Assembly (NCBI GenBank): GCA_019637805.1 | Contig: JAHBVB010000001.1 | Span: 819,875-883,874, forward strand | Origin: Anaerolineales bacterium | Lineage (GTDB): Bacteria > Chloroflexota > Anaerolineae > Anaerolineales > UBA11579 | DNA length: 64,000 nucleotides | Direction: 5' to 3' | In this document: positions 1 to 64,000 of the stretch, one piece after another | Position numbering within the stretch: position 1 is the stretch's first letter | How the letters are laid out: every line of letters begins with the position of its first letter | The notes under the pieces: generated by a model | Seen by the model: the letters and a program-made list of their open reading frames with translations, nothing else | What the model was told of the DNA's origin: nothing | Database searches by the model: none | Made by a program: the position numbers and the translations under genes

Positions 1-1
1 T

Positions 2-292
2 GACATCACCATAGGCAACCAGGTGGCGATTGCGGCGTATAGCTCACTGGTGGCCGCGGAACATGCTTACTTTGACCCCAATACGCCGATCAAGCAGCAA
101 GGCTATCGCTATGCGCCGATCACGATAGGCGATGACGTTTGGCTGGCGACTGGGGTGTTGGTGCGGCCTGGAGTGACCATTGGCTCGGGGGCCGTGATTG
201 GGGCGCAGTCCGTAGTGCATTCGGATGTTCCTGCTTATGTCTTAGCAGTCGGTAACCCGGCAAAGGTGGTAAGGGACCGAAAGACAGTATGA
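2..292 (+). CDS. Hexapeptide-repeat (LbH) acyltransferase, 5' end missing
   Basis: This is the C-terminal 96 residues of a left-handed beta-helix acetyltransferase of the WcaF/maltose O-acetyltransferase kind. The reading frame is open to the left edge, so the true start lies outside the window; an internal GTG at 23 is not a convincing start. Repeats of the [I/V]-G-x-x form are visible (DITIGNQVAI, APITIGDDVWLATGVLVRPGVTIGSGAVIGAQSVV), followed by the usual 'VGNPAKVV' tail. Family members transfer acetyl groups from acetyl-CoA to sugar hydroxyls in the cytoplasm. The stop overlaps the next start (ATGA at 289-292), so it is the upstream member of the same operon. The sugar acceptor cannot be read from sequence. 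Confidence 0.85.
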   Translation, partial: DITIGNQVAIAAYSSLVAAEHAYFDPNTPIKQQGYRYAPITIGDDVWLATGVLVRPGVTIGSGAVIGAQSVVHSDVPAYVLAVGNPAKVVRDRKTV

Positions 293-1008
293 GCGTTCAG
301 CCCAAAGTCAGCATTGTCATCCCCACCCACAATGAGCGCGAGAATATTGTTGAACTCATTGAGGCTTTGCGCGCCGAGATCCGGCCACCGCTGGAGATCA
401 TCGTGGTGGATGACAATTCGCCAGATGGCACGGCGGATCAGGTTGCAGCGTTAGGCTTGCCTGAAGTGGTGCTGATCCGCCGTAAAGCACGCGGCCTGGC
501 GGCGGCCTTCCACCGCGGCGTACTTGAAGCGAGCGGAGATATCATCGGTTGGATGGATGCCGATATGACCATGCCAGCCGCGGTCATGGCCCAATTGATC
601 GCCCAGTTGGATGACTGCGACATCGCCATCGGCTCGCGTTATGTGGAGGGTGGCAGTGACAGCCGCCACCCCCTGCGGGTTTGGGCCAGTCATGCCATCA
701 ACGGTTTCGCCCGCCTGGTGCTGGGCGGCCATGTACGCGATTATGACAGCGGCTTCATCGCCATCCGGCGGAATGTCTTTGACCATGTCACGTTGATCCC
801 CTTCGGTTATGGTGAGTACTTCATTGAATTTATCTATGATGCGCAGCGGGCGGGATTGAGAGTGCGCGAGGTCGGCTATGCCTTCCGTGATCGCAGCGTG
901 GGTCTTTCCAAGTCGGCGCCGTCGCTGATAAGCTTTTTAGTGACTGGTTTTCGCTATGTGCTGCGAGTGATCAGTTTGCGCATCCGTTTTCTCACCGGCC
1001 GTGATTAA
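289..1008 (+). CDS. GT2 polyprenol-phosphate glycosyltransferase (DPM1-like)
   Basis: A 239-residue GT-A enzyme of the dolichol-phosphate mannose synthase group. The N-terminus carries the nucleotide-binding strand (VSIVIPTHNERENI) and the acidic motifs VVDDNSPDGT and WMDADMT; the late motif FRDRSVGLSKS is typical of DPM1 proteins. Enzymes of this group move a hexose from an NDP-sugar to a polyprenyl phosphate on the inner membrane face. The lipid-linked sugar would be a donor for GT-C membrane transferases, several of which lie downstream. There are no C-terminal membrane helices, so it resembles the soluble DPM1 form. It shares an ATGA overlap with the upstream acetyltransferase. Donor sugar unknown. 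Confidence 0.88.
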   Translation: MSVQPKVSIVIPTHNERENIVELIEALRAEIRPPLEIIVVDDNSPDGTADQVAALGLPEVVLIRRKARGLAAAFHRGVLEASGDIIGWMDADMTMPAAVMAQLIAQLDDCDIAIGSRYVEGGSDSRHPLRVWASHAINGFARLVLGGHVRDYDSGFIAIRRNVFDHVTLIPFGYGEYFIEFIYDAQRAGLRVREVGYAFRDRSVGLSKSAPSLISFLVTGFRYVLRVISLRIRFLTGRD

Positions 1009-1014
1009 GTCTTT

Positions 1015-1761
1015 ATGCGCCCTGATGAATACCAAAGTTTGTACGAAGTGGAGCCAAGCCATTGGTGGTTCCGGGGATTGCGCCGCTTTTTGCAGCGCCT
1101 GATCCCACCGGACTATAAACAGGGACGGGCGACCCGCTATCTCGACCTGGGCTGCGGCACCGGTGGCTTACTGGCCGCCCAAGCGGGCGGCAGTGCCTTG
1201 GCTGTTGGGTTGGACTTTTCCCCGGTGGCGCTGCACTGGGCTTCGCGCCGCCAGGCGGGGGCATTGGTTCGGGCCAGCGCCAATCGCGTGCCATTCCGCC
1301 AGCAATTCGACCTGGTTACCTGTGTGGATGTGCTTGAAGTCGCTTCTGTACAGCCGGATGAGCTGGCCACAAGCTTCGTCTCCGCACTTCGCCCCGGCGG
1401 TTACGGCATTCTGGTGGTGGCTGCGCATGCCTGGCTGCTCAGCCAGCATGACATTGCCGTGGACTCGGTAAGGCGGTACAACCTGGCCCAGCTTAAAACG
1501 CTGTTCGCTGGTCAACCAGTGCAGACCCTCTATGCCGGGTATTTGTTCGCGGCGGTCTTTCCGCTGGTCGTGTTTGTGCGCGGCGTGCTTTACCGCCTGC
1601 GCAAACCGGCTGCCAACCAGCCAACCCGTTCTGACGTGTTTTTGCCCTCGCCGCCAGTCAACGCCTTGCTGGATCTTGTTTGCCGGCTTGAAGCGTTATT
1701 GTTGCCCTGGTTGCGCTTACCCTTTGGCTCCTCGGTGGTGATCGTGGTGGAGAAGCTGTGA
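1015..1761 (+). CDS. SAM-dependent methyltransferase (class I)
   Basis: A 248-residue Rossmann-fold methyltransferase. Near the N-terminus is the 'SHWWFRGLRRF' signature of a methyltransferase group common in glycan clusters, followed by SAM motif I (YLDLGCGTGG) and a post-I acidic residue in VGLDFS. The last third has a hydrophobic stretch (about residues 170-190) that could touch the membrane. The start follows the previous stop by six bases, and the stop overlaps the next start (GTGA). It sits beside a second, unrelated methyltransferase, so the pair may modify one lipid-linked or nucleotide sugar; that pairing is inference. Confidence 0.82.
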   Translation: MRPDEYQSLYEVEPSHWWFRGLRRFLQRLIPPDYKQGRATRYLDLGCGTGGLLAAQAGGSALAVGLDFSPVALHWASRRQAGALVRASANRVPFRQQFDLVTCVDVLEVASVQPDELATSFVSALRPGGYGILVVAAHAWLLSQHDIAVDSVRRYNLAQLKTLFAGQPVQTLYAGYLFAAVFPLVVFVRGVLYRLRKPAANQPTRSDVFLPSPPVNALLDLVCRLEALLLPWLRLPFGSSVVIVVEKL

Positions 1762-2369
1762 CCCTTTTTGATCGCTTAGAAGCCACACGACCTTATCAGT
1801 GGCTGCGGGCGCGCATGAACCAGGGCTTGGTGCGTTTTTTGGCGACACAAGTCTTGCATACCGGCGAGAACCTGCGCGTGGCTGAGGTGGCCTGCGGCAG
1901 TGGTTACGGGGCGCACCTGCTGGCTCAGCTTCCTCAGGTGCAGCTCAGCATCGCGGCGGATATCAACCAAGAAGATCATCAGCAGGCTGGCTTTTCCCAA
2001 TTTGCCGGGCAATTTGTGCTGATGGACCTATTCAACCCGGCGCTCACCCCAGAGAGCTTGGACTTGGCTTGGAACAGCTCTTCCATTGAAGAAATTGACC
2101 AACCCTTATTGGCCGTCCAATCCATGGCGAGATTGCTTAAACCAGGCGGATCTTTGTTCATTGGAGTTCCAAACCGGCGGGGGCCAGCCGGTTGGCTGGG
2201 CCGCATTGCGGATGAAAGCCATAAGATTTGGCTGGGCCGCAACTACGACCGCGATGAGCTGCACGTGCTCGTGACTGAAGGCGGTCTGCAGGTGGAGAGA
2301 GATACCAGCTATTTGTTTGGCGTATTTATTGGCGTGGTGGCCAGGAAACCGAAAAATCATCTTGGCTAG
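1758..2369 (+). CDS. SAM-dependent methyltransferase, short
   Basis: A 203-residue class I methyltransferase starting at a GTG that overlaps the previous stop by four bases. Motif I reads VAEVACGSGYGAHLL, with an acidic motif IAADINQ after it and the usual 'LLKPGGSLFIGVPN' strand. It resembles the UbiE/MenG-like (Methyltransf_11) group but is shorter than most stand-alone sugar methyltransferases. Substrate unknown; by context a glycan precursor. It ends about 30 bases before the next gene, the first real gap in this operon, where a TACAAT box and a strong GGAGG ribosome site are found. Confidence 0.78.
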   Translation: MTLFDRLEATRPYQWLRARMNQGLVRFLATQVLHTGENLRVAEVACGSGYGAHLLAQLPQVQLSIAADINQEDHQQAGFSQFAGQFVLMDLFNPALTPESLDLAWNSSSIEEIDQPLLAVQSMARLLKPGGSLFIGVPNRRGPAGWLGRIADESHKIWLGRNYDRDELHVLVTEGGLQVERDTSYLFGVFIGVVARKPKNHLG

Positions 2370-2375
2370 TACAAT
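2370..2375 (+). promoter_or_regulatory. Possible -10 box (TACAAT) ahead of the cupin gene
   Basis: TACAAT lies 23 bases before the cupin ATG at 2399, in the only gap among the first genes. The leader then carries GGAGG at 2386-2390, eight bases before the start. No good -35 hexamer is seen, so this is a weak internal promoter call. Confidence 0.3.
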
Positions 2376-2398
2376 TTAACGACCCGGAGGCCCAATTC

Positions 2399-2824
2399 AT
2401 GAGCATTGAAGTTGTGGAATACAACGGCATTAAATATGCCGAGATCATTTGGGCGAATGCCCGCGTGGATAAAACCACCTTTTACTCTCCGGCAGAATCT
2501 TCATTCCAATTCGGCCTCCTGGCGCACGAAGCCGGTTTTGTGGAGCCACCGCATTATCACAAGGCCGTCAGCCGCACGATCGATGATCTGCAGCAGATGT
2601 TTGTGGTGCAGCGCGGGGTGGTGGTGGTGGACTTGTTCGGCGACGACGGTGAGAAACTGCGCGAAATTGAGATGGGTCCGGGGGATGCGATTGTGCTCAT
2701 TCACGGTGTACACGCCATCCGCGTCTTGGAAGACATGCAGTGCATCAGCGTTAAACAAGGCCCGTACCTGGGCGAAGAGAACGACAAAGTCTTTGTGGAT
2801 GTAAAAAATGATCCCAGTCTTTGA
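2399..2824 (+). CDS. Cupin-domain protein
   Basis: A single-domain cupin of 141 residues with a histidine pair in 'EPPHYHKAV' (first cupin motif) and a later 'MGPGDAIVLIHGVHAIRV' (second motif, with G and H in the expected places). It differs from the FdtA/QdtA sugar ketoisomerases I would expect beside a DegT aminotransferase, so I do not assign a reaction. It could be a metal-dependent sugar isomerase or dioxygenase, or a binding protein. It has a clean GGAGG ribosome site at 2386-2390 and overlaps the next gene by 17 bases, so co-translation with the aminotransferase is likely and the two probably act on one nucleotide sugar. Confidence 0.8.
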   Translation: MSIEVVEYNGIKYAEIIWANARVDKTTFYSPAESSFQFGLLAHEAGFVEPPHYHKAVSRTIDDLQQMFVVQRGVVVVDLFGDDGEKLREIEMGPGDAIVLIHGVHAIRVLEDMQCISVKQGPYLGEENDKVFVDVKNDPSL

Positions 2825-3923
2825 CCCCGTGATTGCTGAAGACGAAATTGCCATGGTGGTGGACGCCCTGCGTAAGGGCGAAGTCTCTGGAACCTATGGC
2901 AAATACATTGAGGATTTTGAAAATGAATTTGCAGCCTATGTAGGCTGCAAATTCGGCGTGACGGTGAACAGTGGCTCGTCGGCTTTGCACCTGGCGGTAG
3001 CGGCGCTGGATTTGCAGCCCGGTGACGAAGTGCTGGTGAGCGCCAGTACCAATATTGCTACCGCTCTGGGGGCTTTGCACAATGGCGCCGTTCCCGTGCC
3101 GGTGGATTCCGAACCCGAGACCTGGAACCTGGATCTGGATTTGATCGAGGACTTGATTACACCGCGCACCAAGGCGATCATCCCAGTGCACCTGTATGGG
3201 CACCCCGTGGACATGGATCGCTTGATGGAGATCGCCAATAAGCACAACCTGGTGGTGATTGAAGACTGCGCCGAATCGCATGGGGCCACGGTGCGCGGGC
3301 GCATGACTGGCAGCTTTGGGCAGATGGCGATTTTCAGCTTCTACGCCAACAAGATCATCACCACCGGTGAAGGTGGCATGATCACCACCAACGATGAAGG
3401 CTACGCTGAGCGGCTGCGTTTACTGCGCAACCTGGCTTTCACCAATCCGCGCTTCAAGCACGAGTTGGCCGGTTTCAACTTCCGCATGCCGGCATTCGTG
3501 GCAGCCCTGGGCCTGGGCCAACTGCGCAAGATAGATATGATCGTGGAAGAAAAGCGCCGGGTGGCGCGCCTCTACAACGAAAAATTGGCAGGGATCCCCG
3601 GAATTCAGCTGCCCACCGAGCTGGAATGGGCCAAAAACGTGTATTGGATGTATGGCATTGTGGTCCAACCGGAATTTGGCATTGACCGCAATAAGCTGAC
3701 CGATGCCCTGGCCGAGCGCGGCATTCAGACGCGCACCTTCTTTTGCCCCATGAACCAGCAGCCTGTTTTGCAAAAGATGGAGGGTTTCCGTGAAGTGCCC
3801 TGCCCGGTAGCCGATTCGCTGTGGGAAAACGGCTTGTACCTGCCTTCCACCTGGAACCTGACCGAAGAGCAGATCACTTTTATTGCTGACGCTATCCGCG
3901 AAGCCCCCAACTGGGAGGGTTAG
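2808..3923 (+). CDS. DegT/DnrJ/EryC1/StrS family PLP sugar aminotransferase
   Basis: A 371-residue fold-type I aminotransferase of full family length. It aminates a keto group of an NDP-keto-sugar with glutamate as donor, giving an amino sugar. Visible signatures are the substrate/PLP loop SGSSALHLA (about 55-63), the PLP-ring aspartate in IEDCAESHGA (D153), and the Schiff-base lysine K182 in FSFYANKIITTGEGG. The N-terminus 'MIPVFDPVIAEDEI' is a usual DegT start. It overlaps the cupin gene by 17 bases. Codons 40-49 are made entirely of a perfect 14-base inverted repeat (2925-2954), listed separately. It is the only sugar aminotransferase in the window, so it may also serve the nonulosonate modules downstream. 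Confidence 0.93.
   Translation: MIPVFDPVIAEDEIAMVVDALRKGEVSGTYGKYIEDFENEFAAYVGCKFGVTVNSGSSALHLAVAALDLQPGDEVLVSASTNIATALGALHNGAVPVPVDSEPETWNLDLDLIEDLITPRTKAIIPVHLYGHPVDMDRLMEIANKHNLVVIEDCAESHGATVRGRMTGSFGQMAIFSFYANKIITTGEGGMITTNDEGYAERLRLLRNLAFTNPRFKHELAGFNFRMPAFVAALGLGQLRKIDMIVEEKRRVARLYNEKLAGIPGIQLPTELEWAKNVYWMYGIVVQPEFGIDRNKLTDALAERGIQTRTFFCPMNQQPVLQKMEGFREVPCPVADSLWENGLYLPSTWNLTEEQITFIADAIREAPNWEG
2925..2954. repeat. Perfect 14-bp inverted repeat inside the aminotransferase gene
   Basis: The left arm GAATTTGCAGCCTA (2925-2938) and right arm TAGGCTGCAAATTC (2941-2954) are exact reverse complements separated by TG. It fills codons 40-49 exactly, in frame, encoding EFAAYVGCKF, a conserved part of DegT proteins. 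It could fold as a tight hairpin in mRNA or extrude as a cruciform. There is no T-run, so it is not an intrinsic terminator. Confidence 0.9.
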
Positions 3924-3948
3924 TGGGGGCTAGAGGAATTGTCCGCTG

Positions 3949-4719
3949 ATGAGTTCCTATACCGGCAAGCATGCCGAGTACTACGACATCTTCTATGCGG
4001 AGAAGCCTTATGCGGCCGAGGCGGCCTTCGTGCACGCCTGCCTGCAGCAGCACGCCAGCGGAACCAGCCGGCGTCTACTGGAGCTGGCTTGTGGCAGCGG
4101 CCGCCATGCCTTGGAGCTGGAGAAGCTGGGCTACCAAATCGTGGCGACAGATTATTCCGAAGATTTGCTGACTGTGGCCCGGCGCAAAGCCGCCGCGGCC
4201 AACTCCAAAGTGGATTTTCTCTTACAAGACATGCGCCATCTAGACGTGGACGGTGGGCCTTTTGATGCGGCTTACTGCCTGTTCGATTCGATTGGCTATG
4301 TGCAAACCAACGCCGCCGTCCTTCAGGTATTGCAGGGTGTCGCCCGCCACCTGCGGGCGGGCGGGCTGTTCGTCTTCGAATTTTGGCATGCCGCTGCCAT
4401 GTTGCGCGGCTATGAGCCCCACCGTGAACGCAGCTGGACCCAGGGCGAGACGCGCATTCAGCGCACTTCGCGTACCCGCTTGGATGTCGCCAGCCAGTTG
4501 GCTGAAGTGGGTTACACCATTGTGGCGGACGGGCCAGAGGGGCGCGTGGAGTTGAGCGAAACTCAGGTCAACCGCTATTTCCTGGTGCAGGAAATGGCCG
4601 CCTTCCTGGAAAGCAGCGGCTTTGAGCCGGTGGAGTTTTTGCCCGCGTACGAAACTGACGCCGCCATTACCGAGGACACCTGGCACATTCTGGCGGTCGC
4701 CCGCAAGGTGGCGGCATGA
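3949..4719 (+). CDS. SAM-dependent methyltransferase
   Basis: A 256-residue class I methyltransferase with an N-terminal 'YTGKHAEYYDIFY' segment, motif I LLELACGSGRHALEL, the acidic motif ATDYSEDLL, and an all-beta insert after about residue 150 typical of glycine-N-methyltransferase-like/Methyltransf_25 proteins. An AGAGGA ribosome site lies at about 3933-3938. The stop overlaps the next start (ATGA). The substrate is not readable; as it lies between the aminotransferase and a glycosyltransferase, N-methylation of an amino sugar is one possibility (inference). Confidence 0.83.
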   Translation: MSSYTGKHAEYYDIFYAEKPYAAEAAFVHACLQQHASGTSRRLLELACGSGRHALELEKLGYQIVATDYSEDLLTVARRKAAAANSKVDFLLQDMRHLDVDGGPFDAAYCLFDSIGYVQTNAAVLQVLQGVARHLRAGGLFVFEFWHAAAMLRGYEPHRERSWTQGETRIQRTSRTRLDVASQLAEVGYTIVADGPEGRVELSETQVNRYFLVQEMAAFLESSGFEPVEFLPAYETDAAITEDTWHILAVARKVAA

Positions 4720-5891
4720 AGGTCGCCGTCTATTTGGACCACTACCGCCCGGAAGACGGCGGCGCATTTACCATGCAGGGCGATCTGCTGGCCGCCCTCT
4801 GCCGGCTGGCCGCCCAATCACAGCACCAATTCGTGGTCGTTTCCGCGCCCAGTGAACTGGCTCGCCAACAGGTCGAGCAAGCGGGTTTGGAATGGCTGCC
4901 CTATCGCGGCCCCGGCCTGGCTGAGAAACTGAACGACTTCGCCGAGCGACTGCTGCCCAGCTGGCGCCAGCGGCGAGACTGGCGCAGTCCGCTGGAGCGC
5001 CAGCTGCGCCAATTGAACGTGGACTTTGTCTGGATGGTCGGCCCGCGCCCCTTGGATATCGACCTGCCGTATCTGACCATCGTGCTGGATTTGCAGCACC
5101 GCAAGCAGCCCTGGTTCCCAGAGGTGAGCGAATACGCTGAGTGGGCCGCCCGCGAGCGCGGCCTGGCCCCCTTCCTGCGCCGGGCCGCGGGCGTAGTGGC
5201 GGGCACGCAGGCGGGCAAACAAGAGATCGTAGACTTCTATCAAATTCCTGCGGAACGCATCCACATCCTGCCGCACCCCACGCCTGCGTACGCTCAGCAG
5301 GCGGCTGAACTGCCCTTGCCTGCCGGCTTGGAAGCGGGCTATTTGTTTTACCCGGCCCAATTCTGGGCGCATAAGAACCACTACAACCTGCTGCTGGCTT
5401 TGCGACAATTGCGCCAGCAGGGTTTGCGCGTACCGCTGGTGTTGACCGGCTCGGACTACGGCAACAAGGCCTATATCCAGCAAGCCGTTCAAGCGATGGG
5501 TCTGGGCGACCAGGTGCACTTTCTCGGCTTTGTCGAACAAGAGACCCTCTTGGCCCTCTACCAGCACGCTCTGGCGCTGAGCTATGTGAGCTTCTTCGGC
5601 CCGGAGAATCTGCCTCCGCTGGAAGCCTTTGCCCAAGGTTGCCCGGTGCTGGCCGCCAAAGTGGACGGGGCCGAGGAGCAACTGGCGGATGCCGCCCTGC
5701 TGGTGGACCCGGCCAGCCCTGAGACGATTGCCGAGGGCATCGCCAAATTGCACAAGGATGCCAGGCTGCGCCAGCGCTTGGTCGCGCGCGGCCGCCAGCG
5801 GGCGGCGCGCTGGACGGCCACCGAGTTTGTGCAGGGCATCTTCAATATTCTGGATGAATTTGAGCCGGTGCGGCGCGTTTGGGGCCGCTGA
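4716..5891 (+). CDS. GT4-family glycosyltransferase
   Basis: A 391-residue GT-B glycosyltransferase. The N-terminal domain starts MKVAVYLDHYRPEDGGAF; the C-terminal domain has 'YLFYPAQFWAHKNHYNLLLAL', 'LVLTGSDYGN', and the donor-binding stretch SFFGPENLPPLEAFAQG with the EX7E-like pattern of GT4. It retains configuration and uses an NDP-sugar on the cytoplasmic side. It overlaps the upstream methyltransferase by four bases and is followed by a 43-base gap holding a promoter, so it is likely the last gene of the first transcription unit. Sugar specificity unknown. Confidence 0.9.
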   Translation: MKVAVYLDHYRPEDGGAFTMQGDLLAALCRLAAQSQHQFVVVSAPSELARQQVEQAGLEWLPYRGPGLAEKLNDFAERLLPSWRQRRDWRSPLERQLRQLNVDFVWMVGPRPLDIDLPYLTIVLDLQHRKQPWFPEVSEYAEWAARERGLAPFLRRAAGVVAGTQAGKQEIVDFYQIPAERIHILPHPTPAYAQQAAELPLPAGLEAGYLFYPAQFWAHKNHYNLLLALRQLRQQGLRVPLVLTGSDYGNKAYIQQAVQAMGLGDQVHFLGFVEQETLLALYQHALALSYVSFFGPENLPPLEAFAQGCPVLAAKVDGAEEQLADAALLVDPASPETIAEGIAKLHKDARLRQRLVARGRQRAARWTATEFVQGIFNILDEFEPVRRVWGR

Positions 5892-5920
5892 GCGCTTAGG
5901 CACGCATAATTTGGCGCAGG

Positions 5921-5926
5921 TATAAT
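5921..5926 (+). promoter_or_regulatory. -10 promoter box (TATAAT) giving a leaderless transcript
   Basis: A consensus TATAAT ends eight bases before the ATG at 5935. Transcription starting about seven bases downstream of the box would begin almost at the start codon, and there is no Shine-Dalgarno sequence, so the mRNA would be leaderless. No convincing -35 hexamer is visible (TTAGGC at 5896 is weak). Confidence 0.65.
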
Positions 5927-5934
5927 CCCGCGCA

Positions 5935-6885
5935 ATGCATTTTTTGCCTTCTATTAGTGTTCTGGCTTCCGTCTATCAGGGAGAGGAATACTTACCCGGC
6001 TTTTTCGAAAACCTGCAAGCCCAAACCATCTTCCCCGAAACTGAACTGGTGCTGGTGCTGAACCTGCCCAACGCGCGTGAAAAGCAGCTGTGCAGGGACT
6101 TTGCCGCCAAGCATCAGAAACAGGTGCAGGTGCTGCAAGCCCCGCGCCTGGAGACTTTGGGCGCTTCATGGAACCGCGCCTGGCGCGCCGCCAGAGCGCC
6201 GTATTTGGCGCCCTGGAATGTGGACGACCGCCGCGTGGTCGATTCCCTGCAGCGTCAGGCCGTGGCCTTGGATGGCGAGCCGGAGGCTGTCCTGTGCTAC
6301 GGAGATTATCTGCGCGTGGCGCGCTATGGAGAAGAGCAGGGCGAACTGCGCCAGACGCCGGCTTACAGCCCGGGCCATTTCCAGCGCGCCTTTGCCCAGG
6401 GTGGCGCTTTTTGGCTGCTGCGCGCCGCGGTGGGTGAGCAGGCCGGCTATTACGATGAGCAATTTCGCGTCGCTGCCGATATGGACTATTCGCTGCGCCT
6501 GGCGGCCTTAGGACTGCGTATGGTGCGGGCTGAAGGCCTGCTGGGTTATTTCACCGATGCCGCCCAGGGGCTGAGCACGCGCCAAGGCGCCACAGAATCC
6601 AGCGTGGAGCGCACGGCCGTGCAACTGCGCTACGGCGTCTTTGACAAAGTCGACCCGGCGCAGTTGCACGCGGCTAGCGCCTTGCGCTTGGAGGCACTAG
6701 CCAGCGGCTCCAGCTGGCTGCCGCTCTCGAATTTTGTGCCTGATTTGGACGCTTACCTTACGCGCCGCCAACCCCTGTGGAAGCTGGGGCGTTTGCGCCA
6801 CGCAGTCCGGGCGGCCTTGCAGCGCAGCGGGTTGTTGCCGCTGCTGCACCGCTGGCAGGCGCGCCTCTTCAAGCGGGAGATCTAG
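5935..6885 (+). CDS. GT2-family glycosyltransferase
   Basis: A 316-residue inverting GT-A glycosyltransferase: 'SISVLASVYQGEEYLPGFFENL' at the N-terminus, the nucleotide-binding region ending in 'APWNVDDRRVV' (a DD in place of the common DxD), and 'RVAADMDYSLRLAALG' as the acceptor/catalytic-base motif. The start is fixed by the TATAAT box eight bases upstream, which leaves no room for a ribosome site. It is the first gene of a new transcription unit continuing with two more glycosyltransferases. Specificity unknown. Confidence 0.88.
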   Translation: MHFLPSISVLASVYQGEEYLPGFFENLQAQTIFPETELVLVLNLPNAREKQLCRDFAAKHQKQVQVLQAPRLETLGASWNRAWRAARAPYLAPWNVDDRRVVDSLQRQAVALDGEPEAVLCYGDYLRVARYGEEQGELRQTPAYSPGHFQRAFAQGGAFWLLRAAVGEQAGYYDEQFRVAADMDYSLRLAALGLRMVRAEGLLGYFTDAAQGLSTRQGATESSVERTAVQLRYGVFDKVDPAQLHAASALRLEALASGSSWLPLSNFVPDLDAYLTRRQPLWKLGRLRHAVRAALQRSGLLPLLHRWQARLFKREI

Positions 6886-6887
6886 CC

Positions 6888-7835
6888 ATGCCGCCGACTG
6901 TCAGCGTGGTCATCCCCACCCGCAACCGGGCCGCCTATATCCTGCAGGCGCTGGAGAGCGTCTTTGCCCAGACCTATCCTGACTGCGAGATCATCGTCGT
7001 GGATGACGGTTCCGAGGACGAAACCGCTGAGATCTTGCAGCCGCTGGCCAAGGCGGGCAAGCTGCGCTATATCACCCAGCCGGCCTCGGGGGTCTCTGCG
7101 GCGCGCAACCGCGGCGTGGCTGAGGCGGCTGGCCGCTACATCGCCTTCCTCGATTCGGATGATCTCTTTATGCCCAGCAAGCTGGAAAAGCAAGTGGCGC
7201 TCTTTGAGCGCCACCCGCAGTTGGGCTTCGTGCACTGCTGGTTTTCCAAGTTCGATGATGCCGGCCGTGACTTGGGCTTGCGGGACACTTCGCGTTTTGA
7301 TGGGCAGATTTACCCCGCCATGCTGCAAGAGTGGGATGTGCTGATGGCGATGCCCTGCATGCTGATGCGCAAGGATGCCCTGCAAGCAGCCGGCGGCTTT
7401 GACACGGCCATGCGCTGGGGCGAAGACCTGGACCTGTGGCGGCGCATGGCGATGCGCCACCCGGTGAGCCTGGTGCGCGAAGACCTGGTGGGCGTGCGTG
7501 TGCACGGCAGCAATATCTCGACACAACGCCGTGAAGCCGTCAGCCACTTTGAGCGTTATTTGGACAAGGCTTTCGCTGATGACCCGGGGCTCAGCGCCAA
7601 TTTCCGCCGGCAGGCGTATGCGCGCTTGTACACCAGCTTTGCCCGCAACCTGCTGGGTGAGGGCCAGGCCCAGGATATGCGCCTGGTGCGCCAACTGTGC
7701 GGCCGGGCGCTGGCTGCCTGGCCGCTGGCCTGGGGCGGCGTGGTTCCCTGGTTGGCTTCGTTCATCCCGTCCGGGGCGCGACAGCGCCTGGTGGCCTGGG
7801 TGCGCCGCCGCCGTTATGGCTTGGAGCAAGGCTGA
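6888..7835 (+). CDS. GT2-family glycosyltransferase
   Basis: A 315-residue GT-A enzyme. I start it at ATG 6888 because GGGAG at 6875-6879 is well spaced and the first strand, PTVSVVIPTRNRAAYI, follows at once; longer upstream frames lie inside the previous gene. Motifs: VVDDGSEDET, 'AFLDSDDLFMPSKL' (the metal-binding DSDD) and 'AMRWGEDLDLWRRMAM' (ED catalytic base region). A family of cytoplasmic or membrane-associated enzymes adding single sugars to lipid-linked chains. It follows the preceding GT2 by two bases. Confidence 0.9.
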   Translation: MPPTVSVVIPTRNRAAYILQALESVFAQTYPDCEIIVVDDGSEDETAEILQPLAKAGKLRYITQPASGVSAARNRGVAEAAGRYIAFLDSDDLFMPSKLEKQVALFERHPQLGFVHCWFSKFDDAGRDLGLRDTSRFDGQIYPAMLQEWDVLMAMPCMLMRKDALQAAGGFDTAMRWGEDLDLWRRMAMRHPVSLVREDLVGVRVHGSNISTQRREAVSHFERYLDKAFADDPGLSANFRRQAYARLYTSFARNLLGEGQAQDMRLVRQLCGRALAAWPLAWGGVVPWLASFIPSGARQRLVAWVRRRRYGLEQG

Positions 7836-7837
7836 GC

Positions 7838-8989
7838 ATGGCGGCTCACACCTCACGGTTTTCTGTGCTGCTGTTGGGCACACAAATGGAGCTGGGCGGA
7901 GCCCAGCAAATGTTGTTGACCCAGGCCGCCTGGTTGCACAGCCAGGGCTATCCTGTGCGGGTGGCTTTCTTGTATGACAAACAGGGGCTGGCGGATGTCT
8001 GGCGGGCGGCCTATCCCTTTGAGATCCTTAACTTGGACGCTTGGCAATTTGGGGGCAGTGCCATTAGGCATCTGCCGAGGCTGCTGCTGGGCTTGTGGCG
8101 CTTGCTCGGACTGTTGCGCGGGGTGCAGGTTGTGGAGGCGTTCACCCAGCACAGCAATCTGATCGGCCTGCCGCTGGCTTGGCTGCGAGGGGTACCGGTA
8201 CGCTTGGCCAGCGTGCATGGCGCTGTGGCCGATGCCTTTGGGTTGCTGTCTTTTTTACACGGGCGGCTGATCAATTCTGGATTGGTCAGTGGACTGGTTG
8301 TGGTGTCGGAAGAGGTGCGCCAGCTGGCCCTGGCGCAGGGCGTGCACCCTACCAAGATCCGATTGATCGAGAATGGCATTGATCTGGCTCTGCCGCCGGT
8401 GACACCTGAGGAGCGCCAGGCCATGCGCGCCCAAGCGGGCGCAACCCCACAGGATCTTTTGCTGATGGCCGTGGGCCGCCTGGCGCTGGTCAAAAACCAC
8501 GCGGGGCTGCTGCGCGCCCTGGCTGCCCTGCCCGAACCGCGCCCGCGCCTGGCCGTGCTGGGCGAAGGCGAACTGCGCGCCGAGCTGGAACACCTGGCCG
8601 CCGAGTTGGGCCTGGCCGAGTGGGTGCGCTTTCTGGGCAACCAGCCGGCGGCGCGCCGTTGGCTGCAGGCTGCCGATGTTTATGTCCAGCCTTCGTTGAG
8701 CGAGGGCCTGTCTATCGCCCTGTTAGAAGCCATGGCCAGCGGGTTGCCCATCGTGGCTACCCAGGTGGGCGCGGCGGGCAAGCTGATCGGGGACGGTAAG
8801 CACGGCCTGCTGGTGCCTCCCGGAGATACGACAGCCCTGAGCGTCGCTTTGCAGCGCCTGCTGGCCGACCCCGCTGTGCGCAGCCGGTTGGGCCGCGGTG
8901 CCCAGCAAGCGGCCCAGCCGTACAGCGCAGAGCAAATGTGCAATAATTACGCCCGGCTGATGACTGAGTTGCTGAATGAAACGCGCTAA
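7838..8989 (+). CDS. GT4-family glycosyltransferase
   Basis: A 383-residue GT-B enzyme. The start chosen is ATG 7838, two bases after the previous stop; an extension to 7697 would only be the shadow of the upstream gene. The N-terminal domain reads FSVLLLGTQMELGGAQQMLL, with the glycine loop of GT4 proteins; the C-terminal domain has MAVGRLALVKNHAGLL and VQPSLSEGLSIALLEAMAS, the E-x7-E donor-binding motif. The 3' end overlaps the next gene by 14 bases, linking it to the membrane proteins downstream. Confidence 0.92.
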   Translation: MAAHTSRFSVLLLGTQMELGGAQQMLLTQAAWLHSQGYPVRVAFLYDKQGLADVWRAAYPFEILNLDAWQFGGSAIRHLPRLLLGLWRLLGLLRGVQVVEAFTQHSNLIGLPLAWLRGVPVRLASVHGAVADAFGLLSFLHGRLINSGLVSGLVVVSEEVRQLALAQGVHPTKIRLIENGIDLALPPVTPEERQAMRAQAGATPQDLLLMAVGRLALVKNHAGLLRALAALPEPRPRLAVLGEGELRAELEHLAAELGLAEWVRFLGNQPAARRWLQAADVYVQPSLSEGLSIALLEAMASGLPIVATQVGAAGKLIGDGKHGLLVPPGDTTALSVALQRLLADPAVRSRLGRGAQQAAQPYSAEQMCNNYARLMTELLNETR

Positions 8990-11048
8990 CCCTCCCGTAT
9001 TGCACTGGGGGCGAACTCTGGGGTTCGCCCTTATTTTGTTCCTGATTTTTTGGGCAGGCTATGAAGTTTTTCACTTGGGAGATGGCTCCGGCTTCTGGGT
9101 GGGCCGCTTTTCCTTGAAATGGGCGGCGACTGCCGGGCTGATTTGGCTGGCTTTAGCGACTTTGGCGGCTCTCGTCTATATTTTTCTGTTCAATACGCTA
9201 CAAAAAACGGAGATCGAAGCCAAATTATTGGCCCTGCGCTCTAAACTTGCGCGCCATACCCGCTGGGCGCTCTTATTGGCTTTACAGGTCTTGTTTGCCT
9301 GGTTCCTGTTTTATTCCCCCTGGGGCGCTTTATTTGTGGGCCTCGGCATCCGTCTGGTGCTTTTTGCCTGCGTAATTGCTGCGTCCGCCTGGCTGTTGGG
9401 CGAAGGCCCAAGGTTGTTGGATTGGGCGTCTGTGCTGCTGGCCGGGCTGGTGACAGGCGCAGCGCTGGTGTTGGGGGTTGCCTTTGTCAAGGTCAGCAAC
9501 TTCCCCTTCGCCTTGCACTGGTCTGAAGGCAACCGGCTGTGGGACTATTCGCTGGCTTTTGGGGCAGAGCGTTACCGTCATTCCGGCCCTATTTTTGCCT
9601 GGATCGACGAGGTACGCCAAACCCTGTGGGGTCTGCCTTTCCTGATCCCGAATGTATCGATTGCCTGGGTGCGCTTTTGGGGCGCGCTGCTGATCACACT
9701 GCCTTACGTCCTGTTGGGCTGGGTGGCTTTCCGCCCAGCGAGGAACGGGCGCGCCCAATGGCTGTTGGCCGGGCTGTGGTCTTTGGTGTTCCTCAACCAA
9801 GGTCCGGTGTATACCCCCTTGGTGTTGGCGGCGATTTTGGTGGCTCTGGCCCGGCGCAAACCGCTTTGGCTCGCTTTGCCGCTGGTCTACCTGGCGGGGG
9901 ATTACGCCGGCATGAGCCGCTTTAGCTGGCGGTTTGCCCCGGCGATTTACACCGTGATATTGACCTTTGGTGACGCCGGATTGGCGCGGGGAAAACTGAC
10001 CTGGCGTGATTGGCTGCGCGCCAGCCTGCTGGGTTTGGCTGCTGCCTGGAGCAAAGGTCTGCCTGTGCTGCAGGGCATTGTCATCGGCCTGTTGGCCGCC
10101 CTCTCGCCCGCTGCGTCTCCGGGCGGAGAGGCGCCTTCCAGCTTGGGAACTGCCACCACCGTGGAAACCCTCGAAGGCTTGCAGCAAGTCACCCAGCTAC
10201 AGCCCTATATTTGGGGGCGCCTGCTGCCCAACCCGGTCTACGGCCCAGGCATTGTGCTGGGCTTGGCCGCCGCCACGCTGCCGCTGATCGGGTTGTTGGT
10301 TTGGCTGGCGCGGCGCGGCGGCTGGCAAACCGTCTTGTGGCAGCGCATCGCCACCCTGCTGGGGCTGGGGGCGTTGCTGGTGGTGGGTCTGATCGCCAGC
10401 GCCAAGATCGGCGGCGGCGCCGACCTGCACAATATGGATATGTTCCTGGTGGGACTGTTGCTGCTGGCTGCCCTGGCCTGGGAGGGCGGTTTGGCCGGGC
10501 GGCTGGAGCCGTTGTTGGCGCGCCCGTCTACTGTGCGCTGGCTTTTGGCGGCGATGGTCTTCCTCCCGGCTTTGCTGCCGCTAACCAGCGGCAAGCCGCT
10601 GGAGCTGCCGGAGGCCGAGCGAACCCAATTCGTGCTGGAGCGTATTCAAGACCAGGTGGCCTGCGCGCGCCAGCACGGAGATGTGCTGCTGATGGACCAG
10701 CGCCAGCTGCTCACCTTTGGCCAACTGGGCGACTTGCCGCTGATCGTGGACTATGAAAAGAAGTTCGTGATGGACAAAGCGCTGGAAGGCGATGGCGCTT
10801 ATTTTGAAGCCTTTGAACGAGACCTGGCCTCGGGACGTTTTGCTTTGATCGTCAGCGAGCGTCAGGCGATCCTATATAAAGAAGCAGAGATGGAAGATAC
10901 TTTGGGGGACGGCATGGCCGAGGAAAACAACGCCTGGGTCAAATGGGTGACGGTACCTTTGCTGCAGCACTACCAATCCATCTCGGACTACCGGGATTTA
11001 GGCGTGGAGATTTTCCTGCCCAAGGATCGCAGTTTTGAGTGCCCCTAG
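8976..11048 (+). CDS. Large multi-spanning membrane protein, GT-C-like
   Basis: A 690-residue integral membrane protein, about a dozen hydrophobic helices over residues 15-540 followed by a soluble C-terminal portion of about 140 residues. The first loop after helix 5-6 contains 'HWSEGNRLWDYSLAF', an acidic loop in the position expected for a GT-C catalytic site. GT-C enzymes use polyprenyl-phosphate sugars on the outer membrane face. I do not recognise the family, and a polymerase (Wzy-like) role is an alternative. It overlaps the upstream GT4 gene by 14 bases and the next membrane protein by 14 bases, so the three are one translational block. Confidence 0.65.
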   Translation: MKRANPPVLHWGRTLGFALILFLIFWAGYEVFHLGDGSGFWVGRFSLKWAATAGLIWLALATLAALVYIFLFNTLQKTEIEAKLLALRSKLARHTRWALLLALQVLFAWFLFYSPWGALFVGLGIRLVLFACVIAASAWLLGEGPRLLDWASVLLAGLVTGAALVLGVAFVKVSNFPFALHWSEGNRLWDYSLAFGAERYRHSGPIFAWIDEVRQTLWGLPFLIPNVSIAWVRFWGALLITLPYVLLGWVAFRPARNGRAQWLLAGLWSLVFLNQGPVYTPLVLAAILVALARRKPLWLALPLVYLAGDYAGMSRFSWRFAPAIYTVILTFGDAGLARGKLTWRDWLRASLLGLAAAWSKGLPVLQGIVIGLLAALSPAASPGGEAPSSLGTATTVETLEGLQQVTQLQPYIWGRLLPNPVYGPGIVLGLAAATLPLIGLLVWLARRGGWQTVLWQRIATLLGLGALLVVGLIASAKIGGGADLHNMDMFLVGLLLLAALAWEGGLAGRLEPLLARPSTVRWLLAAMVFLPALLPLTSGKPLELPEAERTQFVLERIQDQVACARQHGDVLLMDQRQLLTFGQLGDLPLIVDYEKKFVMDKALEGDGAYFEAFERDLASGRFALIVSERQAILYKEAEMEDTLGDGMAEENNAWVKWVTVPLLQHYQSISDYRDLGVEIFLPKDRSFECP

Positions 11049-13590
11049 GGTGTGGCAAAACTGGGGCTGGCTCACCGCGCAAGGCGGTTTTATCGCGGTT
11101 GCTTTCCTCCTGTTTCTCCCCAGCGAAGGCAGCGGGTTTTTGGAGTTGTCTCTGGCTCGCTGGGGGTTGTTGGTCTTGCTGCTCGGCCTTAGCACAACCT
11201 GTGGCCTGCTGGCGCTGATGTTGCAGCACGGGCAGCCGTTCGCCCACCGCGTAGCCCAGATCCTCAGCCAGCCGCAGGTCCTGAAGGGCATTCTGGGAGT
11301 CTCGGTAGTGCTGGGGGTGGTGTGTGTTTATCTGGTGCTGCTGACCGCCAAATTCACCGATGCGTTTGTCTATGCCCGGCTGGTGCGCCTGCTGCCGCTG
11401 ATAGTTTGGCTCTTGTGGCTGGCATTCCTCAACCTACTGCTGTTGCCCCGGCTGCGCCCTGAAAACAAACCGTGGCCAGCCGAAAAAGCTGTCTGGAAAC
11501 CGGCCTTGTGGGCCGGATTGGCGCTCTTTTCGCTGGCAGTGTTTATGGGTTATAGCGGCCTGGGCTTGCAGCCTGACCGGACTGGTTGGGATACCCCAGG
11601 CACGCCCGTCTTGAATACACAGGTTGCCGTGGGTTGGCTGATCGCTCTGGTGGTGGCTGGCGTGCTGGCCTGGGCCAACCGCAAACTCGCTTGGCGTTTC
11701 ACCCGCCTGGATGCTGCCCTGGCGCTCTTGATCTGGGCGCTGGCGGCCGGGTTGTGGATCGCCCAGCCGATCTTGCCCACCTACTTCTCCCCCGCGCCGA
11801 CCGCACCTAACTTCGAGTTCTATCCGAATTCCGACGCGGCCACTGTGGATGTTGCCGCGCAGCACCTGTTGATCGGCGCCGGCCTGCCCGACGTGATTGA
11901 AAAGCCCTTGTATTCGACCTTTTTGGCCCTGCTGCATGTGCTGGCCGGGCAGAGCTATGCCAATGTGGTCAATGCACAAATTCTGGTGCTGGCCTTGTTT
12001 CCCGCCATGCTGTATTTCGTGGCCAAACGATTGCATACGCGGTTTGCCGGTGTGCTGCTGGCTGCTGTGGTCACTTTACGAGAAGTGAATGCCCTGGCGC
12101 TGTCCGGTGACATCCTGGTTTCGCATTCCAAATTGCTGATGACGGATTTACCCGCGGCGCTGGCGCTGGCCGCCTTCACACTACTATTGCTGCACTGGCT
12201 GCAAAGGCAGCCGCGCAACCCACTCTGGGCGCTTGCGGTCGGTGCGGCCTTGGGCCTGATGCTGTTGCTGCGTTCGCAGACCCTGATCTTTCTGCCCTTT
12301 TTGATGCTGCTGGCTTTTTGGCAGGCGGGCGGGGGCTGGCGGCCGCGCCTGCAGCTGGCGGCGGTCCTGCTGGTGGGCTTTGCCCTGGCGGCGCTGCCCT
12401 GGCTGCTGCGCAACGCCCAGCGTACGGGCCAGTTTGGCTATTCTCAGCCCTTGCAGATGCTTTACATGGCCAAACAATACAGCCTGACCCCGGAATTGGC
12501 GGATCCCGGCTTCCCCACGGATACGCCTGTAGAAGACTATGTCCGTTTAGGCTCGGCCCACGTGCGCGCCTTTGTGCTGGCGCATCCCGGCGAGGTGGCC
12601 GGCTTTATCACAGCGCACACTCTGCGCAACGAAGTCTCTTCCTTGCTGGCCTTACCCATGCGCTTTGATCTGTCTGACCGCTTGGTGGCGTTTTACAACC
12701 TGCAGCCTTACTGGCAGGGCTTGGAAGGCCGCCTGTGGAACGAGTGCTGTTCGCTGGACAGTTATGTGACCAGCACGCCCTACTGGGGCGCCTGGGAGGG
12801 AGACTTGCCCTCGGAGGCCTGGCTGCCCCTGCTCTTTAATCTGGCGGTCATCGCTGTGGGCATTGGCGCGGCCTGGCGCAAACTGGGCTGGCTGACCTTG
12901 GTGCCGATCGGTCTGCATCTGCTCTACAGCATCAGTACCGCCTTGGCGCGCGTCTCCGGCTGGCGCTTGATCCTGCCTGCCGACTGGGTGGTGCTCTTGT
13001 TCTACTGCGTTGGCCTGGGGCAGCTGACCCTGTGGCTGGGCAGCTTTTTGTTTGGGAGCCAGCGGCAGGCTGAGGCGCAACCCGTGGCTGAAACTCAGAG
13101 CGTTGCACCAGGGCGCCGGACTTTGCTGGCCGCGGCGGCCTTAGTGCTGTTGGCCGGTGCGACCATCCCGCTGGTGGAACTGGCCGTGCCCAGCCGCTAT
13201 GCCGACCTGGATCGGGCCGCCGCCCTGCAACGCCTGCAGGCGGCTGGCCTGGATGGCGAGGCCTTCCTACAGCAGCCGGAGGCACGCTTGTACTGGGGCC
13301 GTGGTCTGTACCCCAGTCATTACCCCGCGGGCGGCGGGTTGCCCAGCAATGAGGCCGATGCCTTCTCCCCGCAGCCTTTTGCCCGGCTGTCTTTCCGCCT
13401 GGTAGGCCTGCAGGTCTATGACCAGGTGGCGCTGCCCGCCACGATAGCGCCCGCCTTCCCCAATGCGAGCGATGTATTGGTGTTGGGTTGTGCGCGGGAG
13501 GGTTATATGCGAGCCGCCGCGGTCTTATTTTTGAACGGCCCGGAGCCTGCCCTGATTGCCGAGGGGCCGGCTCCATTCGTGTGCGACTGA
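11035..13590 (+). CDS. GT-C membrane glycosyltransferase (GT39-like), paralogue of 18531-21092
   Basis: An 851-residue membrane protein with a hydrophobic region over roughly residues 15-700 and a soluble C-terminal domain of about 130 residues. The pattern 'SHSKLLMTDLPAALALAAF' and the loop 'FYPNSDAATVDVAAQHLL' match the ArnT/PMT style, with an acidic catalytic loop between the early helices. It is clearly paralogous to the 853-residue protein at 18531: both share 'VLALFPA', 'RSQ', 'ARVSGWR..LPADW' and a C-terminal 'SDVLVL.C'. The two probably transfer related sugars from polyprenyl phosphate donors. It overlaps the previous gene by 14 bases and is the last gene before a TATAAT-bearing gap. 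Confidence 0.75.
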   Translation: MSAPRVWQNWGWLTAQGGFIAVAFLLFLPSEGSGFLELSLARWGLLVLLLGLSTTCGLLALMLQHGQPFAHRVAQILSQPQVLKGILGVSVVLGVVCVYLVLLTAKFTDAFVYARLVRLLPLIVWLLWLAFLNLLLLPRLRPENKPWPAEKAVWKPALWAGLALFSLAVFMGYSGLGLQPDRTGWDTPGTPVLNTQVAVGWLIALVVAGVLAWANRKLAWRFTRLDAALALLIWALAAGLWIAQPILPTYFSPAPTAPNFEFYPNSDAATVDVAAQHLLIGAGLPDVIEKPLYSTFLALLHVLAGQSYANVVNAQILVLALFPAMLYFVAKRLHTRFAGVLLAAVVTLREVNALALSGDILVSHSKLLMTDLPAALALAAFTLLLLHWLQRQPRNPLWALAVGAALGLMLLLRSQTLIFLPFLMLLAFWQAGGGWRPRLQLAAVLLVGFALAALPWLLRNAQRTGQFGYSQPLQMLYMAKQYSLTPELADPGFPTDTPVEDYVRLGSAHVRAFVLAHPGEVAGFITAHTLRNEVSSLLALPMRFDLSDRLVAFYNLQPYWQGLEGRLWNECCSLDSYVTSTPYWGAWEGDLPSEAWLPLLFNLAVIAVGIGAAWRKLGWLTLVPIGLHLLYSISTALARVSGWRLILPADWVVLLFYCVGLGQLTLWLGSFLFGSQRQAEAQPVAETQSVAPGRRTLLAAAALVLLAGATIPLVELAVPSRYADLDRAAALQRLQAAGLDGEAFLQQPEARLYWGRGLYPSHYPAGGGLPSNEADAFSPQPFARLSFRLVGLQVYDQVALPATIAPAFPNASDVLVLGCAREGYMRAAAVLFLNGPEPALIAEGPAPFVCD

Positions 13591-13609
13591 GTCAAGCAGC
13601 CGCACTGGG

Positions 13610-13615
13610 TATAAT
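13610..13615 (+). promoter_or_regulatory. -10 promoter box (TATAAT) for the radical SAM operon
   Basis: Consensus TATAAT, 32 bases before the ATG at 13648, in a 57-base gap. No clear -35 box is visible. The transcript would start around 13622 and carry the hairpin at 13621-13642 as its leader. Confidence 0.6.
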
Positions 13616-13620
13616 TTCTT

Positions 13621-13642
13621 GAGCGCCTCACTGGAGGCGTTC
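13621..13642 (+). promoter_or_regulatory. Leader hairpin that buries the ribosome site
   Basis: CGCCTC (13624-13629) pairs with GAGGCG (13634-13639) around an ACTG loop; three further pairs (one G-T) extend the stem to 13621/13642. The GGAGG at 13633-13637, ten bases before the ATG, lies in the loop edge and 3' arm, so folding would hide it. The following TTTCT run also gives it a weak terminator look, so it might instead end the upstream transcript. Confidence 0.5.
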
Positions 13643-13647
13643 TTTCT

Positions 13648-15129
13648 ATGTCCATCGTCCTGATCAATCCCAACCTGGTGGCGCAACGCAATGACCCCTT
13701 CACCACCGGCATTGTCTACATGCCCATCAGCCTGGCCTATTTGGCCGGGGCGTTGCGCGCCGCCGGGCACCCGCTGCAGGTGATTGATGCCTACGCGGCG
13801 GCTCCGCGGCAGGCGCGCCGTGAAGGCAACTTCAACTTTTACGGCCTGACCGCCGCCCAAGTCGCTGAGCGTATCCCGGCGGATGCGCAGGTGGTCTTCG
13901 TCTACGCCATTAATCTGACCAACCACCTTTCCAGCCTGGCGCTGGTGCGCGCCGCCCGAGCCGCGGCCCCGGCCGCCAAGCTGGTGGTGATGGAGAACAC
14001 CCAGGCGGTTACCGCCTACGCCTTGTCCGAGGTCGCCGCTGAATTCTATGCCGCCGGGGCTGATTTCGTGCTGACCGGCGAGGCAGAGCGACGCGCCCTG
14101 CGCCTGTTGGAGGCTTTGCAAGCCGGCGACCCGGCGGCTCTCCGCGCTATTGACGGCCTGGGCAGCCCGGATTTCTATAACCTGCCGGCTGGCTTCATGG
14201 ATGAAAGCCAGCTGGACGCACTGCCCCTCCCGGCCTGGGACCTGTTCCCGCTGGAGAATTATTGGAGCCTGCGTTTTGCCCATGGCCCGCTTTCGGCCGA
14301 GCGCTACCTGCCGCTGCTGACCTCGCGCGGCTGCCCATACCCGTGCGGCTTCTGTGTGGTGCCGGCCACCAATCGCCAGAAATGGCGACCGCGTTCGGCC
14401 GCCAACGTAGTCGATGAGATCGAGCATTTTCAGAAGACGCTGGGCGTCAGTGAATTTCACGTCGAAGACCTGGACCCGACCATCTCGGACGAGCGCATCC
14501 GCGCCATCTGTGCTGAGATCTTGCGCCGGGGTTTGCAGGTCACCTGGAAGATCGCCGCTGGGACCAAAGTGGAGACGATGCGTGATGAAGAAACCATCGA
14601 CCAGATGGCCGCGGCGGGCTGCCGCTATATCTCGATCTCGCCCGAGACGGGGTCGCCGCGTCTGCTCAAGCTGATGCGCAAGCCCTTCAATTTGCAGCAT
14701 GCTGTGCGCCTGGTCAAGCGCATGAACCAAGTGGGCATTCGCTCCCAGGCCTGCTTTGTGCTGGGCTATCCTGGCGAAACCGCCCAAGACCGCCAGATGA
14801 CCTGGGATCTGGTGCACGACTTGACCCAAGTGGGCGTGGACGAAGTAGCTTTGTTCATTGTCACGCCGGTGCCAGGTTCTTCTATTCACAAGCAATTCTC
14901 CGGCTATGCCAGTTTGTCTGAACTCAACTTCAGCCCTACCTGGCGAGAGGACTACGCTGAATTGGCGCGTTTCCGCCTGCGCTTGTACGCTCACTTCCTG
15001 TGGTGGAAACTGCGTTATCATCCCCTTAAGCTGCTGCGCCAGCCCTTTAACTTCCTGCGCCGGCGCTTCGAGACCAAGATGGAGATGGTGCCTTACCGGG
15101 CGCTGGCCCTGCGCTGGCTGGCCCGCTAA
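13648..15129 (+). CDS. Radical SAM protein with B12-binding-like N-terminal domain
   Basis: A 493-residue protein of the B12-binding radical SAM superfamily. The N-terminal Rossmann region (1-150; LINPN...SLAYLAGALRAAGH) lacks the DxHxxG cobalamin-ligand motif, which is common in this superfamily. The radical SAM core follows with the 4Fe-4S cluster motif C229-x3-C233-x2-C236 and the TIM-barrel strands 'EFHVEDLDPT' and 'YISISPETGS'. Members methylate unactivated carbons, rearrange carbon skeletons or act on lipids and sugars. It heads an operon with a polyprenol-phosphate glycosyltransferase, a methyltransferase and a FAD enzyme, so a modified polyprenyl or sugar intermediate is a reasonable guess. 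Translation may be controlled by the leader hairpin. Confidence 0.88.
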   Translation: MSIVLINPNLVAQRNDPFTTGIVYMPISLAYLAGALRAAGHPLQVIDAYAAAPRQARREGNFNFYGLTAAQVAERIPADAQVVFVYAINLTNHLSSLALVRAARAAAPAAKLVVMENTQAVTAYALSEVAAEFYAAGADFVLTGEAERRALRLLEALQAGDPAALRAIDGLGSPDFYNLPAGFMDESQLDALPLPAWDLFPLENYWSLRFAHGPLSAERYLPLLTSRGCPYPCGFCVVPATNRQKWRPRSAANVVDEIEHFQKTLGVSEFHVEDLDPTISDERIRAICAEILRRGLQVTWKIAAGTKVETMRDEETIDQMAAAGCRYISISPETGSPRLLKLMRKPFNLQHAVRLVKRMNQVGIRSQACFVLGYPGETAQDRQMTWDLVHDLTQVGVDEVALFIVTPVPGSSIHKQFSGYASLSELNFSPTWREDYAELARFRLRLYAHFLWWKLRYHPLKLLRQPFNFLRRRFETKMEMVPYRALALRWLAR

Positions 15130-15141
15130 GGAATAGCCCGT

Positions 15142-16077
15142 ATGCCCGCAAAAAAGACCCGCAGCGCCAAACCGAGTATCGCCGTGGCGATCCCCTGCCA
15201 CAACGAGGCGGCCACGATCGCTAAAGTGGTCAAAGACTTTCGTAAGGCTTTGCCGCGCGCTCCAATTTACGTGTTTGACAATGCCTCCACCGACGGCAGC
15301 GCTGACTTGGCGCGCAAAGCCGGGGCCGAAGTGCACCCGGTGCCTGCACTGGGCAAAGGCAATGTGCTGCGCGCCATCTTCGATGACCTCAAAGAAGACA
15401 TTGTGGTCCTGGTGGATGGTGACGACACCTACCCGGCCGAGGAAGTCAGCACTTTGCTGCAGCCGGTGCTGACCGGCGCGGCGGACATGACCGTGGGCCA
15501 TCGCTTGGACGGCGCCAGCGACGCCAACATGAAGCGCCTCAATCAATTTGGCAACCGCATGATCGTGGCCTACATTAACCGTCTATTCGATACACAATAT
15601 GACGATGTGCTTTCCGGCTATCGGGCTTTCAACCGCCGCTTCATGGAGAGTGTGCCGGTGCTGACCAGCGGCTTTGAGGTGGAGACCGAGATCACCTTGC
15701 AGGCCTTGGCCGAAGGGCTGAGCGTGCTGGAGGTGCCGGTCAGTTACCGCAGCCGCCCGGAGGACAGCCAGTCCAAGCTGCGGCCTTTCGCCGACGGCTA
15801 CCGCATCGTGCTGACCGCCGCCATCCTGCTGCGCGACCATCGCCCGCTGCGCCTGTTTGGCGCCATCGCTGCATTTTTCTGGAGCCTGGCGCTGGTCGCC
15901 GGTGTGCTGCGCTTGTTCAGCATCTTTGGGCAGGGCAGCTTGCCGGACAGCATTTTGGGCGGCGTGGTGCTGCTGGGCGTGCCTTCAGGGTTGATCGCCC
16001 TGGGCATTGGTCTGTCCCTCAACGCTATCAACACTCGTTTCCAAGAGATCAAAACTTTCTTACGAAGAAGCCGATAA
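15142..16077 (+). CDS. GT2 polyprenol-phosphate glycosyltransferase with C-terminal membrane helices
   Basis: A 311-residue GT2 protein: SIAVAIPCHNEAATIAKVV, VFDNASTDGSADL and VLVDGDDTYPAEEV form the nucleotide-sugar and metal site, 'DVLSGYRAFNRRF' and 'YRSRPEDSQSKLR' are typical of the DPM/ArnC-like group, and two hydrophobic helices (about 235-260 and 270-295) anchor the C-terminus. Such enzymes load one sugar onto polyprenyl phosphate. The TAAGGA ribosome site at 15127-15132 overlaps the previous stop region. The GT-C proteins up- and downstream are its plausible clients. Confidence 0.9.
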   Translation: MPAKKTRSAKPSIAVAIPCHNEAATIAKVVKDFRKALPRAPIYVFDNASTDGSADLARKAGAEVHPVPALGKGNVLRAIFDDLKEDIVVLVDGDDTYPAEEVSTLLQPVLTGAADMTVGHRLDGASDANMKRLNQFGNRMIVAYINRLFDTQYDDVLSGYRAFNRRFMESVPVLTSGFEVETEITLQALAEGLSVLEVPVSYRSRPEDSQSKLRPFADGYRIVLTAAILLRDHRPLRLFGAIAAFFWSLALVAGVLRLFSIFGQGSLPDSILGGVVLLGVPSGLIALGIGLSLNAINTRFQEIKTFLRRSR

Positions 16078-16080
16078 CTG

Positions 16081-17013
16081 ATGCCCAATACTGTTGAAGC
16101 CTATAAGGCCCTACTAGAGACTGTGCCCTGCAATCTGTGCGGCGCAGACGAGTATGAAGTGGTTTACCCGCCGCGCTACGAAGAGGCCAAGCCTGACGAA
16201 ATTGCCAACACTTTCCGTTCTTCGGGCGATGAAGTGCTGTTGGACCAGTTGGTGCGCTGCAAGTCCTGCGGCCTGCTGTATCTAAACCCGCGGCTCCGCT
16301 CCGATGTGGTCATTGGCGGTTACAGCGATGGTACGGATGAGCTGTTTGTCTCGCAGGCGGCCGGCCGCGAGCGCACGTTTGCCAAGTCGCTCAAGCTGAT
16401 CGAGCGCCTGCGCCCCAGCCGCGGCCGCCTGCTGGACGTGGGCACGGCCGGCGGTTCCTTTCTGGCGGTGGCGCAGCGCGCTGGCTGGCAGGTGGCGGGC
16501 TGCGAACCCAACCGCTGGATGTCGGAGTGGGCCAAGCAGCACTACGGCCTGGATGTGGTGCCTGGCACCATCCATGACATGCAGTTGGCAGACGAGAGCT
16601 TTGATGTGGTCAGCCTGTGGGATGTGCTGGAACATACGCCAGACCCCAAGACCACTCTGGCCGAATGCGCCCGGGTACTGAAGCCAGGCGGTTTGCTGGT
16701 GGTCAATTATCCTGACATCGACTCGTTGGTCGCGCGTCTGATGGGCCGTCGCTGGGTCTTCCTGCTTTCGGTGCACTTGTATTACTTCACCCCGCCCACG
16801 CTGAAGCGCATGCTGGCGGAGATGGGCCTGAACGTGCTGAGCACGCGCCCGCACTGGCAGAGCCTGGAGCTAGGCTATGTGCTTTTCCGCATGGAAGCTT
16901 ATGTGCGCCCAGTGGCCCGAGCGGCAGGCTGGTTGGTGAAACGCCTGGGCCTGGCCCACATGCAGATCCCTTATTGGATGGGGCAGATGTTGGTGCTGGC
17001 GGAAAAGGCTTAA
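16081..17013 (+). CDS. Zinc-ribbon SAM methyltransferase
   Basis: A 310-residue protein with an N-terminal zinc-binding part (CNLCG near residue 17 and CKSCG near 60) followed by a class I methyltransferase core: LLDVGTAGGSFLAVAQ (motif I with a TAG variation), VAGCEPN, and 'VVSLWDVLEHTPDPKTTLAE', then 'LKPGGLLVVNYPD'. The CxxC pairs and length fit the Methyltransf_23 proteins common in capsule and O-antigen clusters. The start follows the previous stop by three bases with no obvious ribosome site, suggesting translational coupling. It lies between a polyprenol-phosphate transferase and a FAD oxidoreductase; substrate unknown. Confidence 0.87.
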   Translation: MPNTVEAYKALLETVPCNLCGADEYEVVYPPRYEEAKPDEIANTFRSSGDEVLLDQLVRCKSCGLLYLNPRLRSDVVIGGYSDGTDELFVSQAAGRERTFAKSLKLIERLRPSRGRLLDVGTAGGSFLAVAQRAGWQVAGCEPNRWMSEWAKQHYGLDVVPGTIHDMQLADESFDVVSLWDVLEHTPDPKTTLAECARVLKPGGLLVVNYPDIDSLVARLMGRRWVFLLSVHLYYFTPPTLKRMLAEMGLNVLSTRPHWQSLELGYVLFRMEAYVRPVARAAGWLVKRLGLAHMQIPYWMGQMLVLAEKA

Positions 17014-17020
17014 GGCCCGT

Positions 17021-17026
17021 TATTAT
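17021..17026 (+). promoter_or_regulatory. Weak -10-like box (TATTAT)
   Basis: TATTAT begins seven bases after the stop of the upstream methyltransferase and precedes a hairpin-bearing leader and the FAD enzyme gene at 17101. There is one mismatch to consensus and no -35 box, so confidence is low. It is noted because the order box, hairpin, gene also occurs at 13610 and 43196. Confidence 0.25.
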
Positions 17027-17040
17027 TGTTGGGATATCAG

Positions 17041-17082
17041 AGGCGGCTCGCCAGCGTCAAAGCGGCCGGCCGCCTTCTTTTT
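17041..17082 (+). terminator. Intrinsic-terminator-like hairpin with T-run
   Basis: AGGCGGC (17041-17047) pairs with GCCGCCT (17069-17075) around a 21-base loop, followed by TTCTTTTT (17075-17082). The right arm also belongs to the palindrome GCGGCCGGCCGC (17062-17073), which could fold alternatively. It could terminate transcripts from the gene ending at 17013 or act as an attenuator for the gene at 17101. The long loop weakens the case. Confidence 0.45.
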
Positions 17083-17100
17083 GCGGAGCGTAATCATTTG

Positions 17101-18519
17101 ATGGAAAAAGAAAAGATCGTAGTGCTGGGCGCCGGTGTGGGCGGCTTGGCAGCGGGGTATTTTTTGGCGCGCACAGGCAAGTATGCTGTGACCGTGCTGG
17201 AGAAAGAAGCCGTGATCGGCGGCCTGTGCGCCAGCTTTGAACACGACGGCTTTGTGCTGGACTACGGCGCGCACAAGCTCTATTCAGTGATCCCGGGAGT
17301 ATTGGACGAAGCTCTGGACCTGATGGGCGACCGGCTGGTTCGCCTGCCGAAAAAGAACCGCCTGTACTTGGAAGGCAAGCTGGTGGACTATCCGTTGAAG
17401 CTGGGCAACCTGGCCAGCGCGCTAGGCCCCTGGCGCTTTTTGCAGATCGGCTTTGGTTACGGCATCGAATTGCTCAAAGGACTCTTCAACCGCCACGCGC
17501 CGCGTTCCTACGAAGAATACATTATTCGCCGCTTTGGGCGGCCGACCTACGAATTGGTCTTTGAGCCGCTGGCCGACAAGGTCTGGGGCCAGCCCGCCAG
17601 CCTGCATCCCGAAATGGCGCGCACGCGCCTGCCCGCCTCAGGCGGCATGGAGCTGGTGTTGAAGCTGCTGGGCCTGAAGAAAGAAACCGCAGATACCAAT
17701 GCGGAATTCTTCTATTATCCCAAAGCGGGCTTTGGCGACTGGCCGCAGGCGCTGGCCGAAGGCATTCAGGCGCACGGTGGCCGGGTGCTGACCGGCGTGG
17801 ATGTACGCGGCCTGCAGATGGACGGCGGCCGGGTGCGCGCTGTGCACAGCGCGGTGAATGGCAAGGCGCAGGATTTCGACTGCGATTACCTGGTGTCTTC
17901 GCTCCCGCTGCCCTTGCTGGGCCGTATGGTCTTCGGCGACAGCGATGCTGAATTCAACCGGGCGGTGACCGGCTTGCAGTTCCGCCACTTGGTCCTGGTG
18001 TATGTGTGGGTCAAGCGCTCGCTGGTGATGCAAGACCAGTGGGTCTTCTTCCCGCAGCGCAATGTCGTTTTCAGCCGTTTGTTCGAGCAGAAACAGATGA
18101 ACCCGCAGTTGGGCCCGGCTGACCGCACCGTGATCACCGCAGACTTCACCGCGGCCGAAGGCAGCGCCCTGTGGCAGGCCAGTGACGCCGACCTGGTGCA
18201 ACAGGTGGTGGACGGCTTGGTCAAGACCGGCTTTGTCAAGGCTGATGAAGTAGAAGGCAGCCTGGTGATCCGCAAACCCAACTTTTACCCGCGCTACGAC
18301 CTGGAGTACGCCGAAAAGATGAAGCTGGTCAGCGACAAGCTGCGCCAGGTGCCCAACCTGCTGACCACCGGGCGCATCGGCATGTACAACTACAACAACT
18401 CCGACCACTGCGCCGACATGGGCCGCTTTATTGCCGAACACTTGGCCGCCGGCGAAGCCGCTCCTGACATCTGGCAAGCGCTGGAACGGCGTGTGGCGGA
18501 ATACAAGATCGTTGACTGA
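17101..18519 (+). CDS. FAD-dependent oxidoreductase (amine-oxidase/protoporphyrinogen-oxidase-like fold)
   Basis: A 472-residue flavoprotein. The dinucleotide-binding motif is VVLGAGVGGLAAGY (G10-x-G12-x2-G15) with 'VLEKEAVIGGLCASFEHDGF' after it, and the C-terminal FAD motif 'RIGMYNYNNSDHCADMGRFI'. I start at ATG 17101 because the preceding in-frame residues cross the hairpin and read as low-complexity. The fold is shared by UDP-galactopyranose mutase, HemG/HemY and phytoene desaturases. In glycan clusters such proteins are thought to oxidise or rearrange sugar or polyprenol intermediates; no specific reaction can be assigned. It may be transcribed separately from the genes upstream because of the terminator-like leader. 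Confidence 0.85.
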   Translation: MEKEKIVVLGAGVGGLAAGYFLARTGKYAVTVLEKEAVIGGLCASFEHDGFVLDYGAHKLYSVIPGVLDEALDLMGDRLVRLPKKNRLYLEGKLVDYPLKLGNLASALGPWRFLQIGFGYGIELLKGLFNRHAPRSYEEYIIRRFGRPTYELVFEPLADKVWGQPASLHPEMARTRLPASGGMELVLKLLGLKKETADTNAEFFYYPKAGFGDWPQALAEGIQAHGGRVLTGVDVRGLQMDGGRVRAVHSAVNGKAQDFDCDYLVSSLPLPLLGRMVFGDSDAEFNRAVTGLQFRHLVLVYVWVKRSLVMQDQWVFFPQRNVVFSRLFEQKQMNPQLGPADRTVITADFTAAEGSALWQASDADLVQQVVDGLVKTGFVKADEVEGSLVIRKPNFYPRYDLEYAEKMKLVSDKLRQVPNLLTTGRIGMYNYNNSDHCADMGRFIAEHLAAGEAAPDIWQALERRVAEYKIVD

Positions 18520-18530
18520 TTAAGGAGCGC

Positions 18531-21092
18531 ATGGCCGCCGCTGTGACTCCCCTGAAGACCCAGAAGGCCTGGCAACTCGCCCTGGCCTTGGCGGCTTTGG
18601 CGGGCTGGGCGACCGCGGCCGCTTTACTGGCCTCGCCCAGCGAAGCCGGTCGCGCCAGCCTGGGTGGCTATTCACTGGAACGCCTGGCCCTGACGCTGGC
18701 CGCCGTGCTGCCGGCGCTTTTGTTCACCTGGCTGGCACTACGCACCTGGCGCCAGCCAAGCGGGCTGGCGCAGAAACTCAAGCCTGTGGGCGGTCTGCCC
18801 CAGGCCATGTTTGCCGGCTTGGCCGCCCTGTTGGCGGTGGTCTTCTTCATCTCAGTCGGGTTGGCGCTGCTGCCCGAAGCCCGGGCGGTTTCTCTGTTCG
18901 GCTCCCTTTCATTGTATCTATTGCGCTTGCTGCCTTTGCTGTGGTTCGCCGCCCTGGTCAGTGGTCTGGCGTTGGTGTTGCTGCTGGCCGAGCGGTTCGG
19001 GAGCGCAGCGGACTTTACTGGCCAGAAGCCCGTCTTGCGTCTGGGGCTTGCTGTTTACCTGGGCATCCTGGCCCTCGCCGGTCTGGTGGCGCTGACTGGG
19101 CTTGGCCTGGGGTTTGATGCCACCACCTGGAACGCGCCCAATGCCCCCATCCTCCTGACCCAGGTTGGGCTTTCACTGGCCGCAGCGCTGCTCACATTGC
19201 GGTTGGCTTTTGGCCTGCGCCAACGTTGGGCAGCCCTGGTTGCGCCGCGGTGCTTCGAACTGGCGCTGGCTGCACTGGTTTGGCTGGTGGCGGCGGTGTT
19301 GTGGCTGGGCCAGCCTGCGCAGCCCACTTATTACAATTCGCCGCCTTTGCCACCCACGCAGCAAAGCTTCCCGCTCTCGGATGCTTTCAACCATGATGTG
19401 ATAGCCAACAGTGTGCTGATCGGCGAAGGCTTTCGCTTCAATGACTTCGTCGCCATCCGCCGTCCGCTCTACATTCAGTTTCTCGCCGGCCTGGAAGCTG
19501 TGGTGGGGGCGAATTACGGCGCGGTGGTCAGCCTGCAGGTGTTGGTGTTGGCCTTGTTTCCCGCCTTTTTGTTCCTGCTGGCCAGCCGCCTGCATAACCC
19601 ACTCTCCGGCTTGGTGCTGGCCGGCCTGATTATCTTAAAAGAGTCCAATGCGATTGCCCTGGGCAATGTGATTAACAGCTCACATGCCAAGCTGATCATG
19701 GCAGACCTGCCCACTGCGCTGGCTATGTCTGCTTTTGGGCTGGGCGCAGTGGCCTGGCTGCGAGGCTCGCCGCGCAACTGGCTGGGTGCGCTGCTGCTGG
19801 GTGGCTTGCTGGGCTGGTTTATTTTGCTGCGCTCGCAGGTGCTGACCCTGGTGCCGTTCTTCGGTTTGATCGGGCTGCTCACCTGGGGGTTACGGGTTGG
19901 CTGGCGGCCGGTGCTGCTGTTCGGGTTAGGAGCGCTGTTGGTGGCGGCCCCCTGGGTGGTGCGCAACCGCGTGCTGATGGGCCAATGGGCGATCGAGGAC
20001 GCGGTGGTGGCCGGCTTTTTGGCCAATCGTTACAGCCACACGCCGGGCACCTTTGGCTTGCCGTTCCTGGACGGCGAAAGCGAGGGCCAGTATTACGCCC
20101 GCCATATGCAAAGCGTGCGCACTTTTACGCAAGAGAACCCGGGTTATGTGGCAGGCTTTGTTGCCGATAACTACGCCCGCAACCTGATCCTGACTGCGCT
20201 GCCCATGCCGCTTTCCTTAGAGTTGCGCGACCTTGAGAGTCATGTGCGGGAGCTGCCGTACTGGCCGAGTTGGGATGGTCGCCTGGCGCTGGAAAGCGTC
20301 CTGCCGATTGCTTTGAACCTGTTCCTGGTGGCCTTGGGTCTGGCGGTGGCCTGGCGGCAAGCGCGCTGGGCAGGCCTGGTGCCGCTGGTGATCAACCTGG
20401 GTTTCACCGCCAACCTGGCACTGGCGCGGGTCTCTGGCTGGCGTTACAACCTGCCCGCGGACTGGAGCCTGGTGTTGTACTACGCGCTGGGCCTGGGGCA
20501 ATTGTTGCTGTGGACCTTTGTGTTTTTGCGGCGCAGTCCGGCAGTGCAGGCTTTTCTGTCTGACCTGTCTCAGCCTGTCAGTCCACCTTCTGCACCGGCC
20601 AAATTGACAGCCGGGCGCGCAGCTGGTGCGCTTTTGCTGCTTTTGCTGATGGGCAATTCTTTCTTGTTGATCGAAGCCTTATCCACCCCGCGTTACCAGC
20701 GGCCCAGCAGTACCGAGGCCAGCGCCATGCTGCAGGCCACGGGCCAGGCGCAACCCTGGTTGCTGGAAGGGCTGAAAAACGGCGACCTCCAAGCACTTTA
20801 TGGGCGCGCGCTGCACCCGCGTTATTATGCGGCTGGGGCCGGCACCAGTGAAGGCGACTTCTATCTCACTTCTGTGATGGATTTTGAGCGAATCACTTTC
20901 TATTTGCTAGGACCCGATCCTGGCAGTGTGGCCCTGCCGTTCGGCCAGCCGCATGTTTCCTTTCCGGCTAGCAGTGATGTACTGGTGTTGCGTTGCCGCG
21001 GCGCCTCATACGCCGCGGCCGTGGCGGTCTTCCCTGCCGGCGAAGCGGGCCAACTCTTGATTTCTGATACCCTAGAGTCTAGTTGCCGGTGA
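18531..21092 (+). CDS. GT-C membrane glycosyltransferase (GT39-like), paralogue of 11035-13590
   Basis: An 853-residue membrane protein, hydrophobic over about residues 15-690 with a soluble C-terminal domain. It mirrors the 851-residue protein at 11035 along its length, including the loop 'PLSDAFNHDVIANSVLIGEG', 'SSHAKLIMADLPTALAM', 'LLRSQVLTLVPF', 'ALARVSGWRYNLPADW' and the C-terminal 'SDVLVLRCRG'. By family logic it transfers a sugar from a polyprenyl phosphate to a glycan or protein on the outer face of the membrane. AAGGAG at 18522-18527 is only three bases from the ATG, closer than usual. Its stop overlaps the next start. Confidence 0.75.
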   Translation: MAAAVTPLKTQKAWQLALALAALAGWATAAALLASPSEAGRASLGGYSLERLALTLAAVLPALLFTWLALRTWRQPSGLAQKLKPVGGLPQAMFAGLAALLAVVFFISVGLALLPEARAVSLFGSLSLYLLRLLPLLWFAALVSGLALVLLLAERFGSAADFTGQKPVLRLGLAVYLGILALAGLVALTGLGLGFDATTWNAPNAPILLTQVGLSLAAALLTLRLAFGLRQRWAALVAPRCFELALAALVWLVAAVLWLGQPAQPTYYNSPPLPPTQQSFPLSDAFNHDVIANSVLIGEGFRFNDFVAIRRPLYIQFLAGLEAVVGANYGAVVSLQVLVLALFPAFLFLLASRLHNPLSGLVLAGLIILKESNAIALGNVINSSHAKLIMADLPTALAMSAFGLGAVAWLRGSPRNWLGALLLGGLLGWFILLRSQVLTLVPFFGLIGLLTWGLRVGWRPVLLFGLGALLVAAPWVVRNRVLMGQWAIEDAVVAGFLANRYSHTPGTFGLPFLDGESEGQYYARHMQSVRTFTQENPGYVAGFVADNYARNLILTALPMPLSLELRDLESHVRELPYWPSWDGRLALESVLPIALNLFLVALGLAVAWRQARWAGLVPLVINLGFTANLALARVSGWRYNLPADWSLVLYYALGLGQLLLWTFVFLRRSPAVQAFLSDLSQPVSPPSAPAKLTAGRAAGALLLLLLMGNSFLLIEALSTPRYQRPSSTEASAMLQATGQAQPWLLEGLKNGDLQALYGRALHPRYYAAGAGTSEGDFYLTSVMDFERITFYLLGPDPGSVALPFGQPHVSFPASSDVLVLRCRGASYAAAVAVFPAGEAGQLLISDTLESSCR

Positions 21093-22633
21093 AAACGCTG
21101 AACAAATTCCTGCCTCGGCTGCCTTACGCCGCGTCCCTAATCGCCTTGGCTGCGGGTTTATCCTGGATCTCTTCTGGCTTTGCCCACCTGTCCAGCCTGC
21201 CCTCCTTTTTGGTTCTACTAACCATCGCTGTGGGCCTGTTTGGGCTGACCTGGCGCATTTTGCGACCGGAGCAACCGCCGCGCTGGCTCGCTTGGCTGAC
21301 AGGCGCCGCCGTGCTGCTGCGCCTGCTGATGGGCGTGGTGTGGCTGCTGGCCCTGCCCGCCGGCGGCTACGACACCGACGTGCAGCAGGCGGGCTATGTG
21401 ATGCAAGACGCCTTCAATCGAGACCAAGCCGCCTGGCAGCTGGCCCAGTCTGAGACGCCGCTGGTGCACGCGTTTCAAGGCTACAGCCACACCGACCAGT
21501 ACGGCGGTCTGTTGTTTCTGAGCGCAGCGGTATACCGGTACTTGGGTGGCGGCGAGCACCAGCCGTTGATGGTGTTGGTGCTGGCCGCGGCGGTCTCCGG
21601 TCTGGCGGTGGCCTACACCTGGGCTTTCGCCCGGCGTACACTGGGGCCGCGCGTGGCTCATTTGGCAGCCTGCGGCGTGGCGCTCTATCCAGAAGCGGTG
21701 CTGCTCGGCTCTTCCCAAATGCGTGAGGCCTTTACTGTCTGCCTGCTGCCCCTGGCGTTGTATGCGCTGCTGCGCTGCCGCGAGAAGCTTAGCGCGGCCA
21801 ACCTGGCTTTATTACTGGTCCCGCTTGGCCTCACCGCGGCCCTGACCTCCGCTTTCATCCCTTCATTGCTGGGCACGCTGGCTCTGGTCTTTTTGGCGAT
21901 CGAACGCTGGCCTTGGCTGCGCAGCCGCAGGGTTTGGCTGGGCGTGTTGGCTGCCACCGGCCTGGGTGTGCTGCTCTTCTTCCTGCTTTTTGATGAAAGC
22001 GAGCTGTGGCTGGTGCAAGCTGCGCAGTGGCAGGTGTACGTCAGCGCCAACGCCTCCGGCTGGGTGGCGCGCGAATTTGAGCGTCTGCCGCTGGGTGCGC
22101 AGATCCCCTTCCTGGTCAGCTACGGCGTGCTGCGCCCTTTGTTGCCAGCCGCGCTGACTGCCGGAGGCCCGCTGGTCTGGACGATGATTGGCGTTTGGCG
22201 GGCGTTGGGCTGGACCGTGTTGCTGGCCTTCCTGCTGTATGCCATCTATCTGGTTCTGCGTGACCGCAAGTGGCTTGAAGTGCCGGGGGCGCTGCTGCTG
22301 GCGGTGTGGGCCACCAATATCCTCACTTCCTACCGCGGCGGCGGCGACCTGTGGGACAACCCGCGCTACCGCAGCGCCTTTGCTTCCATCCAACTCATCC
22401 TGGCTGCCTGGGCCTGGGTGCGCTCGCGCGAGCGCAGCGACCCCTGGCTGCACCGGTCTATCGGTGTGGCGGTGTGCCTGCTGGTCTGGTTCATCCCCTG
22501 GTATTTACGCCGTTACGCTGACTTTGAGTGGCCTCTGGTGGATCTGCATCAGGTGGCTGGCGTGGGTTTGGCTACGGCTGGTTTGTATATCCTGTCGGAC
22601 TGGATGCGCAGCAACGCCTCACCTTCTTCTTAG
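21089..22633 (+). CDS. Polytopic membrane protein, GT39/GT-C-like
   Basis: A 514-residue membrane protein of about 11-12 helices. I start it at GTG 21089, which overlaps the previous stop (GTGA); a TTG six bases upstream is less likely. The first outer loop has 'GGYDTDVQQAGYVMQDAFNRDQAAWQ', with acidic residues where GT-C enzymes bind metal and donor, and a later 'LGSSQMREAFTVCLLPLALY' is a pattern I associate with PMT_2-type membrane glycosyltransferases in polysaccharide clusters. A polymerase role cannot be excluded. It is the last gene before the promoter at 22645. Confidence 0.62.
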   Translation: MKTLNKFLPRLPYAASLIALAAGLSWISSGFAHLSSLPSFLVLLTIAVGLFGLTWRILRPEQPPRWLAWLTGAAVLLRLLMGVVWLLALPAGGYDTDVQQAGYVMQDAFNRDQAAWQLAQSETPLVHAFQGYSHTDQYGGLLFLSAAVYRYLGGGEHQPLMVLVLAAAVSGLAVAYTWAFARRTLGPRVAHLAACGVALYPEAVLLGSSQMREAFTVCLLPLALYALLRCREKLSAANLALLLVPLGLTAALTSAFIPSLLGTLALVFLAIERWPWLRSRRVWLGVLAATGLGVLLFFLLFDESELWLVQAAQWQVYVSANASGWVAREFERLPLGAQIPFLVSYGVLRPLLPAALTAGGPLVWTMIGVWRALGWTVLLAFLLYAIYLVLRDRKWLEVPGALLLAVWATNILTSYRGGGDLWDNPRYRSAFASIQLILAAWAWVRSRERSDPWLHRSIGVAVCLLVWFIPWYLRRYADFEWPLVDLHQVAGVGLATAGLYILSDWMRSNASPSS

Positions 22634-22644
22634 CAATTCATTGT

Positions 22645-22650
22645 TATAAT
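22645..22650 (+). promoter_or_regulatory. Extended -10 promoter (TGtTATAAT)
   Basis: Consensus TATAAT preceded by TGT makes an extended -10 element, which reduces the need for a -35 box (none is seen). The expected start is near 22657, 16 bases before the ATG at 22673 and next to an in-frame TTG at 22658, so a leaderless TTG start is possible. It drives the regulator and probably the epimerase and transporter genes behind it. Confidence 0.65.
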
Positions 22651-22672
22651 TCAGCGCTTGAATTTTGAAATC

Positions 22673-23170
22673 ATGGATTCCGGATTCGATACAGCCCGCG
22701 ATATGCTCCTGTTGGAGCAGATAGAAAACGACCCTGATGTGACCCAGGCGACTTTGGCGTCCCAGCTGGGCGTGGCGGTGGGCACGGTTAACTGGCATCT
22801 GAAGCGCCTGGTGGCCAAAGGCTACGTCAAAGTAAAACGCGCCCAGCGCCGTAAATTGCGCTACATCATCACCCCGCAGGGCATCAGCCGGCGAGCACGC
22901 CTGACGGTCAATTACATCGACCATTCCATGCAGTTGTATCGCAAGACGCGCAAGCGCGTGCAGCAGCTGCTGGAAGAGGTGCGCGAGCAAGGCTACACCA
23001 GCGTGCGGGTGGAGAAGGCCAGCCAAGACCCCGAAGACATTGCTGATGTATGCCGCCTGACCTGCCTAGAGCAGGGCATGCAATTGGCCGAAGCCGAGCA
23101 ACCCGGCCCCGTGCTGCGCATTTTGGGCCACAAGGTCTACCTGGAGTGGGAGGGCGAGCATGCCCACTAA
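22673..23170 (+). CDS. Winged helix-turn-helix transcriptional regulator
   Basis: A 165-residue protein. The N-terminal winged helix is clear: VTQATLASQLGVAVGTVNWHLKRLVAKGYV is a helix-turn-helix and recognition helix, followed by basic wing residues KVKRAQRRKLRYI. The remaining part (about 75-165) is charged and may dimerise or sense a ligand. I prefer ATG 22673; the alternative TTG 22658 would coincide with the predicted transcription start. It is the only DNA-binding regulator in the window, sits behind its own promoter, and overlaps the epimerase gene by 11 bases. The natural guess is control of this cluster, including autoregulation, but no operator repeat was found. Confidence 0.85.
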   Translation: MDSGFDTARDMLLLEQIENDPDVTQATLASQLGVAVGTVNWHLKRLVAKGYVKVKRAQRRKLRYIITPQGISRRARLTVNYIDHSMQLYRKTRKRVQQLLEEVREQGYTSVRVEKASQDPEDIADVCRLTCLEQGMQLAEAEQPGPVLRILGHKVYLEWEGEHAH

Positions 23171-24185
23171 GCCGGCTGAAGCCCAGCATGTGCTGGTGAC
23201 CGGTGGGGCGGGCTACATCGGCTCACTACTGGTGGGTGAACTGCTGCGCCGCGGCTACCGCGTGACCGTGATGGACAAACTGCTGTTTGGCGGTGATTCG
23301 CTGCTCAGCTATCTGGCGCACCCCAATTTCTATTTCGCCAATGTGGATGTGTGGGAACCGCGCGCGCTGCGTGAGGTCTTTAAAGGCAGCGGGCAGAAGC
23401 CGGATGCGGTGGTGCATCTGGCCGCCATTGTCGGCTTCCCGGCCTGCCAGGCCGTAGGGCGCTCAGTGGCCTGGCGCTACAACGTGGAGAGCACGCAGCG
23501 CGTCTTTGAACAGGCCCAGGAACTGGGCGTGAAGCGCTTTGTCTTCGCTTCCACTTACAGCAACTATGGCCTGTCTGAGGACGGCCAGCCGGTGGACGAG
23601 GAGACCGCCCTGAACCCGCAGTCGCTGTACGCCGAGACCAAGATCGCCGCTGAGAATTATTTGCTGGAGAACCAGGCGGCAGATTGTGCGCCGCTGATCT
23701 TTCGCCTGGCGACCTTGTATGGCATCTCGCCGCGCACGCGCTTCGATTTGATCGTCAACCAGTTTGTGCTGGACGCCTACACCAAGCGCGAGCTGCTGAT
23801 CTACCAGCGCGGCTATTCGCGCTCCTTTGTGCATGTGCGTGACGTGGTCGCAGGCCTGGTGCTGGGGCTGGAAGCGCCGGAAGAGAAGACGCGCGGCCAA
23901 GTTTACAATTTGGGCACCGAACAAGGCAATTACCGCAAAGACGAGATCGTCAATTTCGTCATCAAGCGTCTTCCCGAGATCCGCATCAGCTACAAGGATC
24001 TGACTTTCGGCGGCGACATGCGTGATATTCGCGTGTCCTTTGAAAAGATACGCAGGGAGCTGGGCTTTGAGACTCGCCTAAACGTAGATGACGGCGTGCG
24101 GGAAGTTTTGCATGCCCTGCAGCAGGGTTTGATCAAAAACCCGTTGGATGAGCGCTTCCGGAATGCGCAATTCATTGTGGAATAG
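23160..24185 (+). CDS. NAD-dependent sugar epimerase/dehydratase (extended SDR)
   Basis: A 341-residue extended short-chain dehydrogenase. VLVTGGAGYIGSLLV is the NAD-binding glycine motif, and the catalytic triad region shows 'VFASTYSNYG' with a downstream 'SLYAETKIAAENYL' (YxxxK). Members interconvert NDP-hexoses by epimerisation, dehydration or reduction. It overlaps the regulator gene by 11 bases, with a GGAGGG ribosome site inside that gene's 3' end. It is followed by a GDP-fucose-synthase-like enzyme, so together they may make one deoxy sugar; the exact sugar is not determined. Confidence 0.87.
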   Translation: MPTKPAEAQHVLVTGGAGYIGSLLVGELLRRGYRVTVMDKLLFGGDSLLSYLAHPNFYFANVDVWEPRALREVFKGSGQKPDAVVHLAAIVGFPACQAVGRSVAWRYNVESTQRVFEQAQELGVKRFVFASTYSNYGLSEDGQPVDEETALNPQSLYAETKIAAENYLLENQAADCAPLIFRLATLYGISPRTRFDLIVNQFVLDAYTKRELLIYQRGYSRSFVHVRDVVAGLVLGLEAPEEKTRGQVYNLGTEQGNYRKDEIVNFVIKRLPEIRISYKDLTFGGDMRDIRVSFEKIRRELGFETRLNVDDGVREVLHALQQGLIKNPLDERFRNAQFIVE

Positions 24186-26010
<1,825 letters not shown>

Positions 26011-26013
26011 GCC

Positions 26014-27297
26014 ATGAGCGAATACGCCATTCGGGTTGATGGCCTGGGCAAGAGCTATGCCTTGGGCGGCAAAGTAGAGCGCTACCGCACCCTGCGCGAC
26101 AGCCTGGCGGATATGGTCAGCTGGCCGGCGCGTATGTTGAAGGGCGATTTGCGCCGGGATGCCGAGCGCATTTGGGCCTTGAAAGACATCTCGTTCGATG
26201 TGCGCCAGGGGCAGGTTTTGGGCGTGATTGGGCGCAACGGCGCAGGCAAGAGCACGCTGCTCAAGATCCTCTCGCGGGTCACTGACCCCAGCGCCGGCTA
26301 TGCCGAGATCAACGGCCGGGTCGGCTCCCTGCTTGAGGTGGGCACCGGCTTTCATCCGGAGCTCTCTGGGCGCGAGAACATTTACCTGAATGGCGCGGTG
26401 CTGGGTATGAAGCGCCGCGAAATTGGCGCCAAGTTCGACGAGATCGTCGAGTTTTCCGGCGTGTCCAAGTTCATTGATACGGCTGTCAAGCATTATTCCA
26501 GCGGGATGTATTTGCGCCTGGCCTTCTCCGTGGCGGCCCATCTGGAGCCGGAGATATTGGTGGTGGACGAAGTGCTGGCGGTGGGCGATGCTGAATTCCA
26601 GCGCAAGTGCCTGGGCAAAATGGGTGAAGTGGCCGAGGCGGGCCGCACCGTGTTGTTCGTCAGCCACAACATGTCCGCCATTCTGCGCCTGACCGAAGAA
26701 TCGATCGTGTTGGACAAAGGCGAGCTGGTCTACCGGGCGCCCACCAGCCAGGCCGTGGACCATTACATGGCCACCGGCCTCTCGCAGACCGGTGAACGCA
26801 CCTGGCCTGCCGAAGAGGTGCCTGCCGATGCGGCCCCTTTCCGCCCGATTGCCATGCGCGTCAAAGACACCGCCGGCCGGGTGGCCGAGACGGTCCAGTC
26901 TCCGCAGCCGGTAGACATCGAAGTCGAATACGAACTCAGCCAGCCGATCCAAGGGCTGCGCCTGGGCATTTACCTGCAAACCATGCGCGGCGAAGTGGTC
27001 TTCACTTCCTTCGATACGGACGACCCCAAAGACTATGAGAAATACGCCACGCGTCCCGCCGGCCACTATGTCAGCCGCGTCACCATTCCGGCCGACACGC
27101 TGAACGAAGGCCAGTATGTGCTGGGCTTGAACGCCAGCGCGTTCCGCGTGCGCCGCTATTTTCAGGACGAGCGCGCCCTGGCCTTCATCGTGGATGCGAT
27201 GGGCGCCCCGGGCATGCAGTGGCCGGAGCCGCGCCAGGGTCTGGTGCGGCCCAAGCTGGATTGGATGATCGAGCATGATGGAGCGGCGCGTGCCTAA
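26014..27297 (+). CDS. wzt: ABC polysaccharide exporter ATPase with C-terminal glycan-binding domain (Wzt-like)
   Basis: A 427-residue ATPase. The nucleotide-binding domain has Walker A GRNGAGKST (73-81), the signature YSSGM (161-165) and Walker B ILVVDEV (181-187), with the insertion around 'LEVGTGFHPELSGRENIYLNG' typical of this exporter family. Residues from about 260 form a beta-sandwich-like domain related to Wzt C-terminal domains, which in characterised O-antigen systems read a cap on the non-reducing end before export. This suggests that the glycan is chain-terminated. A KpsS/KpsC-like transferase overlaps its 3' end and a methyltransferase lies next to that, both possible capping enzymes. 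Confidence 0.93.
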   Translation: MSEYAIRVDGLGKSYALGGKVERYRTLRDSLADMVSWPARMLKGDLRRDAERIWALKDISFDVRQGQVLGVIGRNGAGKSTLLKILSRVTDPSAGYAEINGRVGSLLEVGTGFHPELSGRENIYLNGAVLGMKRREIGAKFDEIVEFSGVSKFIDTAVKHYSSGMYLRLAFSVAAHLEPEILVVDEVLAVGDAEFQRKCLGKMGEVAEAGRTVLFVSHNMSAILRLTEESIVLDKGELVYRAPTSQAVDHYMATGLSQTGERTWPAEEVPADAAPFRPIAMRVKDTAGRVAETVQSPQPVDIEVEYELSQPIQGLRLGIYLQTMRGEVVFTSFDTDDPKDYEKYATRPAGHYVSRVTIPADTLNEGQYVLGLNASAFRVRRYFQDERALAFIVDAMGAPGMQWPEPRQGLVRPKLDWMIEHDGAARA

Positions 27298-28891
27298 TAC
27301 GCGTGAGCGCTTGAAGGGCTGGCTGGGCAGCCTGCCCCTGACGGCTGAACTGGATTGGAGCCTGCGCGGCCGCAAGGCGCCTGGTGACGGCTTCAAGCTT
27401 GAGGAATTGCGCACATCCCTGCCGGGCTGGTGCGCTGCGGCGTCTGCCGCGGCGGACGCCGTAGCACAGCAGGCGACCACCAGCGGCAAGGCGCTGGTGT
27501 TTGCCACACTGCATTATTGGATCGGTCATGCGGCGCTGCTTTCGCTGGCCCTGGCGGGCAGCGGCCACCAAACCACCCTGGCCTGGCTGCCCTACGCTAC
27601 CTGGAAGGAGCCGGTCAGCCGCTTTGACCTGCGCCGGCGGGAGGCTTACCTGCGCCAGGTGCTCAAACCGGCTGCTGGGCTGATCGGCCTGCAATCTTTT
27701 CTGGAGGCGCCTGCAGCTGTGGAGCTGCCGGCAGCGTTGGCCGAAGCCGTGGAGCAGGTCTCGGTGATGGATACCCAGTACACCTTGCAGGTGGAAGAGG
27801 TCGACAAGACCAGCCAGCTGTTCCAGCTGCGCGCCCAGCGTAACCGGGCCGCCGCCGCCGCAGCCCTGGCTTGGCTGCAGGCGGAGCGGCCCGACGTGGT
27901 CATCTTGCCCAACGGCCTCATTCTGGAATTTGGGGCGATCTTCCAGGCGGCGCGCTATTTGGATATCCCCGTGGTGAGCTACGAGTTCGGTGAGCAGCGC
28001 GAGCGCATTTGGTTGGCGCGCAACCAGCCGGTGATGCTGCAAGAGACCGACGCGCTGTGGGCGTCTCGCCGCGGCCGGCCTTTTGAAGAAGCCCAACGCG
28101 CCCAGGTACAGGAACTGTTTGCCAGCCGCCAGGCGGCGGACCTGTTCCACAATTTCTACCGCCGTTGGCAAAACCTGCCCGCCGAGGGTGGCGAGGCCGT
28201 GCGCGCCAAACTGGGCCTGGACCAGCGCCCGGTGGTGCTGCTGGCTGCCAATGTGATCGGCGACAGCCTGACCCTGGGCCGGGCCACCTTTAGCGGTGAC
28301 ATGAGCACCTGGCTGCACCGCAGCCTGGCCTTCTTCGCCCAGCGGCCGCAGGTGCAGTTTGTGCTGCGCGTGCACCCGGGCGAGAAGAACCTGGATGGCC
28401 CCTCAGTGGCGGATTTGGTCCACACGCAGCTGCCCGAATTGCCCGAGAATGTGCGCGTGGTGGCGGCTGGCGACCCGGTTAACACCTATGACCTGGTGGC
28501 GATCGCCGACCTGGGCCTGGTCTATACCACCACGGTGGGGTTGGAGATGGCCATGAGCGGCTTGCCTGTGATCGTGGCGGGGCGCACGCATTACCGCGGC
28601 AAAGGCTTCACGAAAGATCCTGGTTCTTGGGATGAGTACTTTGCCCTGTTGGAAACATGCCTGGCGGATTTGCCCGCCGCCCGGCTGACCCCCGAGCAGA
28701 TCGACACGGCCTGGCATTACGCCTACCGCTTCTTTTTCGACTATCCCCAGCCGTTTCCCTGGCATCTCTTGCACTTCTGGACGGATGCTGAGACGCGGCC
28801 TCTGGAAACACTGTGGTCGGCAGAGGGGCAGGCCCAGTATGCGGCCACTTTTGAGTATTTGCTGGGCCAACCTTTTGATTGGGATGCATAA
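27275..28891 (+). CDS. Capsule-type GT-B transferase (KpsS/KpsC-like)
   Basis: A 538-residue soluble protein. The C-terminal half has a GT-B-like pattern: 'VVLLAANVIGDSL', 'QFVLRVHPGEKNLDG', 'NTYDLVAIADLGLVYTTTVGLEMAMSGLPVIVAG', as in capsule polysaccharide (KpsC/KpsS) and CDP-glycerol-transferase-like proteins. Characterised relatives add beta-Kdo residues to lipid acceptors. It overlaps the exporter ATPase gene by 23 bases; such tight coupling suggests a function linked to export, for instance adding a primer or terminator residue. Two other proteins of similar style occur at 36467 and 47994. I cannot assign donor or acceptor. Confidence 0.7.
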   Translation: MMERRVPNTRERLKGWLGSLPLTAELDWSLRGRKAPGDGFKLEELRTSLPGWCAAASAAADAVAQQATTSGKALVFATLHYWIGHAALLSLALAGSGHQTTLAWLPYATWKEPVSRFDLRRREAYLRQVLKPAAGLIGLQSFLEAPAAVELPAALAEAVEQVSVMDTQYTLQVEEVDKTSQLFQLRAQRNRAAAAAALAWLQAERPDVVILPNGLILEFGAIFQAARYLDIPVVSYEFGEQRERIWLARNQPVMLQETDALWASRRGRPFEEAQRAQVQELFASRQAADLFHNFYRRWQNLPAEGGEAVRAKLGLDQRPVVLLAANVIGDSLTLGRATFSGDMSTWLHRSLAFFAQRPQVQFVLRVHPGEKNLDGPSVADLVHTQLPELPENVRVVAAGDPVNTYDLVAIADLGLVYTTTVGLEMAMSGLPVIVAGRTHYRGKGFTKDPGSWDEYFALLETCLADLPAARLTPEQIDTAWHYAYRFFFDYPQPFPWHLLHFWTDAETRPLETLWSAEGQAQYAATFEYLLGQPFDWDA

Positions 28892-28898
28892 AGACGGA

Positions 28899-29729
28899 AT
28901 GAGCCATAACGAGCAAGACATTAAGCGCCAGGTGCGCCAGTTTTATGACAAGGTGGGCTGGATGGAGGTCGCCGACGGCGTATACCAGAACGCACGCTAC
29001 GAAGATCTGCGTCCGGTGAGCCAGGAGTACATCCAGCGCTGCCACCAGCGGGTGGCTCGCCACCTGCTGCCCACGGGCGACCTGTTCCTGGATGCCGGCT
29101 CCGGGCCGATCCAATACCCTGCTTATGTGGAGTACTCGCGCGGCTACCGCTTGCGCGTCTGCGCTGACATTTCGATCACAGCGCTTAAGGCCGCCCGTGA
29201 GCGGGTCGGCAGCCACGGCGCCTTTGTGGTCGCCGATATTTCGCGCCTACCCTTTGCGCCTAAGCGTTTTGATGCGGTGGTCTCGCTGCACACCATCCAC
29301 CACCTGCCGGCCGAGCAGCACCTGCAAGCCTACGGGGAGTTGCATCGTGTCCTGGCGAGCGGGCGCAAAGCCGTAGTGGTCAACGGCTGGAGTTTCTCTC
29401 CCTTGAACAACCTGTTTGAGCGCTTTATCGCCTGGCGCAAAGGCCGCAAGCAGCAGGCGAAAGAAATCCTTTTGCCTGAAGAAGCAGAGCTGGGTAAAGG
29501 CACCTTTGTTAACAAGAATCAGGCCGCCGGGCTAAAGACTGCCTTAGGCGACAAGATGCACTTTGACCTGCTGGTGTGGCGCAGCGCCAGCACTAATGTG
29601 CTGCGCTTCTTTATTCGCCCTGAATGGTTGGGTCGTTACTGGCTGCGCTTGTTGTACGGCCTGGAAGAAATGTTCCCGCACTTTTTTGGCGAAAAGGGCC
29701 TGTATCCCCTGGTTGTGATTTCCAAGTAG
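28899..29729 (+). CDS. SAM-dependent methyltransferase
   Basis: A 276-residue class I methyltransferase: LFLDAGSGPIQYPAYVEYS (motif I), 'VCADISITALKAA', 'AVVSLHTIHHLPAEQH' and 'VLASGRKAVVVNGWSF'. An ATG at 28884 is also in frame but would overlap the upstream stop by eight bases; I prefer 28899 with the weak GACGGA before it. It lies between the Wzt-linked transferase and the first nonulosonate module, so capping the chain or methylating a nonulosonic acid are both plausible, neither proved. Confidence 0.82.
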   Translation: MSHNEQDIKRQVRQFYDKVGWMEVADGVYQNARYEDLRPVSQEYIQRCHQRVARHLLPTGDLFLDAGSGPIQYPAYVEYSRGYRLRVCADISITALKAARERVGSHGAFVVADISRLPFAPKRFDAVVSLHTIHHLPAEQHLQAYGELHRVLASGRKAVVVNGWSFSPLNNLFERFIAWRKGRKQQAKEILLPEEAELGKGTFVNKNQAAGLKTALGDKMHFDLLVWRSASTNVLRFFIRPEWLGRYWLRLLYGLEEMFPHFFGEKGLYPLVVISK

Positions 29730-29742
29730 AGTGGAGTTAGTG

Positions 29743-30750
29743 ATGGATTGGACAAAACAAGTCGTACTGGTTACCGGCGGGACGGGCTCATTTGGCAAGG
29801 CCTGCATCCGCCTGTTGTTGGATGAATACAAACCGGCCAAGGTGATCGTTTTTAGCCGGGATGAGCTGAAGCAGCATGAAATGCGCATGGCTGGCTTTGA
29901 CCAGCCCAACTTGCGCTATTTCATTGGCGATGTGCGCGACCAGGACCGCCTGACCCGCGCCATGGACGGCGTCACCATTGTCATTCACGCCGCGGCGCTG
30001 AAGCAGGTGCCGGCCTGCGAGTACAACCCAATGGAAGCGATCAAGACCAATATTCTGGGCACCGCCAACGTAGTCGAGGCCGCCCTGGCCACCGGCGTGC
30101 ACAAGGTGCTGGCGCTGAGTACCGACAAAGCGGTCAGCCCGGTCAACTTGTACGGGGCCACCAAGCTGGCTGCCGAGAAGCTGACCGTGCAGAGCAACGC
30201 CTATTCCGGCGAGCGCCCGACGCGTTTCAGCTGCGTGCGCTACGGCAATGTGGTCGGCAGCCGCGGTTCGGTAGTGCCACTCTTTTTAAAGCAGCGCGCT
30301 GCCGGCAAACTGAGCATCACCGACGAGCGTATGACGCGCTTCTGGCTCTCGTTGGAGCAGGGCGTGCGCTTTGTGTTGAAGTCGATCGAATTGATGCAGG
30401 GCGGTGAGGTCTTTGTGCCTAAACTTCCCAGCACGACCATTACCGACCTGGCGCGCGCCATGGCCCCTGAGGCTGAGCTGGATGTGATCGGCATTCGTCC
30501 CGGCGAGAAACTGCATGAAGTGCTGATTTCCGAGGACGAAGCGCGCACCGCGGTGGAATTGGACGATATGTACGTACTGCAGCCCGCCCAAGGGCCCTGG
30601 TTTGTGCGTTCCTGGGATGGCAAAGGCAAGCCGCTGCCGGATGGCTTCCACTACGCCAGCAATGAGAACGACCAGGTCCTGAATGTGAGCGAGATCCAGG
30701 ATATTGTGGCCCCCATCGCGGCTGAATGGCAGGCGGGCAAACTGGGATGA
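29743..30750 (+). CDS. UDP-N-acetylglucosamine 4,6-dehydratase-like (PseB/CapE family)
   Basis: A 335-residue extended SDR of the PseB/FlaA1/CapE group. NAD motif VVLVTGGTGSFGKACI; catalytic region 'VLALSTDKAVSPVNLYGATKLAAEKL', with the T-D-K in place of the usual S-x-Y lead and the later Y-x3-K; substrate motif 'GNVVGSRGSVVPLF'. PseB catalyses 4,6-dehydration with C5 inversion of UDP-GlcNAc, the first step to pseudaminic acid; CapE does the same on the way to L-FucNAc. GGAG at 29732-29735 fixes the ATG 29743 start. It overlaps an RmlD-like reductase by four bases, then a NeuB gene, so an acidic nine-carbon sugar route is likely. Confidence 0.88.
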   Translation: MDWTKQVVLVTGGTGSFGKACIRLLLDEYKPAKVIVFSRDELKQHEMRMAGFDQPNLRYFIGDVRDQDRLTRAMDGVTIVIHAAALKQVPACEYNPMEAIKTNILGTANVVEAALATGVHKVLALSTDKAVSPVNLYGATKLAAEKLTVQSNAYSGERPTRFSCVRYGNVVGSRGSVVPLFLKQRAAGKLSITDERMTRFWLSLEQGVRFVLKSIELMQGGEVFVPKLPSTTITDLARAMAPEAELDVIGIRPGEKLHEVLISEDEARTAVELDDMYVLQPAQGPWFVRSWDGKGKPLPDGFHYASNENDQVLNVSEIQDIVAPIAAEWQAGKLG

Positions 30751-31682
30751 CCCGCATCCTGGTGACCGGCGTCAGCGGCCTGCTGGGCAGCAACCTGGCC
30801 CTGGCCGCTGCGCCGCGTTATGAAGTGGTGGGCGTGGTACACCGCCAAGGGCTGCACAACCCTGGCTTTGAAACCGTGCAGGCAGACCTGTTGGATCTAG
30901 ATGGCTTGGGCCCCCTGCTGGACGCCGTGCAGCCGGACTGGGTGGTGAATTGCGCCGCCCTGGCCAACCTGAACCAGGCCGAGCAGCAGCCGCAGCTGGC
31001 CCGGCGGCTGAACACCGAGATGCCCGGCCGCCTGGCGGCTGAAGCGGCCGCCCGCGGCCTGCGCCTGGTGCACATCTCCACTGATGCCGTCTTTGACGGC
31101 AGCAAGGGCAACTACCGCGAGACGGACGGCCCCAAGCCGCTCAGCGTTTATGCACAGAGCAAACGCATGGCTGAATTGGCGGTCAAGTCTGCCCACCCGG
31201 GAGCGATCTTGGCCCGCACAGTATTTTTTGGCTGGAGTGTGAATGGCCAGCAAAGCCTGGCCGAGTTCTTTTATAACAACCTCTCCGCTGGGCAATCTGT
31301 GCAGGGCCACACCGACCGGCGCTTTTGTCCGCTGCTGGTCACCGACCTAGCCGAACTCTTGCTGGAGATGTTGGATAAAGACCTGAATGGCATTTATCAC
31401 GTGGCCAGCGCCGATTCGATCACCAAGTATGAATTCGGCCTGGCGCTTGCCGAACGGTTTGGTTTGGATCCCAGCTCGATCGAGCCTGCCGAGAGCACGG
31501 CGCACAATCCGGCCGCTAAACGCTCCCCCGACCTGAGCCTGAACACCAGCCGGCTGGTGGGAGCACTGGGCCGCCGCCCGCCCAGCATTGCCCGGGGCAT
31601 TGAAGGTTTACACGCCCAGCTAGAGAACGGCCACCGCCTGCGCCTGCGGGCCATGGCCGAATCCCAGCCGCAGGAAGGATGA
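30747..31682 (+). CDS. RmlD-like NDP-4-keto-sugar reductase (SDR)
   Basis: A 311-residue extended SDR of the RmlD substrate-binding family. ILVTGVSGLLGSNLAL binds NADPH, 'DWVVNCAALANLNQAEQQP' and 'LVHISTDAVFDG' match RmlD, and the YxxxK is in 'LSVYAQSKRMAEL'. RmlD reduces a 4-keto-6-deoxy sugar. Overlap with the PseB-like dehydratase suggests it acts on that enzyme's 4-keto product. That would differ from the standard pseudaminate path, in which an aminotransferase (PseC) acts next; the only DegT enzyme here is 27 kb away. The start is ATG 30747, overlapping the previous stop (ATGA). Confidence 0.85.
   Translation: MTRILVTGVSGLLGSNLALAAAPRYEVVGVVHRQGLHNPGFETVQADLLDLDGLGPLLDAVQPDWVVNCAALANLNQAEQQPQLARRLNTEMPGRLAAEAAARGLRLVHISTDAVFDGSKGNYRETDGPKPLSVYAQSKRMAELAVKSAHPGAILARTVFFGWSVNGQQSLAEFFYNNLSAGQSVQGHTDRRFCPLLVTDLAELLLEMLDKDLNGIYHVASADSITKYEFGLALAERFGLDPSSIEPAESTAHNPAAKRSPDLSLNTSRLVGALGRRPPSIARGIEGLHAQLENGHRLRLRAMAESQPQEG
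31672..31678 (+). promoter_or_regulatory. Ribosome site that decides the NeuB start
   Basis: AGGAAGG ends directly before an ATG at 31679 but is nine bases before the in-frame ATG at 31688. The second distance is workable and the first is not, so 31688 is the better start for the synthase gene. Confidence 0.6.
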
Positions 31683-31687
31683 CCGTC

Positions 31688-32752
31688 ATGGAGATCACCA
31701 TTCAGGGCCGCAAGATCGGCCTGCAGCACCCCACCTATTTCATCGCCGACATTGCTGCCAACCATGATGGCAGCCTGCAGCGCGCCGTTGAGCTGATCCG
31801 CCTGGCCAAAGAAGCCGGGGCCGATGCGGCCAAGTTCCAGAACTTCCAGGCTCCCAAGATCGTCTCCGATTATGGCTTTCGCTCGCTGGATGGCCAGATC
31901 GGCCACCAGGCGGCCTGGACCAAGAGCGTGGTCGAGGTCTACGCCGAGGCCTCGATCCCTTTCGAGTGGACGCCGACGCTGAAGGAAGCCTGTGAGGAAT
32001 TTGATATCCATTATTTTTCCTCTCCGTATGACTACGATGCGATTGAGATGCTCGACCCCTATGTGCCGGCTTACAAAGCCGGCTCCAGCCTGATCTCCTG
32101 GCCGCAGGCCATCCTGCGCATGGCCGAGTTCGGCAAGCCAGTCATGATCGCCACCGGCGATTCCGATATGGCTGATGTGGAACGCACCATGGAGATGCTG
32201 CTGGCGGTCAACCGGCAGGTGGTGCTGATGCAGTGCAACACCAATTACACCGCTGCGGAGGGCAACTACGACCACTTGCACCTCAACGTGCTCAAGACCT
32301 ATGCCGAACGCTGGCCGAATGTGATCCTGGGCCTCTCCGACCATACCCAGAGCGCCGCCCCCGTGGTGGGCGCCGTGGCGCTGGGTGCCCGCGTGATCGA
32401 GCGCCACTTTACCGACAGCAACGAGCGCGACGGCCCCGATCACAAATTTGCGCTCAACCCGCAGAATTGGGCCCACATGGTCGCCGAAGTGCGCATTTTG
32501 GAGCGCGCCCTCGGCTCGGCCGAAAAGTTTGTGGCCGAGAACGAGAAGGAAACCTACATCGTGCAGCGCCACTGCCTGCGGGCGGCGCGCCAGATCAAGG
32601 CGGGCGAAGTCTTCAGCGAAGATATGCTCGAGGTGCTGCGCCCGGCCACTCCCGGCGCACTGATGGCCTGGGACATCCCCCAGGTGCTGGGCAGGAAAGC
32701 CGCCGCCGACCTGCCTTACGGCAAAGATATCCGCCCGGAGGATCTGGCCTAG
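31688..32752 (+). CDS. neuB: Nonulosonic acid synthase (NeuB/PseI/LegI family) with SAF domain
   Basis: A 354-residue enzyme of full NeuB length. It condenses phosphoenolpyruvate with a six-carbon amino sugar to give a nine-carbon 2-keto acid. The TIM barrel shows 'YFIADIAANHDG' (metal/PEP site), 'ADAAKFQNF', 'YFSSPYDYDAIEML', 'YKAGSSLISWPQAI', 'LMQCNTNYTA' and 'GLSDHTQSAAPVVGAVALGARVIERHFTD'. The C-terminal antifreeze-like SAF domain (about 290-354; 'AARQIKAGEVFSEDML') is complete. The exact sugar is not readable; the PseB partner points to a pseudaminate-like or 6-deoxy product. A second, shorter paralogue lies at 47098. Confidence 0.92.
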   Translation: MEITIQGRKIGLQHPTYFIADIAANHDGSLQRAVELIRLAKEAGADAAKFQNFQAPKIVSDYGFRSLDGQIGHQAAWTKSVVEVYAEASIPFEWTPTLKEACEEFDIHYFSSPYDYDAIEMLDPYVPAYKAGSSLISWPQAILRMAEFGKPVMIATGDSDMADVERTMEMLLAVNRQVVLMQCNTNYTAAEGNYDHLHLNVLKTYAERWPNVILGLSDHTQSAAPVVGAVALGARVIERHFTDSNERDGPDHKFALNPQNWAHMVAEVRILERALGSAEKFVAENEKETYIVQRHCLRAARQIKAGEVFSEDMLEVLRPATPGALMAWDIPQVLGRKAAADLPYGKDIRPEDLA

Positions 32753-32761
32753 CTCTCTGCC

Positions 32762-33826
32762 ATGAAGGTCTTGTACTTCAGCCGCAGCTACACGCCGCAT
32801 GACCACCGTTTCCTGGCCGCCATCCAACAAGGCGGCGGCCAGGCGGTTTTTTTGCGACTGCCCGGCGAGGGCGGCAGCGAGCCGCGCGCCCTGCCTGCCG
32901 GAGTGCAAGCCCTGGCCTGGCGCGGCAGCCTGCCGGCCGCGCTGGACGAGGCCCAGCCTGACCTGCTGCACGCCGGCCCGCTGGATGACTGCGCCTACCT
33001 GGCGGCGCGCAGCCGCTTTCACCCGTTGGTGGCCATGTCCTGGGGATCTGATATTTTGTGGACCGCCCGGCGCAACGGCTTGAAACGCCTGCGCGTGCGC
33101 AAAAGTTTGCGGGCGGCCAATGCGCTGATCGGTGATTGCGCCGTAGTGCGCCAAGCGGCGGAAAACTACGGCATGCCTGCTGATAAGATCGTCACCTTTC
33201 CCTGGGGCATTGATCTGCAAGCCTTCAACCCGCACAACAGCGACGGCGGCCTGCGCGCCCGCCTGGGCTGGAGGGACAACTTTGTGCTGCTGCACTTGCG
33301 CAGTTGGGAAGCCGTCTACGACCCCCTAACGGTGGCGCGCGCCTTTGTGCTGGCTGCCCGCCAGCAGCCGCGCCTGCGCCTGCTGATGCCGGGCAGCGGC
33401 CGCCTGGAAGGGCGGCTGCACGCCATTTTTGCGCGGGCCGGCCTGCAGGAGCGCGTGCGCCTGCCCGGACGCCTGAGCCAAACTGAACTGCCCGAGTATT
33501 ACCGGGCGGCTGACTTGTATTTGAGCGCTTCGCTCAGCGACGGTTCCTCGGTTTCGCTGATGGAAGCGCTGGCCAGCGGTCTGCCCGCGCTGGTTTCCGA
33601 CATCCCGGGCAACCGCGAATGGGTACAGCCCGGCGAGCAAGGCTGGCTCTTCCCGGCCGGCAAGCCCGAGGTGTTGGCTGAGCGCATCCTGCGGGCCGCC
33701 GCGGCCAAAGAGCTGGCCGGCATGGCTGCTGCAGCACGGCGCACTGCGGAGCAGCGCGCCGACTGGGCGCACAATCAGCAAGGCTTGTTTGAGGCCTATC
33801 GCCTTGCAATGCAGGGGCCGCGCTGA
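32762..33826 (+). CDS. GT4-family glycosyltransferase
   Basis: A 354-residue GT-B enzyme: 'MKVLYFSRSYTPHDHRFLAAI' at the N-terminus, 'VAMSWGSDILWTARR', 'KIVTFPWGIDLQAFNP' and the donor site 'SLSDGSSVSLMEALASGLPALVSD'. It is inserted between NeuB and the cytidylyltransferase and ends in a TGATG junction with the latter. It may use one of the sugars made by this module, but GT4 enzymes usually take UDP- or GDP-sugars rather than CMP-nonulosonates, so it is more likely a chain-building enzyme. Confidence 0.9.
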   Translation: MKVLYFSRSYTPHDHRFLAAIQQGGGQAVFLRLPGEGGSEPRALPAGVQALAWRGSLPAALDEAQPDLLHAGPLDDCAYLAARSRFHPLVAMSWGSDILWTARRNGLKRLRVRKSLRAANALIGDCAVVRQAAENYGMPADKIVTFPWGIDLQAFNPHNSDGGLRARLGWRDNFVLLHLRSWEAVYDPLTVARAFVLAARQQPRLRLLMPGSGRLEGRLHAIFARAGLQERVRLPGRLSQTELPEYYRAADLYLSASLSDGSSVSLMEALASGLPALVSDIPGNREWVQPGEQGWLFPAGKPEVLAERILRAAAAKELAGMAAAARRTAEQRADWAHNQQGLFEAYRLAMQGPR

Positions 33827-34587
33827 TGGCCGCGCGCGTCGTGGCGATCGTACAGGCCCGCATGGGCTCCAGCCGGCTGCCGGGCAAGGTGCTGGCTGAC
33901 CTGGGCGGCCAGCCGGCCTTGGCCTGGGTCACCCGCCGGGCGGCGCGCGCCCAGTGCATAGACCAGGTGGTGGTGGCCACCTCCACTGATGAGCAAGACG
34001 ACGCCATCGCTGAATTTTGCCAGGCGGCCGGGCTGCCCTGTACACGCGGCAGCCTGCACGACGTGCTGGATCGCTTCCACCAGGCCGCCGAAGAAAGCCG
34101 GGCCGAGATCGTCGTGCGTCTGACCGGCGATTGCCCGTTGATCGATCCCAGCATACTGGACGACAACCTGGGAGTCTTTCTGGCGGCCCAACCCGGGCTG
34201 GACTTCGCCGCCAATCGCCTGCCCGGCCAGCCGCGCAGCATCCCGATCGGCCTGGACGCCGAGTACTGCACCCGTGCCGCCCTGGATGCGGCCTGGCGCG
34301 AAGCCAAAGCGCCGCACCAGCGCGAGCATGTCATGCCGTTCTTGTACGAGAATCCGCAGCGCTTCAATATTCTGCATATGGAGCATCACCCCAGCTATGG
34401 CCAGTACCGTTGGACGCTGGATACGCCTGAGGACCTGCAGCTGCTGCGCGAGGTGGCGACGCACTTTGCGGATGATGCTTTTTCCTGGTTGGACGTGATC
34501 CGCTTGTTCGAGCAGCAGCCGCACTTGGCCCAAATCAACGCCGCCGTGCCGCACAAAAGCCAATATGATGTAGACCCACGCCAATGA
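33826..34587 (+). CDS. SpsF-type cytidylyltransferase (CMP-nonulosonate synthetase candidate)
   Basis: A 253-residue nucleotidyltransferase whose N-terminus VVAIVQARMGSSRLPGKVL is the canonical SpsF signature (the CTP-binding loop). 'IVVRLTGDCPLIDP' carries the metal-binding aspartate, and 'DTPEDLQLLREV' is a conserved C-terminal motif. In Bacillus sps clusters and many O-antigen loci SpsF-type proteins sit beside NeuB homologues and are taken to activate the keto acid with CTP. Here it is two genes from NeuB, one gene of GT4 intervening, so activating that product is the obvious role. It overlaps the preceding gene by one base and the next by four. Confidence 0.88.
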   Translation: MAARVVAIVQARMGSSRLPGKVLADLGGQPALAWVTRRAARAQCIDQVVVATSTDEQDDAIAEFCQAAGLPCTRGSLHDVLDRFHQAAEESRAEIVVRLTGDCPLIDPSILDDNLGVFLAAQPGLDFAANRLPGQPRSIPIGLDAEYCTRAALDAAWREAKAPHQREHVMPFLYENPQRFNILHMEHHPSYGQYRWTLDTPEDLQLLREVATHFADDAFSWLDVIRLFEQQPHLAQINAAVPHKSQYDVDPRQ

Positions 34588-35492
34588 AGAAGCTGACGAT
34601 CTTCTCCACGCCCAAGCCATTCAGCGACGAGCACATCAACATCATCCAGCGCAACGCCATCCGCTCCTGGCTGCAGATGGGGCCAGAGGTGGAAGTCTTG
34701 CTGATCGGCGATGAGCCCGGCTTGGCCGCCGCCGCCAAAGAGCTTGGCGCCAACCACATCCCGCAGGTGGCCCGCAATGCGCATGGAACCCCCTTGGTCA
34801 GCGCCATCTTCCAGGCGGCGCGCCAAGCCTCGCAAGCAGAGCTGCTGTTATTCAGCAACAGCGACATCCTCTTTTTTCCCGAGACGTTGGCCCTAGCCCT
34901 CAAATTGCACGAACACCATGCTGACTTTGTGCTGATGGGCCAGCGTTATGACCTGGATGTGCGTGAGCCCTTGGACTTTGGCCCAGGCTGGTCACAGCGT
35001 TTGCGTGCCGATGTACAGGCTCGCGGTCGCCTGCACCCGTTGGGAGGCAGCGACTATTTCTTGTTCCCGCGCCAGTTGTATGTGGATATTCCTGACTTTG
35101 CGATTGGCCGGGCGGGCTGGGACAATTGGATGATCTACCAGGCCGTGCGCCAGCCGTGGTTGGATATAGACGCCACCCCTGATTTAACTGTGGTGCACCA
35201 AAACCACGATTATGCGCACCTGGATGGCGGCAAGGATCACCAGCGCCACCCGGAGACCTATGAGAATGCCGAGCTGGCTGGCGGCATGCGTACTATGTAT
35301 ACGCTGCTGGACCTGCGCCACCGTCTGGTGGACGGGCGCGTGGAGCGCAGTCCCTGGAGCCTGGCGCGCGCCTTCCGCTGGCTGGAACGCGGCTTGCAGA
35401 CCGACGAGATGGAAGGCCGCGGGCTGCGCTGGCGGCTGCTGACCTGGCTGCGCCGTCTGCGGCGCAAATTGAACAGAATGGGATTGGCCTAA
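34584..35492 (+). CDS. GT-A-like glycosyltransferase of uncertain family
   Basis: A 302-residue protein. 'KLTIFSTPKPFSDEHINIIQRNAIRSW' followed by 'ELLLFSNSDILFFPETLALAL' gives an NSD metal-binding element in the place of DxD, and 'VLMGQRYDLDVREPLDFG' then 'HPLGGSDYFLFPRQLY' resemble nucleotide-diphospho-sugar transferases that I have seen annotated only as hypothetical. The C-terminal 45 residues are highly basic. It overlaps the cytidylyltransferase gene (ATGA), so it could be the transferase using its product, but there is no sialyltransferase motif that I recognise. Confidence 0.68.
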   Translation: MKKLTIFSTPKPFSDEHINIIQRNAIRSWLQMGPEVEVLLIGDEPGLAAAAKELGANHIPQVARNAHGTPLVSAIFQAARQASQAELLLFSNSDILFFPETLALALKLHEHHADFVLMGQRYDLDVREPLDFGPGWSQRLRADVQARGRLHPLGGSDYFLFPRQLYVDIPDFAIGRAGWDNWMIYQAVRQPWLDIDATPDLTVVHQNHDYAHLDGGKDHQRHPETYENAELAGGMRTMYTLLDLRHRLVDGRVERSPWSLARAFRWLERGLQTDEMEGRGLRWRLLTWLRRLRRKLNRMGLA

Positions 35493-35493
35493 A

Positions 35494-36465
35494 ATGCGCG
35501 TCGGACAGAATCCGGTCAAGTCTATCGAAGAGATCGCCCCGCCCGCTCCAGTGACGGTGGTCGTCATTGCCTATATCCCCTTTCTGAGCGGGTATTACGC
35601 GGAAAGCTTGGATGTGCTCAAGCTGTGTCTGGGCAGCCTGCGCGCCAATACCCCGCAAGGCGAATACGATCTACTCGTTTTTGATAATGGCAGCTGTGCT
35701 GAAGTGCGCGAATATTTGCTGGCCGAACAGGCCGCCCAACGCATCCAGCATTTGTGGCTGTCTGAGCGCAACCTGGGCAAGCCAGCCGCCTGGAATGCGG
35801 CTTTGGCGGCCGCGCCGGGCGAGATCGTGGCTTATGCCGACAGCGATGTGTATTTCTATCCGGGTTGGCTGCAGGCCAGCGTGGAAACTCTGCGAGCCTT
35901 TCCCAAGCTGGGTATGGTCACCGCCATGCCGATGCTCATCCCAGAGAAGTACTCCACCACCACGCTGGCCTGGGCCAAACAACAGTCCGGGGTGAAGCTG
36001 GAACGCGGCGAGCTGCTGCCCTGGGAAGACTTTTGGCGGCATGCCCGCAGCCTGGGCGATAGCGAGGCGCAGGCCGGCGAGTTCTATGCCCAAAACAAAG
36101 CCGTCCGCCTCAGCGCAAAAGGGCGATCATATTATCTGGGCGCGGCGCACTTCCAGTTCACCGCGCCCAAGGCGGCCTTGCAGGCGGTGTTACCCATCCC
36201 CGCACAGCGGCCGATGGGACGCGTGCGCTTCCTGGACGAGGCCATGAACCAGGCGGGCTACCTGCGCCTGTGTACGGTCGGTTGGCACGTGCAGCACATG
36301 GGCAACACACTGCCGCGCCCCCAGGATTTGTTGGAAGCACCTGCCGGCCTGGCGGACCGCGCCGAAAAACCTGCCACTTTATCGAGTTTTTGGCGTTCCG
36401 GCCTGGTGCGCAGACTATTGCAAAGGATCCATGGTTGGAGCTTTGACAAGCTCCACCGCAGCTAA
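35494..36465 (+). CDS. GT2-family glycosyltransferase
   Basis: A 323-residue GT-A enzyme: 'PVTVVVIAYIPFLSGYYAESLDVL', 'YDLLVFDNGSCAEVREYL', 'SERNLGKPAAWNAALAAAPGEIVAYADSDVYFYPGWL' with the metal site DSDV. The C-terminal half has a basic tail. The domain order is normal and the length typical. It follows the preceding gene after one base. No specificity can be read. Confidence 0.88.
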   Translation: MRVGQNPVKSIEEIAPPAPVTVVVIAYIPFLSGYYAESLDVLKLCLGSLRANTPQGEYDLLVFDNGSCAEVREYLLAEQAAQRIQHLWLSERNLGKPAAWNAALAAAPGEIVAYADSDVYFYPGWLQASVETLRAFPKLGMVTAMPMLIPEKYSTTTLAWAKQQSGVKLERGELLPWEDFWRHARSLGDSEAQAGEFYAQNKAVRLSAKGRSYYLGAAHFQFTAPKAALQAVLPIPAQRPMGRVRFLDEAMNQAGYLRLCTVGWHVQHMGNTLPRPQDLLEAPAGLADRAEKPATLSSFWRSGLVRRLLQRIHGWSFDKLHRS

Positions 36466-36466
36466 G

Positions 36467-37906
36467 ATGGGCAAGCGCCGCGTTTTCATCAGTGCCGACC
36501 ATGGTCTGGCGATTGTCTATTTCCTGCAAAGCGATCTGGTCGATCGTCTGATCGTTGCCGGTGTGGAAGTGGTCCTGCTCAGCGACGACGGCCTGATCGA
36601 GCAGATCCAGCAGCGTTTCGGGCGACCCGGCCTGGTGGTGGAAGGACTGCGCCTGTCGCAGGCCGAAAACTACTTCAAAACTGTCTCGCCGTTCTGGCAG
36701 TGGTGGCTGGACTTTTTGCGCCGCGCTGGCGCCTCACGGCGCATCAATCTGGAGGCGGTGGAAAGTTACATCCAGCAGGTGGAAGCTGAGGCCAATCCGC
36801 GGCGCAAAAGGTTGTTCCCGTTGATGCAAATCGTGGTGGCTGCCCTGCGCAATTTGCGCTGGGCGCGCCAATTGTTGGTGCGTGCCCAGCGGCGCTTCAC
36901 TCCCAATCTGTATGCCGACCTGTTCGCCAAGTATCAGCCGGAACTGGTCGTGGCCAGCACGCCGGGTTGGCGGCATGACCGCTATCTATTGCGCGAGGCG
37001 GCTGCCCGCGGCGTGCCGACTGCGGCGGTGATCGTGGGCTGGGACAACAGCAGCAGCTACAGCCTGCCCGGTGCCCCCGTGGACTGGATCAGCTGTTGGT
37101 CTGAGCTGCAAAAAGAGGAATTGACCCAGGGCTCTGATTGGGACGCCAAGCGCGTCCACGTCGGCGGCATTCCTTCCTACGACGGCTATTTTCGTGATGA
37201 GTGGCGCTTGCCGCGCCAACAGTATTTTGCGCAGCATGGGCTGGACCCGCAGCGCAAGTTGATTTCTTATGCCAGCAGCTTCATCACCTTCTCGCCCAAT
37301 ATCCAGAACATTGAAGCACTGGCTGAGCTGGTTTCCGGCCAGCAGCTGGCTGAGCCCAGCCAGCTCTTGATCCGCCTGCACCCCAATCACTTCATGGATG
37401 TGGAGCGCTTCGCTGCCGAACGCGAGCAAATCCGCGCCCTGGCGCAGCGCTTCCCGCATGTGCACCTGGTCGAACCGGTGCCCCTGGGTGGTTCTTTAGG
37501 CTATTATTCGGGAGAAGACATGCCCGAAAAAGCCTCGATGATGGCGTATTCCGATGTATTCGTGACCGTCTATTCCACCATGGTGGTGGAAGCTTCGGTG
37601 CAAGGCAGCCCGGTGGTCAGCGCTTGCATTGACTCACCGCTGGGTTGGCCGGGCAAGTTCACCTTGCCGCTTTCGCGCATTGGTGACTGGCCCACGCACT
37701 CCCGCTTTCGCCAGTCGGGCGCGGGGCGCGTGGCTTATATCGCCGCGGAGCTGGCGGCGGCGATCAACCATTACTTGCAGAACCCGCAGGCAGACCAGGC
37801 AGCCCGTGCTGCGTTTGTGCAGCGCGAGTGCACTTTCACCGACGGCAGCGCCGGGCAGCGCACCGCAGACTATTTGCTTTCTCGTATAGGAAAACAAGAT
37901 GAGTAA
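36467..37906 (+). CDS. GT-B-fold protein related to capsule/UDP-GlcNAc-epimerase-like transferases
   Basis: A 479-residue protein. I start at ATG 36467, one base after the previous stop; an ATG at 36431 would overlap by 35 bases and add a non-conserved lead. 'RRVFISADHGLAIVYFLQ' opens the first Rossmann domain, and the C-terminal domain has 'ISYASSFITFSPN', 'LLIRLHPNHFMD' and 'DVFVTVYSTMVVEASVQGSPVV', the same layout as the proteins at 27275 and 47994. Such proteins are related to CDP-glycerol- and Kdo-transferase-like GT-B enzymes. It overlaps the sulfotransferase gene by eight bases. Confidence 0.65.
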   Translation: MGKRRVFISADHGLAIVYFLQSDLVDRLIVAGVEVVLLSDDGLIEQIQQRFGRPGLVVEGLRLSQAENYFKTVSPFWQWWLDFLRRAGASRRINLEAVESYIQQVEAEANPRRKRLFPLMQIVVAALRNLRWARQLLVRAQRRFTPNLYADLFAKYQPELVVASTPGWRHDRYLLREAAARGVPTAAVIVGWDNSSSYSLPGAPVDWISCWSELQKEELTQGSDWDAKRVHVGGIPSYDGYFRDEWRLPRQQYFAQHGLDPQRKLISYASSFITFSPNIQNIEALAELVSGQQLAEPSQLLIRLHPNHFMDVERFAAEREQIRALAQRFPHVHLVEPVPLGGSLGYYSGEDMPEKASMMAYSDVFVTVYSTMVVEASVQGSPVVSACIDSPLGWPGKFTLPLSRIGDWPTHSRFRQSGAGRVAYIAAELAAAINHYLQNPQADQAARAAFVQRECTFTDGSAGQRTADYLLSRIGKQDE

Positions 37907-38921
37907 TCGCATTCAACGCGCCCTGCGCGTGCTGCTCACCGGCAAAAGTGAATCCGGGACGCTGCGCGAAGTCCCTCCCATCCACTCTGAGGACCTGGCC
38001 GAAATTCGCCAGTTCTTTCCAATGCCCAAGTTCTTCATTTTTGGGCACGCGCGCTCCGGCACTACCTTGCTGGCCCGCCTGGTACGCGTGCACCCGGACG
38101 TGCACTGCAACTGGCAGGCGCATTTCTTCACCCGCCCGCCGCTGCTCAGTGGCATCCTGGCCGACAAGAAATACGAAGACTGGTTGGCACGACGCAGCAA
38201 CCGCTGGAACCGCGGCCGGGATATGTCGCCGGTCGCCCTGCGGGCGATGAGCGACTACATCCTCGAACGCGACGCCTTGCGCGAGGGCAAGCGGGTGGTG
38301 GGCGACAAGAGCCCCAATGTGCTGCTGGGCGGCAAAGCCGTCAGCGAGATGCACCGCCTGTACCCGGACGGCAGCCTGATCAACATCGTACGAGACGGGC
38401 GCGACACACTGATCTCGCATCGCTTCCAAAACTTTATCGACGGCGTCCAATTCCTCAATAAAGCGGATCTGAAACTGCGTGATGAGTTTGCCAAAAACCC
38501 GGAGCCGTTCTTTGCCGGCGAGCGTTCCGTGTTCACGCCCCAGGCGGTTAAGAACATGGCCAAGAGCTGGGCCGAAAACGTCAGTGAAACCGATAAATTA
38601 GGACACCAGTTGTATGGAGCGCGCTATTTTTCGCTGCGCTATGAGGATTTATTGGCGCGACCCTACGAAATGCTCTCCAAATTGTGGAGTTTCCTAGGTG
38701 TGAACCCGGACACCATGGAAGCCCGTGTGCAGGCCGAGATGGGCGAGAACCCGGATGCGGACTGGCAGAGCCAAAAGGCGCCAGACTTGGCGGCTTTGTT
38801 GGAAAAGGGCAAGCGCGGTTCTTGGAAACAGTTGTTCACTGAGAGGGACAAACAATTGTTCAAGGAAGCCGCCGGCGCTGTGCTGCAAACTTGGGGCTAT
38901 GAGCAAGGCGGGGATTGGTAG
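37899..38921 (+). CDS. PAPS-dependent sulfotransferase
   Basis: A 340-residue sulfotransferase. The PAPS 5'-phosphosulfate loop is 'KFFIFGHARSGTTLLARLV' (P-loop-like), the 3'-phosphate motif is 'INIVRDGRDTLISHRF', then 'LRYEDLLARPYEML' and a C-terminal 'KRGSWKQLFTERDKQLFKE' resembling the RKGxxGxWKxxFT motif. It moves sulfate from PAPS to a hydroxyl or amino group. It has no signal peptide or membrane helix, so it would act in the cytoplasm on a lipid-linked glycan. PAPS can be supplied by the bifunctional enzyme at 43278. It overlaps the preceding gene by eight bases. Confidence 0.9.
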   Translation: MSNRIQRALRVLLTGKSESGTLREVPPIHSEDLAEIRQFFPMPKFFIFGHARSGTTLLARLVRVHPDVHCNWQAHFFTRPPLLSGILADKKYEDWLARRSNRWNRGRDMSPVALRAMSDYILERDALREGKRVVGDKSPNVLLGGKAVSEMHRLYPDGSLINIVRDGRDTLISHRFQNFIDGVQFLNKADLKLRDEFAKNPEPFFAGERSVFTPQAVKNMAKSWAENVSETDKLGHQLYGARYFSLRYEDLLARPYEMLSKLWSFLGVNPDTMEARVQAEMGENPDADWQSQKAPDLAALLEKGKRGSWKQLFTERDKQLFKEAAGAVLQTWGYEQGGDW

Positions 38922-38922
38922 C

Positions 38923-39909
38923 GTGAAATTCCTCATCGCCGGCTTCGGCTCGATCGGGCGCCGCCACTTCCGCAACCTGCGCACGCTGGGCGAAAGGGAT
39001 GTGCTTTTCTATCGCACGCGCAGCAGCTCATTACCCGATGAAGAGTTGGATGGTTTTATCGTGGAGACGGACCTGCAGGCGGCCCTGGCCCATAAGCCGG
39101 ATGCGGTCATTGTGGCCAACCCCACTGCCCTGCACCTGGACGTGGCCATTCCGGCCGCTGCCGCCGGCTGCCACCTGTTGATGGAAAAACCCATTTCACA
39201 TTCGTTGGCACGTGTGGCGGAGCTGCAGGCGGCTCTGGCCCGCGGCGGCGGGCAGGCACTGGTCGGTTTCCAATACCGTTTCCATCCGGGTTTGCAGCAG
39301 GCCGCCAAATTCCTCACTTCTGGCGAGCTGGGTCAGCCACTGGCCGCCCGGGCGCACTGGGGTGAATATCTGCCCAACTGGCACCCTTGGGAAGATTACC
39401 GCCAGGGTTACAGTGCGCGCAGCGACCTGGGCGGCGGAGTGGTGCTGACCCTCAGCCACCCCTTCGATTACCTGCGCTGGCTGCTGGGTGATGTGCGCGC
39501 CCTGTGGGCCAGCACCCGCCGCAGCGGTCAATTGGAGATCGAAGTCGAAGACCAGGCCGAAGTGGGCCTGGAGTTTGCCAGCGGCGTGCTGGCCTCTGTG
39601 CATCTGAATTATCTGCAACAGCCAGCAGCCCACTGGCTGGAAGTGATTTGTAGCCGCGGGCTGCTGCATTGGGACGCGCCCAGCGGAGCGCTATATGTGC
39701 AGCCCGCCGAAAGTGGCGCTCAGGAATTCCTGGCGCCGCCCGACTTTGATCGCAATGATATGTTTCTGGACGAAATGCGCCACTTCATTGCCGTCACCCA
39801 CGGCGAAACCACGCCGCGCTGTACGCTGGAGGATGGCATTCAGGCTCAACGGATCGTCGAGGCGGTGCATCGTTCGGCGGCTGAAGGCCGCCGTATTGAC
39901 CTGGACTGA
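38923..39909 (+). CDS. Gfo/Idh/MocA-family oxidoreductase
   Basis: A 328-residue NAD(P)-dependent oxidoreductase: 'KFLIAGFGSIGRRHFRNL' is the nucleotide site, 'VIVANPTALHLDVAI' and 'HLLMEKPISHSL' (the EKP catalytic lysine motif) are classic Gfo/Idh signatures, and the C-terminal alpha/beta domain contains 'DLGGGVVLTLSHPFDYLRWLLG'. I start at GTG 38923, with GGGG about 11 bases upstream; the alternative ATG 38899 overlaps the sulfotransferase. Members oxidise or reduce sugar hydroxyls, including nonulosonate precursors. It is the last + strand gene before the two reverse-oriented genes; its stop is three bases from the end of the convergent gene. Confidence 0.87.
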   Translation: MKFLIAGFGSIGRRHFRNLRTLGERDVLFYRTRSSSLPDEELDGFIVETDLQAALAHKPDAVIVANPTALHLDVAIPAAAAGCHLLMEKPISHSLARVAELQAALARGGGQALVGFQYRFHPGLQQAAKFLTSGELGQPLAARAHWGEYLPNWHPWEDYRQGYSARSDLGGGVVLTLSHPFDYLRWLLGDVRALWASTRRSGQLEIEVEDQAEVGLEFASGVLASVHLNYLQQPAAHWLEVICSRGLLHWDAPSGALYVQPAESGAQEFLAPPDFDRNDMFLDEMRHFIAVTHGETTPRCTLEDGIQAQRIVEAVHRSAAEGRRIDLD

Positions 39910-39912
39910 AAC

Positions 39913-41511
39913 TTATGGGCTGAGCAGATCCCAGTGGATGTTGGGCGAGTCGCTGCGGAAATAGTAAGGTATCCCATCCACTACATACTTCTTGTAGTTC
40001 ATCAGATACGGGGCAGCTTCTGCATCCGTGTCTTCCCATAGTTGTGCAATCACATCCGGCTGCAGTTCCCCAATCGAGTAGGCGTAATCCCATTTGTTGT
40101 GACCTGGGCGGTAATTGCCCGGCTCAAATAGACTGGCATTGAGGTGTGCTTCCTGGCGGGCGATGACCGGGTCGTTTTTGCCCAGCAGGTCAATGCTGGT
40201 GCGTTCGGAAAAATAGGGCAGGTTGCCGGCGGTCACCACCGCGATCGTGGCCTGCGGCGCGGTCAGCTCGCCCAGCTTGAGGCCGATGCTGGCGTAGCGT
40301 TCCACGCTCTCCGTGAAAATGGGCTTGTCCCGCAAGGTCCAGCGGGCAAACCCATTCTGTACGTTCAACGTGTTCAGGCTGAGCAAGCTCATCCCCACCC
40401 ACAGGACCAGGACCGTCTGGGCTGTGGCGCCGGCCCATGCGGGCGGTTTTTTGATAGTAGCCAGGAGAGCGGCGGCCAGCTGCCCCAGCGTGTGGGCGTA
40501 AAGCACAAAGAAGATTGGCATTACCGCGGCGATGAAGCGATTGGCTCCGCCCACATGCTCCCAGGCGTCGCCGCCTACGTAGACGCTGTAGCCCACCTGG
40601 GCCAACACTGCCGCGTATAGCGGCAGTAGGGTTTTGCGTCGGTCCACAGCAGGCAATGTGAGCGGCAGGGCAAAGATAGCCCAGTTTGAAGTCCATACAA
40701 AATCCCACAGGCGACGCAGGCCAATGCTGATGCGCAAGACGCTGGAGCCAGTGCCCAGTTTGAGGTAATAAGTGGTGGGCAGTGGGTCGCCGTAGTAGGC
40801 CAGCCGCCACAGCGTCAAAACCAGCAGCGTGCCGAACACGGCCCCCAGGCCACCCAATAGGTGTTGGCGGCGATGTCCTGGGTCTATCCAGACCAGCGCG
40901 GCTGTGGCGGCTAGGGCCGGCGCGGCGGCATCCATGCGCAGCAGCACGCCCAGGCCGAAGAGCAAATAAGTCCAGGGTTGGAAATGACCGTGTTGCAGGC
41001 CGCGTATGGCCAGGTACAGGGCCGCGCTGAACAGCAGGGCCTGCAGGCCAACTTCCATACCCTGCAGGCTCCAATTGTTGAGCGGGAAATAGAACGCGGT
41101 GAGGAAGACCGCCGCCAAAGGCACCAAGCGGTTGGACGAGAATTGTTCGGCCAAACCCTTGACCATCCACAGATTGAGGAACAAGCAGCACAGGCTGATC
41201 AGCTTGATGTAGAAACTGGTTTCTGTGATCTCCAGGGGGAAGAGGTGTACCAAGCTCATCACTAGCACCCACAAGGGATTGCTGAAGCCTTCAATGCGCT
41301 CCCCGCCTGCGTTCCACACCAGACCATCGCCGCGGGCAAAATTCTTGGCGAACTGCATCGAGATCATGGCGTCGTCGAACAAGGCGTGCATGCGCTGCCC
41401 CTCCACTTCGATGCTGGTGCGCTGGATGAATGCCCAGCCGTAAAGCAAAAACGCAGCCAGCAGGATGGCCATGGCGATTGGATAGAGTGGGAGGCGTTTG
41501 AGAGCGGGCAT
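39913..41511 (-). CDS. AftB-like GT-C membrane glycosyltransferase (a)
   Basis: A 532-residue membrane protein on the reverse strand. I start at the ATG at 41511 (PALKRLPLYPIAMAILLAAF, a first membrane helix); the longer frame runs backward into the paralogue. After helix 1 comes the conserved outer loop 'DDAMISMQFAKNFARGDGLVWNAGGERIEGFSNPLW', matching the pattern of AftB-type (GT89) arabinofuranosyltransferases as I remember it, with the first aspartates as catalytic candidates. About ten further helices follow, and a C-terminal soluble domain with 'YFSERTSIDLLGKNDPVIAR'. Immediately downstream (one base) of its paralogue and probably co-transcribed with it. Confidence 0.75.
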   Translation of the reverse strand: MPALKRLPLYPIAMAILLAAFLLYGWAFIQRTSIEVEGQRMHALFDDAMISMQFAKNFARGDGLVWNAGGERIEGFSNPLWVLVMSLVHLFPLEITETSFYIKLISLCCLFLNLWMVKGLAEQFSSNRLVPLAAVFLTAFYFPLNNWSLQGMEVGLQALLFSAALYLAIRGLQHGHFQPWTYLLFGLGVLLRMDAAAPALAATAALVWIDPGHRRQHLLGGLGAVFGTLLVLTLWRLAYYGDPLPTTYYLKLGTGSSVLRISIGLRRLWDFVWTSNWAIFALPLTLPAVDRRKTLLPLYAAVLAQVGYSVYVGGDAWEHVGGANRFIAAVMPIFFVLYAHTLGQLAAALLATIKKPPAWAGATAQTVLVLWVGMSLLSLNTLNVQNGFARWTLRDKPIFTESVERYASIGLKLGELTAPQATIAVVTAGNLPYFSERTSIDLLGKNDPVIARQEAHLNASLFEPGNYRPGHNKWDYAYSIGELQPDVIAQLWEDTDAEAAPYLMNYKKYVVDGIPYYFRSDSPNIHWDLLSP

Positions 41512-41512
41512 A

Positions 41513-43141
41513 TTAAGGTGCCAAGCTGTTGATCTGATCCCAGAGGACATTGGGTGAGTCGGTGCGGATGTAGAGCACATAGCCATCCAGTTCAAAATGC
41601 TCAAAGCCGCCTGCTTCCAAGTAGGGCGCCATTTCGCGGCTGCTGCCCCAGATCTGAGCCACAATGTCTGGCTGCAACTGCACGATGGAGTGCTGGTAGT
41701 CCCATTTGTTGTGGCCCGGGCGGAAGGTGTCTTCCACATTGCTGAGCGTGCCGCCTGCACTGTGGGGCGCGCTGCTCGCAATAACTTTGTCGCTCTTGCC
41801 CAGCATGTCAATCCCGTAGCGTTCCGCAAAGTAGATGATGTTGCCTGCCGTAGCCACCGCAATTCGTGCCTCTGGCGTGGTGATTTGGTTGATCAGCAGG
41901 CCGATCCGCGTATAGCGTTCCGTACCCGGCACGAAGATGGGCCGTTTGATCGTCAGCCACTTGTCGCGGGCGTCGTTCTCGTGGATGACATTGAAGCTGA
42001 ATAGACTGGTGAACACCAGCGCGGCCATCACGCCATGGCTGGCCAAGGCAGTCCAGTTGTCTGGTCGCAACTGCAGCAGCCTGCGGCGCAGTTTGTCCAA
42101 CACTTGCACGAAAAGCAAAAAGAATAAGGGCATGGCCAGGGCGATGAAGCGGTTGGCGCCGCCTTTGTGTTCCCAGGCGTCGCCGCCGACGTAAATGCTG
42201 TAAGCCACTTGCCCAGCCAGCAGGGCAAACAAAAGCAGCGTCGCTTTGTCCGGCCAGAAGGCCATTAGCAAGAGCGGGAGCAGGGTCAAGAACCAACCTG
42301 AATCCCAAACGAAACCGCCAAAGACATCCAGACCGCGGCGCAGGCGTTCCGCCAGCGAGATACCGGCAACCTTGAGCGTGTAGGTGTTCGGCACCAGTTC
42401 TCCGTAATACCAATAACGCAAGCCGGTTTGCAGGGCCAGCGAGGCACCCAGCAGCCCCAAGCCCCAGGCCAGATGCTGGCGGCGGTGGGGTGCATCTTGC
42501 CAGGCCTGCAGGATGCACAGGGCTGTCAGGGGCACCAGCATGTCCACGCGTACCCAGGTGCCCAGCGCCAGCAGGGCATAAGGCCAAAACGAAAAGCGCC
42601 CGCCATCCCGCGCGCGCAGCGCCAGCCAGACCGCGCTGCTTAGCAGCAGCGTTAGCAGGCCGACCTCCATGCCCTGCAGGGCCCAGTTGTTGAGATGGAA
42701 ATAGAACCCCGTCAGCCCGGCGGCTAGCAGCGCAGCCAACTCGCCTGTAAAGAGCCGCCGGCCGACCAGCCAAACAACAATAATATTCAGGCCTAGAAAG
42801 ATGGCGCTGCTAATCTGGATGGGCAGGCTGACCGTCTCGGGCGGCAAGCCCAGCTTGTGAAAAAGAGCCATGAACAGCACCCAGCCGGGGTTGCTAAAGC
42901 CCTCCACGCGCTCGCCGCCGGCGTTCCATACCAGGCCATCTCCATTGGCCAAGTTGCGTGCGTATTGCATCGAGATCATGGCGTCGTCAAATAGAGCGTA
43001 ATAGCGCTGTTCATCTACGACAAAGCTGGTGCGTTCAATAAACCGTGCGCAGTAAAAGGCAAAAGCCAATAGGATGCCGATAAGACCAAGAACGCCTAAA
43101 AGGCGAGTGGTCTTTGGGGAAAGCACGGGGGCTTTTAACAT
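41513..43141 (-). CDS. AftB-like GT-C membrane glycosyltransferase (b)
   Basis: A 542-residue paralogue of the neighbour at 39913, sharing 'DDAMISMQYARNLANGDGLVWNAGGERVEGFSNPGW', 'YFHLNNWALQGMEVGLLTLL', 'GGDAWEHKGGANRFIALAMPLFF' and 'YFAERYGIDMLGKSDKVIA'. The start is ATG 43141, set by a TATAAT box ending nine bases upstream (leaderless); the longer frame to 43201 has no support. Expected to transfer a sugar from a polyprenyl phosphate donor on the outer face of the membrane. It is transcribed divergently from the PAPS synthetase gene. The tandem pair is presumably a local duplication. Confidence 0.77.
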   Translation of the reverse strand: MLKAPVLSPKTTRLLGVLGLIGILLAFAFYCARFIERTSFVVDEQRYYALFDDAMISMQYARNLANGDGLVWNAGGERVEGFSNPGWVLFMALFHKLGLPPETVSLPIQISSAIFLGLNIIVVWLVGRRLFTGELAALLAAGLTGFYFHLNNWALQGMEVGLLTLLLSSAVWLALRARDGGRFSFWPYALLALGTWVRVDMLVPLTALCILQAWQDAPHRRQHLAWGLGLLGASLALQTGLRYWYYGELVPNTYTLKVAGISLAERLRRGLDVFGGFVWDSGWFLTLLPLLLMAFWPDKATLLLFALLAGQVAYSIYVGGDAWEHKGGANRFIALAMPLFFLLFVQVLDKLRRRLLQLRPDNWTALASHGVMAALVFTSLFSFNVIHENDARDKWLTIKRPIFVPGTERYTRIGLLINQITTPEARIAVATAGNIIYFAERYGIDMLGKSDKVIASSAPHSAGGTLSNVEDTFRPGHNKWDYQHSIVQLQPDIVAQIWGSSREMAPYLEAGGFEHFELDGYVLYIRTDSPNVLWDQINSLAP

Positions 43142-43150
43142 AAGAAAGGG

Positions 43151-43156
43151 ATTATA
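43151..43156 (-). promoter_or_regulatory. -10 promoter box (TATAAT, reverse strand), leaderless
   Basis: Read on the reverse strand, TATAAT ends nine bases before the ATG at 43141 with no ribosome site between, the same geometry as at 5921. It supports a leaderless transcript for the two reverse-strand glycosyltransferases. No good -35 is visible. Confidence 0.62.
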
Positions 43157-43195
43157 ACCAACCAGGCGTGTATAGCTGTTTAGGGGCCTTGGTGG

Positions 43196-43201
43196 TATCA
43201 T
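43196..43201 (+). promoter_or_regulatory. Weak -10-like box (TATCAT) ahead of the PAPS synthetase
   Basis: TATCAT lies in the divergent intergenic region, 24 bases before the leader hairpin and 76 before the ATG at 43278. The TTGACA at 43222-43227 has no matching -10 (it runs into the hairpin). The promoter assignment is therefore weak. Confidence 0.25.
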
Positions 43202-43224
43202 TTCTGCCGTGAACCCCGTGTTTG

Positions 43225-43253
43225 ACAGCCTGCCACTATGTGCAGGCTGTTTT
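43225..43253 (+). terminator. Nine-bp hairpin with T-run in the PAPS-synthetase leader (attenuator-like)
   Basis: ACAGCCTGC (43225-43233) pairs perfectly with GCAGGCTGT (43242-43250) around an eight-base loop and is followed by TTTT. It has the form of an intrinsic terminator but lies 25 bases upstream of the gene's start, in a divergent region where no + strand gene ends. An attenuator or leader-stability role is more likely than gene-end termination. Confidence 0.55.
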
Positions 43254-43277
43254 GTGCCGGGTCATTTATGGAGTTAA

Positions 43278-45020
<1,743 letters not shown>

Positions 45021-45050
45021 GCTGCACAGCAGGGCAGCCAGTTGCCCACC

Positions 45051-45869
45051 ATGTCCGCACTCCCTTCTTTTGACCTGACTGCCCGCGCTGCCGTAGTAAC
45101 CGGCGGCGCGGGCTTGCTTGGCCGCCAGTTTTGCCAAACCCTGGCTTCGGCCGGGGCGGCGGTGCTGGTGGCGGACATGGATCTGGACGCCGCCGAAGCG
45201 GTGGCCGAGGGCATCCGCGCCGCTGGCGGACGGGCTTTAGCCCAGCAAACCAACGTGGGCGAGGCTGATTCTGCGCGAGCGATGGCTGCCGCTGCGGCCG
45301 AGCAGTTCGGCAGCCTGGACATCCTGGTCAACAGCGCCGCCCTGGACCCCAAATTCGACAAATCTGGAGCGGGTAAACACAGCAGCGCCTTTGAGGACTA
45401 CGCGCTGGAAACCTGGGAAGCCGCGCTCAGGGTCAATCTGACCGGCGCGTTCCTATGCTCGCAAGCCACGGTAATGCACATGCTCTCTCAGGGTCGCGGC
45501 GTCATTATCAATATCTGCTCCACCTATGGCCTGGGTGGGCCTGACCAGCGCCTGTACCAGCGCCCGGGTGAGCCTGCCCAATACAAACCAGTGGATTACA
45601 CCGTCACCAAAGCGGGCATTTTAGGGCTGACCAAGTACCTGGCTACGTATTACGGCGACAAGAACATTCGCGTGAATGCCCTCACACCGGGTGGCGTATT
45701 CAACGGACATGACGAGCATTTTGTGCAGCAATACTCTGCCCGCACGGTTCTGGGGCGCATGGCACAGCCGGATGAGATGAATGGCGGCCTGCTTTTCCTG
45801 GCCTCGGATGCCTCCAGCTACATGACGGGAGCCAATCTGGTTGTGGATGGGGGCTGGACGGCCTGGTGA
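45051..45869 (+). CDS. Classical short-chain dehydrogenase/reductase
   Basis: A 272-residue classical SDR: 'AAVVTGGAGLLGRQFCQTL' (TGxxxGxG variant), 'ILVNSAALDP' (NxAA), 'VIINICSTYGLGG' (catalytic serine) and 'PVDYTVTKAGILGLTKYL' (YxxxK), ending 'YMTGANLVVDGGW'. Start taken at ATG 45051; a TTG at 45042 is less likely. Similar SDRs accompany nonulosonate clusters, where they set the redox state of a sugar carbon. It lies between the PAPS synthetase and the NeuA-KdsC fusion, with a GTGA overlap to the latter, so a role in making that module's sugar is more likely than in sulfate metabolism. Confidence 0.88.
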   Translation: MSALPSFDLTARAAVVTGGAGLLGRQFCQTLASAGAAVLVADMDLDAAEAVAEGIRAAGGRALAQQTNVGEADSARAMAAAAAEQFGSLDILVNSAALDPKFDKSGAGKHSSAFEDYALETWEAALRVNLTGAFLCSQATVMHMLSQGRGVIINICSTYGLGGPDQRLYQRPGEPAQYKPVDYTVTKAGILGLTKYLATYYGDKNIRVNALTPGGVFNGHDEHFVQQYSARTVLGRMAQPDEMNGGLLFLASDASSYMTGANLVVDGGWTAW

Positions 45870-47101
45870 GCGCCAAGAAGCCGGAAGTTCTGGCGATCAT
45901 CCCCGCCCGCGGCGGCTCCAAGAGCATTCCGCGCAAAAATGCACTCCCCTTTCTGGGGCATCCCTTATTGGCTTATAGTGTCGCTGCCGGGGTGCAAGCC
46001 CAGAAAGTGACCCGCACCATCATTTCCACCGACGATGCCGAAATGGCGGAGCTGGCTCGCCAATACGGGGCCGAAGCACCGTTTTTACGCCCGGCCGAAT
46101 TCGCTCAGGACAGCACTCAAGATTTGCCAGTCTTCCAGCATGCTTTGGGGTGGCTGGCCGAGAACGAAGATTACCATCCCGAGATCGTGGTGCAGCTGCG
46201 CCCCACCTCTCCGGTGCGGCCGCACAGTCTGGTGGATGAAGCCGTGGAGATCTTGCTCAACCACCCCGCCGCCGATTCCGTGCGTGGCGTAGTACCTTCC
46301 GGCCAAAACCCTTACAAGATGTGGCGGATAAACGAAAGCGAAGCGATGCAGCCGCTGCTGACCGTGGATCACAACCTGGAACCCTACAATTCGCCCCGCC
46401 AGGTCTTGCCACCGACCTACTGGCAGACCGGACATGTGGACGCTATTCGGGCGGCGACGATTCTGCAGGGCAGTATGAGCGGAGCGTCGATCTGGCCGGT
46501 GCATATTGATCCCCGCTACACAGTGGATATTGATACCCACAACGATTGGAAGCGGGCTGAGTGGCTGGCCGCCTCAGGCGAACTGGACCTGGTCTGGCCC
46601 GGTGCCTCTCGCCGGCCGCTGCCCGCCGAGGTACGCTTGCTGGTGCTGGACTTCGACGGCGTGATGACTGACAACCGCGTGTGGGTGGACCAGGACGGTC
46701 GCGAACAGGTGGCCGCCAACCGCGGCGACGGGCTGGGCCTGCTGCAATTGCGCAAAGCTGGGGTGCAGACCCTGGTGATGTCGATGGAGACCAACCCGGT
46801 GGTGGCGCGCCGCTGTGAAAAGCTGGGCATTGAGTATTACCAGGGCATTGAAGATAAAGCTACTTTGTTAAAGAAGATATTGGCTGAAAAGCAGATCGCG
46901 GCCGAAAACACGGTTTATATTGGCAATGACACCAACGACCTGCCCTGCTTCCCTCTGGTCGGTTGCGCCGTGGCAGTGGGCGACTCTCATCCAGCCGTAT
47001 TGCGCCAGGCAGACAGAGTTTTGATTTACCCCGGCGGCCGGGGCGCAGTCCGCGAGCTTTGTGATTTAATTCTAGAGAACCTCCCCAAGGAGAACAAATG
47101 A
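45866..47101 (+). CDS. Fusion of CMP-acylneuraminate synthetase and KdsC-type HAD phosphatase
   Basis: A 411-residue two-domain enzyme. Residues 1-240 are a cytidylyltransferase: 'LAIIPARGGSKSIPRKN' binds CTP, and 'VVQLRPTSPVRPHSLVDEA' and 'VDIDTHNDWKRAEWL' are family motifs. Residues 255-400 are a HAD phosphatase of the KdsC kind: nucleophile motif LDFDGVMTDN with D262/D264, 'VMSMETNP' (loop II), K331 in 'GIEDKATLLKK' and 'GNDTNDLPC' (loop IV). The phosphatase would remove the 9-phosphate (or 8-phosphate) of a keto-sugar phosphate before CMP transfer. It overlaps the SDR (GTGA) and the NeuB gene (ATGA), so the synthase makes a phosphorylated keto acid and this enzyme finishes and activates it; that order is inference. 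Confidence 0.92.
   Translation: MSAKKPEVLAIIPARGGSKSIPRKNALPFLGHPLLAYSVAAGVQAQKVTRTIISTDDAEMAELARQYGAEAPFLRPAEFAQDSTQDLPVFQHALGWLAENEDYHPEIVVQLRPTSPVRPHSLVDEAVEILLNHPAADSVRGVVPSGQNPYKMWRINESEAMQPLLTVDHNLEPYNSPRQVLPPTYWQTGHVDAIRAATILQGSMSGASIWPVHIDPRYTVDIDTHNDWKRAEWLAASGELDLVWPGASRRPLPAEVRLLVLDFDGVMTDNRVWVDQDGREQVAANRGDGLGLLQLRKAGVQTLVMSMETNPVVARRCEKLGIEYYQGIEDKATLLKKILAEKQIAAENTVYIGNDTNDLPCFPLVGCAVAVGDSHPAVLRQADRVLIYPGGRGAVRELCDLILENLPKENK
47087..47092 (+). promoter_or_regulatory. Strong ribosome site for the second NeuB gene
   Basis: AAGGAG, five bases before the ATG at 47098, lies inside the end of the NeuA-KdsC fusion gene. Confidence 0.6.
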
Positions 47102-47970
47102 AGCGTGAAATTCAGCTCGGTAAGCGCATAGTCGGTGATGGTCACCCAGCCTATATCATCGGCGAGATTGGCATTAACCACAACGGCGATATTGACGTCG
47201 CTAAGCAGCTGATTGACCTGGCCAAGTGGGCTGGCGCCGACGCAGTCAAGTTCCAAAAGCGCACCCCAGAATTGGCCACGCCTCCCGACCAGCGCGACAA
47301 GATGCGCGAAACTCCTTGGGGCTACATTACCTATCTGGACTATCGCTACAAAGTGGAGTTTGACGAGACAGCTTATCGTGAGATTGATGCCCACTGCAAA
47401 CAAAAGGGCATGGACTGGTTTGTCTCGGTGTGGGATTTGGAATCGATCGACTTCATGGAGGCCTTTGACACACCGTGCTACAAAGTGCCCTCTGCGGCCA
47501 TGACCGACCACGAAATGCTGCGCAAGCTCAAGAAGACCGGCCGCCCGATCATCCTCTCGACCGGCATGTCCACCGATGAGCAGATCAAGGCCTCGGTGGA
47601 TGTGGTGGGTACCGATAACCTGGTGCTGACCCACACCACCAGCACCTACCCCTGCGAACCGGAAGAGCTCAACCTGCGCATGATCCAGACTTTATTAGAA
47701 CAATATCCCTGCCCGGTGGGCTATTCTGGCCATGAAGTTGGCTTGGTGACCTCCGCGGTGGCCGTGGCCATGGGTGCCTGTCTGGTCGAACGCCACATCA
47801 CCCTGGACCGGGCCATGTGGGGCACTGACCAGGCCGCCTCTGTGGAGCCGGGCGGCCTGCAGAAGCTGGTCAAATATATCCGTGTGACTGAGCAGTCTCT
47901 GGGAGACGGAAAGAAGCGCGTCTACGACAGCGAATTGCCTTCGCTGAAGAAGATGCGCCGCGTGCAGTAG
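47098..47970 (+). CDS. NeuB-type nonulosonate synthase lacking the SAF domain
   Basis: A 290-residue member of the NeuB family that ends after the TIM barrel; the C-terminal antifreeze-like SAF domain (about 60 residues in usual 340-360-residue members, such as the one at 31688) is missing. Barrel motifs are 'YIIGEIGINHNGD' and 'ADAVKFQKRTPEL', with 'LSTGMSTDEQI', 'LTHTTSTYPCEPEELNL', 'GYSGHEVGL' and 'LVERHITLDRAMWGTDQAASV'. The last motif resembles KDN/KDN-9-phosphate synthase-like proteins. With the phosphatase fusion upstream, a 9-phosphorylated keto sugar such as a KDN-type acid is a reasonable product. It overlaps the fusion gene by four bases. Confidence 0.88.
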   Translation: MKREIQLGKRIVGDGHPAYIIGEIGINHNGDIDVAKQLIDLAKWAGADAVKFQKRTPELATPPDQRDKMRETPWGYITYLDYRYKVEFDETAYREIDAHCKQKGMDWFVSVWDLESIDFMEAFDTPCYKVPSAAMTDHEMLRKLKKTGRPIILSTGMSTDEQIKASVDVVGTDNLVLTHTTSTYPCEPEELNLRMIQTLLEQYPCPVGYSGHEVGLVTSAVAVAMGACLVERHITLDRAMWGTDQAASVEPGGLQKLVKYIRVTEQSLGDGKKRVYDSELPSLKKMRRVQ

Positions 47971-47979
47971 CACGCGCTC

Positions 47980-47988
47980 GGAGGGGAG
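47980..47988 (+). promoter_or_regulatory. Ribosome site that supports a TTG start
   Basis: GGAGGGGAG lies five bases upstream of TTG 47994. No ATG or GTG with comparable support lies near, so TTG is the start of the following gene. Confidence 0.6.
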
Positions 47989-47993
47989 CACCT

Positions 47994-49574
47994 TTGCTGG
48001 CACGCATCTCCTCTAAGCTGCGCAATCTGCTAAGCACCTACCGCGCCCGGCGCATTGCCCGGGACGTGGCCACCAAGGCGGAGCCGCAAGGCCCCGCAGT
48101 GGTGTTTTTTAACTCCTCGGCGCGCATGGGCTTCATCAGTCAGAATGCGGCTTTCTCCATCTTGTCGGCCTGGGGACTGCGTTTGGCCGGGGTGCGCATT
48201 GTGCATTTCATTTGCAGCAGCGGCATGCGCCGCTGCGTGCTGGGCACCAATGCGCTGGACCCCAACGAAGAACCGGAATGCAACGAGTGCATAGCGTTGT
48301 CCCGCCACCTATACGCCGATGCCGAGACGCGCTGGTTTGGCTTTGAGGAGCGTGCTGAGATTGGCGCCGACATTCAAGGTATGGACCTGGCACAGTTGAC
48401 GGAGTATAGCTACCAGGACTGGCCGCTGGGCCAGCTGGTGTTGCCCAGCCTGCGCTGGGCATTGCGCCGCCACCACTTGGAAGATGACAAGCAGACGCGT
48501 ATCTTCTTCCGGCAGTACATCCTCTCGGCCTACAACGTCGCCCAGGAGTTTGAGCAGATGCTGGATGCGGTGCAGCCTAAGGCAGTCGTGCTCTTCAACG
48601 GCATCATGTTCCCGGAGGCTACTGCCGCCCTGGCCGCCCGGCGGCGCGGCCTGCGCACCATCACCCATGAAGTTGGCCTGCGACCCTTCACCGCTTTTTT
48701 CACTGAGGGCGAGGCTACCGCGTACCCTATGGATATTCCCCCCGATTTCCAGTTGGATGCTGCCCAAAACGCTCAGTTGGATGAATATTTAGGCAATCGT
48801 TTCCAGGGACGTTTTAGCATGGCGGGCGTGCAGTTTTGGCCGCAGATGCAAGAGTTGGGCGACGCTTTTCTAAGCAAGGCCGCCCAGTTTAAACACATCG
48901 TGCCCATATTCACCAACGTCATTTTTGATACCAGCCAGGTGCATGCCAATACCCGCTTTGCCCACATGTTTGCCTGGTTGGATGCCTTGCTGCCCATAAT
49001 CCGCCAGCATCAAGACACATTGTTTGTCATTCGCGCCCATCCGGATGAAATGCGCCCCAACAGCAACAAGAAGAGTCGCGAGAGCGTGGCTGAGTGGGTG
49101 CAGGCCAACCGCGTGGCTGAATTGCCCAATGTGATCTTTGTGGATGCCACTGAGTACCTCAGTTCCTATGCGCTCATTCAGCGCTCGCACTTTGTGATGG
49201 TCTACAACTCCTCCATCGGCTTGGAAGCTTCTATTCTGGGCAAGCCGGTGTTGAGTGCTGGGGCGGCGCGCTATACGCAGTACAAGACCGTTTTCTATCC
49301 CGCGTCTGCCGACGAATACCTGGGCCAAGTGAACCAGTTCCTGGCAGCTGAGAGCCTGACGCAGCCGGCTGAGATGGTCAGTGAAGCGCGCCGGGTGCTG
49401 TACTACCAGCTGTATCGCACGGCGCTGCCCTTTGGCGATTTTCTGTATCCGCACGCCACCAAGGGCTTGGTGCATTTCAAAGATTTCCCAACAGAGGCTT
49501 TACAGCCGGAAAATTCAGCAGCGGTGCAGGCCGTCTTCGACGGCGTGATAAACGACAAGCCTTTTCTGGTATAA
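47994..49574 (+). CDS. Capsule-type GT-B protein (KpsS-like style)
   Basis: A 526-residue soluble protein beginning at TTG. It shares the end-domain pattern of the proteins at 27275 and 36467: 'LFVIRAHPDEMRPNS', 'VIFVDATEYLSSYALIQRSHFVMVYNSSIGLEASILGKPVL'. The N-terminal part has 'GPAVVFFNSSARMGFISQNAAFS' and, unusually, a cysteine-rich run (about residues 60-100: ICSSGMRRC...ECNEC) that might bind a metal. Family members are capsule-related GT-B enzymes. It is the last gene of the NeuA-KdsC/NeuB module, so transferring the product nonulosonate to an acceptor is a fair hypothesis. It ends immediately before the ACP gene. Confidence 0.65.
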   Translation: MLARISSKLRNLLSTYRARRIARDVATKAEPQGPAVVFFNSSARMGFISQNAAFSILSAWGLRLAGVRIVHFICSSGMRRCVLGTNALDPNEEPECNECIALSRHLYADAETRWFGFEERAEIGADIQGMDLAQLTEYSYQDWPLGQLVLPSLRWALRRHHLEDDKQTRIFFRQYILSAYNVAQEFEQMLDAVQPKAVVLFNGIMFPEATAALAARRRGLRTITHEVGLRPFTAFFTEGEATAYPMDIPPDFQLDAAQNAQLDEYLGNRFQGRFSMAGVQFWPQMQELGDAFLSKAAQFKHIVPIFTNVIFDTSQVHANTRFAHMFAWLDALLPIIRQHQDTLFVIRAHPDEMRPNSNKKSRESVAEWVQANRVAELPNVIFVDATEYLSSYALIQRSHFVMVYNSSIGLEASILGKPVLSAGAARYTQYKTVFYPASADEYLGQVNQFLAAESLTQPAEMVSEARRVLYYQLYRTALPFGDFLYPHATKGLVHFKDFPTEALQPENSAAVQAVFDGVINDKPFLV

Positions 49575-49575
49575 G
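49570..49575 (+). promoter_or_regulatory. Possible -10-like box (TATAAG) before the ACP gene
   Basis: TATAAG includes the stop codon of the previous gene and ends seven bases before ATG 49583, the same spacing as at 5921 and 43151. One mismatch to consensus and no -35, so it is tentative. Confidence 0.25.
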
Positions 49576-49582
49576 ACTGCAA

Positions 49583-49843
49583 ATGAGCACTGATATGACA
49601 GACACCCCTTTGATGGATGAGTTGCTTGCGCTACTGGCCGAAACTTTCCGTGTGGATTTGACTGAGATCGACCCAGATGCTCAACTGGGGGAATTGCCCC
49701 AGTGGGATTCGATGGCACATATGGATTTGATGCTGGCTTTGGAAGTCCGCTATGGGGTGCAAATCACAGCAGAGACGATTGGTGGGCTGACCAGCCTGCC
49801 TTTGATCCTGGCGCATGTAGAAGAGTTGCAGAATGGCGGCTGA
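49583..49843 (+). CDS. Acyl carrier protein-like (phosphopantetheine carrier)
   Basis: An 86-residue acidic four-helix carrier protein. The modification serine is S43 in 'LPQWDSMAHMDLML', where the usual D-S-L is D-S-M, and 'DLTEIDPDAQLGEL' plus 'YGVQITAETIGGL' flank it as in ACPs. A second ATG (49595) is possible. It would be charged on the pantetheine thiol and serve as a donor of acyl or aminoacyl groups. The next gene, overlapping by 11 bases, is an amino acid:carrier-protein-ligase-like enzyme, so I expect the cargo to be an amino acid. No phosphopantetheinyl transferase is present in the window. Confidence 0.88.
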   Translation: MSTDMTDTPLMDELLALLAETFRVDLTEIDPDAQLGELPQWDSMAHMDLMLALEVRYGVQITAETIGGLTSLPLILAHVEELQNGG

Positions 49844-51023
49844 ACACCGCTTCGCGCCGCAGGTGACCATTCCAACGCACTTGGTGGGCCAAGTGCAGTC
49901 CAAGTTGGCTTATGTGGATGAGGCCATCCAAACTGCGGAGATCGCGCCTGACGGCGACAGCGTCCACCTGCAGCTGCGTAGCAGCTTGAGCGCTGAGGCA
50001 TTGACTGCGCTCGAGGCCAAGGTGCAGCAAGTGGTGGCGGATATGGCCAGCGGCGCCTTGCCCCCCAAAGTAGAGGTATTGGAAGACCACATGGCCCGCC
50101 CAGTGCCGTACGCCACCGACCCGATGCCTGAATTGTTGGCGCGCGGCGAGGTGAGCCGCGAGCACACTGGCATTTATTCGCTGGGGCCGCTGGTCACGCG
50201 CCTGATCGAAGTCTTTGAGCGCTATTTTGTGCTCCTGGCCGCCGAATTTGAGGCCGCTCCGCAGCGTTTTCCGACGTTAATCTCCGCGGAAAAGCTGGAT
50301 CGGGTTAAGTATTTCCGCGCCTTTCCTCACTCGTTGACCTTTGCTACGCACCTGCGTGAAGACCTGCATGTGATCAATGACTTTGCCGAGCACACGCATT
50401 ATGAAGAGACTGGTCTCAATGCGCCCCCAGAGGCTTTCTCCAAGATCCAGGCGCTGCTGTCCCCGGCGGTTTGCTACCATTACTACTTTGCCTTGGCAGA
50501 CAAACCGCTGCCCGGCGGCCAGCTGACTGCCACCGCTGTGGGGCACTGCTTCCGCTACGAGTCCAGTAACTTGAACACCCTGGAACGCTTGTGGGACTTC
50601 ACCATGCGCGAGATCATCTTTGTCGGCCCGGCCGACTTCGTGCTGGAGAACCGTGAGCGCGGCCGCCAGAAAGTTGCTGCTTACCTGGAACAGATCGGCC
50701 TGGCGTACCTGGTGGAAAGCGCCAACGACCCTTTCTTCGTCGGCGAGTTCCGCAAGCAGGCCGCCTTCCAAAACGCCTTTCAACTCAAATATGAAATCCG
50801 CGCCCGCCTGCCGTTCAAAGAAAGCTCGCTGGCGGTGGGTTCGTACAATTACCATCAAGATTTTTTCGGCCGCCACCTCAACATTACCCTGCCCGATGGC
50901 AAGCCTGCCCATACCGGCTGCGTGGCCTTTGGCCTCGAACGCTTGGCCTATGCCTTTTTGAGCCAATACGGACTGGAACCGGCAGCCTGGCCAGCGCCGG
51001 TGCGCGAGGCACTGCATGGCTGA
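49833..51023 (+). CDS. Class-II aaRS-like amino acid:[carrier protein] ligase
   Basis: A 396-residue homologue of seryl-tRNA-synthetase-like catalytic domains, without the tRNA-binding arm. Motif 2 is GHCFRYES (R241/E243), motif 3 is GCVAFGLERLAYAF (C363, R370), and 'ERLWDFTMREIIFVG' follows the usual seryl-like pattern. C214 (AVCYHYY) and C363, probably with a glutamate near 'REIIF', match the zinc ligands known from amino acid:[carrier protein] ligases of Bradyrhizobium, which load glycine or alanine onto a carrier protein rather than tRNA. About 80 extra N-terminal residues are of unknown role. It overlaps the ACP by 11 bases and is followed by GNAT and AAC(3)-like enzymes that could use the aminoacyl thioester. 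Confidence 0.87.
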   Translation: MAAEHRFAPQVTIPTHLVGQVQSKLAYVDEAIQTAEIAPDGDSVHLQLRSSLSAEALTALEAKVQQVVADMASGALPPKVEVLEDHMARPVPYATDPMPELLARGEVSREHTGIYSLGPLVTRLIEVFERYFVLLAAEFEAAPQRFPTLISAEKLDRVKYFRAFPHSLTFATHLREDLHVINDFAEHTHYEETGLNAPPEAFSKIQALLSPAVCYHYYFALADKPLPGGQLTATAVGHCFRYESSNLNTLERLWDFTMREIIFVGPADFVLENRERGRQKVAAYLEQIGLAYLVESANDPFFVGEFRKQAAFQNAFQLKYEIRARLPFKESSLAVGSYNYHQDFFGRHLNITLPDGKPAHTGCVAFGLERLAYAFLSQYGLEPAAWPAPVREALHG

Positions 51024-51486
51024 TTGGCCGGTGCGCTCCGCCGAAGAAGCCGATCTGCCTGCAACCGCGGCCGCCTGGCTGCGCCTGCAGCAGTTCCACC
51101 ACAGCCTGGGTTTGGCTTTTCCCCTGCCCGTCGACGCGGCCGAGAAATGGCTGGGCAGCTTTCAGCGCAGCCTGGGCCGCTTTAGCTTCTTATGGGTGGC
51201 CGGGCCAGTGGGGCAGCCTGGCGCCTTTTTGCTGGCGCGTGTGAAGCAAAGCGCCGCCTTTCTGGGTGCTGTGCAAGTGGGCGAGATCAGCGATTTGTAT
51301 GTAGACGAATCACTGCGCGGCTCTGGCTTGGGGGCGCAGTTGACCGATACGGCTTTGCAGAAATTCCGTGAACTTGGACTGCATTCTGTGGAAGTGCAGG
51401 TGCAGGCGGGCAACCAGGCTGGGTTGGACTTTTGGCACAAGCAGGGCTTTGCCACTGACCTGACCCTGGTGCGCAAGGTGTTGTAA
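51016..51486 (+). CDS. GNAT-family N-acyltransferase
   Basis: A 156-residue GNAT protein. The acyl-CoA/pantetheine-binding loop is 'ISDLYVDESLRGSGLGAQL' (R-x-x-G-x-G/A), with strand and helix order 'LHSVEVQVQAGNQAGLDFWHKQGF' at the C-terminus. It normally transfers an acyl group from CoA to an amine. Its start overlaps the ligase gene by eight bases, so it could accept the aminoacyl-ACP in place of CoA and pass the amino acid to an amino sugar; the loop that grips pantetheine would fit either. This substrate is inference, not seen. Confidence 0.85.
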   Translation: MADWPVRSAEEADLPATAAAWLRLQQFHHSLGLAFPLPVDAAEKWLGSFQRSLGRFSFLWVAGPVGQPGAFLLARVKQSAAFLGAVQVGEISDLYVDESLRGSGLGAQLTDTALQKFRELGLHSVEVQVQAGNQAGLDFWHKQGFATDLTLVRKVL

Positions 51487-51487
51487 C

Positions 51488-52258
51488 ATGCCGCTGCCGG
51501 AACTGACCGCGGACGCATTACGCCAGGCTTTACAGGCCGTGGGCATACAAGCGGGCGATGGCCTACTGGTGCACTCGGCTTTGCACCCGCTGGGACGCCC
51601 TCAGGGCGGGCTGGAGATGGTCCTGGCCACGCTGCTTGAGCTGATTGGCGAGGAAGGCACCCTGGCCGTACCGGTTTTCAATTTCGCCTTCGCCCGCGGC
51701 GAAGACTATGACCCTTACGCCACCCCCTCGCAGGGTATGGGCGCTTTCTCGGAATTTGTACGCACACAGCCCAAGGTGCTACGCACCACTCACCCCATGC
51801 AATCCGTGGCTTTGCTGGGGAAACACGCCAAGGCCCTGGCCGTGCCGGATACCTGCTCCGCTTTTGACCAGGGCTCGGCCTTTGAGCGCATACTCCAATT
51901 GGACTTCAAACTTTTGTTGCTAGGCGCCGATATTCAAGCTGCCTCCATGGTGCATTACAGCGAGCAGCGCGCCAATGTACCTTATCGCTATTGGAAAGAC
52001 TTTCATGCCCGCGTGCACCTGGGCGGGCAGTGGCTGCCCAAGAAGTATTTGATGTTCGTGCGAGATGAGCAGTACCAGCCGCAGCTGCGGCTGGCCCCGA
52101 TTCAAGAGAGATTGCAAGCTGCCGGGCAATGGCGCCAGGCTCCGTTGCACTTTGGGCAGGTGGCCGCCTGTCACCTGGCGGACTTTGTGACCGCCACGGA
52201 TGCGCTGCTGGCGGCCGATCCCTGGGCTTTGGTGGCCAACCGTCCGGAGTCTGCATGA
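51488..52258 (+). CDS. Aminoglycoside 3-N-acetyltransferase-family (AAC(3)/YokD) protein
   Basis: A 256-residue protein of the Antibiotic_NAT family: 'GDGLLVHSALHPLGRPQGGLEMVLATLLELIGEEGTLAVPVF' and 'TTHPMQSVALLGKHA', with the H-rich site typical of AAC(3). Chromosomal members in glycan clusters are thought to acetylate amino sugars rather than confer resistance. It starts one base after the GNAT gene and overlaps the next gene (ATGA). Two acyltransferases in a row next to an ACP suggest alternative acyl groups on one amino sugar. No evidence of antibiotic resistance. Confidence 0.88.
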   Translation: MPLPELTADALRQALQAVGIQAGDGLLVHSALHPLGRPQGGLEMVLATLLELIGEEGTLAVPVFNFAFARGEDYDPYATPSQGMGAFSEFVRTQPKVLRTTHPMQSVALLGKHAKALAVPDTCSAFDQGSAFERILQLDFKLLLLGADIQAASMVHYSEQRANVPYRYWKDFHARVHLGGQWLPKKYLMFVRDEQYQPQLRLAPIQERLQAAGQWRQAPLHFGQVAACHLADFVTATDALLAADPWALVANRPESA

Positions 52259-53577
52259 GCAGCATGCTGGAACTGATCAAGGAGTTATGGTGGCTGCCGC
52301 GCCATCTGGTGTCGGATGGCTACGATGCCGCCCTGGCGCGCCTGGCCGAAGAAGTGCCCATGACCATCCATGAAGTGCCCAGCGGAACCAAGATCTGGAC
52401 CTGGACCGTGCCGGAAAAATGGGGTTGTGACGAAGCTTATTTGGAAACCTTGGATGGCCGCCGCTTGATCGACCTGGCCGACAATCCTCTGCACGTGGTT
52501 TCGTACTCGCTGCCATTTGAGGGTGAGGTCAGCCGCGAGGAACTACTCAAGCACTTACATTGCCATCCCCATCTGCCAGACGCGATCCCCTTTGTCTTCA
52601 AGTATTACCAGCATGATTGGGGCCTGTGTGCGCCCAAGACCTTGATCGACAGCTTGGATGAGGAACGCTACCTGGTCAAGATCGCTGCTCGCTTTGAACC
52701 CGGCGCGCTCAAGATTGGTGAGGTCTTCGTCCCCGGCGAGGTCGAAGATTGCTTTGTGCTGGCTGCCCATCTGGATCATCCAGCACAGGTCAACGACGAC
52801 CTCAGCGGAGTGGTGGTGGGGTTGGACGTGATGCGCGCCTTGCTGGCTGGCCCCAAGCCACACTACAGCGTGCGCTTCCTGGTCTTTCCCGAAACCCAGG
52901 GGTCCATCGCTTACCTGAGTCAGCATGAGCATTTGCTCCCACAAATGCACGGCGGGCTGTTCCTGGAGATGCTGGGTAATGATGCGCCGCACACGTTGCA
53001 GCTCTCCCACCAGGGCCACAGCCCGGCCGACGGCGCCCTGGTGCTGGCGCTGCGCCAACGCGAGCCCGAGGCTTACGTGGGCGCTATACGTACGATTATT
53101 GACAATGACGAGCGCCAGTTCAATGCGCCTGGCGTGCGGGTGCCCATGCTCTCGCTCTCGCGGGTGGTCAACCCGCAGCTGCCCGGGTCGCGCTTCTATC
53201 CTTATCCGCAATATCACTCCCATCTGGACCGCCCAGAGATCGTCTCACAGCAAAGGTTGGAAGCTTCGCGTGATCTGGTGCTGGCATTGCTGGCCGCTTT
53301 TGACCAGACGCGCTATTTGATCAACCATTACAAGGGCGAGATCTTTGCTTCCGGCTTTGGCCTGTGGGTGGACTATCACCAGGACCCCGAGGGCCACCGG
53401 CGCCACTTCCGCATCATGGATCGCATTGACGGGACGCGCAGCGCCGCCGATATTGCGCTGGAGCTGGATTGCAGCCTGGAACAGGTGATGGACGTGGTGG
53501 ATCCGCTGGTTGAAAAAGGCCTGGTCTCGCTGAGCGATCGGCCGCAACCCAGCGATCCGCATCTGGGAGCTGTATGA
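52255..53577 (+). CDS. DUF4910/DUF2172 M28-like zinc aminopeptidase-domain protein with C-terminal wHTH
   Basis: A 440-residue cytoplasmic protein. The peptidase-like core (about 140-345) has metal-ligand candidates H172 and D174 in AHLDHP, D181/D182 in NDDLSG, E213 in VFPETQGS and H321/H323 in YHSHLD, the order of an M28-type di-zinc centre. The final 60 residues (385-430, 'GTRSAADIALELDCSLEQVMDVVDPLVEKGLVSL') look like a winged helix. Family proteins recur in O-antigen and capsule loci without a defined substrate. I start at ATG 52255, which overlaps the AAC(3) stop. A role in removing amino acids or amide groups from a decorated sugar would fit beside the aminoacyl-ACP genes, but that is a guess. 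Confidence 0.83.
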   Translation: MSSMLELIKELWWLPRHLVSDGYDAALARLAEEVPMTIHEVPSGTKIWTWTVPEKWGCDEAYLETLDGRRLIDLADNPLHVVSYSLPFEGEVSREELLKHLHCHPHLPDAIPFVFKYYQHDWGLCAPKTLIDSLDEERYLVKIAARFEPGALKIGEVFVPGEVEDCFVLAAHLDHPAQVNDDLSGVVVGLDVMRALLAGPKPHYSVRFLVFPETQGSIAYLSQHEHLLPQMHGGLFLEMLGNDAPHTLQLSHQGHSPADGALVLALRQREPEAYVGAIRTIIDNDERQFNAPGVRVPMLSLSRVVNPQLPGSRFYPYPQYHSHLDRPEIVSQQRLEASRDLVLALLAAFDQTRYLINHYKGEIFASGFGLWVDYHQDPEGHRRHFRIMDRIDGTRSAADIALELDCSLEQVMDVVDPLVEKGLVSLSDRPQPSDPHLGAV

Positions 53578-54437
53578 GCCCGCTGACTGCACTCAAGCAG
53601 CCGTTCAAGCAGGCGCGCTGGCAGTGGCGCCGGGCGCAGGCCGCTCGCCGCTGGGGCCGGCAGCTGGCCGAGTCTGTGCCAGCCGTGGTGGGCAACGCTA
53701 TGCCTAAGTCCGGCTCGCACTTACTCATTCAGATCCTTAACGGCCTCACTCAGCTGGGCCCTTTTGTGGACCCGGGCATGCCGCCGCTCAGCCGCTCAGC
53801 GGCCAACCGCAACCTGCCGGAGGCGCAGGTGGTCGCCAACCTGCGCCGGCTGGGGCCGGGCGATATTGCTTACTGCTATTTGCATGCGCGTGCTCCCTAT
53901 ATTGAAGAGCTAACCCGACCGGGCATTGCGGCTTTCTTTGTCTACCGCGACCCGCGCGATGTGATTGTCTCGCAGGTCTTTTACGCCACGCAAATGCACG
54001 CGGGCCATGGCATGCACGAATATTACAACCAGGAACTCTCCAGCGTGGAAGAGCGCATTAATGCAGCCATTCAAGGTGTGCAGATGGACACTGCCCGGCT
54101 TTCATCGATCGCCGCCAAGTACGAACATTATCTTGGTTGGCTGCAACAGCCGGCGGTGTGCAGTTTGCGCTTTGAAGACCTGATCCTGGACCGTCCCGCG
54201 GCGCTGGGTCGTATGCTGGACCACTTGGCCGAACACGGCTTCACTCCGCAGGCGTCACGCCAGCAAGCCATTGATGTCCTGACCGCGGCGGTCAAACCGC
54301 GTGCCTCGGGCACGTTCCGGCGCGGCCAGCCTGGCGAATGGCGCGAGCATTTCACAGAAGCCAACAAACAAAACTTCAAAACGGCCACCGATGACCTATT
54401 GCAGCGTCTGGGGTACGAGCGAGACCGCAAGTGGTAA
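53574..54437 (+). CDS. PAPS-dependent sulfotransferase
   Basis: A 287-residue sulfotransferase. 'AMPKSGSHLLIQILNGL' is the 5'-phosphosulfate loop, 'YRDPRDVIVSQVFYATQ' the 3'-phosphate loop, 'SLRFEDLILD' follows, and 'FRRGQPGEWREHFTEANKQNF' is the C-terminal RKG-like motif. The next gene encodes a clear paralogue sharing the ending 'DLLQRLGYE', so this is a tandem duplication. It overlaps the DUF4910 gene (ATGA). Acceptor group (sugar or amino sugar) unknown. Confidence 0.9.
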   Translation: MSPLTALKQPFKQARWQWRRAQAARRWGRQLAESVPAVVGNAMPKSGSHLLIQILNGLTQLGPFVDPGMPPLSRSAANRNLPEAQVVANLRRLGPGDIAYCYLHARAPYIEELTRPGIAAFFVYRDPRDVIVSQVFYATQMHAGHGMHEYYNQELSSVEERINAAIQGVQMDTARLSSIAAKYEHYLGWLQQPAVCSLRFEDLILDRPAALGRMLDHLAEHGFTPQASRQQAIDVLTAAVKPRASGTFRRGQPGEWREHFTEANKQNFKTATDDLLQRLGYERDRKW

Positions 54438-55291
54438 GCTCCGCTTTCGCCGCCCGCCTGGTGCGGCGCCACTTGCGCCGCTGGTTGGCCCAGGCTCGTT
54501 TTGCGGGCTTGCCCATCGGACAGATGCCCTGGCTTTTCGGCAATTCTTTCCCCAAAAGCGGAACCCACCTGCTGACGCAAATCCTGGCCGGTTTTACTGG
54601 TTTAGGACCGGTAGCCGCGAGCGGCATGCCGCCAGTGCTGACCTTTGAAGGCGCCAGTGGCCTGCCTCGGCCGCTGAACGCTATTCTGGCTGACTTAGAA
54701 CGTTTGCGGCCCGGCGATATTGGCTATGGCCATTTGCATGCTTTGCCGCAGTTGGTATCAAAACTCACTTCACCGGGCGCGGCCGCATACTTTATTTACC
54801 GGGACCCACGCGACGTGGTCGTCTCACACGTCTTTTATGTCACTGATATCAGTAGCCGGCATGTACACCACAAGTACTACATGCATCAGCTCAAAAGCTT
54901 TGATCAACGTCTGAAGGTCAGTATCCTCGGCCGCCCAGAGTTGAAAGTGCCCTTTCCGGATGTCCGCGCTCGCTTTGAACCCTATCTGGGTTGGTTGGAA
55001 CAGCCCGCAGTGCTGAGTCTCCGTTACGAAGACCTTTTGCAGGATACTCTTGGCCAGTTGGGACGTATTTGGGACTACACGCTGCAGCGCGGTTTTCAGA
55101 CCCGCTCCAGTCGGGAGAACGGCGTGCAGATACTTGCCCGGGCCATCCAGCCTGAGAACTCGCCTACGTTCCGCAGCGGTGGTTCAGGCGGCTGGAAGAA
55201 GCACTTTACCCCCGCTCACAAAAAACTCTTCAAAACCGTCACTGGCGACCTATTGCAGCGCCTGGGGTACGAAAAAGACCAGAACTGGTAA
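54431..55291 (+). CDS. PAPS-dependent sulfotransferase (tandem paralogue)
   Basis: A 286-residue paralogue of the preceding sulfotransferase. 'GNSFPKSGTHLLTQIL' is the 5'-phosphosulfate loop, 'YRDPRDVVVSHVFYVT' the 3'-phosphate loop, and 'FRSGGSGGWKKHFTPAHKKLF' the C-terminal motif. It begins at a GTG overlapping the previous stop by seven bases. The last ~40 bases of the two genes are closely similar (CTATTGCAGCG...CTGGGGTACGA...), pointing to recent or conserved duplication. Two enzymes imply two acceptor positions on the polymer. Confidence 0.88.
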   Translation: MVSSAFAARLVRRHLRRWLAQARFAGLPIGQMPWLFGNSFPKSGTHLLTQILAGFTGLGPVAASGMPPVLTFEGASGLPRPLNAILADLERLRPGDIGYGHLHALPQLVSKLTSPGAAAYFIYRDPRDVVVSHVFYVTDISSRHVHHKYYMHQLKSFDQRLKVSILGRPELKVPFPDVRARFEPYLGWLEQPAVLSLRYEDLLQDTLGQLGRIWDYTLQRGFQTRSSRENGVQILARAIQPENSPTFRSGGSGGWKKHFTPAHKKLFKTVTGDLLQRLGYEKDQNW

Positions 55292-55300
55292 GATTCGGCT

Positions 55301-56278
55301 ATGCAGCCCTCTGCAAACGCCAAAAATCCCCGCGTGTCCTTTGTCATCCGGGCGTTTAATGAGCAAAAACATCTCGGCAACCTATTGGCGGCCATCGAGC
55401 AGCAAAGCTTCCGTGATTACGAGATCATCCTGGTCGACTCTGGCTCCACAGACGCTACGTTGGAGATTGCGGCGCGGTACCCTGTGCGCGTCCTGCACAT
55501 CCAGCCGAGCGATTTCACTTTCGGCCGTTCGTTGAACATGGGCCTGGCTGCGGCGCGCGGCGAATTCGCCGTGCTGGCCAGCGCCCATGTAGTGCCGCTC
55601 AGCCGTGAGTGGTTAGCCAATTTGATTGCGCCGTTCGATGATCCGGTGGTGGCGATTGCCTACGGCAAACAACGCGGTGGCGAAGGCACCAAATTCTCCG
55701 AAAGCCAACATTTCATCAAATGGTTTCCTGAAGAGACCGACCTGGACCAGCCCAGCCCATTTTGCAACAACGCCAATTTGGCCTTGCGCCTGTCTGCTTG
55801 GAAAGCGCAGCCATACGATGAGCACTTGACTGGCCTGGAAGATATCGCCTGGTCTTCAGCCCTGCGCGAGCAGGGCTACAAGATCGCCTATGTGGCTGAG
55901 GCCGGTGTGGCTCACCTGCATGACGAGAGCCCGGTGCAGGTCATTAACCGGCACCGCCGTGAGGCGCTGGCCCTGCGCCAGATCCTGCCCAAGAGTCGCT
56001 TCAGTTTGGGCAATATGCTCAGCCTGTTTGTGCGCAGCGTCTTCTCCGATTTAGGGGTCGCCCTGCGCCAGGGCGTGTTGCTGCGCGAGCTGGGCGGCAT
56101 TATCGCTTTTCGTTTTTTGCAGTACTGGGGCACCTATCGCGGGTACCGCGGTCCTCTGACGCCCAGCCCAGCTTTGCAGCAGGTCTTCTATTATCCGCCC
56201 AGTTCTCTGGAGAAAAAATCCAGCAGTGGGGCCAAGGCCGCGGACCGGCGCGGTGAGAACCCGGCGAGCGTGCGCTGA
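55301..56278 (+). CDS. GT2-family glycosyltransferase
   Basis: A 325-residue GT-A enzyme: 'PRVSFVIRAFNEQKHLGNLLAAIEQQSF', 'IILVDSGSTDATLEIA' and 'GRSLNMGLAAARGEFAVLASAHVVPLS'. 'SAH' sits where the common DxD would be, an unusual metal-site variation. The catalytic-base region is 'GLEDIAWSSALREQGY'. A TAAGAT box ends six bases before the ATG. The C-terminal ~30 residues are low-complexity and basic. It ends with a TGATG junction to a cytidylyltransferase. Confidence 0.87.
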   Translation: MQPSANAKNPRVSFVIRAFNEQKHLGNLLAAIEQQSFRDYEIILVDSGSTDATLEIAARYPVRVLHIQPSDFTFGRSLNMGLAAARGEFAVLASAHVVPLSREWLANLIAPFDDPVVAIAYGKQRGGEGTKFSESQHFIKWFPEETDLDQPSPFCNNANLALRLSAWKAQPYDEHLTGLEDIAWSSALREQGYKIAYVAEAGVAHLHDESPVQVINRHRREALALRQILPKSRFSLGNMLSLFVRSVFSDLGVALRQGVLLRELGGIIAFRFLQYWGTYRGYRGPLTPSPALQQVFYYPPSSLEKKSSSGAKAADRRGENPASVR

Positions 56279-56952
56279 TGACGGTTCGCCGCATCGTGGC
56301 TTTGGTACCCATGCGCGAGCATTCGGAACGCGTCCCGGGCAAGAACTATCGCCTGCTGGCTGGGCGACCTCTGTTCCATTACGTCATCGAAGCTTTACTG
56401 GCCTGCCCGCAGATCACCGAAGTGGTGGTCGACACAGATAGCCCCAGCATCCAGCAGGGCCTTGCGCAAGACTTCCCGGTGGTGCGCGTGCTGCCGCGCC
56501 CCGAACACTTGCGCGCCGGCGACATCCCGATGAACACCATCCTGTTGCACGATACAGCACAGGTCCCGGCAGATTTGTATTTGCAAACCCACAGCACCAA
56601 TCCGCTGCTGCAGCCGGCCACTATTCAGGCCGCGATCGAAGCGTTTTTGGCGGATCACAGTAAGGACTCACTCTTCACGGTCACTGCCTTGCAAACCCGC
56701 TTATACGATGGCGCCGGGGCGGCGATCAACCACAACCCGCGAGAACTGCTGCGCACCCAGGATTTGCCGCCGGTGTACGAAGAGAATTCGTGTTTGTATC
56801 TGTTCACGCGTGAGAACCTGGAAAAATACGACCATCGCATTGGCTCCGCGCCGCTGATGTTCCCCATTCCACGTGCGGAAGCCTGGGATATTGATGAAGA
56901 GCTCGACTTTCAAGTGGTTGATTTTCTGATGCGCCAACGCCAGGCAGGTTAG
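56278..56952 (+). CDS. Acylneuraminate-type cytidylyltransferase
   Basis: A 224-residue single-domain cytidylyltransferase of the NeuA/KdsB/PseF style: 'IVALVPMREHSERVPGKNYRLLAG' is the CTP-binding loop, 'VVVDTDSPSI', 'LYLQTHSTNPLLQPATI' (a metal-ligand region) and 'DIDEELDFQVVDFLM' at the end. It activates an acidic keto sugar or a related acid with CTP. The partner genes are a D-2-hydroxyacid dehydrogenase and an SDR, not a NeuB, so the acid made here may differ from the first two modules; or it may share a NeuB product. It starts one base inside the GT2 gene. Confidence 0.86.
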   Translation: MTVRRIVALVPMREHSERVPGKNYRLLAGRPLFHYVIEALLACPQITEVVVDTDSPSIQQGLAQDFPVVRVLPRPEHLRAGDIPMNTILLHDTAQVPADLYLQTHSTNPLLQPATIQAAIEAFLADHSKDSLFTVTALQTRLYDGAGAAINHNPRELLRTQDLPPVYEENSCLYLFTRENLEKYDHRIGSAPLMFPIPRAEAWDIDEELDFQVVDFLMRQRQAG

Positions 56953-57933
56953 ATGTCCAAGACGGTCTTGCTTTCCGCCCCTTACATGCTGCCTACCGTG
57001 GAGCGTTTTCGCCCGGCCTTTGCCCGCTACGGCATTGAATTGATCGCCCCGGTGGTGGAGGAGCGCATGGAAGCTGAGCAGATCTTGCACTACGCTGGCC
57101 AGTTCGATGGCGCCATCTGCGGCGACGACCGTTTTACGGCAGAGGTGCTGGCCGCCTGCGCGCCGCGCCTCAAGGTGATCTCCAAGTGGGGCACGGGCAT
57201 CGATTCGATCGACCAAGCCGCCGCCGCGCAGCTGGGCATTGCCGTGCGCAACACGCCCGGCGCTTTCACAGAGCCGGTGGCCGATTCGGTGCTGAGCTAT
57301 ATCCTCGCCTTTGCGCGCCAGTCACCCTGGATGGACCGGGCGATGAAAGCCGGCCAGTGGGAGAAGCTGCCCGGCCGCTCGCTGTCTGAGTGCACCCTGG
57401 GAGTGATCGGTGTAGGCCGCATTGGCAAGGCAGTACTGGGCCGCGCCCAGGGCTTCGGCATGCGCCTGTTGGGCCATGACATCCTTGAGATGCCTGCCGA
57501 TTTCCTGCAGAGCGTGCCGGTGCAAATGACCAGCCTGGATCATCTGCTGGCCGAAGCCGACTTTATCAGCCTGAATTGCGACCTCAATCCGAGCAGCCAG
57601 CACATCATCAATGCCGCCACACTGGCTCAGGTCAAGCCCGGGGCGTTGTTGGTAAACACCGCTCGCGGCCCCCTGGTGGACGAGAAGGCCCTGGTGGCAG
57701 CCCTGCAAGCCGGGCGGCTGGCCGGCGCCGGCTTGGACGTCTTTGAGCATGAGCCATTGCCCCAAGACAGCCCGCTGCTGGCCATGGACAACGTGCTGTT
57801 GGCCGCCCACAATTCCAATGCCAGCCCGCGCGCCTGGGAACACGTGCATTGGAACACCATCCGCAACCTATTGGACGGCTTGGGACTGGCGGCGGACAGC
57901 CTGCGGCCCGAGGATTACCCCCCGCTGGCCTGA
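56953..57933 (+). CDS. D-isomer-specific 2-hydroxyacid dehydrogenase
   Basis: A 326-residue NAD-dependent dehydrogenase of the phosphoglycerate/hydroxypyruvate group. NAD motif 'TLGVIGVGRIGKAVLGRAQGFGMRLLGHD', the substrate-arginine region 'LVNTARGPLVDEKALVAALQ', 'GAGLDVFEHEPLPQDSPLLAMDNVLLAAHNS' with the catalytic E/H. The usual catalytic arginine of 'NTARG' is present. It would interconvert a 2-keto acid and a D-2-hydroxy acid. Next to a cytidylyltransferase it suggests a keto or hydroxy acid precursor rather than serine biosynthesis. It follows the preceding gene directly. Confidence 0.88.
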   Translation: MSKTVLLSAPYMLPTVERFRPAFARYGIELIAPVVEERMEAEQILHYAGQFDGAICGDDRFTAEVLAACAPRLKVISKWGTGIDSIDQAAAAQLGIAVRNTPGAFTEPVADSVLSYILAFARQSPWMDRAMKAGQWEKLPGRSLSECTLGVIGVGRIGKAVLGRAQGFGMRLLGHDILEMPADFLQSVPVQMTSLDHLLAEADFISLNCDLNPSSQHIINAATLAQVKPGALLVNTARGPLVDEKALVAALQAGRLAGAGLDVFEHEPLPQDSPLLAMDNVLLAAHNSNASPRAWEHVHWNTIRNLLDGLGLAADSLRPEDYPPLA

Positions 57934-57953
57934 GCAGGCCGCGGCGGCATGGA

Positions 57954-57959
57954 TACAAT
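57954..57959 (+). promoter_or_regulatory. Possible -10 box (TACAAT), leaderless pattern
   Basis: TACAAT ends seven bases before ATG 57967, matching the -10-to-start spacing at 5921 and 43151. It would favour ATG 57967 over ATG 57949 for the SDR gene. One mismatch to consensus, no -35. Confidence 0.35.
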
Positions 57960-57966
57960 ACCCAAG

Positions 57967-58728
57967 ATGGACAAGCGCCGAACTGTATTGGTTACGGGGG
58001 CCGCCGGTGGGGTGGGCCGTGCCGCGGCCGAGCTGTTTGCCCAGCAGGGCTGGCAGGTATGGGCGCTGGATATTGAGAACCCGAAATCGGCGCTGCCGGC
58101 CGGGATCGAATTCCTCCACAGCGATGCAGCTGACCCGGCCCAGATCGATGCCGTAGCCGGGGAACTTGCTGCCCAGCTCCCCGACGGTCTGGACGCTCTG
58201 GTCAACAATGCGGCCGTGCAGATCACCAAGCCTATCAACGAAACTACTCCTGAGGAATGGGACTGGATCCACGCGGTCAATCTGCGCGCGCCGTTTTTGT
58301 ACGTCAAAGCCTTTTATGCCGCTTTGCTGCAGGCGCGCGGCGCGGTGGTCAACGTGTCTTCTGTGCATGCTCAGGCCACCTCAGCCGAGATTGGCGCCTA
58401 TGCCAGTACCAAAGGCGGCCTGCTGGCACTGACCCGGGCGATGGCGATTGAATTCGCCCCGCACGGCGTGCGCGCCAACGCCGTGCTGCCCGGCGCCACG
58501 GACACACCCATGCTGACCGCCGGCCTGGGCCGCGGCCATGTCGCTGGCGGCAGCCTTGACCAACGCAAGGCCGACCTGGCCGGTAAGATCTTGTTGCAGC
58601 GCCTGGCCGCCCCGGCAGAGATCGCTGAGGTCATCTATTTCCTGGCTGATGCTGCGCGTTCCAGCTACATCACCGGCCAATCCATCGTCGCCGACGGCGG
58701 CGCGCTGGCCCGTCTCAGCACCGAATGA
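57967..58728 (+). CDS. Classical short-chain dehydrogenase/reductase
   Basis: A 253-residue SDR starting MDKRRTVLVTGAAGGVGRAAAELF (TGxxxGxG). 'ALVNNAAVQITKPI' gives the NNAG motif, 'VVNVSSVHAQATSAEIGAYASTKGGLLAL' the serine and YxxxK catalytic residues, and 'SYITGQSIVADGG' the C-terminus. An upstream in-frame ATG (57949) is less likely given the TACAAT box between the two. With the hydroxyacid dehydrogenase and cytidylyltransferase it looks like one small pathway for an acidic sugar. Its stop overlaps the next start (ATGA). Confidence 0.86.
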   Translation: MDKRRTVLVTGAAGGVGRAAAELFAQQGWQVWALDIENPKSALPAGIEFLHSDAADPAQIDAVAGELAAQLPDGLDALVNNAAVQITKPINETTPEEWDWIHAVNLRAPFLYVKAFYAALLQARGAVVNVSSVHAQATSAEIGAYASTKGGLLALTRAMAIEFAPHGVRANAVLPGATDTPMLTAGLGRGHVAGGSLDQRKADLAGKILLQRLAAPAEIAEVIYFLADAARSSYITGQSIVADGGALARLSTE

Positions 58729-59540
58729 GTTCTTCTTTGCGCCACCAAGCCAAACGCCTGGTGCCTGCCCCGCTGTGGGCCGCCGGACGCCAGTCCTGGC
58801 TGGCACTGCGCCACGCCGCTCTGTGGCCGGCGGCTGCCTGGCATCCCTGGCGGCAGGCCAGTCGGCGGCGGTTGGCAGCATACAAGGACGCCTATACCGG
58901 TCAGCGCGCTTTTATTCTGGGCAATGGGCCCAGCCTGGCGCGCACAGATGTAAGCAAACTCAAAAATGAATACACCTTTGGCATGAACCGGGTCTATCTC
59001 GCCTTCCCTGAATGGGGCTTCCCCACCAGCTTTTTTGTGTGCGTGAATGACCTGGTCGTCGAGCAGTCGGCTGGGGATATTCAGGCGCTGCAAATGCCTA
59101 AATTCCTCTCGTGGCGAGCGCGGCGCTTTATCACTCCAGACGAGCACACCAGCTTTTTGCACACCACCTACGAACGCCCCCTCTTTGCTCGGGATGCGGG
59201 TGGGCGCGTATGGGAAGGCGCCACGGTGACTTATGTGGCCTTGCAATTGGCCTTCCACATGGGCTTTGAAGAGGTGATTTTGATCGGTGTGGACCACAGC
59301 TTCAGCGCCAAGGGAACACCCAACACCACCGTGGTTTCCCAGGGCGCCGACGCCGATCATTTCAACAAGGACTATTTTGGGGCCGGCTTTCGCTGGCAGC
59401 TGCCCGACCTGGACATGTCCGAGCGGTCATACGCGATGGCCCGCGCTGCTTACGAAGCCGCCGGTCGCCGGGTGCTGGACGCCACTCTGGGTGGCAAGCT
59501 CACAGTCTTCCCCAAGGTTGACTATAATTCTTTGTTCTGA
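58725..59540 (+). CDS. DUF115/MptE-like or GT42-like protein (candidate nonulosonate transferase)
   Basis: A 271-residue protein. After a basic 55-residue lead it reads 'YTGQRAFILGNGPSLARTDVSKLKNEYTFGMNRVYLAF', a pattern shared by DUF115 (MptE-like) proteins and by Campylobacter Cst-type sialyltransferases (GT42). 'VTYVALQLAFHMGFEEVILIGVDHSFSA' carries a late GxD motif of the same fold, with the H after D. Motifs known from GT42 catalysis cannot be confirmed by eye. Since the window has three CMP-sugar synthetases but no other recognisable sialyltransferase, this is my best candidate for a CMP-nonulosonate-dependent transferase. It overlaps the SDR gene by four bases. Confidence 0.6.
   Translation: MSSSLRHQAKRLVPAPLWAAGRQSWLALRHAALWPAAAWHPWRQASRRRLAAYKDAYTGQRAFILGNGPSLARTDVSKLKNEYTFGMNRVYLAFPEWGFPTSFFVCVNDLVVEQSAGDIQALQMPKFLSWRARRFITPDEHTSFLHTTYERPLFARDAGGRVWEGATVTYVALQLAFHMGFEEVILIGVDHSFSAKGTPNTTVVSQGADADHFNKDYFGAGFRWQLPDLDMSERSYAMARAAYEAAGRRVLDATLGGKLTVFPKVDYNSLF
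59523..59528 (+). promoter_or_regulatory. -10 promoter box (TATAAT)
   Basis: A consensus TATAAT inside the last codons of the upstream gene, 20 bases before ATG 59549. Transcription would begin close to 59535, giving a leader of about 14 bases with no ribosome site. No matching -35 is visible (TTGACT overlaps the box and is too close). Confidence 0.45.
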
Positions 59541-59548
59541 CCCTTCGT

Positions 59549-61075
59549 ATGAGACAAACCAAACGCAAAAACCCCGCCTGGCAAGCGCGCTTTTCTGCGC
59601 GCTGGGCTGAAATCCTCTTGATCGTCCTGATGGTGCTGGGCTTTGGCCTGCGCCTGGTGGATCTGACCGACCCTCCCCTCGACTTTCACCCCACCCGCCA
59701 ACTGCGCGGGGCGGTAGTGGCGCGCAGTATTTACTATCAGCTCTCGCCTTCGCCGGATGCGTTCATCCAGCAACAGGCGATTAACATGCGCAACAGCGTT
59801 GCCGACCTGGAACCGCCGATCCTGGAGAGCCTGGCGGCCGGCGGATACCTTCTGGTAGGCGGTGAGCAGCTATGGGTTGCCCGTGTTCTGTCCTCATTGT
59901 TTTGGGTGCTGGCCGCTGTACCGCTGTTTGCCTTGGCGCGGCGTTTCGTACACTCTGCCGCGGCGCTGTTGGCTGTGGCCTATTACCTGTTTTTGCCTTT
60001 TGGAGTAGTAGCCAGCCGTTCCTTCCAGCCCGACCCGCTGATGGCCGCCTTGCTGGTGGCCGCGATGTATGCGGCTTATCGTTGGTCGGCTGAACGCCAA
60101 GGGAAATGGGCCTGGTGGGCCGCTGCAGCCACGGGTCTGGCCATCCTGGTCAAAGCCTTCGCCGCCTATTTTGCCCTTGGCGTCATGGCCGCGGCCGTGC
60201 TGGCTGCCATGCCGCTGCGCCAAGCCCTGCGGGATAAGCAAGTGTGGACCATGCTGGCCGTGTGTGTGCTGCCGGCGGCTTTGTACTACTTAACCAAAGG
60301 GGAAGCGACCTCCAGCGGCTACGTCCAAAACTGGATCGTGGCCCTGCTGCCGCTGGCCCTGGAACCGGGCTTCTATGTGCGCTGGGTGCTCTTCCTGGCC
60401 CGGTTGTTGGGCGTGGCCGCCCTGGGCGCCGCGCTGAGCGGTGTGCTGGCGGCTGGCGGCCGCGCCCGCTGGCTGCTGCTGGGCGCCTGGGCTGGTTACG
60501 CGCTTTATGGCATTACCCTGCCGCACCAAACCACCACACACGACTATTACCATTTGTTCGTGGTGCCGCTGGCGGCCCTTTCGCTGGCCGGGCTGCTGGA
60601 TCTGCTGGTGCGCCAGGTGGCCACACAGCCTGGCGGGTGGCGGGCCGCTTTTGCCGGCCTGATGTTGGCGGCGACCTTTTTCGGCGCTTGGATCGCCCGC
60701 TCAGATATGCTAGGGGTGAGTTACCACCACGAACCGCCCTATTGGGAGCGGGTGGGTGCGGCTGTCCCTAGAGACGGGCGCACGATTGGCCTGGTATCCG
60801 CCTATGGCAACCTGCTCAGTTACTACGGCTGGCGCACAGTGAGCTTATGGCCCACCACCCCGGAGTTGAACCTGGCTGGCCTGCGCGGCAATCAGCCCGC
60901 AGAATTCGAAGCCTTCTTCCTCGACCGCACTGAGGGCATGAGTTACTTTCTGGTCACCGCTTTTAACCAGCTACGCGAACAGCCTGAACTGGCCGAATAC
61001 TTGCAGACGCATTACCCGGTGTTTAGCCAGGGGGATGGCTACATTATTTATGACCTTCGCCTCGCGGCCGAGTAA
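59549..61075 (+). CDS. GT39 (ArnT/PMT-like) membrane glycosyltransferase
   Basis: A 508-residue membrane protein with an N-terminal basic segment, then 11-12 helices. The early outer loop '[28 protein letters not shown]' with its acidic D-x-P and 'FHPTRQ' matches the GT-C donor/metal loop, followed by '[26 protein letters not shown]' and '[10 protein letters not shown]'-like '[18 protein letters not shown]'. It would use a polyprenyl-phosphate sugar to glycosylate a lipid or protein acceptor on the outer face. The GT-C layout differs from the larger pairs at 11035/18531. Two bases before the GT2-sulfotransferase fusion. Confidence 0.84.
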
Positions 61076-61077
61076 CT

Positions 61078-62922
61078 ATGCCTAACGACAAACCCCTGGT
61101 TTCCATCATTACTCCGTCCTACAACCAGGCTGCCTACCTGGAGGAGACCATCCTCTCCGTACTGGGGCAGGATTATCCCAACATCGAGTACATGGTGATA
61201 GACGGCGGTTCGGATGACGGCAGCGTGGAGATCATTCGCAAATACGCCGACCGACTGACCTGGTGGGTCAGCGAGCGCGACCGGGGACAGGCCGATGCGA
61301 TCAACAAAGGCCTGGCGCGCGCCAAGGGTGAGATTATTGCTTGGCTCAATTCGGACGATGTCTATCAGCCTGGGGCGATCTCCCGGGCGGTTAAGGCTTT
61401 GCAAGACAACCCCAAAGCCGGCATGGTCTACAGCGACTTGCACTCGATCGACTGGGGTGGGCGTGTTTTCAACACCATTCGTTACCGTGACTACGACTTG
61501 GTGGACCTGCTCTCTTTCCGCATCATCGGCCAGCCAACCGTATTTATGCGCCGCCCCATCCAGTTCAGTGCCGGGCAGCTGGACCTGAGCTATAACTATC
61601 TGCTGGACCACCATTTGTGGCTGCGCATGGCCCGCCTGGCGCCGATGCATTACGTGCCGGAGGTGTGGGCCGCCGCCCGCCACCACCCGGCCGCCAAGAA
61701 CGTCGCCAAGGCCTCGCACTTTGGCACCGAAGCATTTCGCATTTTGGATTGGGCCGGCGGTGAGCCCGTGCTGGCCGAAAAGGTTAAGGCCCACAGGCGC
61801 ACGGTGCGCGCCGGCGCCCACCGCTTGGACGCCCGCTACCTGCTGGATGCGGGCCAGGCCTGGCCCGCCTTTAAGGCCTATTTGCGCAGCTTTGGGCTGC
61901 ACCCGGCCATGGCCTTGGAGCAGTGGGGGCGCATCCTCTACGCGCTGCTCAGCAGCCTGGGCCTGGGCTGGCTGCGCCCGGCACCGTTGACCCCTTCGGC
62001 CAAGCGTCCCATCCTGGTCACCGGCCTGCATCGCTCTGGCACTACCTGGGTGGGGCGCATGCTCAGCCTCAGCGGGCGCGTGGCTTATCTGAGTGAGCCT
62101 TTCAATGTGCTCCACCGCCCTGGCGTGTTCGGCGTGTCTGTAGCCCACTGGTACACCTATATTTGCGAAGACAACGAAGACCTGTATTTATCGACCTTCC
62201 ACCAAACCCTGCGGTTGGATTACAACGTTTGGCAGGAAATCCGCTCATTGCGCTCGCTCAAAGACGGGCTGCGCATGGCGCGCGACCTGGGTATTTTTTT
62301 GCTGGGACGTTTGCGCCGCCAGCGAGTCTTGTTCAAAGATCCCTTCGCCGTATTTTCCGCTTCGTGGTTTGCCCGGCGACTGGATTGCCATGTTGTGATT
62401 GTGCTGCGCCATCCGGCGGCTTTTGTCAGCAGCCTCAAGCGCCTGGGCTGGCCCTTCGACTTCAGTGATTTGCTGGCCCAACCGCTGCTGATGCGCGATT
62501 GGCTGGAGCCCTTCCGAGCCGAAATGGAAGCTTCACTGAAGCATCCCGATGATGTGGTCGGCCAGGGCAGCCTGTTGTGGCGCATGATCTGCACCGTGGC
62601 CCTTGAGCTGCAAAAGGAGCATCCAGAGATTCACATCGTGCGCCATGAAGATCTCTCGCGCCAGCCTATAGAGCTTTTCCAGGATCTGTACAATGAAATG
62701 GAACTGCCTTTTACGGAAGGGGTCGAGGCCGGCATTCTGAGGGCCACAGAGGCTGGCAATCCACAGGAAGTTTCCCTGCGGTCGATCTACTCCACCCGCC
62801 TGGACAGCGCCGCCAACCTGGAAAACTGGAAACAGCGCTTGTCTGCTGAGGAGATCGAGCGTATTCGCCAGCTCACCGCCAGCATCTCCGGTCACTACTA
62901 CAACTCACAGGATTGGGACTGA
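61078..62922 (+). CDS. Fusion of GT2 glycosyltransferase and sulfotransferase
   Basis: A 614-residue two-domain protein. Residues 1-240 are a GT2 glycosyltransferase: '[20 protein letters not shown]', '[16 protein letters not shown]', and the metal site NSDD (91-94) in '[15 protein letters not shown]'. Residues about 305-610 are a sulfotransferase: 5'-phosphosulfate loop GLHRSGTTW (316-324), 3'-phosphate loop '[14 protein letters not shown]' (442-455), and '[19 protein letters not shown]'. One polypeptide would add a sugar and sulfate it or its neighbour. The GT2 half is closely similar to the stand-alone GT2 at 62922. The frame is continuous, with no sign of a joining artefact. Confidence 0.9.
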
Positions 62923-63698
62923 TGGCCGCCGCGCCGCTTGTCACGATTGTGACGCCTTCGTTTAACCAAGCGGTCTATTTGCCGCAGACCATGCAGTCCG
63001 TTTTCGCCCAGAGCTATCCGCATATCGAATACATCGTGGTGGACGGCGGCTCGCAAGACGGCAGCCGCGAGATCATTGCCAGCCACGCCCAACGCCTGGC
63101 TTGGTGGGTGAGCGAGGCGGACCAGGGCCAGACCGATGCGATCAACAAAGGTTTTGCGCGCAGCACAGGCCGCTACCTGGCCTGGCTGAATGCCGACGAT
63201 GTGCTGCATCCCCACGCCGTGGCGGAGGCGGTTGCCTATTTGGAGGAGCATCCCCAAACCGGACTGGTGTACGGCGACGCAGAATACATTGACGCCGCCG
63301 GCCGCGCGGTCGGGCGTTTCCCCGCCGCGCAGACCGACTATGCCCGCCTGCGCCGCGGCTACGTGCACATCCCACAGCAGGCCGCCTTTTGGCGGGCCGA
63401 CCTATGGCGGCAGGTCGGCCCGCTGGATCCCTCATTCGTGTTCGCCATGGACTATGACTTGTGGGTGCGCCTGGCGAGAATCAGCCGGATACAATATCTG
63501 CCGCGCCTGTGGGCCCAGTTCCGCCTGCACACAGATTCCAAAACCATTCAGAATGATCAACGGGCTTGGGACGAAATGCTGCGGGTGCACTGGCGCGAAG
63601 GCGGCGGCTGGCTGGCCCCGATCGTGGCCAAATACTGGCTGCGCCGCCTGGTGGCTCCGCTGATCCATGCCCGGCGCCGGCGTATGCTGGCCAAGTAG
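62922..63698 (+). CDS. GT2-family glycosyltransferase
   Basis: A 258-residue GT2 enzyme. 'PLVTIVTPSFNQAVYLPQTMQSVFAQ', 'YIVVDGGSQDGSREII', 'ADQGQTDAINKGFARSTG' and 'YLAWLNADDVLHPHAVAEAV' (NADD metal site) repeat nearly every motif of the GT2 half of the fusion upstream, so the pair arose by duplication. The start overlaps the previous stop by one base (TGATG). 'FVFAMDYDLWVRLARISR' is the catalytic-base region. Specificity is likely related to that of the fusion. Confidence 0.9.
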   Translation: MAAAPLVTIVTPSFNQAVYLPQTMQSVFAQSYPHIEYIVVDGGSQDGSREIIASHAQRLAWWVSEADQGQTDAINKGFARSTGRYLAWLNADDVLHPHAVAEAVAYLEEHPQTGLVYGDAEYIDAAGRAVGRFPAAQTDYARLRRGYVHIPQQAAFWRADLWRQVGPLDPSFVFAMDYDLWVRLARISRIQYLPRLWAQFRLHTDSKTIQNDQRAWDEMLRVHWREGGGWLAPIVAKYWLRRLVAPLIHARRRRMLAK

Positions 63699-63707
63699 AA
63701 GGAAATT

Positions 63708-64000
63708 ATGGCGAAATCTGGACGTCCTGCAAAACCTCAACGAGACTTGCTGGCCACCTGGCTGGAGGCTTGGCGTTTTTGGCTGTTGGGGGCTTTGCTT
63801 GGCGCCTTGCTGGGCTTTGCCGCTTATCAGCTCTTTCCGCCGCTGTACCGCGCCCAGGCCACCGTAGTGGTGGACCACAACCTGGAAGAGGCCTGGCCGG
63901 CAGCTGAGGATCGCGAATTGTTCCAATTCCTGGGCCGTGAGACCGAACGCCTGGAAGAGCTGGCCTGGTCCGATGCTGTGCTGGCTGCGGTCAGTGAGGC
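63708..64000 (+). CDS. Wzz/chain-length-determinant-type protein, 3' end outside the window
   Basis: The window ends inside this gene. ATG 63708 follows AGAAGGAAA (63697-63705). The visible 97 residues hold a basic N-terminus, a membrane helix (about 24-44; FWLLGALLGALLGFAAYQLF) and 'PPLYRAQATVVVDHNLEEAW', the proline-and-aromatic motif at the start of the periplasmic/extracytoplasmic region of Wzz and BY-kinase adaptors. Such proteins set polymer length or activate a tyrosine kinase in Wzy-dependent export. Whether it carries a kinase domain cannot be seen. It shares no promoter sign with the upstream genes; nine bases separate it from the GT2. Confidence 0.8.
   Translation, partial: MAKSGRPAKPQRDLLATWLEAWRFWLLGALLGALLGFAAYQLFPPLYRAQATVVVDHNLEEAWPAAEDRELFQFLGRETERLEELAWSDAVLAAVSE

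Follow-up and report, generated by a model that had tools for sequence, protein, structure and literature searches.

Within the window, a 64,000-nucleotide stretch of an Anaerolineales contig, five overlapping or abutting genes on the plus strand (49583-53577) encode an acyl or peptidyl carrier protein (ACP), a ligase resembling class II aminoacyl-tRNA synthetases (aaRS), a GNAT, an AAC(3)-type acyltransferase, and a DUF4910 protein. This block is best understood as two linked units: a donor unit, made up of ACP, ligase, and GNAT, and an acceptor unit, made up of AAC(3) and DUF4910. We tentatively propose, as a reading that is quite possible but that we stop short of calling probable, that this two-module operon loads an amino acid onto the ACP, N-acetylates it there, and has the AAC(3)-type enzyme attach it to an amine group on a sialic-acid-like sugar of the nonulosonic-acid type, with the DUF4910 protein aiding. 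The ligase would activate the amino acid, most likely glycine or alanine, with ATP and load it onto the ACP, and the GNAT would acetylate the amino group of the loaded amino acid to give N-acetyl-aminoacyl-ACP. The AAC(3)-type enzyme would then pass the acyl group from the ACP to the sugar amine, for which we favor the C5 nitrogen in the PseB-RmlD-NeuB pathway product; the DUF4910 protein would strip that nitrogen of its resident acetyl group. The end product would be a surface glycan bearing an amino-acid amide. The chemistry throughout, the identity of the amino acid and of the sugar, and the step order are our inferences from the genes, their conservation, their modular recurrence, gene fusions, and residue patterns.

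All five genes of the cassette described in the first-pass annotation are confirmed. Successive genes overlap by 11, 8, -1, and 4 bp, and the last overlaps the downstream sulfotransferase gene by 4 bp; the DUF4910 gene most likely starts at 52255, at an ATGA overlap, rather than at 52129. The search for the same block in other genomes found it conserved, with gene content and order recurring in approximately 40 Anaerolineales contigs, and therefore the arrangement is not due to chance. Among the Anaerolineales loci, the ligase is partnered by an ACP in 40 of 41, by AAC(3) in 40 of 40, and by DUF4910 in 33 of 34. One block (L052) has no DUF4910 within 5.9 kb. The GNAT is a partner in only 35 of 40.

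Features of the block and its glycan-related surroundings (window coordinates).
Feature	Coordinates	Strand	Basis and remarks
PseB, UDP-GlcNAc 4,6-dehydratase (inverting)	29731..30750	+	TIGR03589, 475 bits (cut-off 407.75); candidate acceptor pathway
RmlD-like reductase	30726..31682	+	TIGR01214, 173.9 bits, below cut-off (224); conserved; candidate acceptor pathway
NeuB/PseI-type nonulosonate synthase	31679..32752	+	Candidate acceptor pathway
SpsF-like cytidylyltransferase	33826..34587	+	Name given on resemblance alone; conserved in position
CMP-nonulosonate cytidylyltransferase fused to KdsC-like HAD phosphatase (NeuA-HAD)	45866..47101	+	Below cut-off in both models (PseF, 146 bits; KdsC, 131 bits)
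Second NeuB, 290 aa	47098..47970	+	PF03102; TIGR03569 positions 2-276 of 329; aligns only with the N-terminal part of NeuB models
Capsule-type glycosyltransferase	47994..49574	+	PF05159; directly upstream of block
ACP, acyl/peptidyl carrier protein, 86 aa	49583..49843	+	PF00550, 28.4 bits, above cut-off; phosphopantetheine site S43
Class II aaRS-like amino acid:[carrier protein] ligase-type enzyme, 396 aa	49833..51023	+	phmmer match to Bll0957, zinc ligands, Foldseek
GNAT N-acetyltransferase, 156 aa	51016..51486	+	PF00583, 50.4 bits
AAC(3)-type N-acyltransferase, 256 aa	51488..52258	+	Antibiotic_NAT (AAC(3) superfamily) PF02522, 129.9 bits (gathering cut-off 25); proposed ACP-to-sugar-amine transferase
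DUF4910 + DUF2172 M28-like protein, 440 aa	52255..53577	+	PF16254 above cut-off with DUF2172 insert (197.3 and 95.1 bits); proposed N-deacylase or exchange partner
First sulfotransferase	53574-54437	+	PF00685; directly downstream of block
Second sulfotransferase	54431-55291	+	Homology to first sulfotransferase

The first-pass reading of the two genes at the head of the donor unit is supported. S43 of the ACP is invariant across 17 aligned homologues, and the genome encodes a phosphopantetheinyl transferase. The ligase falls below the cut-off of the Pfam class II core model (PF00587, 23.5 versus 29.3 bits), yet its residues and fold match reveal a class II catalytic core with Cys/Glu/Cys zinc ligands; these ligands, C214, E260, and C363, are invariant in all 53 aligned ligases. 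By sequence, it lies closest to Bll0957, the Bradyrhizobium glycine:[carrier protein] ligase (PDB 3mey, 3pzc, 4h2s), with E-values of 5.8e-44 for Bll0957 (3mey) versus 9.3e-22 for archaeal seryl-tRNA synthetase (SerRS) by phmmer, and of 4.7e-64 versus 5.6e-46 in a profile search. The two ligases have in common the class II core, the three zinc ligands, an alanine at the pocket position, and a carrier protein in the same operon, the ACP gene of the window overlapping that of the ligase. The window ligase differs in being only about 33-35% identical to Bll0957, in retaining approximately 85 N-terminal residues that Bll0957 is without, and in sitting in a glycan operon with GNAT, AAC(3), and DUF4910 genes. 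Its score against the NCBIfam PRK07080 equivalog model NF005479 is 177.6 bits, below the curated cut-off of 357, and therefore it belongs to a separate subfamily rather than to that equivalog.

The ligase might instead have aligned best with a true tRNA synthetase carrying an intact tRNA-binding arm. Sequence scores, Foldseek rank (the best match is Bll0957), and tRNA-arm content speak against this, although VIA-align produces a tie between archaeal SerRS and Bll0957. Archaeal-type SerRS (3w3s, 2cim) shares with the window ligase the catalytic fold and part of its N-domain; the N-terminal 85 or so residues align, in a loose superposition, to SerRS 99-166, and the remainder of that domain is absent. 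The ligase scores far below the cut-offs of the SerRS models (PRK00960, 124.4 versus 611 bits; TIGR00415, 82.9 versus 489.55 bits), and the genome carries its own bacterial serS elsewhere (441 bits); on these grounds, we reject a SerRS identity. A tree containing Bll0957 and SerRS placed both on very long branches, so its uncertain placement was given no weight, and two plasmid-derived rows were left out of the alignment used for structure prediction. As for the amino acid, the residue at position 365, a Bll0957-type pocket position, is alanine in 48 of the 53 ligases, including that of the window, and glycine in 5. The equivalent residue is alanine in the glycine-loading Bll0957, whose specificity we take from PDB titles and two reviews, and glycine in SerRS and in two Streptomyces homologues found in an aminomalonyl-ACP-like cassette.

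The AAC(3)-type protein is the constant acyltransferase of the block. Its best PDB match is FrbF (3sma), and its score against the aminoglycoside 3-N-acetyltransferase model NF033082 (100.6 bits against a cut-off of 270) is our ground for rejecting a drug-resistance enzyme. The two units also occur apart. The donor unit is found separately as MBOAT(DltB-like)-ACP-ligase-GNAT in two Acidobacteriota (L067 and L071), as a ligase-GNAT pair in a third, as ligase-ACP-formyltransferase in Lindowbacteria, and as ACP-ligase with hexapeptide transferases at one Myxococcota locus; DUF4910 has no match in four of these genomes. The acceptor unit occurs independently of the ligase as an AAC(3)-DUF4910 fusion protein, as an AAC(3)-FkbH fusion beside DUF4910 and NeuB, and in a Tritonibacter cluster as AAC(3) and DUF4910 with pseB, pseC, pseI, and pseF, with no pseH in the stretch that was read. 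Some DUF4910 clusters in Rhizobiaceae and Streptomyces have no annotated AAC(3) or ACP. In a Maritalea cluster, the candidate ACP is a MaoC-SDR protein, and no ACP was recognized. Because AAC(3) is present at every Anaerolineales locus evaluated and is elsewhere fused to FkbH or DUF4910, it is likelier than the GNAT to be the transferase; the GNAT may cap the carrier-bound amino acid.

The top fold match of the DUF4910 protein is 3k9t. Its zinc triad is conserved, and the M28 general-base glutamate expected beside the zinc-ligand glutamate is replaced by proline (Pro-Glu-Thr in the window), as it is in nearly all DUF4910 homologues, in keeping with the published description of the family as being without this glutamate (PMC4000134). 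Hydrolysis would therefore need another mechanism. In Campylobacter jejuni, 5-N-(di-O-methylglyceroyl) pseudaminic acid depends on Cj1295, which belongs to the aminopeptidase-like polysaccharide biosynthesis family PIRSF015244; the authors of that work hypothesize that Cj1295 deacetylates C5 (PMC3068675). Since the M28 glutamate is missing and Cj1295 is needed for installing an unusual acyl group rather than for removing one (PMC3068675), the trimming or reversal of acylation suggested for the DUF4910 protein at first pass is less likely than clearance of a resident N-acyl group or assistance in its exchange. By analogy with the proposal for Cj1295, the DUF4910 protein may clear an existing N-acetyl group. 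The C. jejuni pathway resembles ours in needing the same kind of aminopeptidase-like protein for an unusual N-acyl group on a nonulosonic acid, and differs in that the acyl group is di-O-methylglyceroyl rather than an amino acid and that the neighboring N-acetyltransferase gene, Cj1296/7, is phase-off. In strain NCTC 11168, neither variant has Cj1296/7 in frame, not even the one with Cj1295 on (PMC3068675 Table 1), so the pathway there may do without this acyltransferase.

The surface-glycan setting assigned at first pass holds, with nonulosonic-acid genes conserved alongside the block. The NeuA-HAD fusion and the second NeuB are conserved neighbors; a PseB-RmlD-NeuB-GT-SpsF cluster lies upstream in 11 of 12 evaluable genomes; and almost every locus with sufficient flank embeds the block among NeuA/NeuB, capsule glycosyltransferase (GT), and sulfotransferase genes. 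In Anaerolineaceae, an AAC(3)-DUF4910 pair is inserted into the PseB-RmlD-NeuB-GT-SpsF cluster between GT and SpsF, directly before SpsF. The NeuA-HAD/NeuB set closer by might serve for another nonulosonate, even one with no amine. In the window, the PseB-RmlD-NeuB candidate acceptor cluster is approximately 16 kb from the block. Strong DegT genes number two in the genome, one inside the window at 2808-3923 and the other outside it, and neither lies near the block. A DegT-made amino sugar is therefore rejected as local acceptor, and the GlcNAc-derived C5 nitrogen is preferred.

The first-pass annotation, whose account of the ligase type, operonic ACP, glycan setting, and conservation stands, is not supported in its choice of transferase. 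It had the GNAT itself moving the amino acid from the ACP to an amino sugar, with DUF4910 trimming or reversing; on that model, AAC(3) would act elsewhere. The GNAT does overlap and adjoin the ligase gene, and WecD-type GNATs acylate amino sugars (the WecD match is weak, at 16.7 bits), but its absence from 5 of 40 blocks and its doubling in L032 (and probably also in L035 and L068) disfavor this role. Moreover, the GNAT comes after the ligase at loci with a DltB-like MBOAT as transferase, and it is AAC(3) that is constant and found in fusions; we consider the GNAT an improbable mover. That DUF4910 is instead an amide-exchange or transfer enzyme using single-zinc acyl transfer, with AAC(3) accessory or serving a different amine, is unlikely but deserves more weight, given the conserved zinc triad with loss of the hydrolytic glutamate, the suggestion by Das et al. 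of transacylation to an amino sugar (PMC4000134), and the Cj1295-dependent acylation that occurred with Cj1296/7 phase-off (PMC3068675). The presence of AAC(3) at all 40 loci and the DUF4910-less L052 block speak against it.

Two further alternatives concern the product. The amino acid might be transferred un-acetylated, the GNAT acetylating another sugar amine or the amino acid after transfer, and GNAT-less blocks, which would still give a product, fit this. Against this rather unlikely course are the homologous GNATs of Acidobacteriota that come after ACP-ligase with no adjoining AAC(3), and the formyltransferase of L078, whose comparable position fits N-capping of a carrier-bound amino acid. 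Least plausible to us is that the block, placed among glycan genes by chance, serves to produce a soluble acylated amino compound or a small peptide-like metabolite. Streptomyces natural-product clusters do contain full-length ligase homologues, and for approximately 10 kb around one five-gene block (L043) none of the window's glycan genes has a recognized homologue, but almost every other locus with sufficient flank has the glycan surroundings. We retain N-acetylation on the carrier followed by AAC(3)-mediated transfer to a sugar as our tentative reading.

Neighborhoods of DUF4910, ACP, acyltransferase, and NeuB genes were already published in 2014. The CA_C2195 cluster of Clostridium acetobutylicum (PMC4000134, PDB 3k9t) likewise combines DUF4910 with an ACP, aminosugar acetyltransferases, NeuB, and a nucleotidyltransferase, and its authors proposed surface-sugar modification, possibly by transacylation; unlike the window, its Table 2 contains an acetyltransferase-HAD protein and an ATP-grasp ligase and no aaRS-like ligase. 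Within the literature searched, the link of an aaRS-like ligase to such neighborhoods appears to be new. The Dlt system (DltA, DltB, DltC, DltD) also places an amino acid on a small carrier protein and then on a surface polymer, and the Acidobacteriota relatives pair the ligase with a DltB-like MBOAT. In contrast, the window has an aaRS-like loader where Dlt has an AMP-binding ligase, its transferase is of the AAC(3) type, and neither a DltB-type MBOAT nor DltD was recognized among the block and its neighbors, DltB-like MBOATs being recognized only in distant relatives.

These occurrences suggest, as tentatively as the pathway itself, that tRNA-free donation of (N-capped) amino acids to surface glycans is the general role of aaRS-derived amino acid:[carrier protein] ligases, which would work with exchangeable transferases. 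Anaerolineales would use AAC(3) with DUF4910 on nonulosonic acids, Acidobacteriota DltB-like MBOATs, and Myxococcota hexapeptide enzymes. A conserved operon ending in an N-acyltransferase inside a nonulosonic-acid cluster offers a specific, testable acceptor for a long-orphan ligase family. If our reading is correct, with this block the family would gain its first described acceptor pathway. The block would also add a means of attaching amino acids to surface sugars that derives from a synthetase and needs no tRNA, and it would help to explain the non-resistance AAC(3)-like proteins in glycan clusters.

The first-pass annotation described five overlapping or abutting genes, and its reading of this arrangement holds: genes for ACP, an aaRS-like ligase, GNAT, AAC(3) and a DUF4910 protein follow one another, with successive overlaps of 11, 8, -1 and 4 bp. 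The final overlap is ATGA, which makes 52255 the most likely start of the DUF4910 gene. The window is G000:C1:819875-883874 of a 2.3 Mb genome whose nearest named relatives are Anaerolineales MAGs (Chloroflexota) and which also carries a phosphopantetheinyl transferase gene and a separate serS. The sulfotransferases beside the block, together with a gene that resembles sulfate adenylyltransferase/APS kinase, suggest a sulfated glycan. The cytidylyltransferase-KdsC-like fusion and its short NeuB neighbor point to a nonulosonate pathway with a phosphorylated intermediate.

Locations of the features discussed (plain coordinates, window; L numbers, homologous loci)
Feature	Location	Remark
ACP, ligase, GNAT, AAC(3), DUF4910, in order	49583-53577	all on one strand
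PseB-RmlD-NeuB-GT-SpsF cluster, no insertion	29731-34587	upstream of block
Sulfate adenylyltransferase/APS kinase-like gene	43278-45020	near block; named by resemblance
KdsC-like phosphatase fused to cytidylyltransferase, plus short NeuB	45866-47970	the two adjoin
Sulfotransferases	53574-55291	near block
Maritalea plasmid AAC(3)-FkbH fusion	L110:4943-7402	beside MaoC-SDR, DUF4910, NeuB
Acidobacteriota MBOAT (DltB-like)-ACP-aaRS-like ligase-GNAT operons	L067:8496-11720; L071:8537-11666
Lindowbacteria ligase-ACP-formyltransferase	L078:9935-13048	then cysteine-rich protein without Pfam match
Streptomyces plasmid cassettes including ligase	L004:9674-14495; L005:5647-10516
Methyltransferase	L053:8737-9660	relatives in 21 Anaerolineales loci

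A search of other genomes for the block, as that annotation had proposed, showed that it recurs in Anaerolineales. Scanning of genome contigs yielded 53 loci, mostly from Chloroflexota. Among loci with sufficient flank, and excluding the Acidobacteria locus L067, the ligase is accompanied by ACP (40/41), AAC(3) (40/40), GNAT (35/40) and DUF4910 (33/34). L033, L034, L037, L042 and L044 lack GNAT. Two GNAT genes are seen directly in L032, and gene spacing suggests as much for L035 and L068. The usual flanking genes are NeuA-HAD, NeuB, a capsule GT, sulfotransferases and a second cytidylyltransferase. L043 bears the block, and no homologue of the window's glycan genes was recognised in its 20 kb. 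The methyltransferase relatives lie directly upstream of ACP at several loci, and none precedes ACP in the window.

Pfam recognition of the ligase is weak (PF00587, under cut-off). Sequence search favors Bll0957, the Bradyrhizobium glycine:[carrier protein] ligase (5.8e-44), over archaeal SerRS (9.3e-22), as does profile search (4.7e-64 versus 5.6e-46), and all three zinc ligands are unchanged across 53 sequences. Because the protein scores under the NCBIfam equivalog cut-offs for both carrier-protein ligase and SerRS, we treat it as a putative separate subfamily. The structure comparison called for in the first-pass annotation gave a divided answer. The predicted structure is good (pLDDT 87.9, pTM 0.87) and Bll0957 entries top its Foldseek ranking, but VIA-align ties Bll0957 (model residues 94-396; Z 30.5, rmsd 2.5, 272 residues) with Methanosarcina barkeri SerRS residues 99-494 (model residues 1-396; Z 30.7, rmsd 10.4, 349 residues). 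Our preferred reading is that the N-terminal ~85 residues may be what remains of a SerRS N-domain since lost by Bll0957; this is a suggestion only, since the high rmsd reflects poorly superposed domain placement. Residue 365 (numbering of the window's ligase), which we take to have a role in substrate choice, is Ala in most block ligases and Bll0957 and Gly in SerRS and two Streptomyces plasmid ligases, which hints at Gly or Ala as substrate.

The donor unit (ACP, ligase, GNAT) moves independently of AAC(3) and DUF4910. The distant ligases of L067 and L071 lie in the order MBOAT-ACP-ligase-GNAT; these operons are Dlt-like in arrangement, but their loader is synthetase-type, and the MBOATs score 70.6 and 58 bits against DltB, under the equivalog cut-off. 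The ligase-GNAT pair occurs again on a third Acidobacteriota contig. The order is ligase-ACP-formyltransferase in L078 and ACP-ligase-hexapeptide in L073, and DUF4910 has no match in the genomes of L067, L071, L073 and L078. A relative of the L078 cysteine-rich protein precedes the ligase in the Myxococcota locus L072. Full-length ligase homologues on two Streptomyces plasmids are accompanied by 3-hydroxyacyl-CoA dehydrogenase, ACP, acyl-CoA dehydrogenase and acyltransferase, a set reminiscent of aminomalonyl-ACP supply, whose precursor is serine. The case compared is zwittermicin (PMC4207774).

The acceptor unit, AAC(3) plus DUF4910, likewise moves independently. The two genes are close together in Agrobacterium, are fused into a single 715-residue protein elsewhere, and adjoin in a Tritonibacter pse cluster where pseB, pseC, pseI and pseF are present and pseH was not seen within the stretch examined. 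In Maritalea, an FkbH-fused AAC(3) lies beside DUF4910 and NeuB. In Anaerolineaceae-like genomes (family f11, six loci), the pair sits between GT and SpsF of the PseB-RmlD-NeuB-GT-SpsF cluster; a ligase screen of pair-bearing genomes turned up none in G033 and G058. Upstream of the block, this cluster is present without the insertion in 11 of the 12 ligase genomes that could be evaluated. Two different positions of the pair around a single sugar pathway are our chief reason for proposing the PseB-RmlD-NeuB product as acceptor. GlcNAc-derived nitrogen would become the C5 nitrogen of a nonulosonate. Given that an RmlD-like reductase serves the 4-keto step and that no aminotransferase lies near the cluster, this nitrogen is expected to be the product's only one.

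The DUF4910 protein (440 residues) is modeled confidently (pLDDT 91.4) and best matches 3k9t, the structure of Clostridium acetobutylicum CA_C2195, followed by M28 aminopeptidases. H175, D181 and H321, equivalents of the 3k9t zinc ligands, are conserved, and Pro occupies the M28 general-base position. An extra Glu (E238), absent from 3k9t, is kept by the AAC(3)-linked Chloroflexota subfamily. Das et al. had already placed DUF4910 alongside ACP, acetyltransferases and NeuB, and suggested a surface-sugar role (PMC4000134). Hitchen et al. found that the aminopeptidase-like Cj1295 of Campylobacter jejuni is required for 5-N-(di-O-methylglyceroyl) pseudaminic acid, and hypothesized that it deacetylates C5 (PMC3068675). 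The neighboring N-acetyltransferase gene, Cj1296/7, is out of frame in both variants (their Table 1), which disfavors an obligatory acyltransferase of this type in C. jejuni.

The component parts and half of the neighborhood are already known; in the open-access literature, to which our search was confined, we found no link between an aaRS-like ligase and nonulosonate N-acylation. From gene context, the ligase would load an amino acid onto ACP, GNAT would N-cap it, DUF4910 would free the amine and AAC(3) would carry out the transfer. This allocation of roles is tentative, at somewhat under an even chance. That the block serves, in one way or another, to acylate a glycan sugar with an amino acid is, in our judgment, fairly probable.
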